From Pelolinea sp. (GTDB lineage: Bacteria > Chloroflexota > Anaerolineae > Anaerolineales > Anaerolineaceae), in the NCBI GenBank assembly GCA_030692365.1, contig JAUYCC010000011.1, positions 1-64,000 of the forward strand: a stretch of DNA of 64,000 nucleotides, written 5' to 3'. The translations under genes and the position numbers were made by a program. The notes beneath the pieces were generated by a model that had not been told where the DNA came from, searched no databases, and saw only the letters and a program-made list of their open reading frames with translations. Positions 1-64,000 of the stretch are shown piece after piece. Numbering within the stretch: position 1 is the first letter of the stretch; each line of letters opens with the position of its first letter.

Positions 1-2
1 CT

Positions 3-98
3 TACTATACAACAGAGATAGCATTAAATGACCTGCAAATTTTAGAGGCAATTGAAAAATCTTTAAAAAAAGGAATAAAAGTATCAGTGAACGATTGA
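3..98 (+). CDS. C-terminal fragment of a Gfo/Idh/MocA-type oxidoreductase (runs off the left edge)
   Basis: Frame 3 reads YYTTEIALNDLQILEAIEKSLKKGIKVSVND*, similar to the usual Gfo/Idh C-terminus (ALxDxxxxEAxxxSxxxGxxV). Only 31 residues are visible. Confidence 0.5.
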   Translation, partial: YYTTEIALNDLQILEAIEKSLKKGIKVSVND

Positions 99-691
99 AA
101 GTTTTAAAGTTAGTCTGCAATAAATCTGAAGAAATTTTTAAGAATTTTTTTATTACTGGCTATCCTGGCAGTGGGAAAACCACGATTTTCAATAACATTG
201 TAACTGATCTTAAGGAGAACATCCCTGATCTACATTTATATGGATTTATTACCAGAGAAATTAGGGAGGAAGAAAGGCGTATTGGTTTTAGTATAGAGAA
301 TTATGAAGGTAAAAAGGGGATTCTTTCACATATTTATTATAATGACGGCCCTAAGGTGGGAAAATATAGGGTTAATTTAAGAGATTTTGAAAGTGTGGGG
401 ATGAATACTTTGCATCATGCACTAAGAGATTCTGATGTTAAGATAATTGCCATAGATGAAATTGGAAAGATGGAGCTATTTCACCCTGCCTTTTTAAAAA
501 TTATAGAGAGAATCATAGATTCGGATAAAATTGTACTGGCAACTATTTCTTATAAAATAACAAGGCTTATATCAAAGTTTCGAAATAGAAGTGATACTTT
601 AATTTTTAATTTAGAAAATGCTCCAAAAGATACAAGGAAAAGAAAAGAATTAAAAGAGAAAATATTAAAAAGTATCTTAAAAAAGCTCTAA
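95..691 (+). CDS. THEP1-type nucleoside triphosphatase (P-loop NTPase)
   Basis: Walker A GYPGSGKTT, the GFITREIREEERRIGF segment and IDEIGKMEL Walker B are typical of the NTPase_1/THEP1 family. TTG start overlaps the previous stop. Confidence 0.85.
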   Translation: MKVLKLVCNKSEEIFKNFFITGYPGSGKTTIFNNIVTDLKENIPDLHLYGFITREIREEERRIGFSIENYEGKKGILSHIYYNDGPKVGKYRVNLRDFESVGMNTLHHALRDSDVKIIAIDEIGKMELFHPAFLKIIERIIDSDKIVLATISYKITRLISKFRNRSDTLIFNLENAPKDTRKRKELKEKILKSILKKL

Positions 692-997
692 ATCAGCAAT
701 TTTAACTTAAAATCTCTATTAGTCCTATTGAGCTTACACCTTTTAAAAACTAGTCATTACCTATAATTATGCCAAACTTAGATTAAGTACCATATAGATT
801 CCCCCCAAATTTATTAACTATTTTTAATGCTTGGTCTGGCTCCCCCAAGGTGTGAAATTTCGAACCAAATTTTAAATAAATTGAGAAGTTTAAAGGATCT
901 GCTTGGTAATTAAATAGTATAAATGAGTTTTTATAAATATATATTTAAACTCTATATTTCTTGATATAATGTCCTATTATTTTTTATCCATATAAAT

Positions 998-1591
998 ATG
1001 ACCCACGATTTAAGAAAAAAGGCATTTATCTTATCAATAATCACTGTTAGCTATAACATCATTGAGGGAATTGTGTCTATTATGGCTGGCATCTTATCAA
1101 ATAGTATAGCTCTTAAAGGATTTGGTATGGATAGTTTTATAGAGTCAATTTCTGGTGCTGTAATGATCTGGAGATTTAAAAAATTAGATAAAATTACTAA
1201 AGAGGAAGAAGAAAAAGTTGAAAGAATTGCACAAAGGTTTGTCGCAATTTCCTTTTTTATCCTATCAGCTTACATTCTCTATGAATCTATTGCCAAATTA
1301 TATTTTAAGGAAATTTCCAAACCAAGCATATTAGGTCTTGCCATAATCATAATGTCCATTATTGCTATGCCAATTTTATTTTACTTCAAATATAAAACAG
1401 GTGTATCACTTGGAAGTAAAAGCTTAATTGCTGATTCAAAAGAAACCCTTGCATGTCTTTTCTTATCAATAGCAGTTCTCTTAGGTATTACATTAAACTT
1501 TTTCTTCGGATTTTGGCAAGCAGACCCAATTGTGGGTATTGTTATTGCTGTATACTTAATTATAGAGGGTATTTATACTTTGAAAGAGTAA
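998..1591 (+). CDS. Cation diffusion facilitator (CDF)-like transporter
   Basis: Multi-pass membrane protein with CDF-like segments (NIIEGIVSIMAGILSNSIALKGFGMDSFIESISG; SLIADSKETLACLFLS; FGFWQADPIVGIVIAVYLIIEGI). Confidence 0.85.
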   Translation: MTHDLRKKAFILSIITVSYNIIEGIVSIMAGILSNSIALKGFGMDSFIESISGAVMIWRFKKLDKITKEEEEKVERIAQRFVAISFFILSAYILYESIAKLYFKEISKPSILGLAIIIMSIIAMPILFYFKYKTGVSLGSKSLIADSKETLACLFLSIAVLLGITLNFFFGFWQADPIVGIVIAVYLIIEGIYTLKE

Positions 1592-1799
1592 GTGTTTAAA
1601 ACTCCTAACAGATTAAAAACTAAGTCAAAAAAGATAACTTAAAAACTTAGATAATGCTATTTAAGACATTGTTGACAAATTTATCTCATGGGCTGCCCCA
1701 AGTTACGAACTTTCGAACCAATTTTTTAAAATATTGATTGATTTAAAAAATAAATTAAAATGTTTTTCAAATATAATAATAGATATATAAATTAAATAA

Positions 1800-1979
1800 A
1801 TGGCAAATGGTTTGGCAAGTGTCTATATTACTGAGCAAGGAGGATGGCATGCCTTGTCTAACCGTGAACAAGTAGCACAGTATTTAATGGGTCGCTATAT
1901 TAACAATCAACCAGCCGTATCCTCCTCATTGCAAGTTGCAAGCAGTCATACTGTTTCCAGAATTTATCCTATACATTAG
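1800..1979 (+). CDS. Small hypothetical ORF (59 aa)
   Basis: ATG-to-TAG ORF MANGLASVYITEQGGWHALSNREQVAQYLMGRYINNQ...; no family recognised. Confidence 0.2.
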   Translation: MANGLASVYITEQGGWHALSNREQVAQYLMGRYINNQPAVSSSLQVASSHTVSRIYPIH

Positions 1980-2065
1980 ACTCAATACTTTCGTAATAAA
2001 CCCATATTGGAAAAAAATAACTGATTCTAAAAAGGTAGAAGAAAAAGCATAAAGAAAGATAAAGG

Positions 2066-3004
2066 TTAAGGCCTAAGTAGTCTCACCGTGGAGGACCCAC
2101 CCCAACTCCTAGTGCAAAGCCTATTGCCTGGACGGTGCGCATCCAAGCGAGCCCGCCCAAAGTCTCGATGCCACCACCCAGTCGGCACAAGGTCACTTTT
2201 TACATGTTTTACATATTTTACATATTGACCAAGAAACCATAAGGCATTGTTATCATACCTGTCATTACTTACTTCATTGGTTGTTTCGAGGTGGGTAAGA
2301 AATTTTGTAATAAAATCTTCAAGTGTTTTTCCTGTTTCTCCTTGATAAGCTTGCGTCTGTAATGTTCGTAAGTAATCACGAGGAGAAGAGCCTATTTCTA
2401 ATTGTCTTCTGCCTCCTAATGTCTTTCCTCGGCCTTGTTGAGGCATAATGGGTAAACTTTCAACTAATCCCACAGACCAGCCTGGAACGGCACAAATACG
2501 TCCATTATTGACTACTTCTAATTTGGTCTGTCCCCGATGATTGCTTGAATATTCTTGAGGAAAATATACAAGCTCGTCTGTATCTAGTGCCTGTCTTAAG
2601 GTATCCCATATCCAGACATGTTTTTCGGTATTGACACGAACAGGTATTAAAGGATCAGAAGAAGAACGTCTGGTTTGATAAATTTTTCCTTCTGCTGCGT
2701 GTTTAAGAATAACTGCTTTCATTCGGTCAATAAGAAGGGGTGTTGGCATTGCCATGGGTGTTAATTCTAAACGATCAAACCCTTGTGGAACTTTTCTGCC
2801 TACAAGCTCTCTATTATGAGCAAATAGTTCTACAACCTGTTCTTGGGTTGGTATTGGATACTCTTTTCCATCTATTCCAATCACCCCAATGCTTTCTGAT
2901 TTCGGAAGAAGCGTGAGAATGCCGGTGCTGTTTAAGGTGGTAACGCAACGGGCATATTCCCTTTCAACAGGAAATAACTGTTCTGATTGAGGAGCTCCTT
3001 CCAT
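2066..3004 (-). CDS. Hypothetical protein; the C-terminal ~40 aa may be in the wrong frame
   Basis: 312 aa open frame with plausible coding composition up to about ...YVKHVKSDLVP. The tail TGWWHRDFGRARLDAHRPGNRLCTRSWGG looks unlike the rest. Confidence 0.45.
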   Translation of the reverse strand: MEGAPQSEQLFPVEREYARCVTTLNSTGILTLLPKSESIGVIGIDGKEYPIPTQEQVVELFAHNRELVGRKVPQGFDRLELTPMAMPTPLLIDRMKAVILKHAAEGKIYQTRRSSSDPLIPVRVNTEKHVWIWDTLRQALDTDELVYFPQEYSSNHRGQTKLEVVNNGRICAVPGWSVGLVESLPIMPQQGRGKTLGGRRQLEIGSSPRDYLRTLQTQAYQGETGKTLEDFITKFLTHLETTNEVSNDRYDNNALWFLGQYVKYVKHVKSDLVPTGWWHRDFGRARLDAHRPGNRLCTRSWGGSSTVRLLRP

Positions 3005-3254
3005 GTGCGCTGATGCGTCTATAGTTGTTTTGACATACCCTATGATAGCATTTTTTGGTTAGATTGTTCCACCAACCTAATATAATAGATCGGGAAACCA
3101 GTCTTTCCTGGCCTAAAAGTTGGGTGCAAATTTGGTGCAACTGGGGTAGAAACTGTAGAAGCAGTACACTTTGTGGAAGCTAAAACAACCTGTTTTTACC
3201 CGTAAATTGGCTAAAAACCGGCTATTGCCTTGCCAATTTTGGGACCGCGCATGA

Positions 3255-3296
3255 CTCATAAGCCCTTGGTCGTGAGTTCAAATCTCACTCTCGCCA
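3255..3296 (+). other. 3' half of a tRNA-Met(CAT) gene: anticodon loop, 3' anticodon strand, T-arm, acceptor 3' strand; candidate att site
   Basis: ctCATaa loop, gccct, tggtc, GTGAG-ttcaaat-CTCAC T-arm, tctcgcc + discriminator A. The 5' anticodon strand (catga) does not pair with gccct, and no D-arm or 5' acceptor strand precedes it. Confidence 0.7.
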
Positions 3297-3592
3297 TATT
3301 TTTATTTATAGCCCAGTTGATTTGTTTTGAAAGAATATACTCATGCGGATTCATAGAAGCCTTTTTTGTACCAATTTATATTTTGGATTAGTTCCTTTCG
3401 CTAAAGCAATTATATTTCCTTCTGTAATAAAAAATAAGTAAAATCAGTAGATCCTTCCCTCTGTTTGTACGACTTATACCAAGATGTAAGTTATAATTAG
3501 ATAGACTCTTTTATGATGGCTGTGTTCCCCGCGGGGAAAGATCCTATTCAAGCGAACAGGCAACCCGGACTGACAAGAAGGAATTTTTATTT

Positions 3593-4120
3593 ATGCCGAA
3601 AATCACACTCGAACTGGCTGAAGGTGACTGGATCGTACATTCGCGCCACGGTCTCGGCCAGATCACCGGCATGGACAAGAAAGAGCTCTTCGGTGACCGC
3701 AAGGTATTCTACATTGTCAAAACTGAGCTGATCACTTACTGGCTCTCGCTGTCTGAAGTGGATTCCGGGCGGATTCGCCCAGTGGAAACGACCGAAGTGT
3801 TCAGCAAGGCGCTGGAAATTATCGGCAGTGAACCGAAGACCCTGGATAACAACTTCCGCCGGCGGCTGATGCACATCCAGAACCTGGTGGAGGACGCGAC
3901 GCTGCTTTCCAAGGCTGCCCTCATCCGCGATTTGCATGCGCGCGATGTGCAGAAAGATATGCACGTGAACGAAAAGAAGATCCTCGAAAACCTGGAGCGC
4001 CAGTTCGTGAATGAATGGGTGCAGTCCTGCCATATCCCCCAGGAGGAAGCGCGCGCCCAGATGCGCGACGCGTTAAACCGCAGCAGCGTCAACCTGGTGC
4101 ATAAAAAACCGGCTTTTTAA
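3593..4120 (+). CDS. CarD/CdnL-family transcriptional regulator (RNAP-interacting domain)
   Basis: N-terminal GDWIVHSRHGLGQITGMDKKE..., then an alpha-helical C-terminal domain, typical of CarD_CdnL_TRCF proteins. Confidence 0.85.
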   Translation: MPKITLELAEGDWIVHSRHGLGQITGMDKKELFGDRKVFYIVKTELITYWLSLSEVDSGRIRPVETTEVFSKALEIIGSEPKTLDNNFRRRLMHIQNLVEDATLLSKAALIRDLHARDVQKDMHVNEKKILENLERQFVNEWVQSCHIPQEEARAQMRDALNRSSVNLVHKKPAF

Positions 4121-4139
4121 CGCTTTTGGTTAAACAAAA

Positions 4140-4172
4140 AAGAGCGGCTATTGCGGCCGCTCTTCACTTTTT
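4140..4172 (+). terminator. Rho-independent-type terminator downstream of carD-like gene
   Basis: Perfect 9-bp stem AAGAGCGGC/GCCGCTCTT (4140-4148/4156-4164) followed by a T-rich run (cacttttt). Confidence 0.75.
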
Positions 4173-4203
4173 AAAGCCAGATTAAGCCTGCACCTTGTAC
4201 AGT

Positions 4204-4839
4204 CTACGCCTGCACCTTGTAGTTGAAATACACTTCCAGCATAAATGAGCCATCGGGATTTTTAAAGTACCAGCGCGTGACGTAGGTACCGGGGGTGTAG
4301 GGCGCCACGCTGGGCAGGTCAAAGCACCACTTGTCGCCGGGTTTGACCAGGTTGCCGACGTAGAAATATTTTTCATTGCTCCACAGGCGGTTGCCGCTGA
4401 CCCATTCCAGATAATACTTGGTGGTCCAATCGGTGCTGCCGTTATTACCCAGGCAGACGTGGAAGGCGAATTCCTCGCCGACTTTGAAGGTTTTGCCGTC
4501 CATCGGGCTCTGGGTGTTGAATTTGGCTGAATCGCCGAAGTGCTGGACGGTCGGGGTGGGACCGACGGGTTTTGGCGTTTTGGTAGGGATGGATGCATCA
4601 ACGGTAGGCGCCGTGGTAGAGGTGGGCGCAGTGGTGGCGGTGGGTTCAGACGTGGGCGTGGGGGGCATTGCCTGCGCGGTCTGGGTCATGCTGACCATCA
4701 CCGTCTCGGCAACTTGCGTAAAGACCATGTTGGGGTCCAGGGTGGGCTCCGCGGGGGCAGCTTTGCCGCAAGCGGAAAGCACGAGGGCAAATAAAGCCAG
4801 ACCAGACACGCAAGCAATCATTCGGATTTTAGTATTCAT
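4204..4839 (-). CDS. Lipoprotein with C-terminal NBR1-type Ig-like domain
   Basis: Lipobox ALVLSAC, Pro/Thr-rich linker, then NGSTDWTTKYYLEWVSGNRLW...VKPGDKWCFDLPSVAPYTPGTYVTRWYFKNPDG. Confidence 0.8.
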   Translation of the reverse strand: MNTKIRMIACVSGLALFALVLSACGKAAPAEPTLDPNMVFTQVAETVMVSMTQTAQAMPPTPTSEPTATTAPTSTTAPTVDASIPTKTPKPVGPTPTVQHFGDSAKFNTQSPMDGKTFKVGEEFAFHVCLGNNGSTDWTTKYYLEWVSGNRLWSNEKYFYVGNLVKPGDKWCFDLPSVAPYTPGTYVTRWYFKNPDGSFMLEVYFNYKVQA

Positions 4840-5049
4840 ATTGGATCAACTCCCTTTCAGGTTAGTGAAATTATTATAACCGACTGTATACCGCCATTGT
4901 ACCATTCCGGTCAAGGGTACTATTTTCTGGAAAAGACCCTTAAGGTTCTTATTAATATAGGATGGACGATACAGATGAGTGCATACATCTGACAATTTCA
5001 ATGGTTCAAAGTCATGAGTAAGCCTTTGGGGTCTCTAATAACCCTTTTC

Positions 5050-6879
5050 TTACTCCGTTTCAGTTGCTACTTTTGGCTCTTCCTTGAAGATATTGTAGGC
5101 ATCTTCGCGTTCGGCACGGAACTGCTGGGTGTAGAGTTTGTAATACTTACCTTGCAAGCGCAGCAGCTCGGCGTGGCTGCCCATTTCGGTGATCTGCCCG
5201 TCCTCAATGACCAGGATGCGGTCGGCGCGTTTGATGGTTGAAAGGCGGTGGGCGATGATGAAGCTGGTGCGGCCCTGCATAATGGCTTCCATGCCGTCCT
5301 GTATCAGGGATTCGGTGATGGTATCCACCGATGAAGTGGCTTCATCCATGATGAAAACCTCCGGGTCCGAAAGCACCGCGCGCGCCAGGCTGATGAGCTG
5401 CTTTTGCCCGACCGAGAGCAGCACGCCGCCTTCGCCCACCGGTTCATCATATCCTTTTTCAAAATGGCTGATGAATTTGTGCGCGCCGGTCAGTTTGGCC
5501 GCTTTCTCGATCTCTTCATTGGTGGCTTTCAGCCGCCCGTAGGCGATGTTCTCGCGGATGGTGCCCGAGAAGAGATGCGGCGTCTGCAGCACAACGCCGA
5601 TGCGCGACTGGATGGCTTCCAGCGATAGGTCGGTGTAGTCATTCCTACCGATGAGGATGCGCCCGCGCCTGGGCTCATAGAAGCGGCACAGCAGGTTGAC
5701 GATGGTGGTCTTGCCGCCGCCGGTGGAACCCACCAGGGCGATGGTCTCGCCGGGTTTCACATGCAGGTTGAGGTCCTTGATGACCGGCATTTCGTCTTCA
5801 TACCAGAAATGAACATGCTCGAAAGTGATATCGCCGCGGATGGACCCCGGATCGATGGCGTTGGGTTTGTTCTGGATCTCGGGCGGGGTATCCACCAGGT
5901 GGAAGATGCGCTCGGCGGAAGCCAGGGAACGCTGCATCTCGGCGAACACGCGCGCCAGGTCCTGGATGGGCCACATCATGAAGGTCATATAAGAAAGGAA
6001 AGCCTGTATGCCGCCAATAGTAATGCCTTCGAAATTGACCTGCGCGCCGCTGTACCAGATGATGCCGCCAATGGCGAAGGCGGAAATGATCTGCACAATG
6101 GGCAGGAAAAGCGCGCTCAACCAGGCGGCGCGGTAGCCGGCCGTGTACATCTCGCCGGTCTCCAGCTTGAATTCACCCAGATTGCCGTCTTCGCGCCCCA
6201 GCGCCTTGACCACACGTACGCCGCTGATGTTTTCGTTGTAGGAGGCAGTGATGCGCGAATTGATCTTCCGTACCTTGCGGACTTGCTTGAGAATGCGTTT
6301 GCGGAACTGCACCGCCGCGTAGATCAGCACGGGAATGATGGCAAGCACGATCAGCGCCAGCTGCCAGTTGATTGCGAACATAAACGCCAGCGTGGTGGCG
6401 ATGTTTACTACACCCCAGGTGGAGTCGATCAAGCCCCAGGTGACCAGCTCGGCCACGCGTTCGGTGTCGTTGGTCACGCGCGACATGATCCAGCCCACCG
6501 GCGTGCGGCTGTAATAAGAAAGCGAAAGCGTCTGCAGGTGGTTGAAGAGCATGCGGCGCATGTCGTAGCGTACGCGCTCGCCCATTACGCCTGCTAGAAA
6601 CACAAAGGTGAAAATACCGGCCGACTGCACCAGGATCATGGAGGCGTAACGGATAAGGATGCGCACCAGAGCGTCCACATCGCCTTTCAGAATACCCTGA
6701 TCAATGATTTCCTTGCTGAGGAAGGTGAAATACGCGTCTAGGATCGACACGATGATGATGGTGACGATGAACCCGGCCACCCACACCCAGTGCTGGCGCA
6801 GCAGCTCAAAGATGCGCTTGAGGACGCCGCCGCTCACTTCGCCGGTAAAATCATCTTCTTCAAAATAATCAGACGGCAC
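5050..6879 (-). CDS. ABC transporter, fused permease/ATP-binding (exporter half)
   Basis: GSTGGGKTT Walker A, LSVGQKQLISLARA signature, VFIMDEATSSVD Walker B, six-TM exporter domain. Start set to GTG at 6879 (VPSDYFEEDD), overlapping the previous stop; the longer ORF to 7056 overlaps the upstream gene. Confidence 0.92.
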   Translation of the reverse strand: MPSDYFEEDDFTGEVSGGVLKRIFELLRQHWVWVAGFIVTIIIVSILDAYFTFLSKEIIDQGILKGDVDALVRILIRYASMILVQSAGIFTFVFLAGVMGERVRYDMRRMLFNHLQTLSLSYYSRTPVGWIMSRVTNDTERVAELVTWGLIDSTWGVVNIATTLAFMFAINWQLALIVLAIIPVLIYAAVQFRKRILKQVRKVRKINSRITASYNENISGVRVVKALGREDGNLGEFKLETGEMYTAGYRAAWLSALFLPIVQIISAFAIGGIIWYSGAQVNFEGITIGGIQAFLSYMTFMMWPIQDLARVFAEMQRSLASAERIFHLVDTPPEIQNKPNAIDPGSIRGDITFEHVHFWYEDEMPVIKDLNLHVKPGETIALVGSTGGGKTTIVNLLCRFYEPRRGRILIGRNDYTDLSLEAIQSRIGVVLQTPHLFSGTIRENIAYGRLKATNEEIEKAAKLTGAHKFISHFEKGYDEPVGEGGVLLSVGQKQLISLARAVLSDPEVFIMDEATSSVDTITESLIQDGMEAIMQGRTSFIIAHRLSTIKRADRILVIEDGQITEMGSHAELLRLQGKYYKLYTQQFRAEREDAYNIFKEEPKVATETE

Positions 6880-8683
6880 TCGAAAGCTCCTCTTCCAGTT
6901 CCGTTTCAATGCGGGTCTGGATATCGTAAATCTGGCGGTAAACGCCTTCCTGTTTAACAAGGTCCTTATGCACGCCGCGTTGGATGATACGCCCGTCCTC
7001 CAGGACGAGAATGAGGTCCGCGTCCATGATGGTCTGGATACGGTGAGCGATGACAAAGGTGGTGCGGTTTTCCATCAAGATGCGCATTGCCTGGCGGATC
7101 TGAGCTTCGGTCTCGGTGTCCACCGATGATGTAGAGTCGTCCAGGATAAGGATGCGCGGGTTTTTCAGAAGGGTACGCGCGATGGCGATGCGCTGCTTCT
7201 GTCCGCCCGAAACGGTCACGCCGCGTTCACCAACCAGCGTGCGATAACCTTCGGGGAATGAGAGGATGACATCGTGGACAGCGGCCACCTTGGCAGCCTG
7301 TTCCACTTCTTCCTGCGAAACATTACGCCCTACACCGTAGGTGATATTGTCGCGGATTGAACGCGAGAACAGAAATGGCTCTTGTTCTACGATTCCGATC
7401 TGCTGGCGCAGGAAGCGGCGGGAATAACAACGCAGGTCAAACCCGTCCAACAGGATCTGGCCGGATGTGTAATCGTAAAAGCGCGGAATCAAGTTGACCA
7501 GTGTGGTTTTGCCTGAACCGGTGGAACCCAGCAAGGCGATTTTCTGGCCAGCTTTAATGCTGAAATTAATATCGTACAGCACTTTGTCTTTTTCTTCATA
7601 TTCAAAGGACACATGATCGAAAATGAAATCGCCGCGCACGCCCTCGCGCGGGTTGTAATTGCCGTCTTCCAGCGGTTCGCGTTCTTCCTTGATAATCTTG
7701 AAAACGCGGTCGTAAGAAACCAGCCCGCTGGACATATCCACAATAAAGCGGCCCAGGCCGCGCAGGGGGTAGATGATCCAGATCAGCAGCCCGGCGTAAG
7801 CCATGTAGTTGCCAACCGTGAGCTCGCCGCGGATGGCCATCAGCGCGCCAAGCAGAAAGCCGCCTAGCAGCTGCGCGCCGCAGAAAATATCCGAAATCGG
7901 CCAAAACAGCGAGTGGATGGTGAGCAGCTTCTTGCCGCGCAGAAATTTTTCCCAGTTGCTGTGGTCAAATTTTTCAATTTCGTACAGCTGGCGGGCAAAG
8001 GCTTTAACCACCCGTACACCGCTCAGGTTTTCCTGCAAGGTGGTGGAAAGCACCGCATCCTGCTCCTGGTATGCTTCATAGGCTTTGGAGACCTTTTTGA
8101 AGAAAATAACCGAGGTTCCCAGAATGAAGGGCACAGCAATGACAGACAGCAATGTCAGGCGCACATTGATCTGCAGCAGTGCGATGAAATTAATAATAAA
8201 AAGTAGCGTGATGCGCCCGATGCCGATGGCCTGGTCGTTGTAAAAGCGGCGCAGCGCGTCCACATCAGAAGTGCAGCGCTGGATCAGTTCACCAGTATCG
8301 GATTCTGAGTGGTAAGCGAAGGGCAGATGCTGGATGTGGTCGTATAGGTAGTTGCGCAGGCGCTCAATGGTGCCTTCGGCGGACTTAGCCGCCAGCCTGC
8401 CGCTTAGATAAGTAAAAACGCCCTGCAGCGCTGCAAAAGCCAGGAATCCCAGCGCAATCAGCCAGACAGGAAAGCTCCCGGTCTTGTGGATGATATAGTT
8501 ATCAACAAAAAATGCCAGCAACAGATAAGTCAGTGTTTTAGAATAGGCAGATAAGCCCTGCAGGATTGTCGCTGCTGTATATTCAAAATGATACCCTTTG
8601 AGCAAACGCCAGAGCCCAACCAGGCGGTTGGGTGAAATGGCGCGTTTGAGGTCAAAACTGAGGAAAGTCTGCTTGTCGGTCAA
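6869..8683 (-). CDS. ABC transporter, fused permease/ATP-binding (exporter half)
   Basis: GSTGSGKTT, VSGGQKQRIAIARTLL and ILILDDSTSSVD motifs. Translationally coupled to the next ABC gene, as in heterodimeric exporters. Confidence 0.92.
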   Translation of the reverse strand: MTDKQTFLSFDLKRAISPNRLVGLWRLLKGYHFEYTAATILQGLSAYSKTLTYLLLAFFVDNYIIHKTGSFPVWLIALGFLAFAALQGVFTYLSGRLAAKSAEGTIERLRNYLYDHIQHLPFAYHSESDTGELIQRCTSDVDALRRFYNDQAIGIGRITLLFIINFIALLQINVRLTLLSVIAVPFILGTSVIFFKKVSKAYEAYQEQDAVLSTTLQENLSGVRVVKAFARQLYEIEKFDHSNWEKFLRGKKLLTIHSLFWPISDIFCGAQLLGGFLLGALMAIRGELTVGNYMAYAGLLIWIIYPLRGLGRFIVDMSSGLVSYDRVFKIIKEEREPLEDGNYNPREGVRGDFIFDHVSFEYEEKDKVLYDINFSIKAGQKIALLGSTGSGKTTLVNLIPRFYDYTSGQILLDGFDLRCYSRRFLRQQIGIVEQEPFLFSRSIRDNITYGVGRNVSQEEVEQAAKVAAVHDVILSFPEGYRTLVGERGVTVSGGQKQRIAIARTLLKNPRILILDDSTSSVDTETEAQIRQAMRILMENRTTFVIAHRIQTIMDADLILVLEDGRIIQRGVHKDLVKQEGVYRQIYDIQTRIETELEEELSSAV

Positions 8684-8810
8684 TTTTTCCTGCCCAAAAG
8701 TAAATGCTGCGAGTTTTCATTATAACTTACCTCTTCAGAGTCCATTTGAAAGGGGATTGAATTGGTAAAATAGATTAGAAAATTATTTCATCCGCGTCAG
8801 GAGGCAGCCC

Positions 8811-9932
8811 GTGCGCGTTCTGGAAATTGATACCCGTAACCGCGGTCAGGTCAGGGAATTTCTTGACCTGCCATTTAAGATTTATAAGAGTTGTGACCAG
8901 TGGGTACCGCCGCTGGAAATGGACGCCAAAAAAATGCTCGACCGGGCGCACCATCTGTATTACCGTGAATCCGACGCGGCTTTTTTTATGGTGTTCTCCG
9001 ATTCGGGTGAAGCGCTTGGGCGCGTCGCTGTGCTGGATAATAAACGCCACAACCGCTACAACCAATCCAAAACCGCTTTATTCTACCTGCTGGAAATGGA
9101 GAATGATTTTGAGGTCTTTTCACTATTGATAGAGTCCGCAATTAATTGGGCGCGTTCAAAAGGACTGACCGAGTTAGTTGGTCCCCAGGGGTTTACCGCG
9201 CTGAACGGCATGGGCATGCTGGTGAGGGGATTTGATCACCGGCCAGCGCTGGGAATCCCGTATAACCACGCTTACTACCCCGAGTTTATTGAAAGGCTGC
9301 GGTTCAAAGGCATCCGGGATGTGGTTTCCGGTTACTTCAACCGTGACCTACCCCTGCCGGAGAAGGTCAGTTTGGTGGCCGAAAAAGTTCAGGAAAAGCG
9401 CGGGCTGGTGGTGCGAAAATACACTTCGCGAAGCGACCTGAAAAAGATGCTTCCGCATTTGAAAGACCTGTATAACGGGTCGCTGGTGGGGACTGAAGAT
9501 GTTACGCCGATGACGGATGAGGAAGTAAAAGAAATGGCTGACCAGATCCTGTGGTTCGCCGACCCACGTCTGATCAAGGTGTTGATGAAAGATGAACAGC
9601 CGGTGGGCTTTCTGCTGGCTTATCCGGATATTTCAGCAGCGCTCCAAAAAACTAAAGGGCGGATTTGGCCGTTTGGGTGGGTACGCCTGTTGCGGGAACT
9701 GAAACGCACCGATTGGATCAATGTCAACGGCGCGGGGATTATCGCTGAATACCGCGGTATGGGCGGTACGGCGGTTTTGTTTAATGAAATGTCTAAAAGT
9801 GTGAAGGAAGGCCGGTATAACCATGCGGACCTGGTGCAGATCGGTGTTGAAAATGAACGCATGCAGCGCGAATTAAGCACTTTCGGGATTGATTTCTACA
9901 AAACGCACCGGATATACCAACGGATGATATAA
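8811..9932 (+). CDS. GNAT-like acetyltransferase-fold protein
   Basis: Long conserved-looking ORF with GNAT-like segments (AFFMVFSDSGEALGRVAVLDN; GAGIIAEYRGMGGTAVLFNEM); GTG start. Confidence 0.6.
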   Translation: MRVLEIDTRNRGQVREFLDLPFKIYKSCDQWVPPLEMDAKKMLDRAHHLYYRESDAAFFMVFSDSGEALGRVAVLDNKRHNRYNQSKTALFYLLEMENDFEVFSLLIESAINWARSKGLTELVGPQGFTALNGMGMLVRGFDHRPALGIPYNHAYYPEFIERLRFKGIRDVVSGYFNRDLPLPEKVSLVAEKVQEKRGLVVRKYTSRSDLKKMLPHLKDLYNGSLVGTEDVTPMTDEEVKEMADQILWFADPRLIKVLMKDEQPVGFLLAYPDISAALQKTKGRIWPFGWVRLLRELKRTDWINVNGAGIIAEYRGMGGTAVLFNEMSKSVKEGRYNHADLVQIGVENERMQRELSTFGIDFYKTHRIYQRMI

Positions 9933-10009
9933 AAAATACCTCACCAAATTCACTTTATTTTGATGTCCAAAACTGCTACGGGAAATATTAAAAATTGGAA
10001 AGGAAGAGA

Positions 10010-11113
10010 ATGGTAAATTCAACGCGTAACCGACTGATGATCCCCGGACCGGTGGAGGTGCATCCGGCTGTGCTGGAGGCACTTAGCGGTCCGGTCGAGC
10101 CGCATTATGGCCCAGCCTGGGTTGAGAAATACTCCCGCATTACCGGCCTCCTGAAACAGGTTTTCAACACTCAACATGACGTATTCCTGATCGCGGGCTC
10201 CGGCACCAGCGCGATTGACGCATGCATGGGCAGCAGCATGATGACCGGAGAGAAGATCATCATCGGCAATAACGGGTTTTTCGGCGACCGGCTGGTGTCG
10301 ATTGCCAAAAGCTACGGATTGCTGGTTGTGGAAGTCAAGGCGCCCTGGGGAGAGGCGCTGGATCCCACCGCAATTTCCGATGCTCTGAAAGCGCACCCTG
10401 ATACCATAGTTGTCGCGGTTGTGCACAGTGAGACATCAACTACCATCCTCAACCCGATCGAAGCCATCGGGAAAGTGGTTAGAGAGAGTGACGCGCTTTT
10501 CCTCGTGGACGCGGTGTCTTCGTTGGGCGGTGTGCCCATGGATGTGGACGGCTGGGGCATTGACCTGTGCCCATCCGCGTCGCAGAAATGCCTGGGCGCC
10601 ACACCCGGGTTGGCGCCAGTTTCAATCAGCCCCAAAGCCTGGAAAATGATTGACAGGTTTGAGGAGAAAGCGCACGGCTGGTATACCAACCTGCAGGTCT
10701 GGCGGGAGTACGCACACGAATGGGGCGACTGGCATCCCACGCCGGTGACCATGCCGGTTAGCATCGCCAACGGGCTGCTGGTATCGCTGGAGCAGCTGCT
10801 GACTGAAGGAATTGACACCCGCATGCGGCGCTACAAAGCACTGGCGCTGCAGCTCCGTGCGGGGTTGCGCGAGGCGGGCATGCAGCCCTTTACCCCTGAC
10901 GAAGCCATGAACCCGGTGCTGACCGCCGCTTATCCGCCTGATGGCATTGACAGCGCGAAAGTTGTGGATTATCTTCTGAAGGAACACCACATCCAGATCT
11001 CGAGCGGTTTGGGAGCATTAAAACCCAAGATATTCCGGATTGGGCATATGTCACCGGTAATCACAGACAATGATATGGATACCCTGGTATCGGCGTTGAA
11101 GAAATTTAAATAA
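10010..11113 (+). CDS. Class V aminotransferase (alanine/serine-glyoxylate aminotransferase family)
   Basis: IPGPVEVHPAVLEAL, AGSGTSAIDA, HSETSTTILNPI, DAVSSLGG and SASQKCLG(PLP Lys)ATPGLAPVS. ATG with SD aaggaagag. Confidence 0.9.
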   Translation: MVNSTRNRLMIPGPVEVHPAVLEALSGPVEPHYGPAWVEKYSRITGLLKQVFNTQHDVFLIAGSGTSAIDACMGSSMMTGEKIIIGNNGFFGDRLVSIAKSYGLLVVEVKAPWGEALDPTAISDALKAHPDTIVVAVVHSETSTTILNPIEAIGKVVRESDALFLVDAVSSLGGVPMDVDGWGIDLCPSASQKCLGATPGLAPVSISPKAWKMIDRFEEKAHGWYTNLQVWREYAHEWGDWHPTPVTMPVSIANGLLVSLEQLLTEGIDTRMRRYKALALQLRAGLREAGMQPFTPDEAMNPVLTAAYPPDGIDSAKVVDYLLKEHHIQISSGLGALKPKIFRIGHMSPVITDNDMDTLVSALKKFK

Positions 11114-11156
11114 GAAGATTTTAGTAAGAAAAAGCGACAATCCCAAAAGCCCATTT

Positions 11157-11227
11157 TGTCATGTTGAGCGCAGCGAAACATCTCATAGTAATAAGAAAAG
11201 ACTCTTCGCTTCGCTCAGAGTGGCATG
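11157..11227. repeat. Imperfect palindromic intergenic repeat
   Basis: tgtcatgttgagcgcagcgaaacatct ... gactcttcgcttcgctcagagtggcatg: two arms in inverted orientation, between convergent genes. Confidence 0.7.
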
Positions 11228-11234
11228 GCTCTTA

Positions 11235-11918
11235 TTAGACAGCCTCTTTTTGTTTTTCTTTTTTAAAATGTCTCTTACTGATAAAAACAAACAGATCGCC
11301 GGTCAGGATGCTTAATCCACCAATGAAAATGAAAATATCCCGCCAGAAACGGATCGGGAATAAGCGGATGAGATTATCGGACATCAAAAAGAGCCAGGAA
11401 TCCCCTTCAAAGAAGAGCTGGTGGAATTGAGTGAACAATTGGTTGAAATTCAACGCAAGGTAAAGCAAAATGCTGAAAATGAAGGCGATGGTCAGGTTAC
11501 CGCCGCGGCGGGTCGCGGTGAACCAGGCATCCATTTCATTTGTTCTCCAGCAAAGGAAAGTAACAAGGATGAAAAAGGCAAGCAAACCCAGCCAAACCTT
11601 CAGCGCAATCGCGGTCAGATTTCTGACGTCCAGCATGTGGCTTAATTCGCGTTCGCTGTACAGCGGCGTGCCGTCCGGGAGGCGTTGGTTGGTCAATTCT
11701 TCGTGCGATACCCCTCCGAGCAGGTAGTTGATCGAATAGCGCGACCAGGTCAGCCGGTCTGCGGTTGTAAAGCCGTATTCATCCGCGGGGAAACCCGGCA
11801 GGCGGTATTCAACACTGACGAATAACGGCGTCAGAGCGACGCGGATCGCAGTAGTGACCAGTAGGGCAGGCATGGTTATTATCAATAAGACCAAGAGAAT
11901 TTTTATTAATAATTTCAC
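11235..11918 (-). CDS. Integral membrane protein, TIGR01906/DUF1461-like
   Basis: Multi-TM protein with YSINYLLGG...ELSHMLDVRNL segment typical of the family. GTG start overlaps the upstream stop (GTGA). Confidence 0.75.
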   Translation of the reverse strand: MKLLIKILLVLLIITMPALLVTTAIRVALTPLFVSVEYRLPGFPADEYGFTTADRLTWSRYSINYLLGGVSHEELTNQRLPDGTPLYSERELSHMLDVRNLTAIALKVWLGLLAFFILVTFLCWRTNEMDAWFTATRRGGNLTIAFIFSILLYLALNFNQLFTQFHQLFFEGDSWLFLMSDNLIRLFPIRFWRDIFIFIGGLSILTGDLFVFISKRHFKKEKQKEAV

Positions 11919-13468
11919 TGAAGTTCCTCCACATTTCCAGAAAAGAATAAGTCGAAAATCATCGCGTTGGTGATCCATTCCACCGGGGCGAGGTCATCAG
12001 TCAGGATTATGCCATCTTTGGGCGCAGGCTGCAGGTTTAGAATCGCAGTTTCCATAGCGTAGCGAAGCAGCCCAGGCATCACTTTGGTTTTATCGATGGC
12101 AACATAGTTTGTGATGAGATTCTCACTGCGTGTAGCCATTTTTGTAGCGTAGATAACTGAATTCAAGGTGTCTGGGATATCGACCACATACGCCGATGGA
12201 AAAACTGACGCGATGGTCATATACAGTGCGTCCACCAGACGTCGGTCGTTGAAGATACGCGCGACGTTGATAACAAGCGATCCTTTGTCGGATAAATGGT
12301 CGTAGGTCTGCTGAAAAAATTCGCGCGTGGTCAGGTGCCAGGGAATATAGGGCGGGCGGTAGGCATCCACGCTGATGATGTCGTATGTCTGGCTGCTGTG
12401 CGCAATGCCCACGCGTGCGTCCTCGGTAAAAACTTCCAGATTGGTTTTGTTCATGTTGAAATAGGAATAACCAATTTCCACAATTTCAGGATCAATTTCA
12501 AATCCGTCTATTTTTGCGGATGGATAAACCGATACGACCTGATTGGCGCTGGTGCCGGCAGCAAGACCCAGGATTGCCACCTGTTGGACTTCTTGCGGCT
12601 CAGTAGAGGGATCGTAAAAGTACGGGGCGGCCAGAACCTGCTCCCAGGGGCCGCGATAGATATCCTGGGTTGGATGGTAAATGGAATGGACGCCCTGGCC
12701 TTCGTTCAGGCGCAGGATCCGGAAACCGTTGATCTCCTGGACCTGGATGTAGTTATAGGCAGATTCGCCTTCATAAATGACATTGCTGGCGGTTTTATCC
12801 ATTCCTCTAATACCGAAAAAGGTGGCTACTGCAAGGACGAGAGGCATCCAGATGAATTTCAGCACGGATTTCAAGTTGACAGTCTTCCACAAGCCAAGGA
12901 ATGCGGCAGCCATCAGCATGGCGCTTAAGGTAACGAAGGTTTTATATGTACCAATAGCCGGGATGAGTAATATCACCGGCAGGAAAGTACCGATAAAGGA
13001 ACCAAGCGTTGAAATCGTGTATATCTTTCCAGCCACAGAACCGGATTTTTGGGTATCGTCCATCGCCAGCCTGATCGCGAAGGGCGAAGCGGTACCGAGC
13101 AGGATCACCGGCAAGCTGAACAAGGCAAGAACGGCGGCGAAGGAACCGAATAGGCCAGCCATGCGCATTTCATCAAATGCCTGGCTGGCCAAACGTAAAA
13201 TAGGTCGGGAAACTAATGGCACCAAACCGATGCAGAGCGCCGCCCACAACAAAATTGAGAAAAAAGTCCGGTACTCCGGTGATCGGTCCGCCCATTTACC
13301 GCCCAGTGTATAACCGACCGAAAGGTAGATCAGGATCAGCCCGATAATGGCAGCCCAGACCAGATTGCTGGAACCGAAGTAGTTCCCCAGCAGTCGTGAG
13401 GCGGATAATTCCACCGCCAGACTGGTGCAGCCGGCAAAGAACACGCCCATGTATAGGTATCTCCGCAT
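11915..13468 (-). CDS. Membrane-anchored spermidine synthase-like methyltransferase-fold protein
   Basis: N-terminal TM region (GCTSLAVELSASRLLGNYFGSSNLVWAAIIG) plus synthase-like domain (VAILGLAAGTSANQVVSVYPSAKIDGFEIDPEIVEIG; DAYRPPYIPWHLTTREFFQQTYDHL). Start placed at MRRYLY. Confidence 0.82.
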   Translation of the reverse strand: MRRYLYMGVFFAGCTSLAVELSASRLLGNYFGSSNLVWAAIIGLILIYLSVGYTLGGKWADRSPEYRTFFSILLWAALCIGLVPLVSRPILRLASQAFDEMRMAGLFGSFAAVLALFSLPVILLGTASPFAIRLAMDDTQKSGSVAGKIYTISTLGSFIGTFLPVILLIPAIGTYKTFVTLSAMLMAAAFLGLWKTVNLKSVLKFIWMPLVLAVATFFGIRGMDKTASNVIYEGESAYNYIQVQEINGFRILRLNEGQGVHSIYHPTQDIYRGPWEQVLAAPYFYDPSTEPQEVQQVAILGLAAGTSANQVVSVYPSAKIDGFEIDPEIVEIGYSYFNMNKTNLEVFTEDARVGIAHSSQTYDIISVDAYRPPYIPWHLTTREFFQQTYDHLSDKGSLVINVARIFNDRRLVDALYMTIASVFPSAYVVDIPDTLNSVIYATKMATRSENLITNYVAIDKTKVMPGLLRYAMETAILNLQPAPKDGIILTDDLAPVEWITNAMIFDLFFSGNVEELQ

Positions 13469-13542
13469 TCGGGGAATTATAACTGAGGACAAAGTTTGAA
13501 AATACTGCCAAAGTATAATGAGAACAATATTGGAGATTGAAA

Positions 13543-15171
13543 ATGCGATTTGTGTCTGTTGCGCAAATGAGGGAACTTGAAAGCCAGGCGAACGCGGGTG
13601 ACTTGAGTTATGACCGCATGATGGCCAGGGCTGGTAAAGGATTGGCAGATGCTGTCCATAACCGCTACTGGGCAAAAGATCTCCGCTCCGTTTTGGGGCT
13701 GGTAGGAAGCGGCAACAATGGCGGTGATACACTGGTGGCGCTGACCCATCTGAAGCATGAAGGTTGGTCAGTAAAAGCTTACATCGTTAATGAAAGAGAT
13801 AAAAACGATCTTCTCATTTCCGCTTACCTGGCTGCAGCCGGTGGACTTGCTGATGTATCCGCAGATGTATCGTTTAGAAAACTCAAGATTTGGGTTAAGG
13901 AGTCTGATGTGATCCTGGACGGGATCCTGGGGACAGGCATCTCATTGCCGCTGCGCGGAACTATCCCGGCGGTATTATCAGCAGTCTCATCAGTCAGAAG
14001 CAATCCGGTAATTGTAGCGGTGGACTGTCCTTCTGGAGTTGACTGCGACAGTGGAGCATCGGCAGAGGAATGCCTGAAAGCTGACCTGACAGTTTGTATG
14101 GCGGCTGTAAAACAGGGGCTGCTCAAATATCCCGCGCACTGCCTTGTGGGCGATCTCGCGGTGGTGGATATTGGCTTACCAAAATCATTGCCAGCCTGGA
14201 AAGAAATTAAAGGCGAGGTGATGACCTCACAAAAAGCAACCGCGCTTTTGCCGCGGCGACCTGAGGACGCGCATAAAGGTATCTTTGGCACGTGTCTGGT
14301 GGTATCAGGGTCGGTCAATTACTGCGGCGCGGCTCTTTTGGCTTCCGAAGCGGCATACCGGGTGGGGGTGGGATTGGTTCGGGTGGCCATCCCGGGCGCG
14401 ATATATGATGCCATTGCAGGTCGTTTGCCTGAAGCCACGTGGCTGGTGCTTCCGCACACCGATGGGGTGATCAACGCTGATGCCGCGGGTGTCATTCGGC
14501 GAAATCTGGATCGCGTTACTGCTATGCTGGTCGGACCAGGCCTGGGTTTTGAAACTCCTACGCAGGATTTTGTCAGCTTTCTCATTGATAAAACGGATTT
14601 GTCAGATTCTTCAAATAGGGTTTTCGGTTTTACAGACGCCAAGAGGGAAGAAAAAAAAACCCGTCAGGCTGAACTGCCTCCTTTGGTCATCGATGCCGAC
14701 GGACTCAGGCTGTTAGCCCAAGTTAAGGATTGGCCTCGCAAACTGGGGGTTACCGCGGTCCTGACACCGCACCCCGGTGAAATGGCAGCGCTGGCCGGCC
14801 TTCCGGTTGACGAGATCCAGAATAACCGAATTGAGGTCGCCCTTGAATATGCCCAGAAATGGGGACATGTGGTGGTTCTGAAGGGCGCGCTAACCGTTAC
14901 AGCCGATCCATCGGGAAAGTACACAGTCAACCCTGTCGCCACGTCTGCGTTAGCGACCGCGGGTACAGGTGACGTGCTTGCCGGCATGATCACAGGTTTG
15001 ATCGCTCAGGGGCTGGCTGGGTATTCAGCGGCCATCACCGGGGTGTGGCTGCACGCGCAGGCCGGAATTCTGGCTGCTGAGCAATTGGGCGGTAGCACTG
15101 CTGTTACTGCGCGCGATGTGCTCGCAGCAATTCCTGCCGCGCTAAAAACAACAACCGGCATCCAGAACTGA
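13543..15171 (+). CDS. nnr: Bifunctional NAD(P)H-hydrate epimerase / ADP-dependent dehydratase
   Basis: YjeF N-domain (VGSGNNGGDTLVALTHL; DGILGTG; VAVDCPSGVD) and C-domain (LTPHPGEMAALAG; TSALATAGTGDVLAGMITGLIAQG). Confidence 0.93.
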   Translation: MRFVSVAQMRELESQANAGDLSYDRMMARAGKGLADAVHNRYWAKDLRSVLGLVGSGNNGGDTLVALTHLKHEGWSVKAYIVNERDKNDLLISAYLAAAGGLADVSADVSFRKLKIWVKESDVILDGILGTGISLPLRGTIPAVLSAVSSVRSNPVIVAVDCPSGVDCDSGASAEECLKADLTVCMAAVKQGLLKYPAHCLVGDLAVVDIGLPKSLPAWKEIKGEVMTSQKATALLPRRPEDAHKGIFGTCLVVSGSVNYCGAALLASEAAYRVGVGLVRVAIPGAIYDAIAGRLPEATWLVLPHTDGVINADAAGVIRRNLDRVTAMLVGPGLGFETPTQDFVSFLIDKTDLSDSSNRVFGFTDAKREEKKTRQAELPPLVIDADGLRLLAQVKDWPRKLGVTAVLTPHPGEMAALAGLPVDEIQNNRIEVALEYAQKWGHVVVLKGALTVTADPSGKYTVNPVATSALATAGTGDVLAGMITGLIAQGLAGYSAAITGVWLHAQAGILAAEQLGGSTAVTARDVLAAIPAALKTTTGIQN

Positions 15172-15212
15172 TGCCGGCAGTGTAAAATATTTTTCAATAA
15201 TCTAATAACAGA

Positions 15213-15569
15213 TTATGATTTGGCTTTCGCTTCGCCTTTGGTCGCTTGCTTGACGGCATTGGCAACTTTTTCCTTGCTTTCCTCAAGCACAACCTGGCCT
15301 TTTTCGGCGATCTCGTTCGCGCGTTTCTTGGCATCATTAAGCAGCGCTTCGGCTCTCTTTATAGCCTCATTGGCGGCTTTTTCTGCTTTTTCAATGCTTT
15401 CCTCAACAGTAGTAGTTGCCTGGTCGCGCAGTTCAATCGCTTTATCCTTGATTATAGTGCGAGTTTCCTCACCGGATTGGGGCGCCAGAAGCAGCGCGGC
15501 AATCGCGCCGGAGACACCTCCGACAATAAACCCAACCAAAAAAGCTCCAAAATCATCCTGATCTGACAT
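15213..15569 (-). CDS. YtxH domain-containing protein
   Basis: FLVGFIVGGVSGAIAALLLAPQSGEETR followed by a long Ala/Lys/Glu-rich helix. Confidence 0.82.
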   Translation of the reverse strand: MSDQDDFGAFLVGFIVGGVSGAIAALLLAPQSGEETRTIIKDKAIELRDQATTTVEESIEKAEKAANEAIKRAEALLNDAKKRANEIAEKGQVVLEESKEKVANAVKQATKGEAKAKS

Positions 15570-15597
15570 AGTTGACTCCTTTCACTGGAATTGATTT

Positions 15598-16005
15598 TTA
15601 TTTTCTTTTGATAAACCCGATAATTTCAAACATTTTTCTGAATCCAGCCAAGCTACTGCTAACCGAAATGATGGGCGCGATCGCGCGCTTGGAAATGAAC
15701 TGGCTGGTGCTGCGCAGGGTGCTGACCGTCTCCTTGGCAGAAGCCAGAATAGGTCTGACCTCGTTTTGGACCAGGTTGGTCAATATTGCCAGCTGGATTA
15801 CAAGAATTACCGAAGCCGCGCCGATGAGCAGCGATTCAAGTGCAAGCACAATGATGAAGATGTCCCTGACACGGCCGGTAGTCTCAGCATCTGAATGGGA
15901 GAGAAAGAAAAGCCCGGTAATGACAGCGGCTAAAAAAAGGACCGCGATTACCGAGATGAGGATTATTGCGGTTTTTTGTTGTCGGGGCATTCCATTTTCC
16001 TGCAT
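15598..16005 (-). CDS. Hypothetical membrane protein, likely co-transcribed with the YtxH protein
   Basis: Two predicted TM helices and an amphipathic C-terminus; no named family recognised. Confidence 0.6.
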   Translation of the reverse strand: MQENGMPRQQKTAIILISVIAVLFLAAVITGLFFLSHSDAETTGRVRDIFIIVLALESLLIGAASVILVIQLAILTNLVQNEVRPILASAKETVSTLRSTSQFISKRAIAPIISVSSSLAGFRKMFEIIGFIKRK

Positions 16006-16201
16006 GTTCTTGATTTCCTGATTAATTATTATTATATCATACCAGTAATTTCTGAAAAATATTATAAATATCTTGTTAATATGAACCCAAATTCAAAAAA
16101 AAGGAACCAATAGAGTTTCCCTCCCGGTTGATTGGCGATTTTGCGAAAAAAATCCAAATATGTTAAACTAATTAATTGCCATTTAAACGAAAGGAAGACC
16201 G

Positions 16202-16819
16202 GTGATCTTCAGGAAACTTGCGGCACTGACACATTTGAACCATTTCTTAATTATCGGGCTGGGCAATCCGGGCCGGGAATATGAATTAACGCGCCACAAC
16301 ATCGGTTTTCTGGTCATTGACCGGCAGGCGGAGCGGTGGGGAGTTGAAGTCAACAAATATAAATTCAAAGCGCTGCTCGGCGAATACCGCAAGCCGCACG
16401 AAAAAGTGGTGCTGGTCAAACCGCAAACCTTTATGAACCTTTCCGGTAGCGCGGTCAGGTCTTTTTACCAGTTCTATAAACCGCAGGTCGAGCAGGTGCT
16501 TGTTATCTTTGACGACCTCGACCTGCCCTTTGGAACCATCCGCATCCGAAAATCAGGCGGTTCTTCCGGGCATAAGGGAATGAAATCCATTATTGAACAG
16601 TTGGGGACAGAGAAGTTTCCCCGTATCCGGGTGGGTATCGGCCGTCCTCCAGGCCGAATGAATTCAGTGAACTTTATCCTGAATAAATTCAAAACCTCAG
16701 AGAACAAAGACCTTGAATTAATCTTGGACAAGTGCGTTGACGTGGTGGAGTGTTTTATTGAAAACGGGATAGAAACCACCATGAACCGCTATAACGGTTC
16801 TGTTTTAGACGATGAGTGA
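16202..16819 (+). CDS. pth: Peptidyl-tRNA hydrolase
   Basis: IIGLGNPGREYELTRHNIGF, KPQTFMNLSGSAV, DDLDLPFGTIRIRKSGGSSGHKGMKSI. Confidence 0.95.
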   Translation: MIFRKLAALTHLNHFLIIGLGNPGREYELTRHNIGFLVIDRQAERWGVEVNKYKFKALLGEYRKPHEKVVLVKPQTFMNLSGSAVRSFYQFYKPQVEQVLVIFDDLDLPFGTIRIRKSGGSSGHKGMKSIIEQLGTEKFPRIRVGIGRPPGRMNSVNFILNKFKTSENKDLELILDKCVDVVECFIENGIETTMNRYNGSVLDDE

Positions 16820-19800
16820 CCATTCTTATATCGACTTTTCACAAATTCAAGGATATTCGGATCTTATAGGGAAACTGCAAGGAGGGATTGAACAGATCCC
16901 TCTCAGCCTTCCGAGGTCTGTCCGTTTGCCTTTTATGGCTGCGCTTCAGAGCGATACGGCCAAACCAATTTTATTTATTACATCGCGGCCAGACCGGCTG
17001 CAGTCCATGCATGAGGAATACGGTTTCTGGTCCAAAACAGATGATCATCTGATTTTTGCTGAGCCCACTCTGCTTTTCTACGAAAAAGCGAACTGGGATG
17101 TGGATACCCGCCGGGACAGGCTGCAGACGCTAATATCCCTCGCGAAATCTTTCTTACCCTATCAGAAATCTCAATCTCATAGCCCTGTGATTTTCACATC
17201 CGCCAAATCCATTATGACACGCACCGCTCCCCGGCGGGACTTTCTCAGCGCCTGTTCTGTTCTGCGGGTACGGACATCAACCCCAATGAATGTTTTGGCG
17301 CAGAAATGGGTGGCCATCGGATATTCCGCAGCGGAGATTGTGGTTAGCGAAGGCCAGTTTTCCAAACGGGGAGGGCTGATGGATATATGGCCGGTAAACT
17401 ACGATAATCCCATCCGAGTGGACTTCTTCGGAGAGGATATTGAGACCATCCGAACCTTTGACCCTGCGACGCAAAGGACTATTAACTCAATTGAGGAAAT
17501 CTTTATCCCGCCTGCCAATGAAGCCATTAAAGTGTTCGCGAAGGAAGAACAGCTTGACCCGCTTGACCGCTACCCCGAGTTTAATATTCCACGATTGTAT
17601 GCATCAAATGCATGCTTGTTGGATTACTTACCCAAAGGCACCGTTATTCTGATCGATAACAGCGCGTCAGTATCGGTCACCGCGGAGGAAATTGAAGACC
17701 AGGCCGTAAAGATGCGCAATGAAAACATCGGTACTGGCATCATCGAAGAAGATTTTCCAGTGCCGTATATCACTTGGTCAGAAATCATGGATACTTTATC
17801 TACCTTTCATGTGATCGACCTGGGTTTTCCGCTGGGAAGCGAAGTGCATCCAGTCTCGGCCGCTTTCTCTCCCAGCCCGCGCTTTGGCGCCCAGTTGGAC
17901 CGGCTGTCGGATTATATTCACTCCCAGAAAGACAAAAATCGCCAGGTCTTTATTGTTTCCAAACAGACTGAAAGACTAAAAGAAGTCCTGCAGGACCATA
18001 ACATCGACATTAATATCGGGAATAAGGTTGATATTAGTGACGGCAGCCTGAGCGGCGGTTGGGAAGTCATTTATAAAGATGGCGATGAAACGGTTCTATT
18101 AACAGATCAGGAAATCTTCGGCTGGGAACGGGAGCGGCCGCGACGGCGGCGTTCCAAGTCGTTTGACGCGCCTGAATTCTCGTATGCAGACCTTAAGGAT
18201 GGGGATCTTGTAGTCCATGTGGATTACGGCATCGGGAGGTTCAAGGGGCTGGTGCATCGAACCCTGGAAGGGGTGGAACGGGATTACCTGACTATCGGTT
18301 ACGCGGATGATGACCTCCTGTATGTGCCCGTCCACCAGGCTGACCGGCTGAGCCATTATATTGGCGCGGATGAGCAGACCCCGCGCCTGACGCGGCTGGG
18401 ATATGGCGAATGGGCGACAGCCAAGCAGAAAGCCGGAGCGGCAGTTCAGGAAGTAGCTCATGAGCTGCTTGAACTGTACGCGAAACGCCAAGATGTCAAA
18501 GGGTTTGTCTTCTCAAAGGATACGGAATGGCAGAAGAACCTCGAAGCAAGTTTTCTATATACCGAAACCCCCGATCAAGCCAGAGCGATTGAGGAAGTCA
18601 AAGCCGACATGGAAAAAGCTCGCCCGATGGACCGGCTGTTATGCGGTGATGTGGGGTATGGAAAAACCGAAGTGGCGCTGCGCGCAGCCTTCAAAGCAGT
18701 AATGGACGGCAAACAGGTTGCCATGCTGGTTCCAACTACAATATTGGCACAGCAGCATTTTGAAACCTTCCGAAAACGCCTGACACTCTTCCCGGTAAAG
18801 GTCGAGATGCTGTCGCGCTTCCGCAGCGCAGCGGAGCAAGCGGAGATCTTGCTTGAACTGGAAGCTGGAGATATTGATATCATCATAGGCACACATCGCC
18901 TGCTTCAGCTGGATGTCCTTTTTAAAGACCTTGGGCTACTCATAATTGATGAAGAACAGCGCTTTGGCGTAACGCACAAAGAGTTCTTCAAAAAAATGCG
19001 CACAGAAATTGATGTGCTCACGCTGACGGCGACACCCATCCCCCGCACGTTGTATATGGCAATCGCGGGCATTCGGGATATCTCGGTGATCAATTCCCCT
19101 CCAACCGACCGCCTGCCGATTCAGACCTATGTGGGCGGATACGACCCGGAGATTGTCCGTAGGGCAATTATCCGTGAGGTTGACCGCGGCGGGCAGGTGT
19201 TCTTTGTGCATAACCGCGTGCAGACCATTAGCGCCATGGCGAGCCACTTGCAGAATATTGTGCCCGAAGTCCGGGTGGGTATCGCGCACGGGCAGATGCT
19301 GGAAAAAGGACTTGAGGAAGTGATGCGGCGCTTCAACGCGGGCGAAGTGGATGTGCTGCTTTCAACTTCCATCATTGAGTCCGGGCTGGATATACCCAAC
19401 GCAAATACGCTGATCGTTGACCGGGGAGACACCTTTGGTTTATCACAGCTTTATCAACTGCGCGGCAGGGTTGGACGGGGCGCTTCGCGCGCATTTGCGT
19501 ACTTTTTCCACCATCGGAAAAAGCTTCCCACACCCGAAGGGCTCGAACGCCTGGAAACGATCGCTGAAAATATTCAGCTCGGTGCTGGGTATTCCATCGC
19601 GATGCGCGACCTGGAAATGCGCGGGGCTGGTAACCTGCTGGGTACCATGCAGCACGGACATATCGCCGCTGTAGGCTTTCATCTCTACACACGCCTGCTC
19701 TCCGAAGCGGTGAATTCGATCAAGAAACCTGAAATGCCGTCACCGGTTCAGAAGACGGCCTTGCCATATAAAGGTCTTAGGCCGCTGGTAACCGTGGAAT

Positions 19801-20210
19801 TGCCCCTCTCGATTGGCATTTCTACTACGTACATCGCGGATGAGGCGCTTCGCCTACAAATCTACCGCCGGTTAGCGGATATCACTAATAAAGATGATCT
19901 GGATACCATTCGGGCAGAATTCACTGACCGGTTTGGTACGCCGGATGAAGGGCTCGAAAACCTGCTCTGGCAGTTGCGCGTAAAATTGAAAGCCGAACGC
20001 TGCGGACTGGCATCTATAACGGTTGAAGGCGACCACCTGGTGCTGCGCTTCCCGCCACTGCCGGAAGGAATTAAGGAAAGGGATTTACCTGATATAGGTC
20101 CCAACATCAGGAGAGGAAAAAATGCTTACTGGATCCAAGGTAACGACAAGATCGATTTGAAAACAAGTTTGGATACCGCTTTGTTTAGTTTGGAAAAGCA
20201 GCTTCATTAG
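16812..20210 (+). CDS. mfd: Transcription-repair coupling factor
   Basis: CarD-like RID ([20 protein letters not shown]), SF2 helicase motifs ([43 protein letters not shown]), TRCF C-terminal domain. Confidence 0.97.
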
Positions 20211-20223
20211 AAGGTAGCAACCG

Positions 20224-22296
20224 ATGGAATTTAAATTACACGCGCCATACCAGCCTATGGGCGACCAGCCCGAAGCGATTGAACAGTTGGTCAGGAACAT
20301 TGAAGCAGGCAAGAAACATCAGGTGCTGCTTGGCGCGACTGGCACCGGCAAGACCTTCACCATCGCGAATGTAATCGCGCGCGTTCAGAAATCGGCTCTG
20401 GTGATGGCTCACAATAAAACGCTGGCCGCGCAGCTATACGCAGAATTCAAGGAATTTTTCCCGGATAACGCTGTGGAGTACTTTGTTTCATATTACGATT
20501 ATTACCAGCCGGAAGCTTACGTGCCCCAGCAGGACCTTTACATTGAAAAGGAAACCGCGATCAATGAGGAGATCGAGCGGTTAAGGCTGGCAGCCACCAC
20601 CTCCATTGTTTCACGAAAGGATGTAATTGTGGTCGCGTCGGTTTCCGCTATCTACGGCCTGGGCAGCCCGGAAGCATACAGCAGCGTGGTGATCAAACTC
20701 AACAAAGGGGAAATGTACCGCAGAAACGTCCTGCTGCGCCAGTTGGTAGAAGAACACTACGCGCGCAACGACCTTGAAATGCGCCAGGGTGTTTTCCGGT
20801 TGCGCGGGGATACACTGGAAGTATTTCCGGCATATGAAAAGAACCTGGCTTACCGGATTTCTTTCTTTGGTGATGAGGTTGAACGCATCATCAGCCTGAA
20901 TCCCATCACTGGCGAGATCCTTGAAGATCTCGACCATGTGGAGATTTATCCGGCGAAACACTTTATTACCCAGGAAGAGCGCCTGAAACAGGCGATAAGC
21001 GATATTGAAACCGAGCTCGAACAGCGTCTGTCAAACCTGAAATCGCAGGAAAAACTGCTGGAAGCGCAGCGGCTTGAACAACGTACGCGTTATGATTTAG
21101 AGATGATGAGGGAGATCGGCTATTGTTCCGGTATCGAAAACTACTCCCGCCACCTCGACCAGCGCCCGGTCGGTTCGCCGCCCTGGACGTTGATGGACTT
21201 CCTTCCTTCGGACTATATCCTTGTATTGGATGAATCCCATATGAGCATTCCGCAGATTCGGGGCATGTACAACGGCGACCGCTCGCGAAAGGGAACGCTG
21301 GTGGATTACGGCTTCCGCCTGCCCTCAGCCCTGGATAACCGTCCGCTGACCTTTGAAGAGTTCCGGGAAAAGATGGGCTACACTATTTACACTTCCGCCA
21401 CCCCGGCGCCGTACGAAATGGGAATAGCGGATGATGTTGTGGAGCAGATCATCCGTCCGACCGGGTTGATTGACCCGGAGGTGGAGGTCCGGCCGGTGCA
21501 GGGGCAGGTGGACGACCTGATCGGCGAGATCCGCGCGCGCGCAGAGTGTAAGGAGCGTGTGCTGGTCACCACGCTCACCAAGCGCATGGCTGAAGATCTT
21601 TCGGATTACATGAAGGAACTGGATATCGCTGTCCATTACCTGCACTCGGAGGTTGAAACACTGGACCGTGTTGGCATCCTGCGCGACCTGCGCCTGGGTA
21701 TTTATGATGTTATCGTGGGCATCAACTTGCTAAGAGAAGGACTGGACCTGCCGGAGGTATCGCTGGTGGCCATCCTGGACGCGGACAAGGAAGGATTCCT
21801 GCGGTCATCAACCGCGCTGATCCAGACCATCGGCCGCGCGGCGAGAAACTTGAATGGTAAAGTCATCATGTACGCCGACCACATCACCGATTCAATGCGT
21901 AAGGCTATTGATGAGACCGACCGCAGGCGCGAGATACAGGACGCGTTTAATAAAGCGCACGGGATTCAGCCGTTCAGCATTGTCAAGGAGATTTACGACA
22001 TAACAGCGCGCCTGAGTGAAAGTGCGTCCATCAGGGATGGGCAGGCAGATTATGATGCGGGTGAAGCGGTGACGCACCTGCCGCAAAATGAACTTAAACG
22101 CATTATCGCTGAAACCGAGGAGAGAATGAAGTCCGCGGCTCAGGCGCTGGAATTTGAACGCGCTGCTGTCTTAAGGGATCAGATCTATGAGCTGCGCAGG
22201 ATGCTGGCGGATGAATCCAATCTGCCGCCGTGGGAAAAGATTGCCATCCTGAGCGGTGAGGATGAACCGTTTAATAATCCGTCGAAAGGACGGTAA
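20224..22296 (+). CDS. uvrB: Excinuclease ABC subunit B
   Basis: [64 protein letters not shown] domain near the C-terminus. Confidence 0.98.
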
Positions 22297-22564
22297 AAAC
22301 GGGCAGGTCACCTTTATAGGGCTGCCAATCCGCATTGGCTTCAACTACCTGCGCCAGTTCCGGGCCTTCTTTTAATTTTTCAAGAAAGTAGTCGAGTTCT
22401 TTTCTGGGACCTTCAGCCAGCACTTCCACATCACCGTTAATGCGGTTCCTGACCCAGCCGCGCAGTTTTAAAAGGTTGCCATGTTGATAAACAAAGAAGC
22501 GGAATCCCACGCCTTGAACAATTCCCTTTACAATCACATGCATGCGTTGGTTTTCAGTACCCAC
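22271..22564 (-). CDS. acyP: Acylphosphatase
   Basis: [45 protein letters not shown]: full acylphosphatase signature. Confidence 0.93.
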
Positions 22565-22584
22565 GATTCCCTCCTGATATTTAC

Positions 22585-23529
22585 TTAGAAATCGAGATCA
22601 GGTAACTCGGAAGAAAAACCCAGCTCCGCAAGCGCCAGCTCAATAACCTCTGTTTCTTCTTCGTCCGCGGTATTATCCAAAATGCGCTTAAGTACAGATT
22701 TCACGTTGTCGCCGCCGATTTTAGATAGCGCCCAAATTACATTTAAACGCAGTTCTACATCATCAACCTCATCTTCAAGCATTTGAAAAAGTATCTCGCG
22801 CGCAGAGGATAGCTCCAGCTCACCGGCTGCCTTGGCAGCCTCTTTTTTGAAGTCAGGATCTTCACTCTGGATCATTTGCAGGATAGACTTTTCCCAACGG
22901 TCGTCGGCGGACCTGCCCATGGATATGATGGCAGCCAATTGCCAGGAGGGATCAGGATTCATAAACGCTGCTTCGATCATGGGAGCAATTTCAGGGTGGC
23001 TGGAATAAGCGAGTGATTTCAGCAACTCCTGATGTAATTCATTAGATGGTTTTGAATTGAGCTTGAGGGTTAGCGATTTGATCGTCCTTTCAGTCGCGTT
23101 ATGTGGGATCTCTTCAAGCTCGCCCAACAGGACAAATTTTCCCAGGGCTTCTGCGGCCGCGATTTGAACCAGTTCACTTTCATCGTTTTCAAGCATCTCG
23201 CCAAACAAGGTCGCGAGTTTTGGGTCATCGCATTCCGACAGCAGCGAAATGGCGCCTCTGCGCACCTCCGGAAAATCGTCGTTCAAGGCGAATTTTGCCA
23301 ATCCGTCGCATGAAAGCATCGTATCCGCTTCCAGCATGTCTTCAAGGTCAGCCAGCAGACTGATCTTGCGTTCCAGCGCGACTTCCGGCCAGATTTTCTT
23401 TACCTGTTCCAGGTCAGTGTGGGAAATATCGGAGAAAAAAGGCACTAGCTTTGCCGGGAAAATCTGGCTGTTATCCAGCAGGGCTTGCAGGACAGCTTTA
23501 ATTCGAGGGTTGGATGTCTTATCGTTCAT
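22585..23529 (-). CDS. HEAT-repeat protein
   Basis: Repeating ~30-aa helical units (EVRRGAISLLSECDDPKLATLFGEML; LVQIAAAEALGKF; WQLAAIISMGR; LRLNVIWALSKIGGDNV). Confidence 0.8.
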   Translation of the reverse strand: MNDKTSNPRIKAVLQALLDNSQIFPAKLVPFFSDISHTDLEQVKKIWPEVALERKISLLADLEDMLEADTMLSCDGLAKFALNDDFPEVRRGAISLLSECDDPKLATLFGEMLENDESELVQIAAAEALGKFVLLGELEEIPHNATERTIKSLTLKLNSKPSNELHQELLKSLAYSSHPEIAPMIEAAFMNPDPSWQLAAIISMGRSADDRWEKSILQMIQSEDPDFKKEAAKAAGELELSSAREILFQMLEDEVDDVELRLNVIWALSKIGGDNVKSVLKRILDNTADEEETEVIELALAELGFSSELPDLDF

Positions 23530-23534
23530 ACTTT

Positions 23535-24614
23535 CTATGGTAACACAATGGGATTGACAAAGTCCTGGTAGAAAACATACCCCATCAGCAGCAGCAGGGC
23601 AGTGTAGCCGATGAAATGGACCATGTTCTCATATTTGGCAGGCACGCGCTTGCCAGTGATGATCTCGGGAATGATAAAGAATATCCGGCCGCCGTCCAGC
23701 GCGGGGATGGGGAGAAGTTGAGTGAACCCCAGCGCGACGGAGATGATGCCGAAAAACCAGGCAATATTCAGAAAAGCCAGTTCGGGCTGCCCCTGTTCCG
23801 CCTGGCGTTCCTCCGCCCTGACCTGCGAATAGACATCGTAAATGCCTTTGGGCGAAAGCAGGCGCATATCCTGTGCCTGTACCTGGCCGCGGATGAGCAT
23901 CAGCGGCATGGATAACAGCTGCTTTCCCTGTTCAAACGCGAGCTGGCCGCCGGCCGGGATGGCCTTGAAGAACCCGACTTTCTGGACAGGATTCTGCATA
24001 ACAATCCCCAAGGGCCCTTGTCCTTCGGGTGGATTGCTGCGCGGGGTGACGATCGCTTCCACTAGCTCATCATATCGCAATAGTTCCATTGTCACCGGGA
24101 TGTCCAGATTCTGCTGGATGACCTCGCTCACTTTGCGCATATCGGTGATCTCGATGGCATTTACAGATTTGATGATATCCTCTGGTAGGATGCCGGCCTG
24201 CGCCGCGGGCGAACCAGGCTCTACTGCTGCGATGGAGATGACATCGGTCTGGGGCATGCCGGTGCGTGAAATAACGAAAGTAAAGAGCAGAATGCCTGTT
24301 AGCAGGTTCATGGCTGCTCCGGCAACCAGTGTTCCCAGTCGTTCCCATTTATTGGCAAAAGCCAGCCCACCGGGCACTTCGGGGTCATTCTCACCCTTGA
24401 AGCGCACAAATGCACCAAATGGGATAAGGTTCAGGGTGAAGTCGGTGCCGCCCAGCGTGAACAGCTTAAAAAGTTTGGGCGGGTAGCCAAAGCCAAATTC
24501 CTCGGCTTCGATCTTGAAAAGTTTGCCGACCAGAAAATGCCCCAGTTCGTGCATCATCAGCAGCACGCTGAGGGCGACGATAAATTCAATCAGGCTCAAT
24601 ATAGAATTACTCAT
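23535..24614 (-). CDS. rseP: Site-2 protease, M50 family (RseP-like) with PDZ domain
   Basis: LMMHELGHFLVGK (HExxH), PDZ segment VEPGSPAAQAGILPEDIIKSVN, and LLPIPALDGGRIFF. Confidence 0.92.
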   Translation of the reverse strand: MSNSILSLIEFIVALSVLLMMHELGHFLVGKLFKIEAEEFGFGYPPKLFKLFTLGGTDFTLNLIPFGAFVRFKGENDPEVPGGLAFANKWERLGTLVAGAAMNLLTGILLFTFVISRTGMPQTDVISIAAVEPGSPAAQAGILPEDIIKSVNAIEITDMRKVSEVIQQNLDIPVTMELLRYDELVEAIVTPRSNPPEGQGPLGIVMQNPVQKVGFFKAIPAGGQLAFEQGKQLLSMPLMLIRGQVQAQDMRLLSPKGIYDVYSQVRAEERQAEQGQPELAFLNIAWFFGIISVALGFTQLLPIPALDGGRIFFIIPEIITGKRVPAKYENMVHFIGYTALLLLMGYVFYQDFVNPIVLP

Positions 24615-24693
24615 TCATTAATCCTTTACGGCAGGGGATTATAACCGCAGGATGTAAATTTGATGTAGGAAGAAAATAAAAAAGAAATTTGAT

Positions 24694-25665
24694 CTACAGA
24701 AGAACCTGAACTCCAGAGCCAACCCCGGAAATCAGCACCCTGGCGACGCCCGGGATCTTTTCCAGGCGTGCGCGGACGCGGTCAGCGTATTCTTTGGTAC
24801 ATATGACATGCACATTCGGTCCCGCGTCTAGCGTGTAGGCGGCCGGGATGCCTTTCTTGCGCCATTTGGCCACTTCCTGCATGATCTTCAGTGATTTGGG
24901 TGACCAGTACATCAGAGGCGGCGTCGAGGTCATCATCACCCCGTGCATCAGGTTGCTGTCCAGTTCGATGATGTCCGCCAGCGCTTCAAAGTTCTTCTTC
25001 AGAATGGCGTTTCGGCAAATTTCAAGCCGCCGCGGGGCATCCTGCACGCGGGCAGCCTGCAGGGGGCTGGTGCCGGCCAGAAGGTGCCCTTCGGTGGAGC
25101 CGGTCTTCTTGGGCTGGTCGGTGACCACCGCTACGCAGTCCCATAACTCCCAGTGTTCCGCGGGAGCGATACTTTCGGCGTATGAATCCGCGTCCTTCTT
25201 GCCCGCGTGCCACTCCACAAATCCGTCCGGGATGGAGCGTGACGCGGAACCCGATCCGCGCCGGGCAAGCATGGAAAGTTCTTTTTCGGAAAGGTCCAGC
25301 CCGAAGGCTTTACTGCCGGCCGCGGCCAGCGCGGCAAATCCGGAAGCGGAAGAGGCGATGCCCGTGGATTGAGGAAAATTGTTTTCGCTGCTGACGCGCG
25401 CGAAGTAGGGGTTGCCGCTCATCTCGCGCAGCAGATCCATAAACGCCTGAACGCGCACCAACGCCGTGCCGGTTTCTTTGCGGCCGTTCAGCGTCAAGCT
25501 GTCGGACTGAAACTCCGGGTTGGCTTCCACGCTGGTGCGCGTCTCCAGTGACGCCAGGTTCATGGAAATGGAGCCGTTGGCCGGGATGCGCAGCGCGTTA
25601 TCGCGGTTGCCCCAGTATTTGATAAAGGCGATGTTGGGGTGGGAGAGGACGGTAGAGGTTTTCAT
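24694..25665 (-). CDS. Diphosphomevalonate/phosphomevalonate decarboxylase family protein
   Basis: GHMP kinase fold: HPNIAFIKYWGNRD, FPQSTGIASSASGFAALAAA, RRGSGSASRSIPDGFVEW, AYTLDAGPNVHVIC. Substrate not decidable from sequence. Confidence 0.88.
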   Translation of the reverse strand: MKTSTVLSHPNIAFIKYWGNRDNALRIPANGSISMNLASLETRTSVEANPEFQSDSLTLNGRKETGTALVRVQAFMDLLREMSGNPYFARVSSENNFPQSTGIASSASGFAALAAAGSKAFGLDLSEKELSMLARRGSGSASRSIPDGFVEWHAGKKDADSYAESIAPAEHWELWDCVAVVTDQPKKTGSTEGHLLAGTSPLQAARVQDAPRRLEICRNAILKKNFEALADIIELDSNLMHGVMMTSTPPLMYWSPKSLKIMQEVAKWRKKGIPAAYTLDAGPNVHVICTKEYADRVRARLEKIPGVARVLISGVGSGVQVLL

Positions 25666-25710
25666 TACCGTAATTGTAAATTCTACTTAAATAAATCCAA
25701 TGAAATAATA

Positions 25711-25929
25711 TTAGCGGGAAGAGGTGATTTTTATAATTGCCCCTGTTTTATCCGAAACTACCCGAATAGTCACAGGAAGCGCATGCCCATCTGCGGTAGT
25801 ACTTTTGCCCTTGTAGACTAACAGAAATTTATCACATTCCATAGCCGAAACCAAAGGCTCAACCCCCTCTAAGTATGGGAACTGCCTGTAAACTTCCTGG
25901 TTGACCTTTTCTAACACTTCCTGCTCCAT
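25711..25929 (-). CDS. Small hypothetical protein (72 aa)
   Basis: Compact ORF immediately downstream of the ftsZ-like gene on the same strand. Confidence 0.5.
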   Translation of the reverse strand: MEQEVLEKVNQEVYRQFPYLEGVEPLVSAMECDKFLLVYKGKSTTADGHALPVTIRVVSDKTGAIIKITSSR

Positions 25930-25930
25930 C

Positions 25931-27073
25931 TCATCCTAATGTGTGCGCAATCTGATTATAGCCCCGGCGGATGAAGGCGGGCACTTCCAGATTGTCGGGT
26001 GTCGCGTCGGCGGGGGAATACCCAATATGTAAAGATTTGGAAACAGGTTCAGCAACCTCCGCCGGTAAATGCTTGTCCTGTTCATGTTTAGAAATATCTT
26101 GTTCCTGCACAGGGATCGCACCGATGCCGGTGACCAGTACCATGACCTGCACCTGGTCTTCGAGCAGGTTATCCTCCTCCATGGCTGTAATGAGTTCCGC
26201 ATCCGGCGAGACGCTTTCTTTCAGGTATTTCATGGCATCCTGGATATCCGCCAGGCTCAAGGCGCCGCTGAATTTGATCACCATCCCCTTGGCGTTCTGT
26301 AGCGGGATTTCCTCCAGCAGTGGGTGGCGCAGGGCGCTGCGCAAGGCTGCGATGGCTTTATCCGCGCCGCTGGCTACCCCGGTGGAGATATAACAGCCGC
26401 CTTCCTGGCGCATCAGCCGCAGGATGTGCGAAAAATCCACATTCAGCAGCCCGGAAGAATGGGTCATGCCGGATATGCTTTGAATGCCCTTGATGAGCAG
26501 GTCATCCGCCAGCGCGAAGGCGCTCCTCAGGGTGGTGTCGCGTGAGGTAAGCCCGATCAGGCGGTCGTTGGGGATGGTGATGAGCGTATCCACAAATGGC
26601 CGCAGCCGCGCCGTAGATTCGCGCGCGGTTTGGGTGCGCAAGCCGGATTCAAAAGAGAAGGGGGTGGTGACAATGGCGATGGTCAAGACATCCAGCGATT
26701 TGGCAATCCTGGCCGCGATCTGGACCGCTCCCGACCCGGTTCCGCCACCCATACCCCCTGTTAGAAAGAGCATATCGGTGATTTTGATGGCTCCGATCAG
26801 TTCCCTGTAACTCTCTTCAGCAGCCTGCTGGCCGATTGCAGAATCGCCGCCGGAACCCAGGCCGCGCGTGAGGTTTTTGCCAAGCAGGATGCGCTCATCC
26901 GCCGAACAGGCATTGAGCGCTAAAGCATCGGTGTTGGCGGCCACCAGACGAATGCCCGGCAAGCGAAGGCTGGACAGCCGGTTGATGGTGTTACACCCGC
27001 CGCCGCCCAGGCCTATCACGGTGATGCGGGGGAGGGTTTTATACGAGGTAAGGGTCTGGTCATTGGTTTGCAT
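25931..27073 (-). CDS. FtsZ-like tubulin-family GTPase (divergent)
   Basis: GLGGGGCNTINR, FLTGGMGGGTGSGA signature, NDRL, T7 loop NVDFSHILRLM, and C-terminal DNLEVPAFIRR resembling the FtsZ C-terminal peptide. ATG at 27073 with SD aaggag. Confidence 0.88.
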   Translation of the reverse strand: MQTNDQTLTSYKTLPRITVIGLGGGGCNTINRLSSLRLPGIRLVAANTDALALNACSADERILLGKNLTRGLGSGGDSAIGQQAAEESYRELIGAIKITDMLFLTGGMGGGTGSGAVQIAARIAKSLDVLTIAIVTTPFSFESGLRTQTARESTARLRPFVDTLITIPNDRLIGLTSRDTTLRSAFALADDLLIKGIQSISGMTHSSGLLNVDFSHILRLMRQEGGCYISTGVASGADKAIAALRSALRHPLLEEIPLQNAKGMVIKFSGALSLADIQDAMKYLKESVSPDAELITAMEEDNLLEDQVQVMVLVTGIGAIPVQEQDISKHEQDKHLPAEVAEPVSKSLHIGYSPADATPDNLEVPAFIRRGYNQIAHTLG

Positions 27074-28412
27074 AGTCTTGCTCCTTGAGATAAGCGGGGA
27101 TTTCACCCGGTTGGATGATTTTCACCAGGCTGCCATTATTCTTGATGAGTTCAAATTCGGGTGGTTCTGTGCCAAAGGCAGGCGCGATAGCGAGGATCAT
27201 GGCTGATTTTTTTGCTTCACCAACCGAAAAGCCAATCATCGGCCTGAATTTTTCAATATAGGGGTGCAGCAACTCCAGCAGCTTTGGGGTCTCAGGCTGC
27301 AGTTCCTGCGCGATTAGAATATATCGGTTATGCCGGAAATTAACCTTTGGCTGTGATACCTCTTCTGGTTCTGCTTTCGCCTTTTTATCCTGATTGTTCT
27401 GCTCAGTGATAAAGACAGCCTGTGCGGGGGGAAGGCGCTGGCCGTCCGCTGAATACCACTGGCATGCTGGAAGGTTCGGCGATTTCGAAGAAAGAAGGTA
27501 AAAACAGCAGCCGATAACGTCAGAGGTAATCGGGCGAAACAGATGGGATTCATCCAGCGCGTCATAAACATTTTCGCCCTTTAAAAGGCGAAAGATAGCC
27601 AACAATTTTTCCAGGTCGGATGGCAGTGCATTGGTTTCGGGATTTTGCGGGTCGCCGGCGGTGCCAGCCTGCAACAGCAAGATGGGGATTGTTTTACCAA
27701 AAACTGTCCTGGCGATGGGCGCGTACCATTCATACGTTCTGAAACCGAGCTGGTTCTGGCTTTCTTCCGGTAATTTGTAGGGTTTTACCTTTGGCCAGCT
27801 TTCCTGACCGCCCACGCCCCAGTCCAGGGGCTTGCCCCAGTCCCATGCTGCTGTTGAGAGGACGAAATTGTTCTGTACAGCCAGCGGCGCATCATCTTTT
27901 ATTTGCGAAAGTGCGATTTTGAGAAAGGCCAGGTCCCAGTAATCGCCGCCAGGTGTGAGCATCGGAAAGACAGGTCTGATGCCGTTTTCAAGGCAAATCT
28001 CCCCGAACCGGATGAATTGCTTCACGACCGAGTTGATCAGGTCAGGGTTGCTCCATTGGCTATTCGACCAGGAGCGTTGCTGGTTTGGATGTTGGTTGAG
28101 CATCGCATATTTGGCGCCCCATTTGCCGTAAGAAGAAATAAGAAGCTCAAGATCGTGCCAATCGATCTCATCAGCCAGCGGAAAATTGAAATCAACCACA
28201 AGATTTATTCCGCTTGCCGAAAGGTTTCGGATGAAATCTTCCGGTACAGCGCGATTAGCGGGTGACTGGATGACCAGCCATTGGGCATTGATCTCTTTCA
28301 GAGTGGGAAGCCAGCGCTGGATATCCTTTTCCGTGTAATGCAGGCAATTCGGAAAATAGTGGAATCCAAGCCGGTTAGGCAGATGATAGTTTTTTTTGGC
28401 TTGATGGTCCAT
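27060..28412 (-). CDS. Hypothetical protein, possibly TIM-barrel/glycosidase-like; overlaps ftsZ-like start
   Basis: 450 aa ORF. Alternating segments (INAQWLVIQSP, INLVVDFNFPL, WGAKYAMLNQHPN, GIRPVFPMLTPGGDYW) suggest a barrel; fold is a guess. Confidence 0.6.
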   Translation of the reverse strand: MDHQAKKNYHLPNRLGFHYFPNCLHYTEKDIQRWLPTLKEINAQWLVIQSPANRAVPEDFIRNLSASGINLVVDFNFPLADEIDWHDLELLISSYGKWGAKYAMLNQHPNQQRSWSNSQWSNPDLINSVVKQFIRFGEICLENGIRPVFPMLTPGGDYWDLAFLKIALSQIKDDAPLAVQNNFVLSTAAWDWGKPLDWGVGGQESWPKVKPYKLPEESQNQLGFRTYEWYAPIARTVFGKTIPILLLQAGTAGDPQNPETNALPSDLEKLLAIFRLLKGENVYDALDESHLFRPITSDVIGCCFYLLSSKSPNLPACQWYSADGQRLPPAQAVFITEQNNQDKKAKAEPEEVSQPKVNFRHNRYILIAQELQPETPKLLELLHPYIEKFRPMIGFSVGEAKKSAMILAIAPAFGTEPPEFELIKNNGSLVKIIQPGEIPAYLKEQDYANQ

Positions 28413-28494
28413 AGTCTTTTAAAAGATTAGTGTCTTTAATACTGTTACAAGTTGTGTGCCATAACAGGAAACCAGGTCTGCTATAATCGCAAAC

Positions 28495-29385
28495 ATGATT
28501 CTGGTGACGGGCGGTACAGGATTTATCGGAAGCAGGGTGGTGGAGCAGCTCATCCAATCGCGAGAAGAGATCCGTATTTTGTTGCGCCCGCATCGCAAGA
28601 CCCCCAATCTGCCAAAGAAAATGGCGTTGGATATCACTGTCAGCAGCATGGAAGATGAGCGCGGTTTGCGCACTGCTTTAAGAAATGTGGATACTGTCTT
28701 CCACTTCGCGACCGCGGAGCATCAGGGGCAGGACGCTGACCTGGAAAGCGTGGACGTCCGCGGGACGCAAAGCCTGATAACTGCGGCCAGAGAAGCGGAG
28801 GTAAAGCGCATCCTTTTTCTGGGGCGTGTTGGCGCTGATAAAAGTTCTTCCTATCCAGTTCTGAGGGCAAAAGCCCTGGCAGAGGATGAGGTGCGGAAAA
28901 GCGGAATTCCTTATTGCGTCCTCAGGGTGACAGACGTTTTTGGAGCCAATGACCATTTCGCCAACGAAATTGCTTCTGCTATCCGCCACGCGCCGCTTAT
29001 TTTGCCTTACCCGGGCGGCGGAAAAGCGATTGTCCAACCGCTCTGGATTGAAGACTTGATATCCGTGATCATGCTTATTCTGGAAACAAAAAGATTTAAC
29101 AATGGTATTTATGAGATCGGCGGCGGAGAATTCTTTGAGTTTATAGATATTGCCAGGATGGTGATGCGAATCATCAACAAGAAAAAGCTTCTCTTTCAGC
29201 TTTCGCCCGCGTATCTGCGAATCATTAACCTGTGGTTCAAACCTTATAAGGGAAGATTCCCTTTATCGACGCGCTGGCTGGACCTTCTGGCTATTGACCG
29301 GACCTGCCCGCTGGATGCGATGCCGAGAAACTTTTCAATTCTGCCGGGTCGGTTTCAAAGCCACCTGGAGTTTCTGACTCGCTAG
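28495..29385 (+). CDS. NAD(P)-dependent epimerase/dehydratase (extended SDR)
   Basis: MILVTGGTGFIGSRVVEQL, NVDTVFHFATAEH, GGGKAIVQPLWIEDL. Confidence 0.87.
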   Translation: MILVTGGTGFIGSRVVEQLIQSREEIRILLRPHRKTPNLPKKMALDITVSSMEDERGLRTALRNVDTVFHFATAEHQGQDADLESVDVRGTQSLITAAREAEVKRILFLGRVGADKSSSYPVLRAKALAEDEVRKSGIPYCVLRVTDVFGANDHFANEIASAIRHAPLILPYPGGGKAIVQPLWIEDLISVIMLILETKRFNNGIYEIGGGEFFEFIDIARMVMRIINKKKLLFQLSPAYLRIINLWFKPYKGRFPLSTRWLDLLAIDRTCPLDAMPRNFSILPGRFQSHLEFLTR

Positions 29386-29390
29386 CTTAA

Positions 29391-31091
29391 TCAACTGATA
29401 TCGTAAACAAAAAAGTCATAAGGCTGGAGGTGAAGCTCTAATCCGTTTGAGCTCAACTGTTCGACAGGAATTTTCAGTTCATCCCCAAACCTGATTTCTT
29501 TTAGCGTTACCTGATCTTGTCCTTTGAGTTGCAGCGCTTGTAACAAATCTGTTGGCTCAGTTTTTTGGATATGTGCAGATTTTTCAATTTTTCCGGTCAC
29601 TTCTTTATCCTGATTATTAAAGGCGATCAGAGTCCGGAACGAATTGACAGTGTTAGTAAACACATAAACATTTTCATCCAATTTCGAGGATTTATTCAAA
29701 AAATCATACATTTTCAAATTCTCAGAGCTGGAAAAGCGGTTGCGCTCGTGTAGCAAAGGGGTTATCAACCGATAGTGATCACTCATGAATTGCATGTCAG
29801 GGGGTTCTTCAAGATATGGTCTGCCAAAGTCCATCCCATATTGCTCGGAAAATCCTTCAATCTGTCCATGGCCGAACAGGGGCAGGCCGGGCAAAACAGC
29901 CATCAGCCCACAAACGCCGAAGTATTTCTTGCCCTTTCCGAAAGATACAGCGGCAGGTTTTTCATCAGGAGTAGTCAAGTAATTGACAAAACTGTCCAGC
30001 ATGAAATGATTACTACCCAGGATTTTTAGCATGTATTTACGGAATTTTTTATTTTTTTCATCCCGCAGGTGATTCAAAAAGGCGCTGTTATACACCAGTT
30101 GCATACCCAACGATTGTACGAAGTATTTTTCCATCATCCAGAAAGCTTCCGCCAGAATGAGCGTATCTGGCGCTTCCCGAGAAAGGGCTTGAAGGACTTC
30201 GAGCCAGAATTCATCCGGCATCAAGGTGTCAAATTCCGCTTGTGTCATCACGTTCCCGACGCGTGTGGGAATATTTTTATCAGCGCCTGCATTGGGATAC
30301 CAGAGGCGTTTGTAGTGCAGCCTGAGGAGTGTCATTGCCGCATCCATACGAACAATATTAAATATTTTTGCTACCTCGATGATACGTGCTTTCATCGCTT
30401 TCCTGGTTTCGGGATTTAGATAATCCAGTTGGGCGGTATCATTCCAGGGCATGCTGGTGCCGTCGTTGCCGTGATAAATATAAACCGGAATGTCGGCATT
30501 TTTTGCTTTGTATTGAAATACCTCAGCAGCGCTGGACTGAGTGTAATAACCTTCTTCAAGACGAATCGCCACGGACGGATCCGGGGAGAGGTCAGGAGAT
30601 TTAAACTTCCAGGTATCCACCGGTTTTACTTGGGTGTTAATATACCAATCCGGGTGATTAATCAGCCAGGGTGAATCAATGGCCGTATGGTTGGGTACCA
30701 TATCGCACGCCAGGTAAATGCTTTTTCTTAGCGCTCTGGTTTTGAGCTTGGTTAATGCAGATTCGCCGCCAAGATCCTCCGCGATTTTGTAATCCAGTAT
30801 TGAGTAGGCGGAAGCGATGAGCTGGTCATACCCGTATAGATGCTTGATTCTTTTGGAAGCCGGGCTGCGCTGCCAAACACCGACCAGCCATAAACCGGTA
30901 ATCCCGTAACTCCGCAGTTTGTCCAGTTCTTCGTCAGGGATTTGGTCAAGCGTTTTAATTTCCTGCTGATACTCTTTGCTCAGCTGTGCCAGCCAAACCG
31001 GGGTATTTTTTGCAATTAAAACCAGATCGCGCTGCCATTCTGCAGATAAGGTGGTTTTATGGTCCCACGGGAGATTTTTTGAAGATTTCAT
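29391..31091 (-). CDS. Alpha-amylase family (GH13-like) protein
   Basis: YGITGLWLVGVWQRSP, YLACDMVPNHTAIDSPW, FNIVRMDAAMTLLR, LILAEAFW: GH13-like conserved regions. Confidence 0.85.
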   Translation of the reverse strand: MKSSKNLPWDHKTTLSAEWQRDLVLIAKNTPVWLAQLSKEYQQEIKTLDQIPDEELDKLRSYGITGLWLVGVWQRSPASKRIKHLYGYDQLIASAYSILDYKIAEDLGGESALTKLKTRALRKSIYLACDMVPNHTAIDSPWLINHPDWYINTQVKPVDTWKFKSPDLSPDPSVAIRLEEGYYTQSSAAEVFQYKAKNADIPVYIYHGNDGTSMPWNDTAQLDYLNPETRKAMKARIIEVAKIFNIVRMDAAMTLLRLHYKRLWYPNAGADKNIPTRVGNVMTQAEFDTLMPDEFWLEVLQALSREAPDTLILAEAFWMMEKYFVQSLGMQLVYNSAFLNHLRDEKNKKFRKYMLKILGSNHFMLDSFVNYLTTPDEKPAAVSFGKGKKYFGVCGLMAVLPGLPLFGHGQIEGFSEQYGMDFGRPYLEEPPDMQFMSDHYRLITPLLHERNRFSSSENLKMYDFLNKSSKLDENVYVFTNTVNSFRTLIAFNNQDKEVTGKIEKSAHIQKTEPTDLLQALQLKGQDQVTLKEIRFGDELKIPVEQLSSNGLELHLQPYDFFVYDIS

Positions 31092-31124
31092 GATTATGAA
31101 TTTAGGGTTTATTTTCGAAGAAAC

Positions 31125-31994
31125 CTAATCTAGCAACTCTTTTATTGTAAACCAATCCCCTGGTTTATCCTCGATCTGAACGCCTTCGATGAGAAATCCA
31201 TTCCCAACCAAAGTTTTTAAGGACCTGTCGATTGAAAGATCGATCCACTGAAATAGTTTTTTCACATCGTTTTTGGTGGCAGAACCGACCGAGAGAAAAT
31301 AAGACCTCAAAATTTCCTGCCGTGCCTGCGCTTCGCTGATGTCATGTGCCCGATCCGTGAGATCCGGAAATTGGCGGTGTACTGCATCGAAAATGAAAGC
31401 GTAATGCCAGGCGCCGCTTTCAGCTATGCCAACTGGTAGAATGCGAAAGTCGCGCTGCAGCAGCAATAATGCCCGGTTAAACCTTGAGGTATTCTCGCTG
31501 GATGACAGATTGGCCGCCTTGCGCAGCATCAGCGAATCCAAAGCCCCATTATTCAATAGCGCTTCATAAACGAGCTTTTCTTCGCTGCTGAGAACCCCTT
31601 CTTCATAGCTGATCAGGTAGTCTTCTTCAGGATTTCCATAATTAGGCGATAGGGCATAAAAATAAGGAAGTAGGTCCAGGGAAATGATGGTACTTTTTTG
31701 CCGAAGAATTTTGGCGTAAAACCAGACCTTTTTCCCAAGCAGGTCATCTTTCCAGCCCCAGGTAACATGCGCTGGATCGTCATGATTATTCGGAACCGGC
31801 CTATCGCCGGCAACAGCCCCCCACAGGCTTGGAAAATCAATGCCTTTGATCGGCCAGAAAAAAACTGTGCCGCGCTCGTTTACAAAATCAATCGCGTCCT
31901 GCTTGCTGCGCAGGCGCTTGCGGGGAAGATAACAGAATGTCCTTGCACGATGTTCCCGCAGCTTGGCAGCGGAAATGGTGGCTTCAGTCTGCAT
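31125..31994 (-). CDS. AlkZ/YcaQ-related winged-helix protein
   Basis: ARTFCYLPRKRLRSKQDAIDFVNERGTVFFWPIKGIDFPSLWGAVAGDRPVP...HVTWGWKDDLLGKKVWFYAKILR resembles HTH_42/YcaQ-type proteins. Assignment from memory of the family style. Confidence 0.5.
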   Translation of the reverse strand: MQTEATISAAKLREHRARTFCYLPRKRLRSKQDAIDFVNERGTVFFWPIKGIDFPSLWGAVAGDRPVPNNHDDPAHVTWGWKDDLLGKKVWFYAKILRQKSTIISLDLLPYFYALSPNYGNPEEDYLISYEEGVLSSEEKLVYEALLNNGALDSLMLRKAANLSSSENTSRFNRALLLLQRDFRILPVGIAESGAWHYAFIFDAVHRQFPDLTDRAHDISEAQARQEILRSYFLSVGSATKNDVKKLFQWIDLSIDRSLKTLVGNGFLIEGVQIEDKPGDWFTIKELLD

Positions 31995-33144
31995 TGGTCA
32001 GAATGTGGGTGATGATGTTCGATCCGCTGCCGCCGATGTTTTGCGCCATACCCCATCTGGCGCCATCTATCTGGGCTTCTCCTGCCTGCCCGCGCAGTTG
32101 GGTCACCACTTCCGCGATCTGATACATGCCGGTTGCGCCAACCGGGTGACCGCGAGCCTTCAACCCGCCAAGCGTGGCCACCGGGATCTTCCCACCTTTT
32201 CTTATTTCGTTATCAAGCGCCAATCGTGGCCCTTGGCCCCTTTCGGCAAATCCGGAGGCTTCCAGTGATAAGGCTGCCATGATAGTAAACGCGTCGTGGT
32301 ATTCAAAAAAGTCTATGCTGTATTGATCAATGCTTGCCTGTCTGTATGCGTCCTTTGATGAGCGTTCTGCGGAGGTCAGCCAGAGCGGGTCTTTTCTGGC
32401 ATGGACAGCGATGGTATCGCTGGCTGCTCCTGAACCTGCCACACGGATGACGGATTTATTGGGTAAAGGAGCAAGTTTTTCGACGGGAACAAGCAAGGCC
32501 GCGGCCGCACCGTCACCGATGGGTGAGGCATCCAGTAATGTGATCGGGTCGCATATAACTCCCGCTTCTTCAAATTGCTTCTGGGTGATGAGCATGTGAA
32601 AGCGCGCGTAAGGATTGTGCATTGCGTTGGCATGCGCATTGATTGAGAAGTTCGCGAAATCACTGCGCTTCCAACCGTATTCATGCAAGTAACGCTGCAT
32701 GATCAGGGCGTTCAGCGCGACAAAAGATACCCCCTGGCTGACCTCCCAGTCCGCGTCTGCAGCCGTTGCGAGGCTGGCTGTGATCTCTGCGGAAGGGGAA
32801 TCTGTCATTTTTTCAACACCAACCGCAACAGCCACATCAATTTCGCCGGATGCAACTGCAATCAAGGCGGCGCGGAAGGCTGCTGCGCCGGAGCTGCAAG
32901 CGGATTCGAGCCGATAAGCTTCTTTGCTCTTTTGGCCGACCCAGTCCGCGATGTACGCGCCCAGCTGCTGCTGGTTGTTTGCTGAAGCGGACATCATATT
33001 TCCAACATATAGTCCGTCAAAATAATCCAAACCAGCGTTGGCCATCGCCTTAAGCACCGCGTCACCGGCAAGCTCTCGGAGGGATTTATCCCAGTGTTCA
33101 CTGATTTCGGTCTGACCAATTCCAATCACCGCGACTTCACGCAT
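31984..33144 (-). CDS. Thiolase family protein (acetyl-CoA acetyltransferase-like)
   Basis: VIGIGQTEIS, RLESACSSGAAAFRAAL (active-site Cys), EYHDAFTIMAALSLEASGF, GGLKARGHPVGATGMYQIAEV, NIGGSGSNIITHIL. Confidence 0.92.
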   Translation of the reverse strand: MREVAVIGIGQTEISEHWDKSLRELAGDAVLKAMANAGLDYFDGLYVGNMMSASANNQQQLGAYIADWVGQKSKEAYRLESACSSGAAAFRAALIAVASGEIDVAVAVGVEKMTDSPSAEITASLATAADADWEVSQGVSFVALNALIMQRYLHEYGWKRSDFANFSINAHANAMHNPYARFHMLITQKQFEEAGVICDPITLLDASPIGDGAAAALLVPVEKLAPLPNKSVIRVAGSGAASDTIAVHARKDPLWLTSAERSSKDAYRQASIDQYSIDFFEYHDAFTIMAALSLEASGFAERGQGPRLALDNEIRKGGKIPVATLGGLKARGHPVGATGMYQIAEVVTQLRGQAGEAQIDGARWGMAQNIGGSGSNIITHILTNAD

Positions 33145-33243
33145 AATTTACTCCTGACAAAGTTTGATTCTATTATAAATAAACGCCCTCTCATAATCTA
33201 TCCGATTGATATTCAGGTAAAATTTGCATTTCAGGAGTTCACC

Positions 33244-33879
33244 ATGAAAATCATTGATATCACATTGCCCATGTCAAATCAAACACCGGTCTGGGAAGGC
33301 GATAAGGGGATCATTATCAGACAGGTTGCGTCTCTTTCAAAAGGTTCGGATTTTAATGTCTCGCGCGCTGAATTTGGAGTTCACGCAGGAACGCATATTG
33401 ACGCGCCTTTTCATGTATTTAATCATGGCTATACGGTTGACAAAACTCCTCTGGATATCCTGATCGGACCCGTGCAGGTTGTGCGGATTGATGATTCTAT
33501 TGAAATAATTACCAGAGAAGTTCTGCTGAAGGCAGGATTTGTGAAAAGTACACAGCGCCTGTTGCTGAAAACCAGAAATTCTGATTACTGGATCAAAGAC
33601 CCTTACCGCTTCAACCGTGAATTTGTAGCCATTGACTCCAGCGCGGCGGAATTTCTGGTAGAAGAAAGTGTCTCCTTTGTGGGGATTGATTATTTTTCAA
33701 TCTCACCATTCATAGACCTGAAAGCTCCGCATGAGATACTTCTGCGGGCGGGAATTGTGATACTTGAAAACGCGTACCTGGTTAATGTGGAACCGGGTAC
33801 ATACAACTTGATTTGCCTGCCATTAAGTTTGGTCGGCACCGATGGCGCGCCGGTGCGTGCTGTGCTGACAACAGAGTAA
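33244..33879 (+). CDS. Cyclase family protein (kynurenine formamidase-like)
   Basis: IDITLPMSNQTPVWEGD, FGVHAGTHIDAPFHVF (HxGTHxDxPxH), FVGIDYFSISPF. Start at ATG 33244 behind an SD-like caggag. Confidence 0.9.
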   Translation: MKIIDITLPMSNQTPVWEGDKGIIIRQVASLSKGSDFNVSRAEFGVHAGTHIDAPFHVFNHGYTVDKTPLDILIGPVQVVRIDDSIEIITREVLLKAGFVKSTQRLLLKTRNSDYWIKDPYRFNREFVAIDSSAAEFLVEESVSFVGIDYFSISPFIDLKAPHEILLRAGIVILENAYLVNVEPGTYNLICLPLSLVGTDGAPVRAVLTTE

Positions 33880-34650
33880 TTATCCCGGCACCGGCAGAGT
33901 GTAACCGCCGTCCACCACAATGATCTGACCGCGGATCATATCTGCGGAGGGGCTGCATAAAAAAGCAGCGACTTCAGCCACATCCCAGGGGGAGACCAGT
34001 CGTCCTGCGGGGGTGTTGGCGACCGCGCGGGGAAGAACACCTTTATCGTCCATAAAGGCAAAATGCTTTAAAGCCCCGGTCTCAACAATACCGGGCGCAA
34101 TCCCGTTGACCGCGATGTTCCTGGGTGCCAGTTCAACCGCGAGATATCTCACAAGCGAATTCAACGCTGCCTTGCTGGCGCCCACCGCCACATAATCAGG
34201 CAAGACACGTTCCGCGCCTGGGCTTGTGATGGCAACCATCTTTCCGCCGCCCGCTTTATCCATCAACACAGCCGCGAATTGCGCGCCAAACAGAAAAGCT
34301 TTGGCGTTGACGTTGAGCGTATGCTCCCAACCAGACTCTTTTTGTTCCATGGCAGGCCGGTTGAAACCCGATGCGGCGTTTGAAATGAAAAAATCCAGTT
34401 TGCCAAATTCTCTATCAGTCTCGCTGAATAATTTTTCCAATCCTTCGGTTTTTCCAATGTTGGCACGCACAACCAGCGCTTTCCTGCCCAACAAGCGGAT
34501 CTTCCCGGCAGTCTCTTCCGCTGGTTGTTGATTGTGAACATAGTTGACGATAATGTCAGCGCCCAACTCCGCAAAATGAATAGCGATAGCGCTCCCGATC
34601 CCGCGACCCGAACCGGTGATTAAAGCAGTTTTACCCTCAAGCTGTGTCAT
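33880..34650 (-). CDS. fabL: FabL-like enoyl-ACP reductase III / SDR family oxidoreductase
   Basis: ALITGSGRGIGSAIA; FISNAASGFNRPAMEQKESGWEHTLNVNAKAFLFGAQFAA; YVAVGASKAALNSLVRYLAVELAPRNIAVNGIAPG; ADMIRGQIIVVDGG. Resembles Bacillus FabL as I recall it. Confidence 0.75.
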   Translation of the reverse strand: MTQLEGKTALITGSGRGIGSAIAIHFAELGADIIVNYVHNQQPAEETAGKIRLLGRKALVVRANIGKTEGLEKLFSETDREFGKLDFFISNAASGFNRPAMEQKESGWEHTLNVNAKAFLFGAQFAAVLMDKAGGGKMVAITSPGAERVLPDYVAVGASKAALNSLVRYLAVELAPRNIAVNGIAPGIVETGALKHFAFMDDKGVLPRAVANTPAGRLVSPWDVAEVAAFLCSPSADMIRGQIIVVDGGYTLPVPG

Positions 34651-34782
34651 TTTTCCATCCTTGAAATAAAAAGATTCTATGAAAATTGATATATGTAATT
34701 AACACTCTACTTAGATAAATGATATATTATTTTGGTAGGATACATACCTATGAAATTACTCCAATAGTAAAAGGGATATTTA

Positions 34783-35712
34783 ATGGCAGAAGAAAAAGTT
34801 GTCGAAGATGTGATCATTTTGGGTACAGGCCCTGCGGGGTTATCTGCGGCGCTTTATGCCGCGCGCGCCGACCTTCATCCGCTGATCATGACCGGTACGG
34901 AAATTGGCGGCCAGGCGGCGCTCACCGACCGCATTGAAAACTATCCGGGTTTTCCGGAGGGCGTGGGCGGCTCAGAATTGGCGGATCTTTTTCAGAAAAA
35001 TGCCGAACGGTTTGGCGCGCGGCTGGAGTATGATACTGCCACGGAGGTTGACCTTTCACAACAACCCTTTAAGGTAAAAACATACAGCAAAGATTATTTT
35101 TCGAAGGCTCTAATTCTGACCACCGGTGCCAGGTCCAATAAACTGAATGTTCCGGGTGAAAATGAGTTCAGGGGCAGGGGCGTTTCTTATTGCGCCACCT
35201 GTGATGGCTGGTTTTTTAAGGAAAAGAAAGTAGCAGTGGTAGGCGGTGGCGACAGCGCGCTGGAAGAAGCAATTTTCCTGACCCGTTTCGCGACCTCTGT
35301 AATAATCATCCACAGGCGGGACGCATTGCGGGCAGGAGCGATTCTGCAGAAACGTGCAACAGACAACCCAAAGATTCACTTCGTCTGGAATACTGTCGTT
35401 ACCGAGATCAAAGGCGTTGACGGGGTTGACCAGCTTCGACTGAAAAATGTCAAAGATGGGACGGAATCTGAAATGGATGTTGACGGTATATTTGTCTTTA
35501 TCGGGCATACACCCAACACAGAAATTTTCAAAGGGCAGATTGATCTTGATGAAAAAGGGTATATTGTCGTAGATAATCGCTTGCGTACCAAAATTCCGGG
35601 TGTTTTCGCTGCGGGAGAAGTTTGTGATCCGCATTACCGCCAGGTGGTGACATCGGCAGGTATGGGCGCGGCAGCCGCTATTGAAGCGACACGTTTTTTA
35701 GAAAATGATTAA
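34783..35712 (+). CDS. trxB: Thioredoxin-disulfide reductase
   Basis: ILGTGPAGLSAALYAARADL, GVSYCATCDGWFFKEKKVAVVGGGDSALEEA, VFAAGEVCDPHYRQVVTSAGMGAAAA. Confidence 0.95.
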   Translation: MAEEKVVEDVIILGTGPAGLSAALYAARADLHPLIMTGTEIGGQAALTDRIENYPGFPEGVGGSELADLFQKNAERFGARLEYDTATEVDLSQQPFKVKTYSKDYFSKALILTTGARSNKLNVPGENEFRGRGVSYCATCDGWFFKEKKVAVVGGGDSALEEAIFLTRFATSVIIIHRRDALRAGAILQKRATDNPKIHFVWNTVVTEIKGVDGVDQLRLKNVKDGTESEMDVDGIFVFIGHTPNTEIFKGQIDLDEKGYIVVDNRLRTKIPGVFAAGEVCDPHYRQVVTSAGMGAAAAIEATRFLEND

Positions 35713-35730
35713 TTGATTTGTGATAAAAAG

Positions 35731-35758
35731 AAAAGGAGCTCATTGGAGCTCCTTTTTT
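35731..35758. terminator. Bidirectional-type intrinsic terminator between trxB and the convergent LysM gene
   Basis: Perfect 11-bp stem AAAAGGAGCTC-attg-GAGCTCCTTTT plus further T's. Confidence 0.85.
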
Positions 35759-35764
35759 GTTTTG

Positions 35765-36910
35765 TTAAGGCGCCTGGGTAACAACAGCCCCAATGCCGGA
35801 CCAGGAAAATACGCGCGGTACACTCTGCGAACCGGCTGGCACCCAGATTGCATCTCCAGATTCGGTGGTGCCGAATTGGCGGACTGGCTGCACCCACCAG
35901 CGGATGACGTGTGGCTCGTTTTCAACCGGCCTGAATGTGGCCGGAACAATATACTTGGTGTCGTTGGTGTAGTCCACCAGTTTTCTGCCCTGACCTTGGG
36001 TGAGGTCCTCAATTGTGACCGCGTAAGATTCGCCTTCCAGCATGCCGCCGATGGCAGCCCACTGCAAGGTGATGGAATCATTCGCGCCAGTGAAGATGGC
36101 GCCATCCGCGGGGAGCAGCAAGTTCGCCGGCTGGTATGGGGGTGGCAGTGTGGCGGTTGGGGTTGGACCGGCGGTTGGCAGGCGTTCGCATAACGGGATG
36201 GTGATCACCTGGCCGGAATAAATGTTGTTGGAAGTCAGCCCGTTATAGGTTTTTAAGGTTTCAACGGTCACCGCGTAATTGGCAGCGATTCCGCTCAAGG
36301 TGTCATTTTCACCTACCCGGTATTCAATTTTCTGGCAGGCGGATTCAGTAGCTTGATTGACACTCAACGTACTGGTCGCCATAGGCGACGCAGTTGGGGT
36401 AGGCTGTGGGACCAGAATTGTTTGGCCGACAGTTAATACGCCGCAGTTAGGCGGAAGGTTGTTCAATTCAGCGATACTCCTAACCGTCACATCGAAGATT
36501 ACAGCAATCAGGCTGCAGGTATCGTTACTGCGAATCTGGTAATCCTTTGGAGGTAAGGGCGTGAAGGTAGGTTCGGGTGTGGATGTAACCGTCGGTGTTG
36601 GGCTCTGTTCAAATGTGGGAGATGGGCTGGCTGTGGCCGTCGCTTCCGACGGTGTAACCTGCCCGGTTCCTCGCAGCACCAGAAAGCCTAAACCCCAGCC
36701 AACTGCCAGAATGATAAAAAGTAAACCAATAGCCAATGGCAGGCTTAACTTGAGTTCCGGCAGCTTTTGGGCTTGCCGAGTCTGCTTGGCTTTAAGGGCG
36801 GATTTAACGGTAAAGGTTCGCCCGCATACCAGGCAGCGTGGAGCGTTTTCAGCCAGTTTGGTGCCACAGGTGGGGCATATTTTTGTTTGGGAATTTAATT
36901 CAGGTGCCAT
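35765..36910 (-). CDS. Zinc-ribbon, transmembrane, double-LysM protein
   Basis: N-terminal CPTCGTKLAENAPRCLVCGRTF, TM helix, two LysM units (YQIRSNDTCSLIAVIFDVTVRSIAELNNL; YRVGENDTLSGIAANYAVTVETLKTYNGL). Confidence 0.87.
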   Translation of the reverse strand: MAPELNSQTKICPTCGTKLAENAPRCLVCGRTFTVKSALKAKQTRQAQKLPELKLSLPLAIGLLFIILAVGWGLGFLVLRGTGQVTPSEATATASPSPTFEQSPTPTVTSTPEPTFTPLPPKDYQIRSNDTCSLIAVIFDVTVRSIAELNNLPPNCGVLTVGQTILVPQPTPTASPMATSTLSVNQATESACQKIEYRVGENDTLSGIAANYAVTVETLKTYNGLTSNNIYSGQVITIPLCERLPTAGPTPTATLPPPYQPANLLLPADGAIFTGANDSITLQWAAIGGMLEGESYAVTIEDLTQGQGRKLVDYTNDTKYIVPATFRPVENEPHVIRWWVQPVRQFGTTESGDAIWVPAGSQSVPRVFSWSGIGAVVTQAP

Positions 36911-36987
36911 AGAAAGGTTTTACCTCAAAAAATCGAGTCATTATATCATTTTGGTCAAGTGGCCTAAATCTTGGGTATGATTAGACC

Positions 36988-38178
36988 ATGCAATCAGGTA
37001 ATTTATTAAGCGTTTATATTCATATCCCGTTTTGCAGAACGCGCTGCGGTTATTGCGATTTTAACACATATGCCGGCTATGACCATTTGAAGGAATCGTA
37101 TGTAAAAGCAGTGGTCGAGGAGATCTCCAGGACATCCAGAAAAATTGATAACGATTATTTAGTCCATACCATCTATTTCGGAGGAGGGACTCCCAATTTA
37201 TTGTCCTCCAACCAAATAGAGGAAATAATAAAAGGCATCAGGGACAAATATATTTTTTCTTCTCAAATAGAATTAAGTACCGAAGCTAACCCTTCTTGTC
37301 TTCCGGGAGATTACCTCAATGCGCTAAGGGATATTGGCATCAACCGATTGAGTTTGGGAATGCAATCTGCTTCAGCCAAAGATCTTGAGATTCTTGGAAG
37401 GAGCCATACTTTTAAGGATGTAGAAATCAGTGTTGAAAACGCGAGAAAAGCCGGTTTTACAAATATCAACCTGGATCTGATCTTTGGAATTCCGTATCAG
37501 ACTCTCTTGTCATTTGAAGACACATTGAAGTCCGCGATCAATTTATCCCCGAGCCATCTTTCTCTATACGCGCTCTCTGTTGAAGATTCAACTCCTTTGG
37601 CCATTCAGATCGCGGAAAAAGTGGTGCCGGAATCGGATGAAGACCTGGCAGCGGATATGTACATTCTGGCGATGGAATTTCTTGAAAAGCATGGATTCAG
37701 CCAATATGAGATATCCAATTGGTCATTGGATCAGAAGAGCCAATGCCTGCATAACCTGCAATATTGGCGGAATCTGGATTATCTGGGATTTGGCGCAGGT
37801 GCGCATAGCCTTTACAGGCAAACAAGGTGGGAAAATCGTAAAACAATAACCGATTATATCGATTCGATATCACAAAGTCCTCAAAATGAGGATTATATTT
37901 CTCCGGCTGGGATAAATCTGATTTCCCTTACCAATACTGATGAAATGTCTGAGACCATGATGATGGGGATGCGTTTAACCGAAGAAGGTATAAGTGCCGA
38001 GAATTTCTTGAAACGATTTGGGGTTAGCCTGGATGAAGTTTATTCCAAAGAAATAACCAAATTGCTACATCAGGTATTGGTGGAATGGGTTATGGTGGAA
38101 GGCCACAGCCATTTACGGCTGACCAAAAAAGGCAGACTGCTGGGCAACCAGGTTTTTATGCAATTTATACGGGACTAA
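36988..38178 (+). CDS. hemW: HemW-type radical SAM protein (oxygen-independent coproporphyrinogen oxidase-like)
   Basis: YIHIPFCRTRCGYCDFNTY (CxxxCxxC), YFGGGTPNLL, NINLDLIFGIPYQT, HemN C-terminal domain. Confidence 0.92.
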   Translation: MQSGNLLSVYIHIPFCRTRCGYCDFNTYAGYDHLKESYVKAVVEEISRTSRKIDNDYLVHTIYFGGGTPNLLSSNQIEEIIKGIRDKYIFSSQIELSTEANPSCLPGDYLNALRDIGINRLSLGMQSASAKDLEILGRSHTFKDVEISVENARKAGFTNINLDLIFGIPYQTLLSFEDTLKSAINLSPSHLSLYALSVEDSTPLAIQIAEKVVPESDEDLAADMYILAMEFLEKHGFSQYEISNWSLDQKSQCLHNLQYWRNLDYLGFGAGAHSLYRQTRWENRKTITDYIDSISQSPQNEDYISPAGINLISLTNTDEMSETMMMGMRLTEEGISAENFLKRFGVSLDEVYSKEITKLLHQVLVEWVMVEGHSHLRLTKKGRLLGNQVFMQFIRD

Positions 38179-38181
38179 AGA

Positions 38182-39231
38182 TTAATAAACCAGAACGGGG
38201 GTATGGTAAACGGTATTGACTTTGGTTTCCTGCGGTGTCGGTGTGCACCAGCGGTATATCCATTTGGCGTCTTCAGAGCGCATATTGATACAGCCGTGGC
38301 TCATGGTAACTCCAAAATTATTGTGCCAATATGTTCCATGGATAGCTACACCAGAATTTGGCTCAAAATAAGATACCCACGGAACTCCAGGCAGCTCATA
38401 AGCTTCCACATCAAAGCGCGCAATACTTCCGTCACCCATATGTATTGCAGGGCGCTTGTTTTGGATTATATGATCACCTTTCGGTGAATCGGTAGGAATT
38501 ATCCCTGGACCTTTCAGAGTACTGGGTAATCCGGTCGAAACCAACGCCTCTTTAACCAAGGTGCTGCCTTCAAAGGCACGCAAAGTTTGAAAATCGATAG
38601 AAATTTCAATGCGCTTGTCTTTTGGATTAACCTCCGGGTTGATGGGTAGTAATTCATCATCTTCCACTTTTCGCAAGTGAATGGCACGAACGTAATAGGA
38701 AAGCGTTAGTAACGAATCATTGACCTTGTACCATGCTTCCCCGTCCGGCCCTTCCAAAACCTCAAATACCCAATGTGTAGAGGAATAATACAGGCGATAA
38801 AAAGGCTCCCATGTCCCATTCTGGCGGATGCGGTAGGATTGTGAAAACGGGACGGACAATTCCATCAATTGGCCGGATGAGGGAAAGGTTTTCATGATCG
38901 GATTCAACTGGTTGCGTACCCGCTGCACCCAGGCGCTGTGGACGTAACCTCCCCAAACGCGGTGCCATAAAGGGTTATAACCGGGGCCATCTTCAGAAAT
39001 GGCATCCTGATAGATATTCAAAATATTATCGCGGAAATGCTGAAATAGGATCTTGCTTTTATCTGACGCTTCTTTATATACGCTCAGGGATTCAGAGGTG
39101 ACCCTGCCCAATTTGGAAATCGGAGTTGTGCCTGATGAAGAGAGTTGTTTTGGCAAAGCCAGCGCCGCTAATCCTAATCCACTGGTTTTAAGGAATTCAC
39201 GGCGGTCCATTTTCTTGTTCACAAGCGGCAT
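38182..39231 (-). CDS. Tat-exported L,D-transpeptidase (YkuD domain)
   Basis: MDRREFLKTSGLGLAALALP Tat-like leader; IHGTYWHNNFGVTMSHGCINMRSEDAKWIYRW catalytic segment. Confidence 0.9.
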   Translation of the reverse strand: MPLVNKKMDRREFLKTSGLGLAALALPKQLSSSGTTPISKLGRVTSESLSVYKEASDKSKILFQHFRDNILNIYQDAISEDGPGYNPLWHRVWGGYVHSAWVQRVRNQLNPIMKTFPSSGQLMELSVPFSQSYRIRQNGTWEPFYRLYYSSTHWVFEVLEGPDGEAWYKVNDSLLTLSYYVRAIHLRKVEDDELLPINPEVNPKDKRIEISIDFQTLRAFEGSTLVKEALVSTGLPSTLKGPGIIPTDSPKGDHIIQNKRPAIHMGDGSIARFDVEAYELPGVPWVSYFEPNSGVAIHGTYWHNNFGVTMSHGCINMRSEDAKWIYRWCTPTPQETKVNTVYHTPVLVY

Positions 39232-39269
39232 TATACCAATAATGTGGACAAAATTAGTAGGATTTAGGA

Positions 39270-41579
39270 CTAAACGTCACTAAACAGATAATCTGGGTCG
39301 ATACGTCGGAAATAAGATCGGAAGGCGGAAGTTTCGTCAAGGAGGTTTTTTAAATTTGTTTCCAGACTCTTGGTATTCGGAGATTCCGGCTTCTTTATCC
39401 GGCTTAACTCGACATCAGTTCCTTGCAAGCTGAATTCAATCTCACCTTTTGCCCTGAGCAGTTCAAGCCCGAGTAATATTGTTTTGTTGCTTTGCCCAAG
39501 CGCGGCGCCGAGTTGCTCAAGGCTTGTTTTTCCAGCCTTGTGCGAAAGGCAATATTTAGTAAGTCCTATTAACCTTATTGTAAATATTTCAACGGAATCA
39601 TCGATTGTAGATAAGTTGAAAAGATATATTTCAGTTGGATCGGCTTTTTTAACCACCTCTTTTAGAATTTCCCGGTCAGCTGGGGAAACGAGTACTGCCA
39701 GGGCTTTTGCCTTAATTATTTCTAGGCGATTGCAGATTAGAAATTGGTCTAATTTAATCCCTTCCGCCCAAAGAAGTAAATCCGGCTCTTTGGCCAATTT
39801 TTCAAGTATTTCATTCTGGTTTGGTGCAGCGCGAAAATCATGGATTTTGAATTTCTTGATCTCCGGGCGAAGATCTATTGTTGCTGTCTCAATTTCCCTG
39901 AAATCTAACCACTCAAGCGACACCTCATCATTGGAATGGTAATCATCTCGGCGCACATAATAAGCCAGGTCAAACTGGCTATCAGGAAGGGTTGAATCCG
40001 CAGATTCCCACCAGAGTACGTTTTTCGAATTTCCCTGCTGGTCTTTGACGATTAATTTGCGGTGCTCCTTTGATTTTCCAATATAAGAGGTCTTTTCAAT
40101 TTCCAGGTTCCTCGAAACCAGTACCGGAGGTGGATTACCTGGTCCAAATGGCGCCAACTGCTCGGTTTCATTAAGAAGGGATTCATTGATGTTCGCTAAC
40201 GGCAGATACGCATCAATCTCCAGCGTTTTTTCCAGCTCTTTTCCGGCACTCATTCTTGAAATGGACCTTGATAATCCTTCCCGGAATTCAGGAATATTTT
40301 CAAACGCTAGGGATAACCCTGCTGCCATAGGATGGCCGCCGTATTTGATCAGGTATTGGCTGTTTTCCTGTATCGCTTTGATAATATTGATCCCTTCTAT
40401 AGACCGCGCGGAGCCGGCAGCTATCCCTCCCTGGCTGTCCAGTAGAATCGCGGGTTTGTGGTATTTTTCAACCAGGCGGCTCGCGGCAATTCCCACCACA
40501 CCTCTTTCCCACTTTTCACGGTCAAGCACGATTACCGGGTATTGGAGCAATTCCTTTTTCTTTTCCAGTAGGTCAACCGCAGATTGGTAAACCATATCCA
40601 CCGCAAGTTTACGCTTAGTATTTAATTCTTCCAGTCTCTTTGCCGTTTCGGTAATGGCTTTCTCATCATTTGATAGCAGAAAATTGACAATTGGATTGGC
40701 GTCACCTAATCTGCCCAGTGCATTCAGGCGGGGAGCGAAGGTAAAACCGATATGGGACTCGTTGATCACATTGTCGCGAAAACCCGCCAGCCCGGCCATT
40801 ATTGCGAAAGCTTTCCTGGGTTTATCGTTCATAACCCTTAAGCCCGTTTTGGTGTAGAAGCGATTCTCACCGGTAAGATCAGCCAAATCGGCGATGGTCC
40901 CAAGCGCTACCAGGTCGAAGTACGCTTTAGCCAGGACATCTTTTTCTTGCAGGCTGAATAGTGCGCGAATTAACTGAAATGCGGTGCCAACACCAGCCAG
41001 TGGATAAAAAGAATGGCTGTCTGAAAGCAGCCTGGGATTGATGGTCGCGTAAACCGAAGGTAGTTTTTCCGCGGGTGAGTGATGGTCGGTGATGATGGTG
41101 TCAACGCCAATTGACGACAGAAACTCCAATGATTCAAATTCTGTGATGCCAGTGTCGCAGGTGATGATCAACCTCGGGTTACTTTCGCTCAGAAAACGCT
41201 TTAGGCTTTCAAGTTGGATTCCATGGGACTCTCTGGCGCGGACAGGGATATGAAAAGCGATATCAGCTCCCGATTTTCGCAAACCATCGACCAGGATTGC
41301 GGTGGATGTCTGTCCGTCGACATCAAAATCCCCCCAGATTCCGATGCGCTCCTTATTCTTTATGGCATTCTGGACACGCTCTAATGCCTTCCCCATTTCG
41401 GGGAAGTCAAAGGGAGAAGCCTGGAGAAAACTTGTGGGATCTAGGAATTGCCTTGCCTGTTGAGCAGTGGTAATACCTCTTTTCGTTAACTGTTCAGCAA
41501 CGAGTAGGCTTGTTTGAAAAGCTTCTCCGATCTCATCACTTGGAATAACTGGCCGAGGTTCGACCCATTTCATAGGCAT
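39270..41579 (-). CDS. recJ: Single-stranded-DNA-specific exonuclease RecJ
   Basis: IGIWGDFDVDGQTSTAIL, DTIITDHHSP, NPRL, GVGTAFQLIRAL, GGHPMAAGLSL (DHHA1). Confidence 0.94.
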   Translation of the reverse strand: MPMKWVEPRPVIPSDEIGEAFQTSLLVAEQLTKRGITTAQQARQFLDPTSFLQASPFDFPEMGKALERVQNAIKNKERIGIWGDFDVDGQTSTAILVDGLRKSGADIAFHIPVRARESHGIQLESLKRFLSESNPRLIITCDTGITEFESLEFLSSIGVDTIITDHHSPAEKLPSVYATINPRLLSDSHSFYPLAGVGTAFQLIRALFSLQEKDVLAKAYFDLVALGTIADLADLTGENRFYTKTGLRVMNDKPRKAFAIMAGLAGFRDNVINESHIGFTFAPRLNALGRLGDANPIVNFLLSNDEKAITETAKRLEELNTKRKLAVDMVYQSAVDLLEKKKELLQYPVIVLDREKWERGVVGIAASRLVEKYHKPAILLDSQGGIAAGSARSIEGINIIKAIQENSQYLIKYGGHPMAAGLSLAFENIPEFREGLSRSISRMSAGKELEKTLEIDAYLPLANINESLLNETEQLAPFGPGNPPPVLVSRNLEIEKTSYIGKSKEHRKLIVKDQQGNSKNVLWWESADSTLPDSQFDLAYYVRRDDYHSNDEVSLEWLDFREIETATIDLRPEIKKFKIHDFRAAPNQNEILEKLAKEPDLLLWAEGIKLDQFLICNRLEIIKAKALAVLVSPADREILKEVVKKADPTEIYLFNLSTIDDSVEIFTIRLIGLTKYCLSHKAGKTSLEQLGAALGQSNKTILLGLELLRAKGEIEFSLQGTDVELSRIKKPESPNTKSLETNLKNLLDETSAFRSYFRRIDPDYLFSDV

Positions 41580-41581
41580 TT

Positions 41582-42412
41582 TTAAAAAGTAATCTCTTCA
41601 ATCTGGTCAAAATCTAAATTATCTAATCCGGAATCATCCTCAAATTCATTCTCTGCATCATCAACCTTTCCGGCTTGTATGCCCCTCTCGCATAAGGAAC
41701 GGTATTGGCAGTAAGCGCAGCGCTTATCGTTGGTTGTCTTATCAAATGAACCCGGTTCTTTTATTGCAATTTCCTTAATTAGGCTGGAAAACACTTCCTG
41801 ACTGGTGGCGTAACTAACACTTGAATATTCCAGAGCAATTGTTTTTTCGGGAAATGCTGGGAACCAGTACTCCATGGAGATATCTTCCTTTCGCAACTTG
41901 TCTACTTGAGAAAAAATGTGATCCCGGTTTTCAAACATCATAAAAGGATACAGGAAAGATTGGAGAGATTGGAGATATAGTTCTCTCTTGGGGTTACGTG
42001 TGGTGGTTTTCCAGTCTCCGATAATGATTTTATTACTACCAGTAAGAGTTATGAAATCAAAAACCGCGATCAGGCGGAATCCTTCGAATGGCATTGTGAC
42101 GGTGAATTCGCTGAAATAGGGAAAATTCAGATAAGGTTTGATGAATTCCTGGAATTTTATAAACCAGCCCTTTAAATCCGGGTCATCAATGGAATTATCC
42201 AAAACATTGCCGGGAATGCCGGAAAGAAATTGATGGACAATCTTGTGAAAGCAGTTGCCCATTTGAATTTTATATTCCATCTCCTGAACTGGGTGGCTGG
42301 TGATTGCCGGCCAGCTTTGTTTTAGGAAGTACTTCAATTCAAATCGCCTGGGGCAGTCCAAGTAATCTTGCAGGTTATTGGCACTAAAGACGAAATCTCT
42401 ATCCAGAGGCAT
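41582..42412 (-). CDS. Stand-alone PD-(D/E)XK nuclease with putative 4-Cys Fe-S cluster (AddB/Cas4/RecB-nuclease-like)
   Basis: DCPRRFELKY N-terminal Cys, GNCFHKIVH, FDFITLTGSNKIIIGDWKTT (D...DWK), LQSLQSFLYPFMM, CAYCQYRSLC C-terminal Cys triad. Confidence 0.85.
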   Translation of the reverse strand: MPLDRDFVFSANNLQDYLDCPRRFELKYFLKQSWPAITSHPVQEMEYKIQMGNCFHKIVHQFLSGIPGNVLDNSIDDPDLKGWFIKFQEFIKPYLNFPYFSEFTVTMPFEGFRLIAVFDFITLTGSNKIIIGDWKTTTRNPKRELYLQSLQSFLYPFMMFENRDHIFSQVDKLRKEDISMEYWFPAFPEKTIALEYSSVSYATSQEVFSSLIKEIAIKEPGSFDKTTNDKRCAYCQYRSLCERGIQAGKVDDAENEFEDDSGLDNLDFDQIEEITF

Positions 42413-44621
42413 GCTTCATCTCCCACCAGTTTCTCAACGCCTGGAGAGGGACCGCTTCGCGGCAATCGTCTTGCCGACCGGTATTCCAGGTGATCACCAG
42501 TTGTTTTTTTGCGCGGGTAATGCCCACATAAAAAAGGCGTAACCTCTCGGCGCAATATCCCTGACGTGCATCCAAGGTGGCAATACCTTCATTCTTATTC
42601 AGGCTAATGAAATCATTTGATGTCGCGGCTTTCAGCAGTGATAAGGCTTCCGCTTCTAAATTAAGATTTTGACGCACAAACCATTTCTCAGACATATAGC
42701 GATCATAATCCTGCATTGAAGGAAAATCGTAATTATTTACCGACATCAGATACACCCGATCCCATTCAAGCCCTTTGGCTTTGTGGATTGTTGAGATGAC
42801 CACTCTACCTTTATAGTTTTCCGGATCAAATCCGAGGTCATCTTCCGAAAAGCCGTAAAGTCTAAACCTGTTTTTGACAATCGCGTTTAATTCTTCGCAG
42901 AAATCGGGCAGCTCCCATTGAGGGTAAAGATCACTAGCCGATTTCAGGATCACCGCTAATTTATGGGCAAGCGCTAAATCCGCTGGTTCAGAAAAAAGTA
43001 TCATTCCAATTGTCATGATCATTTGATCGATTGGGAGCAGAACAGTTTGTTGCCAACGAATGATTTGCTTTACTGAAGAGATTATTAAACCTAATTGTGT
43101 TTCATCGATTCCCGAGATGGTTAAATCTCCCAAGATTTTCTGAGGATCCATCAGAATTTCTTCCACCTGCAAATTCTGAATTTGTTTTAATATCAATTGT
43201 GTCAAATGTTTAGGCGGCTCTGGCCATGCCGGATTTACTTTAAGAATGGATAAGAAAGCATCGATAAGGTGCCGGTGAGTTGATGGGTGAACAAAATAAG
43301 TCAAAATATCCCCGATGATTTTCGCAGTATCGCGAGTTGTTTGACTGCTGTTTAACATTTCCTTTATTGGCACACCCAAGGTGGTTAGCTCTTCAGCGAG
43401 TTCAACCCCGCGCACATTTCTTGGAACAAGAACAGCGATCGTGGAATCCGGATGTTCGCAAACCCATTTTTTTACTGATTTGGCAACAATCCGAATTTCA
43501 TCATCAGGTTTCATGGGTTTTGCGGTAAGGTAAATTTCACCAGGTTCATCAGCGGGATTCTGCTGGGCATCGCCGGGAGGGGTGGGTTGAATTAAAGGAG
43601 GGCTTAGTGTATCCCTTAACTCCTGGACAGGATGGCTTTTTTCTGCCCATTGAATCAGGTGATTCGCCACGTCCATAATGCTTTGGGTGGATCTGCCGGA
43701 ATGTTCGAGGTCAATTTGAACCACATCGGGTTCAAGGATAAAGTCTTTAAGCAGCCTTGGATCTGCAGTTGTAAAGGTCTCAAAGATAGCCTGGTTTGGA
43801 TCACCAACCCTTACCCAATTTCCCTTGTCTCCGCACAACAGGCGAAGTAATTTCTCCTGGATCAGGCTGCTATCCTGAGCTTCATCTTCAAGAATGAACG
43901 GCCAGCGGTAACGCAGCCTACCCAGGTATTCTGGATTATTCGCCAGAACCTTATAGGCCAATCGGATAAGGTCTTCAAAATCAACTGCGCCACGATTGGC
44001 TAAAGCATGTTGATAATCTGTATAAATTGAGTATCCCAATTCCAATAATGGATTAGATGGTTCAGACCGGGATAAAGCATCATGCAGCACTTCCGGCGTG
44101 ATCTGATAATCTTTTGCTTGTTTGATAAAATTTGACGATAAGGATTGAAGAAATTCATTCCACTTGTATATATTCTTTTCAGGCGGGTGAGTGGGATCTG
44201 AATAGTCCTGTAAAAATTCGGGATGTGTTCTAATCCAGCCAGAGACGCAAATGTTCAAAATTTCGCTGCTGGTTCTTTCATCCGCGATGGAAAAACGGTT
44301 ATCCACACCCGCCAAGTCAGGGTGTTCACGGACAATATCATAGGCCAGGCCGTGCAAAGTCCTTACGCGATATCCCACGCCCGGCATGAGGCCGTAATTG
44401 CGCAAGAACCCCGCCACCCTTGCGGCGAAATTATCCACCGCGGAATTGACCAGGGTTACGATCAATATTTCCTGGTCCTCTGCCAGTATTTCACCCGAAA
44501 CCAGTTTGGCGGCCAGCATTGAGAGGGTGTGAGTCTTACCGCTGCCAGGAACTGCGGATATCCCCATTTTCCCGCCAATATACTCTAAAACCTCTTTCTG
44601 TCCTGGGCGCGGATTAAACAC
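42399..44621 (-). CDS. UvrD/Rep/PcrA-type SF1A DNA helicase
   Basis: FNPRPGQ Q-motif, SAVPGSGKT, LEDEAQDSS, VRVGDPNQAIF, STIHKAKGLEWDRVY, RLRLFYVGITRAKKQLVITW. Start inferred as GTG at 44621 (VFNPRPGQ); the ORF extends to 44708. Confidence 0.9.
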   Translation of the reverse strand: MFNPRPGQKEVLEYIGGKMGISAVPGSGKTHTLSMLAAKLVSGEILAEDQEILIVTLVNSAVDNFAARVAGFLRNYGLMPGVGYRVRTLHGLAYDIVREHPDLAGVDNRFSIADERTSSEILNICVSGWIRTHPEFLQDYSDPTHPPEKNIYKWNEFLQSLSSNFIKQAKDYQITPEVLHDALSRSEPSNPLLELGYSIYTDYQHALANRGAVDFEDLIRLAYKVLANNPEYLGRLRYRWPFILEDEAQDSSLIQEKLLRLLCGDKGNWVRVGDPNQAIFETFTTADPRLLKDFILEPDVVQIDLEHSGRSTQSIMDVANHLIQWAEKSHPVQELRDTLSPPLIQPTPPGDAQQNPADEPGEIYLTAKPMKPDDEIRIVAKSVKKWVCEHPDSTIAVLVPRNVRGVELAEELTTLGVPIKEMLNSSQTTRDTAKIIGDILTYFVHPSTHRHLIDAFLSILKVNPAWPEPPKHLTQLILKQIQNLQVEEILMDPQKILGDLTISGIDETQLGLIISSVKQIIRWQQTVLLPIDQMIMTIGMILFSEPADLALAHKLAVILKSASDLYPQWELPDFCEELNAIVKNRFRLYGFSEDDLGFDPENYKGRVVISTIHKAKGLEWDRVYLMSVNNYDFPSMQDYDRYMSEKWFVRQNLNLEAEALSLLKAATSNDFISLNKNEGIATLDARQGYCAERLRLFYVGITRAKKQLVITWNTGRQDDCREAVPLQALRNWWEMKHASG

Positions 44622-46731
44622 GGCTTTCGCCTTTTGATTGATATACCCTTTTTTGCAGGGTATGAAATGCCTGTAGCAACGGTCCTCTTTGTTCTGAGCC
44701 ATATTCATTGGTACGGACCGTATTTACACAGATCATTTTTCCACAGCGGCTGATGAGGCCCTCGATGATCTTTACCATTCCTGCCTGATTGGCATCATAT
44801 TCATGTGCGTCGGTCCATAATTGTTCCAAATCCCTGTTGCGATTAAGCAAATAGGGATTGGTCAATGGTTGGTTTAACCGTTCCCACCAGCCAAGACTGC
44901 CAATATCAAGCCAGAATTGATAATTGACATTTCTGTTTTCCATTAAAAAAGTGTGCGCCGGGGCAATTAAAACGGCATTTTTGATTTTTTCTTCATTGGC
45001 AATTATCGCTGACGGAAGGAGGCCGCTTTCAACGGATCTGATGTATTCAAGGCCGGCGGTGATTTCGTCAATATTCATGACCTGCGTCAGAAATTGTCGA
45101 AAAGCGCGGATCGATTGCGTTATTTGGGAAATCCTGGAAGCAGTGTCGTGCTCAGTAAAAAGGCTGAAACCTTTTTGAGAGAATAATTCACCAAAAATTA
45201 TACAGAAAAAGACATCCAAAGGCTGAGGATCTTGTGATTTGTAATCAATGATCCAGTTTCTGATTCTTTCCAGTTTTTCACCAATCTGAAAGGTAATTCT
45301 CTCCTGCATTACAGGATTGGTGATGGTGTCAAATGACCGTAATCCTTCCTGTGATTGTTTAACCGAGAATAGAGTCCGTACGATCAAATCCGCTTTGACG
45401 ACATCCAAATCTGGCAAGACCACCATAAGAGCATTTCGTATCTCATGAAATGATATTTGCAACTGCCATTGAGGATGAGTTATTTTTGCGAAGGTGAAAA
45501 ACGCGCGGACGTTTGGATCATCAATATACATGCGAGAGGGGCGCGAAGAGCGATGGGGAATGCCCGAGTCATTTAAATTGGCAGATAAAGAAAAATTAAG
45601 TGCATCCGAGAGATAAGGTGAAAGAATGACGATCTCATCCGGTGCTGCTCCTTGAGAATTAATCAGTTCTTTTATCTGATCGCACACTCCAGCGATCATT
45701 TCCGGATAAAAATGGTAATCATTTATCTTCAGACTGTCGTTAAAATCGAAATTTGTAAATGAATTCTTCTTTTGAGATATACATTCATAAAGGGCTATAG
45801 AGAAATTAGATAATGAATCATTATGACCGATCTTATTTTCAAGTCGTTCTTTCACGGTACATAAGGGTTTGATACTTATTGCGCTTGTTGGATCCGCGCC
45901 AAGAAATGAACGATATCCTCCGTGAAGGTCATAAATGACAAATGCAGAATCAAAGTTAGGAAGCCATACTTTGATCAAGTCATGGGCAGCGGGCACGTCT
46001 TCTTCAACATTATCAGCAATAAGTGCCCGGAAATTATTGGAGAAATATTCTTTACAGATTTCCTGATGCCACAAATGGTTAATAAAGACCTCTATTTGCA
46101 GGGAATAATCCAGCAGGTTGTTTGACAGGCAATATTTTCTAAATTCCTGGGCGCAAATCAAAACCTGGTCATAAGCTTTTAAGAGCCCTGCGTCAAGATT
46201 GGCGACGGATTTTAACCGTTGAGAAATCTCGCTGATCGGAAAGCGGATGATGGCTGATTTATTGAGGTCATCCAGAATTTGGCCATATAACCGGTTTCTG
46301 GATAAAACCACAGACTGGAAAAAACCCTGGTCCAGAAGTGGCGATATCGCTTTTTCCATGCAGTATTGAGCAGTTTCTGTCGAGAGAAATTGCGGCGGCC
46401 GGGTTGGATGGAGGAAGCCAGCTTCTTTGGAAACCAACGGCCAGAATAATTCCACCATCCTGCGCGCTAGCCCGCCAAGCGTCAGAATAGACGGCAAGCT
46501 GCCTGAATGATTTAGCTGCTGGCGAAAAAAATCAAAGTAAGGGCCACCGAGGCTGCGCTGCGGAACCATAACCAGGATCTGATACCCCGGATAGTTCGTT
46601 AAAAGGTTTTCAAGGCGGGAAATCGCGCAGGCAGTTTTTCCTGTTCCGGCTTCCCCTTCCAAGAATACTGATTCTTGTAAGTTAATATCAATTATTCTTT
46701 GCTGGTCTTCCGAGAAAGTAAAGGGTTTCAT
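44614..46731 (-). CDS. UvrD-like P-loop protein with degenerate helicase motifs (AddB/RecC-like partner?)
   Basis: FLEGEAGTGKTACAI Walker A intact; motif II position reads LIADNVEED instead of DEAQD; later helicase motifs poorly matched. Same orientation as the helicase and nuclease genes. Confidence 0.75.
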   Translation of the reverse strand: MKPFTFSEDQQRIIDINLQESVFLEGEAGTGKTACAISRLENLLTNYPGYQILVMVPQRSLGGPYFDFFRQQLNHSGSLPSILTLGGLARRMVELFWPLVSKEAGFLHPTRPPQFLSTETAQYCMEKAISPLLDQGFFQSVVLSRNRLYGQILDDLNKSAIIRFPISEISQRLKSVANLDAGLLKAYDQVLICAQEFRKYCLSNNLLDYSLQIEVFINHLWHQEICKEYFSNNFRALIADNVEEDVPAAHDLIKVWLPNFDSAFVIYDLHGGYRSFLGADPTSAISIKPLCTVKERLENKIGHNDSLSNFSIALYECISQKKNSFTNFDFNDSLKINDYHFYPEMIAGVCDQIKELINSQGAAPDEIVILSPYLSDALNFSLSANLNDSGIPHRSSRPSRMYIDDPNVRAFFTFAKITHPQWQLQISFHEIRNALMVVLPDLDVVKADLIVRTLFSVKQSQEGLRSFDTITNPVMQERITFQIGEKLERIRNWIIDYKSQDPQPLDVFFCIIFGELFSQKGFSLFTEHDTASRISQITQSIRAFRQFLTQVMNIDEITAGLEYIRSVESGLLPSAIIANEEKIKNAVLIAPAHTFLMENRNVNYQFWLDIGSLGWWERLNQPLTNPYLLNRNRDLEQLWTDAHEYDANQAGMVKIIEGLISRCGKMICVNTVRTNEYGSEQRGPLLQAFHTLQKRVYQSKGESRV

Positions 46732-46742
46732 TTAGTCAAATT

Positions 46743-47372
46743 TCAATGCAACAAGAAGCTGTTTATAGATTTTAACCAGCCATATTTCTGCGCCAGTTTT
46801 GTTCTGCTAAATGATGGAATCCTTAATAAAAGAAGCACTAACGTCATCGCTGCATAAATGATAGGTCGCAGGATATCCCCTTTGGTCGCCATCAAATAAT
46901 GGATAATCGCCAGGATAGCGACCAGATACACCATTCGGTGCAGGATTTTCCACCATTTTCCCATTTTTCTCTGAATTATATTTATAGATGTTATTACAAG
47001 TGGGATGAGTAAAACCAGGGCAGACAATCCAATTTGGATGAAGGGTTTATAACGGAGCTCATTAATAATCCATGAGAGATTGAATTCAAAATCAAGGCCA
47101 GCGAAGATTAGAAAATGAAGCGCAGCATAAAGAAAGGAAAATAAACCCAGCGTTTTTCTTATTTTCAGGAATATGGTCAACCCAAAAATATTCCAGATTT
47201 GTGTGCAGGCTAATGAAAGGATTAATAGATTTATAGCAGTCCGCCCGGTTCGCATTGTAGCGGCCTGAATTGGATTGGCCGTCAGGTCATTTCTCCAATA
47301 ATTGACACCGAGCAATCCCAATGGGATAAGACAAATAACACCAGCGATGAGCTGCACTCTGCTGATTTTCAT
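46743..47372 (-). CDS. msrQ: Heme-binding membrane subunit MsrQ (YedZ-like ferric reductase-like TM protein)
   Basis: RRTLGLFSFLYAALHFLIF-type segment (KIRKTLGLFSFLYAALHFLIFAGLD), KWWKILHRMVYLVAILAIIHYLM; next to msrP. Confidence 0.9.
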   Translation of the reverse strand: MKISRVQLIAGVICLIPLGLLGVNYWRNDLTANPIQAATMRTGRTAINLLILSLACTQIWNIFGLTIFLKIRKTLGLFSFLYAALHFLIFAGLDFEFNLSWIINELRYKPFIQIGLSALVLLIPLVITSINIIQRKMGKWWKILHRMVYLVAILAIIHYLMATKGDILRPIIYAAMTLVLLLLRIPSFSRTKLAQKYGWLKSINSFLLH

Positions 47373-47374
47373 GA

Positions 47375-48355
47375 CTAGAAATTTATGGATAAATCCATCC
47401 CCTTATAGAGGTATGCTACCTCATCGCCATAGCCGTTGAACATCAGGGTGTCAATCCGGCCATTCTGGCCGATGCGCCTTTCAGTTGCCTGTGACCAGCG
47501 CGGGTGGGAAACTTCAGGATTAACAATGGCATAGAAGCCATATTCGTTCGGGCTGGAAGCCATCCACAGGGATGTGGGCATTTCACTTACGAGGTCGATC
47601 CGGACGATACTTTTGATGGATTTAAACCCATATTTCCACGGAACAACCAGTCTGATTGGTGCGCCGTTCTGCGGGGTAAGAAATTTCCCGTACAATCCAG
47701 TTGCTAATAGTGTCAAGTCGTGCATGGCCTCATCCAGGCGAAGCCCTTCAATATAAGGCCATGGAAAAACCGGACTTTTTTGTCCAGGCATCTGTTGAGG
47801 GTCAAGAAGGGTTTCGAACCTGACGTATTTCGCGTCAGAAGTGGGTTCCACCATTTCAAGTAGTTTATTGAGTGGAAAACCGATCCAGGGGATGACCATC
47901 GACCAGGCTTCAACACATCTTAAGCGATAAATCCTTTCCTCTCGCTCAAACATCGAGCGCAATTTGTCAATGTCAAAGGTCTGGGGCTTGTTAACATAAC
48001 CATCAACACGAACTGACCAGGGTGAAGTGATGAAATTCCTTGCGAGTTCTGTGGGTCCGGATTTGTCTGTTGAAAATTCATAGTAATTGGTGTAACCGGT
48101 AATTTCTTCGTAACTGGTAAGGTTATTTCCTAATTCATCCTTACCATAATTCGCGACCGGAGGTGTAAGGTTCGGTGTAGCTGTAGGCAATAGTGTTTTT
48201 AGCGATGGTTTGCAAGAGGTTGCTAATAAAGAGGCTGCTGATATCGTGAGGGCATTCTTAATAAATCTGCGTCTGGACAGATATAGCTCTTCAGGTGTAA
48301 TTTCTGACGCTGGAATAGCGTTTTTCATAGACTGGGGTCCTAATTTATCTGCCAA
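47375..48355 (-). CDS. msrP: Protein-methionine-sulfoxide reductase catalytic subunit MsrP (molybdopterin)
   Basis: SRRRFIKNALT Tat leader, LRCVEAWSMVIPWIGFPLNKLLEMVEP, NGAPIRLVVPWKYGFKSIKSIV. Confidence 0.93.
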   Translation of the reverse strand: MADKLGPQSMKNAIPASEITPEELYLSRRRFIKNALTISAASLLATSCKPSLKTLLPTATPNLTPPVANYGKDELGNNLTSYEEITGYTNYYEFSTDKSGPTELARNFITSPWSVRVDGYVNKPQTFDIDKLRSMFEREERIYRLRCVEAWSMVIPWIGFPLNKLLEMVEPTSDAKYVRFETLLDPQQMPGQKSPVFPWPYIEGLRLDEAMHDLTLLATGLYGKFLTPQNGAPIRLVVPWKYGFKSIKSIVRIDLVSEMPTSLWMASSPNEYGFYAIVNPEVSHPRWSQATERRIGQNGRIDTLMFNGYGDEVAYLYKGMDLSINF

Positions 48356-49167
48356 TACGAAATTTCATCCAGTTTAATTGTGAATCCTGACGTTTCTTTA
48401 GCATTTATTAATAATCCAAAGTGGCCATCATTGGAAAATGAAGAGTCAGAAATTTCCTGCAGGAATTGGCCATTGGCATAGAGGCGGATGCGGCCGTCTT
48501 TTGCCCACACTCCCAAAACATTGGTTTTGTCTGATCCGGTGTAAATTGAATCACCAGCGGCATTTTCAAGCAATACGGATATTCCTGAAGTATCCCACTT
48601 TCTCAGGTTATACGCTCCATCGCAGGTTATTCCAAAATAATATCCATATCCATCTTGCATATTGGGGGCGCGAAATACGATCCCGTATTGGTCCTTTCCG
48701 CTGCAAGTAGAAATTTCAAATTTCTCTTCGATATAGATATCCTTTGGCTTCTTTTCATAATATACATAAAAGCGAAGGTCATCTTTTAGCGACGCGCTGG
48801 TCGCGACAATTCCGCCGCCGGATGGATAAAATTTGGTGTTATCGGATGTATAACTTCCGGACGAGAACCAGTTTCCCGCGTTGGTCAGGTCATCCTTCCA
48901 GTTTGGTTGTCCGAGGGACTTGACCGGATCTTCACTATTTAGAGTTGGCGTGGGCGCTGCAGTCTCTGTAGTCTCAGTAGGTACAACCGCGGCTGTTGGT
49001 TCCGGGGTGACAGTTTGACTTTTAAAATATTGATCCAGAGCGGTGGCGGTAAACGCGACCGCTACCTGCGTGGCGACCTTATCGTCGAATGATTGCGCTG
49101 CAGGCATTGTCAGGGTGCAGGAAATTGTGACAAACAAAAGAAAAAGGAAAGGGATTTTCTTTATCAT
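48340..49167 (-). CDS. Lipoprotein with concanavalin-like/DUF1080-like sugar-binding-type domain
   Basis: LFVTISC lipobox, linker, then beta-rich domain with YGIVFRAPNMQDGYGYYFGITCDGAYNLRKW...GRIRLYANGQFLQEISDSSFSNDGHFGLLINAKE. Confidence 0.72.
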   Translation of the reverse strand: MIKKIPFLFLLFVTISCTLTMPAAQSFDDKVATQVAVAFTATALDQYFKSQTVTPEPTAAVVPTETTETAAPTPTLNSEDPVKSLGQPNWKDDLTNAGNWFSSGSYTSDNTKFYPSGGGIVATSASLKDDLRFYVYYEKKPKDIYIEEKFEISTCSGKDQYGIVFRAPNMQDGYGYYFGITCDGAYNLRKWDTSGISVLLENAAGDSIYTGSDKTNVLGVWAKDGRIRLYANGQFLQEISDSSFSNDGHFGLLINAKETSGFTIKLDEISYWQIN

Positions 49168-49257
49168 AGCAGTATCCTTTGATTATCCTGAATCAATTAT
49201 ATAAGAGAATGATGATGCAAATATCAGGTCGGTTTGCTCATGTATAATGCTGAAACA

Positions 49258-49689
49258 ATGGCTGTTCAGAAACCAATGCACATATTGGCAGTTGATTGGG
49301 GCACCAAGCGAATCGGTGTGGCGATTAGCGACCCAACTGGAAGGATCGCAAGGCCGTTAGGAATAATTAACCACACCTCTCGATCAGAAGATGCCGAGAG
49401 GATAGTCAAGTTATCCCACGAGAATTCTGTAGATTCTATTATTATGGGGGTTACTTATGATGAAAATAACTGTCTGACCCCATCAGGGAGAAGCGCGAAC
49501 AGGCTTGCGGATGAGATTTCCAAACTATACGGCAAACAAATTGTTTTATGGGATGAAGCTTTTACAACCCTTTACGCGAAGCGATTACAAATAGAAAAAG
49601 GAACTTCGCGATCAAGACGAAAAGGTCATCAGGATGATATCGCGGCTGTGCTGCTTTTGCAGGATTATCTGGAAAAAATCAATCCATGA
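49258..49689 (+). CDS. ruvX: Holliday junction resolvase-like RuvX (YqgF)
   Basis: ILAVDWGTKRIGVAISDPTGRIARPL, VLWDEAFTTLYA, DDIAAVLLLQDYLE. Confidence 0.94.
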   Translation: MAVQKPMHILAVDWGTKRIGVAISDPTGRIARPLGIINHTSRSEDAERIVKLSHENSVDSIIMGVTYDENNCLTPSGRSANRLADEISKLYGKQIVLWDEAFTTLYAKRLQIEKGTSRSRRKGHQDDIAAVLLLQDYLEKINP

Positions 49690-50819
49690 AAGAAACAAAC
49701 CAAAAATTCATTTTAGCCGGGATCATTCTGACCATCCTGTTGGCCTTTATTGCATTAACATTTATTACGGTTACATTAATACCTGATATTACTGCTCGCT
49801 TGTTTGGTCCCCCGGGTCTTTTATTGGACAATTCCAATCGAATCCTTTATTCAACAAAGTTGTTTCTAAATAGAGACTTGCTCTTGACCCCGTATTCATC
49901 AAGTGGATCAGACCATCTTTTTATTATCAAGCCTGGTGAGACAGCTGCGGATGTGGTTGAGGATCTGTCGAATGCCAAATTAATAAAAGCCCCGGAAATT
50001 TTCAAAGATTATCTCGTTTATAAAGGAATTGACCGGCTGCTTCAAGCGGGAACTTTTCTTTTGAACCCTTCTATGAATCCAATTGAAATCGCCGCTGCGG
50101 TTTATGACGCCAATCCGCAGGATGTCGCTTTTTATTTTCTGGCAGGGTGGCGGGCAGAGGAAATCGCCGCACTTTTACCCACATCCGGTCTTAAGATATC
50201 TATCGAAGACTTCTTGAGTCTGGTCCATAATCCCCCAAAGTCATTATCCGCGTTTATTTCACCGGAAATAACTTCACTTGAGGGTTTTCTTTCTCCTGGG
50301 AATTATCAGGTTTTAAAATCGGTCACTGTAGAAGAATTGATCAGACAATTATTAATGAATTTCTCAAATCGGTTACCCACTAATTATGAAGTATCCCTTA
50401 AGAAAACAGGATTATCTCTCGATCAAGCGATTATCCTTGCCTCAATCGTTGAAAAGGAAACAATTCTTCCGGAGGAAGCGCCAATAATCGCGAGCGTATT
50501 TATTAACCGATTGAATGCCGGTATGCCCTTACAAAGTGACCCTACTGTTCAATACGCTTTGGGTTTTAGTATAGAACAGAAAACATGGTGGAAAAATCCA
50601 TTAACGAGTGAAGATTTATCCATTGATTCCCCGTTTAATACCTATCTTTTTCCAGGATTACCCCCAACTCCAATATGTAATCCCAAAGTTACTGCTATTT
50701 CAGCTGTTCTGAATCCGGCAGATACTGATTTCATCTTTTTCCGGGCGGTATGCGACGGAACAGGCAAACATACATTCAATTCAACCTATGAAGATCATCT
50801 CAAAGCCGCGTGCGAATAG
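49686..50819 (+). CDS. mltG: Endolytic transglycosylase MltG
   Basis: ILASIVEKETILPEEAPIIASVFINRLNAGMPLQSDPTVQYALG, SPFNTYLFPGLPPTPICNP; 4-bp overlap with ruvX. Confidence 0.94.
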   Translation: MKETNQKFILAGIILTILLAFIALTFITVTLIPDITARLFGPPGLLLDNSNRILYSTKLFLNRDLLLTPYSSSGSDHLFIIKPGETAADVVEDLSNAKLIKAPEIFKDYLVYKGIDRLLQAGTFLLNPSMNPIEIAAAVYDANPQDVAFYFLAGWRAEEIAALLPTSGLKISIEDFLSLVHNPPKSLSAFISPEITSLEGFLSPGNYQVLKSVTVEELIRQLLMNFSNRLPTNYEVSLKKTGLSLDQAIILASIVEKETILPEEAPIIASVFINRLNAGMPLQSDPTVQYALGFSIEQKTWWKNPLTSEDLSIDSPFNTYLFPGLPPTPICNPKVTAISAVLNPADTDFIFFRAVCDGTGKHTFNSTYEDHLKAACE

Positions 50820-50868
50820 AACTGGAATCAAATACCGGGAATTAATTTCAAATGTATAAAGGAATGAA

Positions 50869-50891
50869 AAACGCAGGATTACTCTGCGTTT
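50869..50891. terminator. Intrinsic terminator between convergent mltG and ferredoxin genes
   Basis: 8-bp stem AAACGCAG/CTGCGTTT (50869-50876/50884-50891) followed by taatttt. Confidence 0.65.
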
Positions 50892-50913
50892 AATTTTAAG
50901 ATGGCTTTCCTCT

Positions 50914-51324
50914 TTATTTCTGGGTGGAATACCCAGGTCCCTCTGTGTAGAAAGTCGCATTTTTTTCGATTGCGCCAGTAAGATCGACAATTTCACCCAG
51001 TTTCAAGATTCTGGTTGCCTGGAGTTGAACTGGTTCACCATTCCGATCTTCACCTTTATATAATTCGTTAAAACCTTTAGTTTCCAAAGGCGCTGATAGA
51101 ATTTCGCCGCCCTCGGCTTCGTATTCTTTGGGGACTTCAGATAATTCAAAGATAGCGGTATTTGGACATTCAGCTTCACAGGCACCGCAATCGATGCAGG
51201 CATCTGGATCTATGTTGTAAGTGGGATACTCTTCTATTGGTTCTCCAGGTGAAATGCAATCTACCGGACAGACTTCCACGCAGCTACTGTCACGCAGGCA
51301 AAGGTTGGTAATTACTCTGGGCAT
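50914..51324 (-). CDS. 4Fe-4S dicluster-type ferredoxin with C-terminal extension
   Basis: CLRDSSCVEVCPVDCI and CIDCGACEAECPN cluster motifs. Confidence 0.9.
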   Translation of the reverse strand: MPRVITNLCLRDSSCVEVCPVDCISPGEPIEEYPTYNIDPDACIDCGACEAECPNTAIFELSEVPKEYEAEGGEILSAPLETKGFNELYKGEDRNGEPVQLQATRILKLGEIVDLTGAIEKNATFYTEGPGYSTQK

Positions 51325-51351
51325 CGTTTTCCTCCATAAAAAGCAAAAAAC

Positions 51352-51954
51352 TTACTTATATCTGGCGCTGACTTTTTCCCAGTCCACCATATTCCAGAAA
51401 TCCTCAACAAATTCAGGGCGGCGGTTTTGATATTTCAAATAGTAAGCGTGCTCCCAGACATCAATTGTCAGGATAGGATGAAGGCCTTTTGATACAGGTG
51501 AATCCTGATTGGGAGTGGTTGTAATAACCAGACCGCCCGAGGCGTCTTTGCACAGCCAACCCCAACCGCTGCCAAATACACCGATTGAAGCGTCACTAAG
51601 TTCTTTCTTGAAGGCATCAAAACTGCCAAACTTGGATTTAATGGCTTCTGCGAGTTTTCCGCCCGGAGTGCCACCTTTTTTGGGTCCCAGTTGCTCCCAC
51701 CAAAGATTATGGTGGTAAAAGCCACCGCCGTGGTTGCGTACAGCTCCGCGTACATCTTCTGGGACTATGGTGAGATCGCTCAGAATAGCGACAATATCCA
51801 TTTTGAAGAATTCGGGATATTTTTCAAGCGCCGCATTTAATTTGGCAGTATATGTCGCATGGTGTTTGTCATGATGGGTTTCCACAGTCTTAGCATCCAT
51901 AAAGGGTTCCAACGCGTCATAGGCATAAGTTAATTCCTTTAATATGAAAGCCAT
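51352..51954 (-). CDS. Fe/Mn superoxide dismutase
   Basis: THHDKHHATY, NHGGGFYHHNLWWEQL, GSGWGWL, DVWEHAYYLKYQNRRPEFV. Confidence 0.96.
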   Translation of the reverse strand: MAFILKELTYAYDALEPFMDAKTVETHHDKHHATYTAKLNAALEKYPEFFKMDIVAILSDLTIVPEDVRGAVRNHGGGFYHHNLWWEQLGPKKGGTPGGKLAEAIKSKFGSFDAFKKELSDASIGVFGSGWGWLCKDASGGLVITTTPNQDSPVSKGLHPILTIDVWEHAYYLKYQNRRPEFVEDFWNMVDWEKVSARYK

Positions 51955-52028
51955 TTTCTCTCCTTAATTTTTCGTTTAATAAATCTTATATTTTTTGGGC
52001 ATCAATGTCAATAATGTTTGGGTTTGAA

Positions 52029-53534
52029 TCAAATATGTAAAGACCGGTTATAAACCATATTGATTTCACTCAACCAAGTTTTGATTTCATCTGTTACGGC
52101 GCCAGGTTTCATCCTCCACCGCCAATTGCCTTGAGAGGTTGCCGGAGTATTCATACGGGCGTTAGTGCCTAAAGCTAAAACATCCTGCATCGGCGCGATT
52201 GCCAGTTTCGCTGTTGAAGACCAGATCGAGCGAATCATCGCGTGAGGAATGAATTCTCTGGTTTTTCCCAGGTATTGCCTGCACAACTGTCTCTCATTTT
52301 CTGAAGCAGTATTTTGATACCACCCCAATGATGGGGGGTTGTCATGTGTGCCCGTATATGCCACACAATTTATGGGGTAATTATAGGGCAGATAATCGTT
52401 TATTGAATTTCCTCCGAAAGCAAATTGAAGGATTTTCATTCCCGGGAGGGCAAAGCGATCACGTAGATCAATTACATCAGGAGTAACTGTCCCCAAATCT
52501 TCTGCGATAAATGGTAAATATCCCAAATCAGATTTAATGGCATTGAAGAGTTCTGAACCAGGTCCGGTGACCCATTCACCTTCCTCTGCAGTTTCTGCTC
52601 CGGAAGGAATTTGATAATATCCGGCGAATCCTCTGAAGTGGTCCAGCCGGATGACATCAACGAATTTCAAAGTTTCTTTGAAACGCTTAATCCACCAGTG
52701 ATAGCAATTCTGATGATGTATCTCCCAATCATATAGAGGGTTGCCCCATAACTGCCCGGTGGGAGAAAAATAATCCGGCGGCACGCCGGCTACCACCGGA
52801 GGTTCCAAACGATTATTAAGCTTGAAAAGTTCAGGATATGCCCAGACATCTGCGCAGTCATACCCAAGAAATATCGGGATATCTCCAATAAAGTGGATAC
52901 CTTTGTTGTGTGAATATTCTCGTAAATTCTGCCATTGCAGGTGAAAGATGAATTGCAGAAAGGCATGAAACTCTACTTCCTTGTTGTGCTGCTCCTCAAA
53001 GAACAGAATAGCCTGCGGTTCGCGAAACCTCAAAGGATTTGGCCAATCTTTCCAGCTCGCCAGATGATAGTTTTCCCGAATTGCCATGAATAAGCAATAA
53101 TTCTCCAGCCATACCTGATTTAATTCTTTATATTTTTCAAACTCATTTTTGAATGGGGATCTTTTGCTGGAATAAAAAGCCGAGAATGCTTTTTCTAATA
53201 ATCTTCTCTTGAATCGGATTACTTTATTGAAATTAACATTTTGTTTTGGAAGTCTGGGGGAATTACTGAAATCCTCTGTTTTTAACAAACGTAATTCTGC
53301 CAGGTGGTCAGGATCAATAAATAGTGGGTTGCCAGCGAATGCGGATAACCCCTGGTAAGGAGAATTTCCGTAGCCAGTAGGGTTAAGTGGAAGCACTTGC
53401 CAATATTTAGTACCGGTTTCGGACAGAAAATCTACAAATTCATAGGCGGATTGCCCAAGATCACCAATCCCATATTTCCCGGGAAGGCAACTGAGGTGCA
53501 TGAGAATTCCACTGGAACGGGAGCTAATGGTCAT
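52029..53534 (-). CDS. malQ: 4-alpha-glucanotransferase (amylomaltase)
   Basis: GILMHLSCLPGKYGIGDLG, YWQVLPLNPTGYGNSPYQ, VIRLDHFRGFAGYYQIP, LPFIAEDLGTVTPDV, TGTHDNPPSLGWY. Confidence 0.96.
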   Translation of the reverse strand: MTISSRSSGILMHLSCLPGKYGIGDLGQSAYEFVDFLSETGTKYWQVLPLNPTGYGNSPYQGLSAFAGNPLFIDPDHLAELRLLKTEDFSNSPRLPKQNVNFNKVIRFKRRLLEKAFSAFYSSKRSPFKNEFEKYKELNQVWLENYCLFMAIRENYHLASWKDWPNPLRFREPQAILFFEEQHNKEVEFHAFLQFIFHLQWQNLREYSHNKGIHFIGDIPIFLGYDCADVWAYPELFKLNNRLEPPVVAGVPPDYFSPTGQLWGNPLYDWEIHHQNCYHWWIKRFKETLKFVDVIRLDHFRGFAGYYQIPSGAETAEEGEWVTGPGSELFNAIKSDLGYLPFIAEDLGTVTPDVIDLRDRFALPGMKILQFAFGGNSINDYLPYNYPINCVAYTGTHDNPPSLGWYQNTASENERQLCRQYLGKTREFIPHAMIRSIWSSTAKLAIAPMQDVLALGTNARMNTPATSQGNWRWRMKPGAVTDEIKTWLSEINMVYNRSLHI

Positions 53535-55015
53535 TATTTGGTCCCTATCTTCACGGACAGCATGGCTTTGTACAGATCAAGATACTGTCCCGCAGATTTT
53601 TTCCAGGAAAAATCAACATTCATAGCTCTTTTTTGAATAGATATCCATTTCTTTTTATTTTTATAATCCGATAAGGCTTTCCGCAGGCAATTAGCAAAAG
53701 TGAGACCATCAGCTTTTTCAAAAAGGTAACCGGTTCTTAAGTCAGGGGGTTCTGCAATGATGGAGTCTTTCAAACCGCCGACGGCTCTTGCGACCGGGAT
53801 ACAGCCATAGCGCATTGCAATCAACTGGGATAATCCGCAGGGTTCGTATAATGACGGCATTAACAAGATGTCACCTGATGCATACAAGCGATGGGCAAGC
53901 GGGTTATTAAACTCCAGAACAACCTTAAAGCGGTCAGGTATTTGCGATTCAAGATCTATTAACCCTTTTTCGAGTTCATGTTGTCCACTTCCCAAGAAGA
54001 TAGCTGACCACTCATCGTCAAAAAGATGGGGTAACCCTTGAAGCAAAATATCAATCCCTTTTTGGGGCGTTAATCTTGAAATCAAAACCAACAATGGTTT
54101 TTTTATATTGTTTCCCAAACCAAATTCTTGAAGGATTTTTTCTTTGTTGATATTACGTTTTTCCATCTGGTTAATGGAATAGTTTTGTGATAAACACTCA
54201 TCTGTAGCCGGATCCCACGTTGAAGTATCGATTCCATTCAGAATCCCGGTCGTCTTGTGGGTATTCCTGAAGAAAAAGTCAACCAAACCATTGCCAAATT
54301 CCTCCTGTTTTAACTCTTGGGCATAAGTCGGTGAGACCGCCACAATTTCATCCGCATTTTCTAGCCCCATTGGCAAGGGAAGAAATTTTGCCCAGCTTGG
54401 AAGTAAAATTGACTTTAATGGTTTGAGCTGAAATTCACGCAGGGTAGGCTGGCTACCTTCACCGGTGAATGGTAAATTATGAACGGTTAGTAATGAGCGA
54501 ACAGATCGATAAAATTTATCTGCCCTTCTTTTTTCGGCCAATTCATATACGGAGATCGCCGTATGCCAGTCATTGGCGTGAATAATATCTGGCGACCAAT
54601 CGATTACTTTAATAAATTCCAGGCAAGCTAAAGAAAAGAAAATATATTTCCGGGCATCTTCAATTTGAGTGGGATTGTAAACATTCTTATAACCTGAGGG
54701 ATTACCAGAACGTTTGACCAGGTAATAGGTAATACCCTGGTGAGCAAATTGAAAAACGATCCCTTTTGCGTACCCCGTATTGGTTTGAACCTTAATACTC
54801 GCGATTTTGGTTAAGGGTGGAACGGTTGCTTCAATCCCACCGTGGAAAGGGAGGACCACCCTGATATCAACATTCGAGCTGTCAGATGACTTAAATTCAG
54901 AAATCGCTTTTGGAAGGGAGCCCGCATAATCACCCAACCCGCCAATCTTCACGAAGGGTTCTGCTTCGGCGGTGATAAAAAGAACGCGCAGGGGAGAATG
55001 CATTTCCGATGGCAT
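53534..55015 (-). CDS. glgA: Glycogen (starch) synthase
   Basis: EAEPFVKIGGLGDYAGSLPKAI (KxGGL), DIIHANDWHTAI, ISRLTPQKGIDIL, MPSLYEPCGLSQLIAMRYGCIPVARAVGGLKDSI. Confidence 0.96.
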   Translation of the reverse strand: MPSEMHSPLRVLFITAEAEPFVKIGGLGDYAGSLPKAISEFKSSDSSNVDIRVVLPFHGGIEATVPPLTKIASIKVQTNTGYAKGIVFQFAHQGITYYLVKRSGNPSGYKNVYNPTQIEDARKYIFFSLACLEFIKVIDWSPDIIHANDWHTAISVYELAEKRRADKFYRSVRSLLTVHNLPFTGEGSQPTLREFQLKPLKSILLPSWAKFLPLPMGLENADEIVAVSPTYAQELKQEEFGNGLVDFFFRNTHKTTGILNGIDTSTWDPATDECLSQNYSINQMEKRNINKEKILQEFGLGNNIKKPLLVLISRLTPQKGIDILLQGLPHLFDDEWSAIFLGSGQHELEKGLIDLESQIPDRFKVVLEFNNPLAHRLYASGDILLMPSLYEPCGLSQLIAMRYGCIPVARAVGGLKDSIIAEPPDLRTGYLFEKADGLTFANCLRKALSDYKNKKKWISIQKRAMNVDFSWKKSAGQYLDLYKAMLSVKIGTK

Positions 55016-55020
55016 CAGTA

Positions 55021-56997
55021 TTATTTATTTTCCACGATTTCGATGTAATCCTTTGTAAGTTTCTCTTCTGTTTTTACTCCCAGGAAATTTATTAGGTCGA
55101 TAATTATGGAGGATTTTTCCTCTGCGTCTTTTTCGCTCCAGGTACGGGATTTGACTTCAAGGAAATAACCGAGGTCAGGTCTTAATATCTTATCAAGATT
55201 GATGAAGAATTCTTCACCTTTATATTCAACCAGATAGCGTATGCGATCTTTTTCGATTTCAGATTCTGATACCGGTTTGAAGTATTCACGATAGAATCGT
55301 AAACTTTGGTCAGCCGGAGCGATATAGCGGCTTCTCGAGAGTAAAACATCCTTGGGATACTGGCGTTCTCGTGTAGGTCCAACCAGCGTCAGGCGCGATC
55401 TTACATTGGAAATAGACCCATTCTTTTCAATGAAATGGTCTTCACGGAATCTCAGCCGGCCTTCGCTGTTATCCACAAATTCAAAGTAAGTATCATATTC
55501 ATGGTAATGGCGCGTGCGCAGGATTTTTAAATCGCCGGTTTCAATTTTTTGGATGACCGACGTTGGATCTTTAATGGCCACCTTGACTTGTATTTCGAAG
55601 CTTTCTTCCTGACTGGCGCCGCCAATAGCAATCAGTTTGGAGATAATGGATTTCTCCCGTTTGATGATAAATTTATCGATTTTTTCAGCGTATTCCTGGC
55701 TTTGGCGAATTAAATCTTTCTCATCCAAAGCCGAAATTACTCGGTCACTCATTATCCATTTGCCATTGACCATCACATCGGTTACATCCGATGATTTTCC
55801 GGCGTAGACAATTTGCGCGTAAATGCCGTCCGGGCTGTGGCGGAAATGAGGGCTGTTGTGAATGGTGTCCAAATCAATCAGGATCAGGTCAGCGCGTTTT
55901 CCGGGCTCGAGTGAACCAGTGAGGTGGTCGATATGCATTGCCTGGGCTCCCATGCGCGTAGCCATTTCAATAGTTCGCCTGGCTGGAACAACCGTTGGAT
56001 CACCGCTGGAGCCTTTGGCGATAAAGTTTGCCAGCCGAATCTCTTCAAAGAAATCCAGATCATTATTCGAGGCAGTGCCATCTGTGCCAATACCAACATT
56101 TAATCCTAGTTCAAGCATTTTTATTACAGGCGCAATACCCGACGCCAGTTTCAGGTTTGATGATGGGTTGTGGGCAACACCTACGTTTGAATGTTTGAGG
56201 GTTCTTATTTCACCTTCGTCGATATGGACACAGTGAGCGGCAATCGTTTTGGCTTCGAATACGCCCTGTTTCTTTACCCAGGGAACTACAGGCATACCGT
56301 TCTCTTTGCGCATATTCTCCACTTCTTCTTTTGTTTCCGAAATGTGGATATGAAGCGGTAGGTCAAATTCAAGCGCAAGATCAGTGCAAGCTTTCAGGAT
56401 TTCAGGGGGACAAGTATAAGGCGCGTGTGGGGCAACAGAGGGAATAATCAGTGGATGGTTTTTATACTTCCTCATAAAATCGCGGGTATATTCGAGCGAT
56501 TCTTCGTAGGAATGTGCGTCAGGAGTGGGGAATTTCATCACGGTTTGAGAGCAAACCGCTCGCAGACCTATTTCAGCCGTGGTTTTGGCTACTTCCTCTT
56601 CAAAATAATACATATCATTGAAACAGGTAACACCCGTACGGATGAACTCCGCGCAGGCGATTTTTGTCCCAAGGGAAACAAATTCCGGCGAAACAAATTC
56701 CCTTTCAACCGGCATCATATACCCCATCAGCCACACATCCAGCCGCAGGTCATCGGATAATCCCCGCAGCATAGTCATAGGGACATGGGTATGGGTGTTT
56801 ACAAAACCCGGCATAAGCACTTTACCCCCGCAGTCAAAGATGGCATCAGAGGAAAATTCTGAAAGTATCTCTTTTTCATTCCCAACGCTCACAATGCTGT
56901 CACGAGTAACAGCCACAGCCCCGGGATTGAATTGGTTAAATTCATTATCAACTGTAAGGACAATCGCATTTTTAAAAATCAGGTCTACTTTATTCAT
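55021..56997 (-). CDS. Fusion: MtaD/TrzN-type amidohydrolase + C-terminal CYTH-like domain
   Basis: N-terminal amidohydrolase (MPGFVNTHTHVPMTMLRG, LHIHISETKEE, AHCVHID, NVGIGTDGTASNNDLDFFEE); C-terminal EIQVKVAI...GRLRFRED...KDRIRYLVEYKGEEFFINLDKILRPDLGYFLEVKSRTWSEKDAEEKSSIIIDLINFLG is CYTH-like. Confidence 0.85.
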   Translation of the reverse strand: MNKVDLIFKNAIVLTVDNEFNQFNPGAVAVTRDSIVSVGNEKEILSEFSSDAIFDCGGKVLMPGFVNTHTHVPMTMLRGLSDDLRLDVWLMGYMMPVEREFVSPEFVSLGTKIACAEFIRTGVTCFNDMYYFEEEVAKTTAEIGLRAVCSQTVMKFPTPDAHSYEESLEYTRDFMRKYKNHPLIIPSVAPHAPYTCPPEILKACTDLALEFDLPLHIHISETKEEVENMRKENGMPVVPWVKKQGVFEAKTIAAHCVHIDEGEIRTLKHSNVGVAHNPSSNLKLASGIAPVIKMLELGLNVGIGTDGTASNNDLDFFEEIRLANFIAKGSSGDPTVVPARRTIEMATRMGAQAMHIDHLTGSLEPGKRADLILIDLDTIHNSPHFRHSPDGIYAQIVYAGKSSDVTDVMVNGKWIMSDRVISALDEKDLIRQSQEYAEKIDKFIIKREKSIISKLIAIGGASQEESFEIQVKVAIKDPTSVIQKIETGDLKILRTRHYHEYDTYFEFVDNSEGRLRFREDHFIEKNGSISNVRSRLTLVGPTRERQYPKDVLLSRSRYIAPADQSLRFYREYFKPVSESEIEKDRIRYLVEYKGEEFFINLDKILRPDLGYFLEVKSRTWSEKDAEEKSSIIIDLINFLGVKTEEKLTKDYIEIVENK

Positions 56998-58151
56998 TTG
57001 GCACCTTTTTCACTCAGAAAAATTTCTCTCAGAAAATTCAGAATATGATTACCTGCCCATTGGTTGAATTGGGAAGGATGTCCGCCATAATTGATTGATT
57101 TATTGAATACTTTTCCGAGGTAGATAATCTCTACATACAGCCCTTTATCGGTATTTTCCTGCCGCTTCAGGTAAATCACCATTTCAAAACCGTTTATATG
57201 ATTGTACATTGAACTGTCTGATGTAATAAATTGCCTGTTTTGAATTTCTTTCTTATGATCCGCGGGTAACTCAAGCCACCCGGACATTAAATCTGCGATT
57301 TCTGAGAACCTGTTTTCATAATAAATTATTAAATTGGTGGCATTTAGTTTGAGTTGATCAGATACAACCCTGTCGAGGGTCATATCATCTTCACCATAGA
57401 CATAATTTCCGAGCAATCGTTTAACTTGTGTTTCAACAGGTTTAATGAGCTCCCACGCCTGGTCGCGATCCATAGCCTTGGCTGTAATACGGATATCCAC
57501 CTGGGCGGGATGAGCCGCAAGCCCAACGGTTGGGTTGCTCATTTTCTCAAAATCAGACACCAATTCATCAACGCTTGATTCGCCTATTCCGGCCGTATGG
57601 ATGGTTCGGATGACAATGGCACTCTCTATGGGGTATTTTGATTTAATGATTGGAAGCACATCGCTATGAAGCAATGTCTTCATTTCTGAAGGAACCCCAG
57701 GAAGTGAAAACAGGATCTTATGGTTATCCTCAATATAAAAGGCAGGGGCAGTTCCCACAGGGTTAGGGATCGCCACAGCCCCATTCGGAATAAACGCCTG
57801 GCGTTTATTATTTTCAGAAGGGTTACGGCCATAGGCTTTAAATCTGGTAAGGATTTGGTCCCATAATTCCGGCCTGAATTCAGTTTTGCGGTTGAAAGCC
57901 AATGCCACCGCGCCGCGGGTTGGGTCATCAACGGTAGGGCCAAGCCCGCCGGTGGTGATGATAATATCCGCACGTTCCAGTGCGGCGAAAATTTCTTTAG
58001 CAATCCTTTCTTCATTATCACCAATCATGGACGCGTGGAAAATATCAATTCCTGCTGAGTTGAGTGTTTTTGCGATATAACTTGTATTGGTATCCTGGAT
58101 TTCTCCAAGTAATAATTCTGTTCCGATGGTAATAATTTCTGCGATTGGCAT
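56994..58151 (-). CDS. CinA-like protein: MoCF-type N-domain with divergent C-terminal domain
   Basis: EIITIGTELLLGEIQDTNTSYIAKTLNSAGI, TTGGLGPTVDDPTRGAVA, LFSLPGVPSEMKTL are CinA-like; the C-terminal ~120 aa lacks the AESCTGGL-type motif. Confidence 0.83.
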   Translation of the reverse strand: MPIAEIITIGTELLLGEIQDTNTSYIAKTLNSAGIDIFHASMIGDNEERIAKEIFAALERADIIITTGGLGPTVDDPTRGAVALAFNRKTEFRPELWDQILTRFKAYGRNPSENNKRQAFIPNGAVAIPNPVGTAPAFYIEDNHKILFSLPGVPSEMKTLLHSDVLPIIKSKYPIESAIVIRTIHTAGIGESSVDELVSDFEKMSNPTVGLAAHPAQVDIRITAKAMDRDQAWELIKPVETQVKRLLGNYVYGEDDMTLDRVVSDQLKLNATNLIIYYENRFSEIADLMSGWLELPADHKKEIQNRQFITSDSSMYNHINGFEMVIYLKRQENTDKGLYVEIIYLGKVFNKSINYGGHPSQFNQWAGNHILNFLREIFLSEKGAK

Positions 58152-58288
58152 TTGTTGACCTTACGTAAAGAGGGATACATAAATTTTAACCGGGAATTAA
58201 TTAAAATCTGGGCATATTTGCTTTCTGAAAGAATCACCCATTCACTTACCTGTTCACCTGCCTGTTCATTGATACTGAACACTTTTTT

Positions 58289-58531
58289 CTCAAGCCTGCG
58301 GGCATCGAGCCATGGGCTTGAGTGCGGAAAAGCTGGATTGTCTCGGGAGAGTCTTGTTTATGCTCGTTTTGCGCCCAAATTCGGGCTGAAACCAGTATTT
58401 CGCAGACCCCCGCTCGTCAATCCAGAGCGTCGGGGCGCTCACCAACCAAAGTGCATGGTCGGTTTCGACCCCGACTAACGACAGCTGCGCCTGATATTTT
58501 CCGCACCTTTTGCCAGGCGCGCAGAGGCAAA
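58289..58531 (+). other. Structured intergenic element (candidate ncRNA, leader RNA or dispersed structured repeat)
   Basis: Hand-found perfect complements: 58289-58296/58315-58322; 58322-58331/58497-58506; 58333-58340/58418-58425; 58373-58376/58383-58386; 58429-58435/58469-58475; 58509-58514/58526-58531. Strand is arbitrary. Confidence 0.5.
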
Positions 58532-58572
58532 CCCCCTATGTTATAAAATAAGGATATGGAGGGTTTTCTCAA

Positions 58573-60039
58573 ATGAAAAGAAATTTGTATTGCATTTTGA
58601 TGGTGCTTTTCATTTTGGCAGCTTGTGTACCAATCCCTCAAGGATTGGATCAAGCTGCCACTGCAACGCAGGAATTGGTTGAAGGTTCCTCATCCCGGAT
58701 GGACCTTCCCGCCCCTGTCCTTTTGGAAGATGGGCAAGAAGTTAATATTTCCCTGTCAGACTATCCCACAAATCCTGACAACTTTATTATTGATACAAGA
58801 ACCAATGAAGAAAAAATGGCACTTATTAGAAGTTGGGCACCTGATGATGTTAAAAAAGAAATTGCTTTATATAATGCAGAGTTTGAAAGGATGGGGGTAG
58901 ATCCTAATAAAATTGAATATAAAGCATCAATTGTTGATGGAAAAAGTTGGGCTCTATACCCAGAAAACAGAATAACGGGAACTCTTTATGTCGTTTCCAT
59001 AAACGGAATAATCAGGCCCTCAATTGACCTTTTTGGTTATCTTGATAGATCGGTAGATGATGACTTCTTCGACCTGACAACCGTAAATATTGATAACGCC
59101 CAGGTGGTGGGGGACAAGTCTGGCTGGCATGTATTTGCTAACATCGAAAACGGAAAAGTGACCAAGTGGTATGACGCGGTGCATGATCAGATAAACACAA
59201 TAGAAATAGAACCTACCCCAACCCCTGAAAATATCTTAAGAATAGTTGAAGTGGATGAGGCTAGGGAGATGATTAGAAGAAACGAATTTTCAACTGAACT
59301 GCCAAGGGTGACCTTAGAGGATATTACATCAGGAAGACTTTTGGAAGTTGAAAGAAAATGGATCAAAGAGCACCCGTTTTCCTCCGAGGTAGTGCCGGTA
59401 GATTTAGTAATCGAGAAACAGACAAATTATGTTCAGACTTTTCCTGGAAATATCGCCAAAAAAACAACATTCTACGAAATTGGTTTTGAAACCGACCCAA
59501 AACTGGATTATCAAAAAAATCCGAATTTGAGGCCTTTTAAGATTATTGGACTGTCCAATTTTTGGGATGAGAAAATCTACAGCGAGTCTGGGTTTTTCGA
59601 AGATGTAACACATGAATGGGAACCAAAGAAGGGTATAAGTCAATTCTATAAAACAATTGATGAAAAAGGATCTTTTTTCTTGATTATCTCTTGGGTTTTT
59701 CAAAACCCCAATGGAGAGGTTTTCATTGGTCATTCTATTGCACCTGCATTCGCAAGCCGTTACTATTTCAATAGGACTTTTAATAAAACCTCAAAGGTGA
59801 ATGGGGAGTGGATCAGCTGGGAATATGACACAAAAATAAGGATGATGTATGATTTTAAGAGTGAGCCATTTTATGAAAACATGCTATCCTTCAATGCTTT
59901 AACCAACTACATATGGAAAAATTACCCGGGAACAGGCCCAAAACCTTTAATTGATAAAGCGGTAAGTTCAGACTCGTTTCCCAAGGAACTGGAAACAACA
60001 TTATTTACTTTCAATTTTTATCAAAATTATCCCTGGTAA
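58573..60039 (+). CDS. Hypothetical lipoprotein
   Basis: MKRNLYCILMVLFILAACVP (lipobox LAAC) and a 488 aa open frame; no family recognised. Confidence 0.75.
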   Translation: MKRNLYCILMVLFILAACVPIPQGLDQAATATQELVEGSSSRMDLPAPVLLEDGQEVNISLSDYPTNPDNFIIDTRTNEEKMALIRSWAPDDVKKEIALYNAEFERMGVDPNKIEYKASIVDGKSWALYPENRITGTLYVVSINGIIRPSIDLFGYLDRSVDDDFFDLTTVNIDNAQVVGDKSGWHVFANIENGKVTKWYDAVHDQINTIEIEPTPTPENILRIVEVDEAREMIRRNEFSTELPRVTLEDITSGRLLEVERKWIKEHPFSSEVVPVDLVIEKQTNYVQTFPGNIAKKTTFYEIGFETDPKLDYQKNPNLRPFKIIGLSNFWDEKIYSESGFFEDVTHEWEPKKGISQFYKTIDEKGSFFLIISWVFQNPNGEVFIGHSIAPAFASRYYFNRTFNKTSKVNGEWISWEYDTKIRMMYDFKSEPFYENMLSFNALTNYIWKNYPGTGPKPLIDKAVSSDSFPKELETTLFTFNFYQNYPW

Positions 60040-60041
60040 AT

Positions 60042-61181
60042 ATGAATCTGCCTATTAAAATAAAATCACTTTCTTTTGGGATACTCCTGTCTTTAGTAAT
60101 GCTTCTTTTTTCTTTTAGTTCGGTAAACGCCCAAGTAATTTGCAGTGGTCACTCAGAAGGCTGTACTCAAAATAGTCAATGCGGCTGGTGTAGTGGAGGA
60201 ACCTGCCTTGGGGCAGTACTAAGACATGATTTAGTAGACTGCTCTGAATGTGCTTGTGGTGATGACGCGTGTCAAACATCATGTTTTCCTGGGGAATATT
60301 TATTAAACGCGTGCGACTGTGGCTGTACAGAAATAGATTGCTACACCCCTGGTGATTGTGTATATCCTGAATCATGTTATGAGGCTACATGCACACTGTG
60401 GAGCGGCTGGTACCCTTGCCAATCCAACAACTGGCAGTATCAAACCTGTACCGTGGGGCCATACGCCATAGAATGGAGGCAGTGCAATAACCCTCCCCCA
60501 ACTGGAACTCCCAGGCCAACAGCAACACCCGTTCCATCCTGCACAGTAAATATTCCTGCCTCACGCACTGTATCCGTCGGGGAAAGCGTTTCCCTGAGGG
60601 CAGTCCCTTCCAGCAGCCCCTGGACCATACAGCGAGTCAATTTTATTTCCGCTGGATCGGCCATATCCTCCCCAAGTCCAGCCTCGGATACAACCAGCAC
60701 CTACGACACCTCCGTGTCCGGCCGTTCTGTAGGATCGGGAACGGTCACCGCAAAGGTCATCATAGACGGCATATCCCGCTGTGAGGACACGACCTCGGTC
60801 AATGTGACCTCACCAGGGCCTTGGTGGCAGGTAAAAGATTCTGATATATTTTCTCAGGGAAATATTACTTCTTTAATTCCAATAACATGCATAACTCCTG
60901 GTTGTCAGTCTTCTTTTGATTTGGATGGTGATGGAGGCTACCCCGGAATACCAATTTATTCTGGACATTTAAGCCTTGGATCTGCGGAAAGAACATCCTC
61001 AACAGGTTGGCGTGCAAAAACTGGTACTGACTTTAAAAGAAATTATAGTCTTGCCTATTTTGAAAAACAGATTCCACAAGATACCCAAATAATACAAATT
61101 CCTTCCAGTGTGGTTGAAGGTCAATCATCTTGGAATATCCAGATGATTTTTTCTGACACATACAGGCAAAAAATGTTATAA
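60042..61181 (+). CDS. Secreted Cys-rich protein, possibly C-terminally truncated
   Basis: Signal peptide LSLVMLLFSFSSVNA, ~110-aa Cys-rich region, Pro/Thr linker, beta-rich domain, then PWWQVKDSDIFSQGNITSLIP segment ending abruptly. Confidence 0.75.
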   Translation: MNLPIKIKSLSFGILLSLVMLLFSFSSVNAQVICSGHSEGCTQNSQCGWCSGGTCLGAVLRHDLVDCSECACGDDACQTSCFPGEYLLNACDCGCTEIDCYTPGDCVYPESCYEATCTLWSGWYPCQSNNWQYQTCTVGPYAIEWRQCNNPPPTGTPRPTATPVPSCTVNIPASRTVSVGESVSLRAVPSSSPWTIQRVNFISAGSAISSPSPASDTTSTYDTSVSGRSVGSGTVTAKVIIDGISRCEDTTSVNVTSPGPWWQVKDSDIFSQGNITSLIPITCITPGCQSSFDLDGDGGYPGIPIYSGHLSLGSAERTSSTGWRAKTGTDFKRNYSLAYFEKQIPQDTQIIQIPSSVVEGQSSWNIQMIFSDTYRQKML

Positions 61182-61201
61182 ATCTGGTCAGGACAAAAAT
61201 A

Positions 61202-61567
61202 ATGAGACTAACCGGAAAAAACCTCGGTAAATGGGGAGAAGAACAGGCGGCGAAATATCTTGAAGAGAAGGGTGTAGTTATTGTTGGTAAGAATATTCAC
61301 ACAGAATATGGCGAAATTGATTTGTTAGGTCTTAAAGACAACTGTCTTTTATTTATTGAGGTTAAAACATCACAAACAAGAAAATATGGATTCCCGGAAG
61401 TGTCGGTCAATTCTAGAAAGCTGGACCATATGAACAAAGCCGCGCAGAAATATATCCAGGATCATGAGGATATCTCGAATGACTGGCGAATAGATGTCGT
61501 TTCAATAGAAATAAATTCACACAATAATACCGAAATCAAATGGTTTCAGAATGCTGTCACCGAATAA
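61202..61567 (+). CDS. YraN/UPF0102 family endonuclease-like protein
   Basis: GKWGEEQAAKYLEEKGVVIVGKNIHTEYGEIDLLGLKDNCLLFIEVKT: YraN signature. Confidence 0.94.
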   Translation: MRLTGKNLGKWGEEQAAKYLEEKGVVIVGKNIHTEYGEIDLLGLKDNCLLFIEVKTSQTRKYGFPEVSVNSRKLDHMNKAAQKYIQDHEDISNDWRIDVVSIEINSHNNTEIKWFQNAVTE

Positions 61568-62492
61568 CAAAAAACTGGTTGTGATTGTTGGCCCTACCGC
61601 GGTCGGTAAAACTGACCTGGCGATTGAGCTTGCGGAAGCGCTGAATGCAGAAATAATTTCCGCGGACTCCCGCTATTTCTATCAAGGAATGAATATTGGA
61701 ACAGCTAAACCGGATACGGATCAGCTGGCAAGAGTAAAGCATTATCTGATTGATGTCGCTGATATCAAGGAAAACTGGAGCCTTGCGGTTTACCAGAGAT
61801 CAGTAAAAGACGCGATGGATGAGATTATTTCGAAAGGGAAGGTACCTCTTTTGGTGGGCGGCACCGGACAGTATATTCGTGCAATTATTGAAGGTTGGCA
61901 GATTCCTGCCAAAGCCCCGGATCCTGATTTAAGGAATGTCCTGGAGATAATGTCGCAAAGGTTGGGGGCGGAAGAACTTCATAAAATGTTATCGATTATT
62001 GACCCAACTGCCGCTAAGAATATTGATTTTCGCAATAAACGTCGCACAATCCGCGCCCTTGAAGTAATTTTACACACAGGCCGAAAATTTTCAGACCAAA
62101 GGAAAAAGGGATCGCTTGATTTTGTGTATAAAATAGTCGGACTCAATCGAGACCGAAGCCAGTTATATGATCGTATTGATAAACGGATTGAGGAAATGTT
62201 CAAAAGAGGATTTATTTCCGAGGTAAAAGCTTTATTGGATCAGGGATATTCCATCCAGGACCCGCCCATGTCAGCTATTGGCTATCATGAGGTGATTCAG
62301 TATATTGAAGGATCCATGGGTTTACAGGAGTGTATTGAAAGGATAAAGAAAAGATCGCGCGAATTTGTCCGCCGACAAGCGAACTGGTTTAAAAGCACCG
62401 ATGAACGGATTAGTTGGTTTGATGTATCAACAAACAGAAAAAATGAAATCATTGCATTTATAAAGTCTCCAGATGGGTGGATAAGTGGATAA
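61551..62492 (+). CDS. miaA: tRNA dimethylallyltransferase
   Basis: VVIVGPTAVGKTDLAIELA, ISADSRYFYQGMNIGTAKP, HYLIDV, LVGGTGQYIRAI, RQANWFK. Confidence 0.96.
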   Translation: MLSPNNKKLVVIVGPTAVGKTDLAIELAEALNAEIISADSRYFYQGMNIGTAKPDTDQLARVKHYLIDVADIKENWSLAVYQRSVKDAMDEIISKGKVPLLVGGTGQYIRAIIEGWQIPAKAPDPDLRNVLEIMSQRLGAEELHKMLSIIDPTAAKNIDFRNKRRTIRALEVILHTGRKFSDQRKKGSLDFVYKIVGLNRDRSQLYDRIDKRIEEMFKRGFISEVKALLDQGYSIQDPPMSAIGYHEVIQYIEGSMGLQECIERIKKRSREFVRRQANWFKSTDERISWFDVSTNRKNEIIAFIKSPDGWISG

Positions 62493-64000
62493 GGCCAAAT
62501 TTCTCCAGCCCAATCGCTTCTGGTTAAAGAATTATGATCGCCATATCCCAGCGGATATTCATTATCAACGAACTAACCTGGTAAAACTATTTGAAGACAC
62601 TGCCAAAAAATATCCAAACAAGCCATTTCTTACATCGAATGAATACACCTTCTCATTTGAATGCGTTAGTAATTTGGTGGATAACCTGACAATAAGCTTG
62701 ATCCGCCTTGGCCTAAAAAAAGGAGATAGGGTTGCATTGATCCTGCCCAACATTCCGCAATTTGTAATCGCGTATTACGCGATCCTTAAAGCAGGCGGGA
62801 TAGTTGTGGCGATGAATCCTAACTATAAATTAAGCGAATTCCAATTCCTGTTCAAAGATTCGCTTCCAAAATATGTTTTTTGTTTAGGGAGACATCAAGA
62901 CATAATTATGGATTTGGCCGGCATCGCCGAAATCAATTCGGTCATAACTACAACTATAGAAGATATTCCTTTCCTTGTGCCAAATGAACCAAAAGAAAAA
63001 GAGGAAACCAGATCAAAATTTTATGATTTTTTGAAATTGCTCAAACCTGACAATAAAGAATATAAAATTTCCTACCCGGAATTAACACCTGAAGACCCAG
63101 CTGTCTTTCAATATAGCGGAGGTACAACCGGGATACCCAAAGCGGCCATTGGATTGCATAAAAACATTACCGCAAATGTAATCCAGTTTAGAACGTGGTG
63201 TGATTTGAAGGAGGGGAAAGAAGTAGTCCTGGCTGTAATTCCGCTTTACCATGTTTACGGTATGGTACTTGCGTTAAATATCGGCGCAAATATTGCCGCA
63301 AACGTAATTCTTGTAGAAGACCCAAGGGATACCGATTTTATCCTTGAGGAAATTGAAAAACACTCGGTAACCTTTTACCCGGGTGTTCCATCCATGTATT
63401 ATGCGATCAATCAGAACCAGAAGGTCAGGGATGGAAAATGTGATTTGACTTCGATAAAAGCCTGCATTTCGGGTTCTGCTCCGCTCCATCCGCAGATCAA
63501 AGAGGAATTTGAACGATTGACTGGTGGAAGGCTGGTTGAAGGTTATGGATTATCCGAGGCGCCTACCGCAACACATTGCAACCCACTCTTTGGAAAAAAC
63601 AAGGCTGATTCTATTGGTTTACCACTTCCCGATGTTGATTGCCGTGTTGTTGATTTAGAGACAGGATTGATCGATATGGCCATTGGCGAACCAGGTGAGC
63701 TAATCCTGAAGGGACCTCAGGTTATGCAGGGTTATCACAATAACCCGGCAGAAAATAACCTCGCCTTAAGGGATGGCTGGCTCTACACAGGGGATGTGGT
63801 CCGAATGGATGATGAAGGTTATTTTTTCATAATAGACCGAAAAAAATCGTTAATCAAGGTTGGCGGTTTTCAGGTATGGCCGAATGAAATAGAGACTGTT
63901 ATTAACTCACATCCCAAAGTCAAAGAATCTGCGGTGGGTGGGGTACCGGATATTGAAAAGGGGGAAAAAGTAATCGCCTGGATAGTCAGAGAAAGTGACC
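62485..64000 (+). CDS. AMP-binding acyl-CoA synthetase (long-chain fatty acid-CoA ligase-like), partial at right edge
   Basis: GTG start overlaps the miaA stop (VDKAKFLQPNRFWLKNYD...). ANL motifs: FQYSGGTTGIPKAA, GYGLSEAPTATH, DGWLYTGDVVRMDDEGYFFIIDRKKSLIKVGGFQVWPNEIE. Absent from the ORF track because no stop lies in the window. Confidence 0.92.
   Translation, partial: MDKAKFLQPNRFWLKNYDRHIPADIHYQRTNLVKLFEDTAKKYPNKPFLTSNEYTFSFECVSNLVDNLTISLIRLGLKKGDRVALILPNIPQFVIAYYAILKAGGIVVAMNPNYKLSEFQFLFKDSLPKYVFCLGRHQDIIMDLAGIAEINSVITTTIEDIPFLVPNEPKEKEETRSKFYDFLKLLKPDNKEYKISYPELTPEDPAVFQYSGGTTGIPKAAIGLHKNITANVIQFRTWCDLKEGKEVVLAVIPLYHVYGMVLALNIGANIAANVILVEDPRDTDFILEEIEKHSVTFYPGVPSMYYAINQNQKVRDGKCDLTSIKACISGSAPLHPQIKEEFERLTGGRLVEGYGLSEAPTATHCNPLFGKNKADSIGLPLPDVDCRVVDLETGLIDMAIGEPGELILKGPQVMQGYHNNPAENNLALRDGWLYTGDVVRMDDEGYFFIIDRKKSLIKVGGFQVWPNEIETVINSHPKVKESAVGGVPDIEKGEKVIAWIVRESD

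Follow-up and report, generated by a model that had tools for sequence, protein, structure and literature searches.

Three overlapping minus-strand genes at positions 41582-46731 of the window, by which we mean the whole analysed stretch of 64,000 nucleotides, probably encode an ATP-dependent enzyme that processes DNA ends, is of the AddAB/RecBCD/AdnAB kind and is split over three proteins. This reading, in which we have moderate confidence, draws on gene content, intact or degenerate motifs, the folds of the first two proteins, profile relationships, strict co-occurrence and joint transfer; complex formation, polarity, strand choice, the recruitment of RecJ and a role in recombinational repair are predictions. 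The genes are read in the order I, H, N and are followed by recJ; the host genome of the window comprises 2.48 Mb and is 96% complete. The locus contains the following features:

44614..46731, minus strand: I, 705 aa, putative non-motor SF1A helicase-like subunit with an AddB/RecC-like role (ORF, invariant columns, AF2 model, Foldseek, HHalign).
42399..44621, minus strand: H, 740 aa from the GTG at 44621, complete SF1A motor of the UvrD/Rep/PcrA type (Pfam, motifs, model, Foldseek).
41582..42412, minus strand: N, 276 aa, stand-alone PD-(D/E)XK nuclease with C...CX2CX5C Fe-S ligands (Pfam, invariant residues, HHalign).
41585..41626, minus strand: acidic C-terminal tail of N (LDNLDFDQIEEITF-COOH), a candidate docking peptide (tail motif in most of 50 relatives).
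39270..41579, minus strand: RecJ 5'-3' exonuclease, 769 aa, the next gene of the operon (TIGR00644, 5.6e-148).
39270..39887, minus strand: C-terminal domain of RecJ, about 205 aa, confined to genomes with I, H and N (profile).

The original prediction described same-strand overlaps of 8 bp between I and H and 14 bp between H and N, and the ORF coordinates together with the GTG start of H agree with both values. The longest ORF of H starts at 44708, and the initial 27 residues that this adds are unconserved and predicted as disordered (pLDDT<50). A start at the GTG at 44621 (GTGTTTAA over the stop of I) leads to an overlap of exactly 8 bp and is the most likely one. The same order I-H-N(-recJ) is kept in most related loci, which argues against a chance arrangement. 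The gene recJ had been taken to follow N directly; its start indeed lies 2 bp past the end of N, but it is probably part of the unit and more than a neighbour, as it travels with the other genes and its C-terminal domain is confined to genomes that possess them. For loci with a gap between I and H, additional subunits were considered and rejected, the inserted genes being different from each other and seemingly unrelated. Upstream of I, and ending 11 bp before it, lies an MsrPQ-like pair (molybdopterin oxidoreductase and ferric-reductase-like membrane protein, window 46743-48355, minus strand), of which one or both genes adjoin I in several related loci. Positions 1-4000 of the window have a G+C content of 36%, compared to 43-55% across the remaining window.

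Subunit I possesses an intact Walker A motif (GEAGTGKT, residues 26-33) and, at residues 240-244, DNVEE in place of the motif II D-E-x-Q, with the catalytic acid replaced by N. Both had been noted at the outset, and both are conserved in 66 relatives, where N241, E243 and E244 are invariant and K32 is found in 64 of the 66 sequences. The Q of motif III is replaced by G, and the remnant G272-x-R274...G278-A-D280 is invariant or nearly so, hence the degenerate motifs of I are themselves conserved. The AF2 model (pLDDT 90, pTM 0.88) adopts an SF1A fold. Foldseek matches it to UvrD, AdnB, AddA and AddB with TMq values of 0.51-0.65, the best query-normalised TM values belonging to AdnB (0.65), AddA (0.64) and AddB (0.63); AdnB, AddA, AddB and RecB are among the best matches of I and H. 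If profiles are compared with HHalign, I aligns to the helicase-like half of an AddB from the same class with an E of 8e-11 over 510 columns, and PcrA matches the N-terminal half of I at 4e-12. These profile links to AddB are moderate (E about 1e-10). Inactive helicase-like domains with a retained Walker A, as in AddB, are thereby found in I. A distant full-length I-like protein with a D-N-x-E motif II occurs on the Ilyobacter polytropus megaplasmid pILYOP01 (7983-9956, Fusobacteriota), as a single gene with neither H nor N beside it.

Subunit H was predicted to be a complete UvrD-like motor devoid of a nuclease domain, and this was found to be so. It matches Pfam UvrD-helicase at 1e-44, all SF1A motifs are invariant in 52 relatives, as required of an AddA-type motor, no PDDEXK match was found with Pfam, and the protein ends after UvrD_C where AddA carries its fused nuclease. 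The model (pLDDT 87, with disorder ahead of the GTG) resembles UvrD, Rep, PcrA and AdnB according to Foldseek. In HHalign, H reaches 9e-40 against PcrA and 9e-36 against AddA; being slightly closer to PcrA, it could be an independent helicase. Models of GajB match H as they match any UvrD, and the OLD-family nuclease GajA of the Gabija system was not found next to H, whose neighbours are I and N.

For N, the predicted 276-aa Fe-S PD-(D/E)XK nuclease is borne out by 50 relatives, in which C20, H56, D119, D133, K135, Q151, Y155 and C232-x2-C235-x5-C241 are essentially invariant. The catalytic set is that of the RecB family (H56, D119, D133-x-K135, Q151-x3-Y155), and Pfam PDDEXK_1 (pfam12705) is matched at 7.5e-22. 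The HHalign comparison yields an E of 5e-11 against the AddB nuclease versus 0.002 against the AddA nuclease, so the counterpart of the fused AddB Fe-S nuclease is here the separate protein N. One could also regard N as a solo Cas4 of the CRISPR adaptation type that lies beside the helicase pair by chance. Its Fe-S cysteine pattern is identical, it has weak matches to Cas4 models, and solo Cas4 is reported in many Chloroflexi (PMC5704561). We nevertheless rejected this reading as highly improbable on family scores and co-occurrence: N matches pfam12705 and stays below the cut-off of the Cas4 models (TIGR00372, 12.4 bits versus a cut-off of 65), its neighbours are recJ and housekeeping genes with no cas context, it is confined to genomes with I and H, and the genome has separate short Cas4-like proteins.

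Two proteins of the window's genome contain the UvrD helicase domain PF00580, namely PcrA (truncated by a contig end) and H. A second copy of the module was ruled out, as the N-like 272-aa ORF on contig C37 lies next to genes of metabolism and was not matched by the N query. A short Cas4-like PD-(D/E)XK protein is encoded immediately downstream of an SSB whose tip reads DEDIPF (contig C60, 6021-6605 and 7460-7885), and a similar pairing of SSB and PD-(D/E)XK protein recurs in many relatives. A second SSB of the genome (contig C42, 1105-1500) ends in DEAEEE and thus has no hydrophobic tip of the usual type at its C-terminus.

Single-sequence scans of the genome and viral collections gave no matches, and relatives were recovered with an alignment query. 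Within a sample of 400 Chloroflexota genomes of at least 85% completeness, I was detected in 48 and H in precisely these 48; N is present in 44 of the 48 and nowhere else, so that the three genes do co-occur in relatives, as the original prediction would require. The four genomes in which N was undetected belong to one family with divergent proteins. All 48 are members of the class Anaerolineae, from which 61 genomes were sampled. Fisher's test within the class leads to p values of 1.5e-13 for H and 3.6e-10 for N, which are inflated by shared ancestry and should be read as a strong association and not as independent events. Another family includes many genomes with scattered genes, all three being retained. 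In closed or near-closed genomes the distance between I and N ranges from 0.08 to 1.2 Mb, I and H are separated by 2 Mb in one, and in three genomes I, H and N lie 0.1-2 Mb apart. We conclude that I-H-N is a conserved module that is inherited as a set.

The prediction further required that the same genome contain no canonical enzyme of this type. For the window's genome this holds true, as no AddA/RecB/AdnAB-type subunit was found there, and five closed or near-closed relatives have no proteins of AddA/RecB size. It does not hold for the class, because canonical AddAB coexists with the module in 11 of the 48 genomes, and the module is therefore not simply a replacement. AddAB is found in four of the 13 remaining genomes of the class (Fisher p 0.72, no association), and replacement in the sense of mutual exclusion was accordingly rejected. 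The patchy occurrence of AddAB on both sides suggests that the two systems are independent and not alternatives. Nine of the 13 genomes without the module have neither I-H-N nor an AddB-type PD-(D/E)XK protein, which, together with the coexistence in 11 genomes, shows that the module cannot be equated strictly with the missing resection enzyme.

A further hint comes from outside the phylum. On plasmid pSR56 of Salinibacter ruber M8 (Rhodothermota), I, H, N and RecJ have homologues with identities of 36, 40, 31 and 36%, and the gene order is preserved; the annotations read hypothetical protein, ATP-dependent helicase, PD-(D/E)XK nuclease and RecJ. The profile scores of these homologues lie within the range of Anaerolineae, and the presence of all four genes in unchanged order indicates that they moved as a unit, recJ included. 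Beside the cassette we observed, at 21452-38218 of pSR56, genes for type I restriction, for a DpdF-like helicase, for a PDC-S14-like GIY-YIG nuclease and for a hypothetical protein of 1003 aa; a BrnTA toxin-antitoxin pair is likewise found on the plasmid. With the restriction, DpdF-like and BrnTA genes nearby, a role in the degradation of foreign DNA is possible on this plasmid. More generally, the module could be a defence or a barrier to DNA uptake that degrades incoming linear or plasmid DNA. In addition to the company of the Salinibacter cassette one may cite Synechococcus elongatus, where plasmids are better maintained and transformation increases if a Cas4-like nuclease, UvrD, RecJcy or another PD-(D/E)XK protein is lost (PMC10653904), these genes being likened to the module by description. 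Yet the module is a stable chromosomal trait in most of one class, where it stands beside recJ and housekeeping genes. It has no match in phage records or viral contigs, on which grounds a mobile or phage origin was rejected, and no PADLOC system was matched, the hits being generic ones to helicases and Cas4-like proteins. Enzymes of the RecBCD type in any case serve both purposes. The suggested dedicated defence role thus finds little support, and we consider it rather improbable; with the exception of the Salinibacter plasmid and its restriction genes, I-H-N is inherited vertically as a core trait of the class.

How might the three subunits work together? AddAB divides the cutting between its two nucleases: that of AddA acts on the 3' strand until Chi is met and that of AddB on the 5' strand, which leaves a 3' overhang (PMC4824097). 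With an AddB-type nuclease as its only one, the module would by analogy behave like AddAB after Chi. In the proposed complex, H would be the sole motor and move 3'->5' on one strand like UvrD or AddA. Subunit I would take the place of AddB or RecC as a nucleotide-binding, non-translocating partner that holds or separates strands and possibly senses sequence, and N, as an Fe-S nuclease of the AddB type that has become a separate protein, would cleave the displaced strand with the 5' end. As an AddA-type nuclease for the 3' strand is missing, 3' overhangs for RecA would be made without the Chi-dependent switch that AddAB needs. RecJ would extend the digestion of the 5' strand, perhaps recruited by the acidic tail of N, and the whole would presumably serve recombinational repair.

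The same genes could instead encode linked repair proteins of one pathway, e.g. gap or stalled-fork repair with RecJ and RecFOR, in which H is a second UvrD, N a flap or end nuclease and I a regulator, and an AddAB-like complex is not formed. That H is nearest to PcrA, that the operon includes recJ and all eight genomes tested have RecO, that the genes disperse freely in one family without being lost, and that canonical AddAB can coexist would all fit. The co-occurrence of I and H is exact, however, I and N match the two halves of AddB, and to our knowledge the dead SF1A helicases AddB and RecC act as partners of an active one. We therefore judge such a looser arrangement to be unlikely and prefer the three-subunit enzyme.

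A possible link of the module to RecJ deserves consideration. The last 205 residues of RecJ form a C-terminal domain which, by profile, is present in 36 of the 48 genomes with the module compared to none of the 13 genomes of the class without it, with one marginal match outside the class. It is present in I-H-N genomes also where recJ is unlinked, and comparison to solved structures gives weak winged-helix matches. The last 30 residues of N contain 35% D/E and 2% K/R, and the C-terminus typically reads LDFxQIxEIxF; the Salinibacter protein keeps an acidic tail (DLDDVEEIEF). Among the 44 genomes with N the RecJ domain occurs in 30 out of 30 in which the match reaches the end of the tail, versus 5 out of 14 others, a pattern that is partly explained by distance from the model family. 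In Deinococcus the C-terminal domain of RecJ binds the tip of SSB via its terminal Phe (PMC4846377), and nearly all SSBs examined in the order finish with an acidic stretch and then [FYI]PF. The tail of N resembles this tip, and together with the occurrence pattern we infer that it may dock on RecJ. Eight loci, which probably form one clade, possess a tail that stops earlier (e.g. ...FDFDAI) and weaken the idea of an SSB mimic; their RecJ C-terminal domains are also among the most divergent ones. Quite speculatively, one could envisage a four-component, Chi-independent machine for 5'-strand resection, in which the tail of N mimics the C-terminal tip of SSB, docks on the module-specific RecJ domain and couples the AddAB-like complex to RecJ, merging pathways of the RecBCD and RecF types.

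A survey from 2005 found many recombining bacteria without known presynaptic enzymes and predicted that still-unknown ones exist (PMC1193525). The module is a concrete candidate presynaptic enzyme for a class mostly devoid of AddAB (37 of the 48 genomes with I-H-N). If this is true, motor, structural partner and nuclease are separated where AddAB fuses them, and resection would proceed without a 3'-strand nuclease or a Chi switch. The module also offers a testable physical link to RecJ. In the open-licence literature we found no published description of the I-H-N module. The nearest published idea, set beside it here by description, is the operon of unfused UvrD and Cas4-like nuclease, which the part of the 2017 paper by Hudaiberdiev et al. 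on such operons locates mostly in Clostridiales and reads as DNA repair (PMC5704561). These fusions and split operons likewise link an SF1 helicase to a pfam12705 Cas4-like nuclease, whereas the same part of that paper describes no inactive helicase subunit or recJ.

Compared to the RecJ/RecQ/RecFOR pathway, with which it has RecJ and RecO in common, the module has three further parts, namely a dedicated helicase, an inactive one and a second nuclease. It shares two SF1A-fold subunits with AdnAB, and AdnB is among the best fold matches of I and H; AdnA and AdnB each carry a fused nuclease, while neither I nor H contains PDDEXK. A motor, a dead-helicase partner and a single nuclease are also the constituents of RecBCD, but the I-H-N operon has no gene for a RecD motor, and the RecD2 model scored over its cut-off in one of eight genomes, the window's genome not among them, and is absent from the other seven. 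The nuclease of RecB is fused and has no Fe-S cluster, in contrast to the separate Fe-S type nuclease of the module. The closest resemblance is to AddAB (RexAB), which equally has one UvrD-type motor, one non-motor SF1A partner keeping its Walker A and one AddB-type Fe-S PD-(D/E)XK nuclease, and in which the dead helicase precedes the motor, as seen in the addB-addA pairs of the genomes analysed here. Different from AddAB are the split of AddB into I and N, the motor H without fused nuclease, the missing AddA-type nuclease and the linked recJ. The proposal that the activities of AddAB are split in three is hence sustained in that I, H and N together hold them according to HHalign, and it falls short by one nuclease of the AddA type. 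By their defining fusions the module is not a member of AddAB, RecBCD or AdnAB; judged from profiles and models, its parts would correspond to an AddB divided into two proteins and an AddA/PcrA-like motor minus the nuclease.
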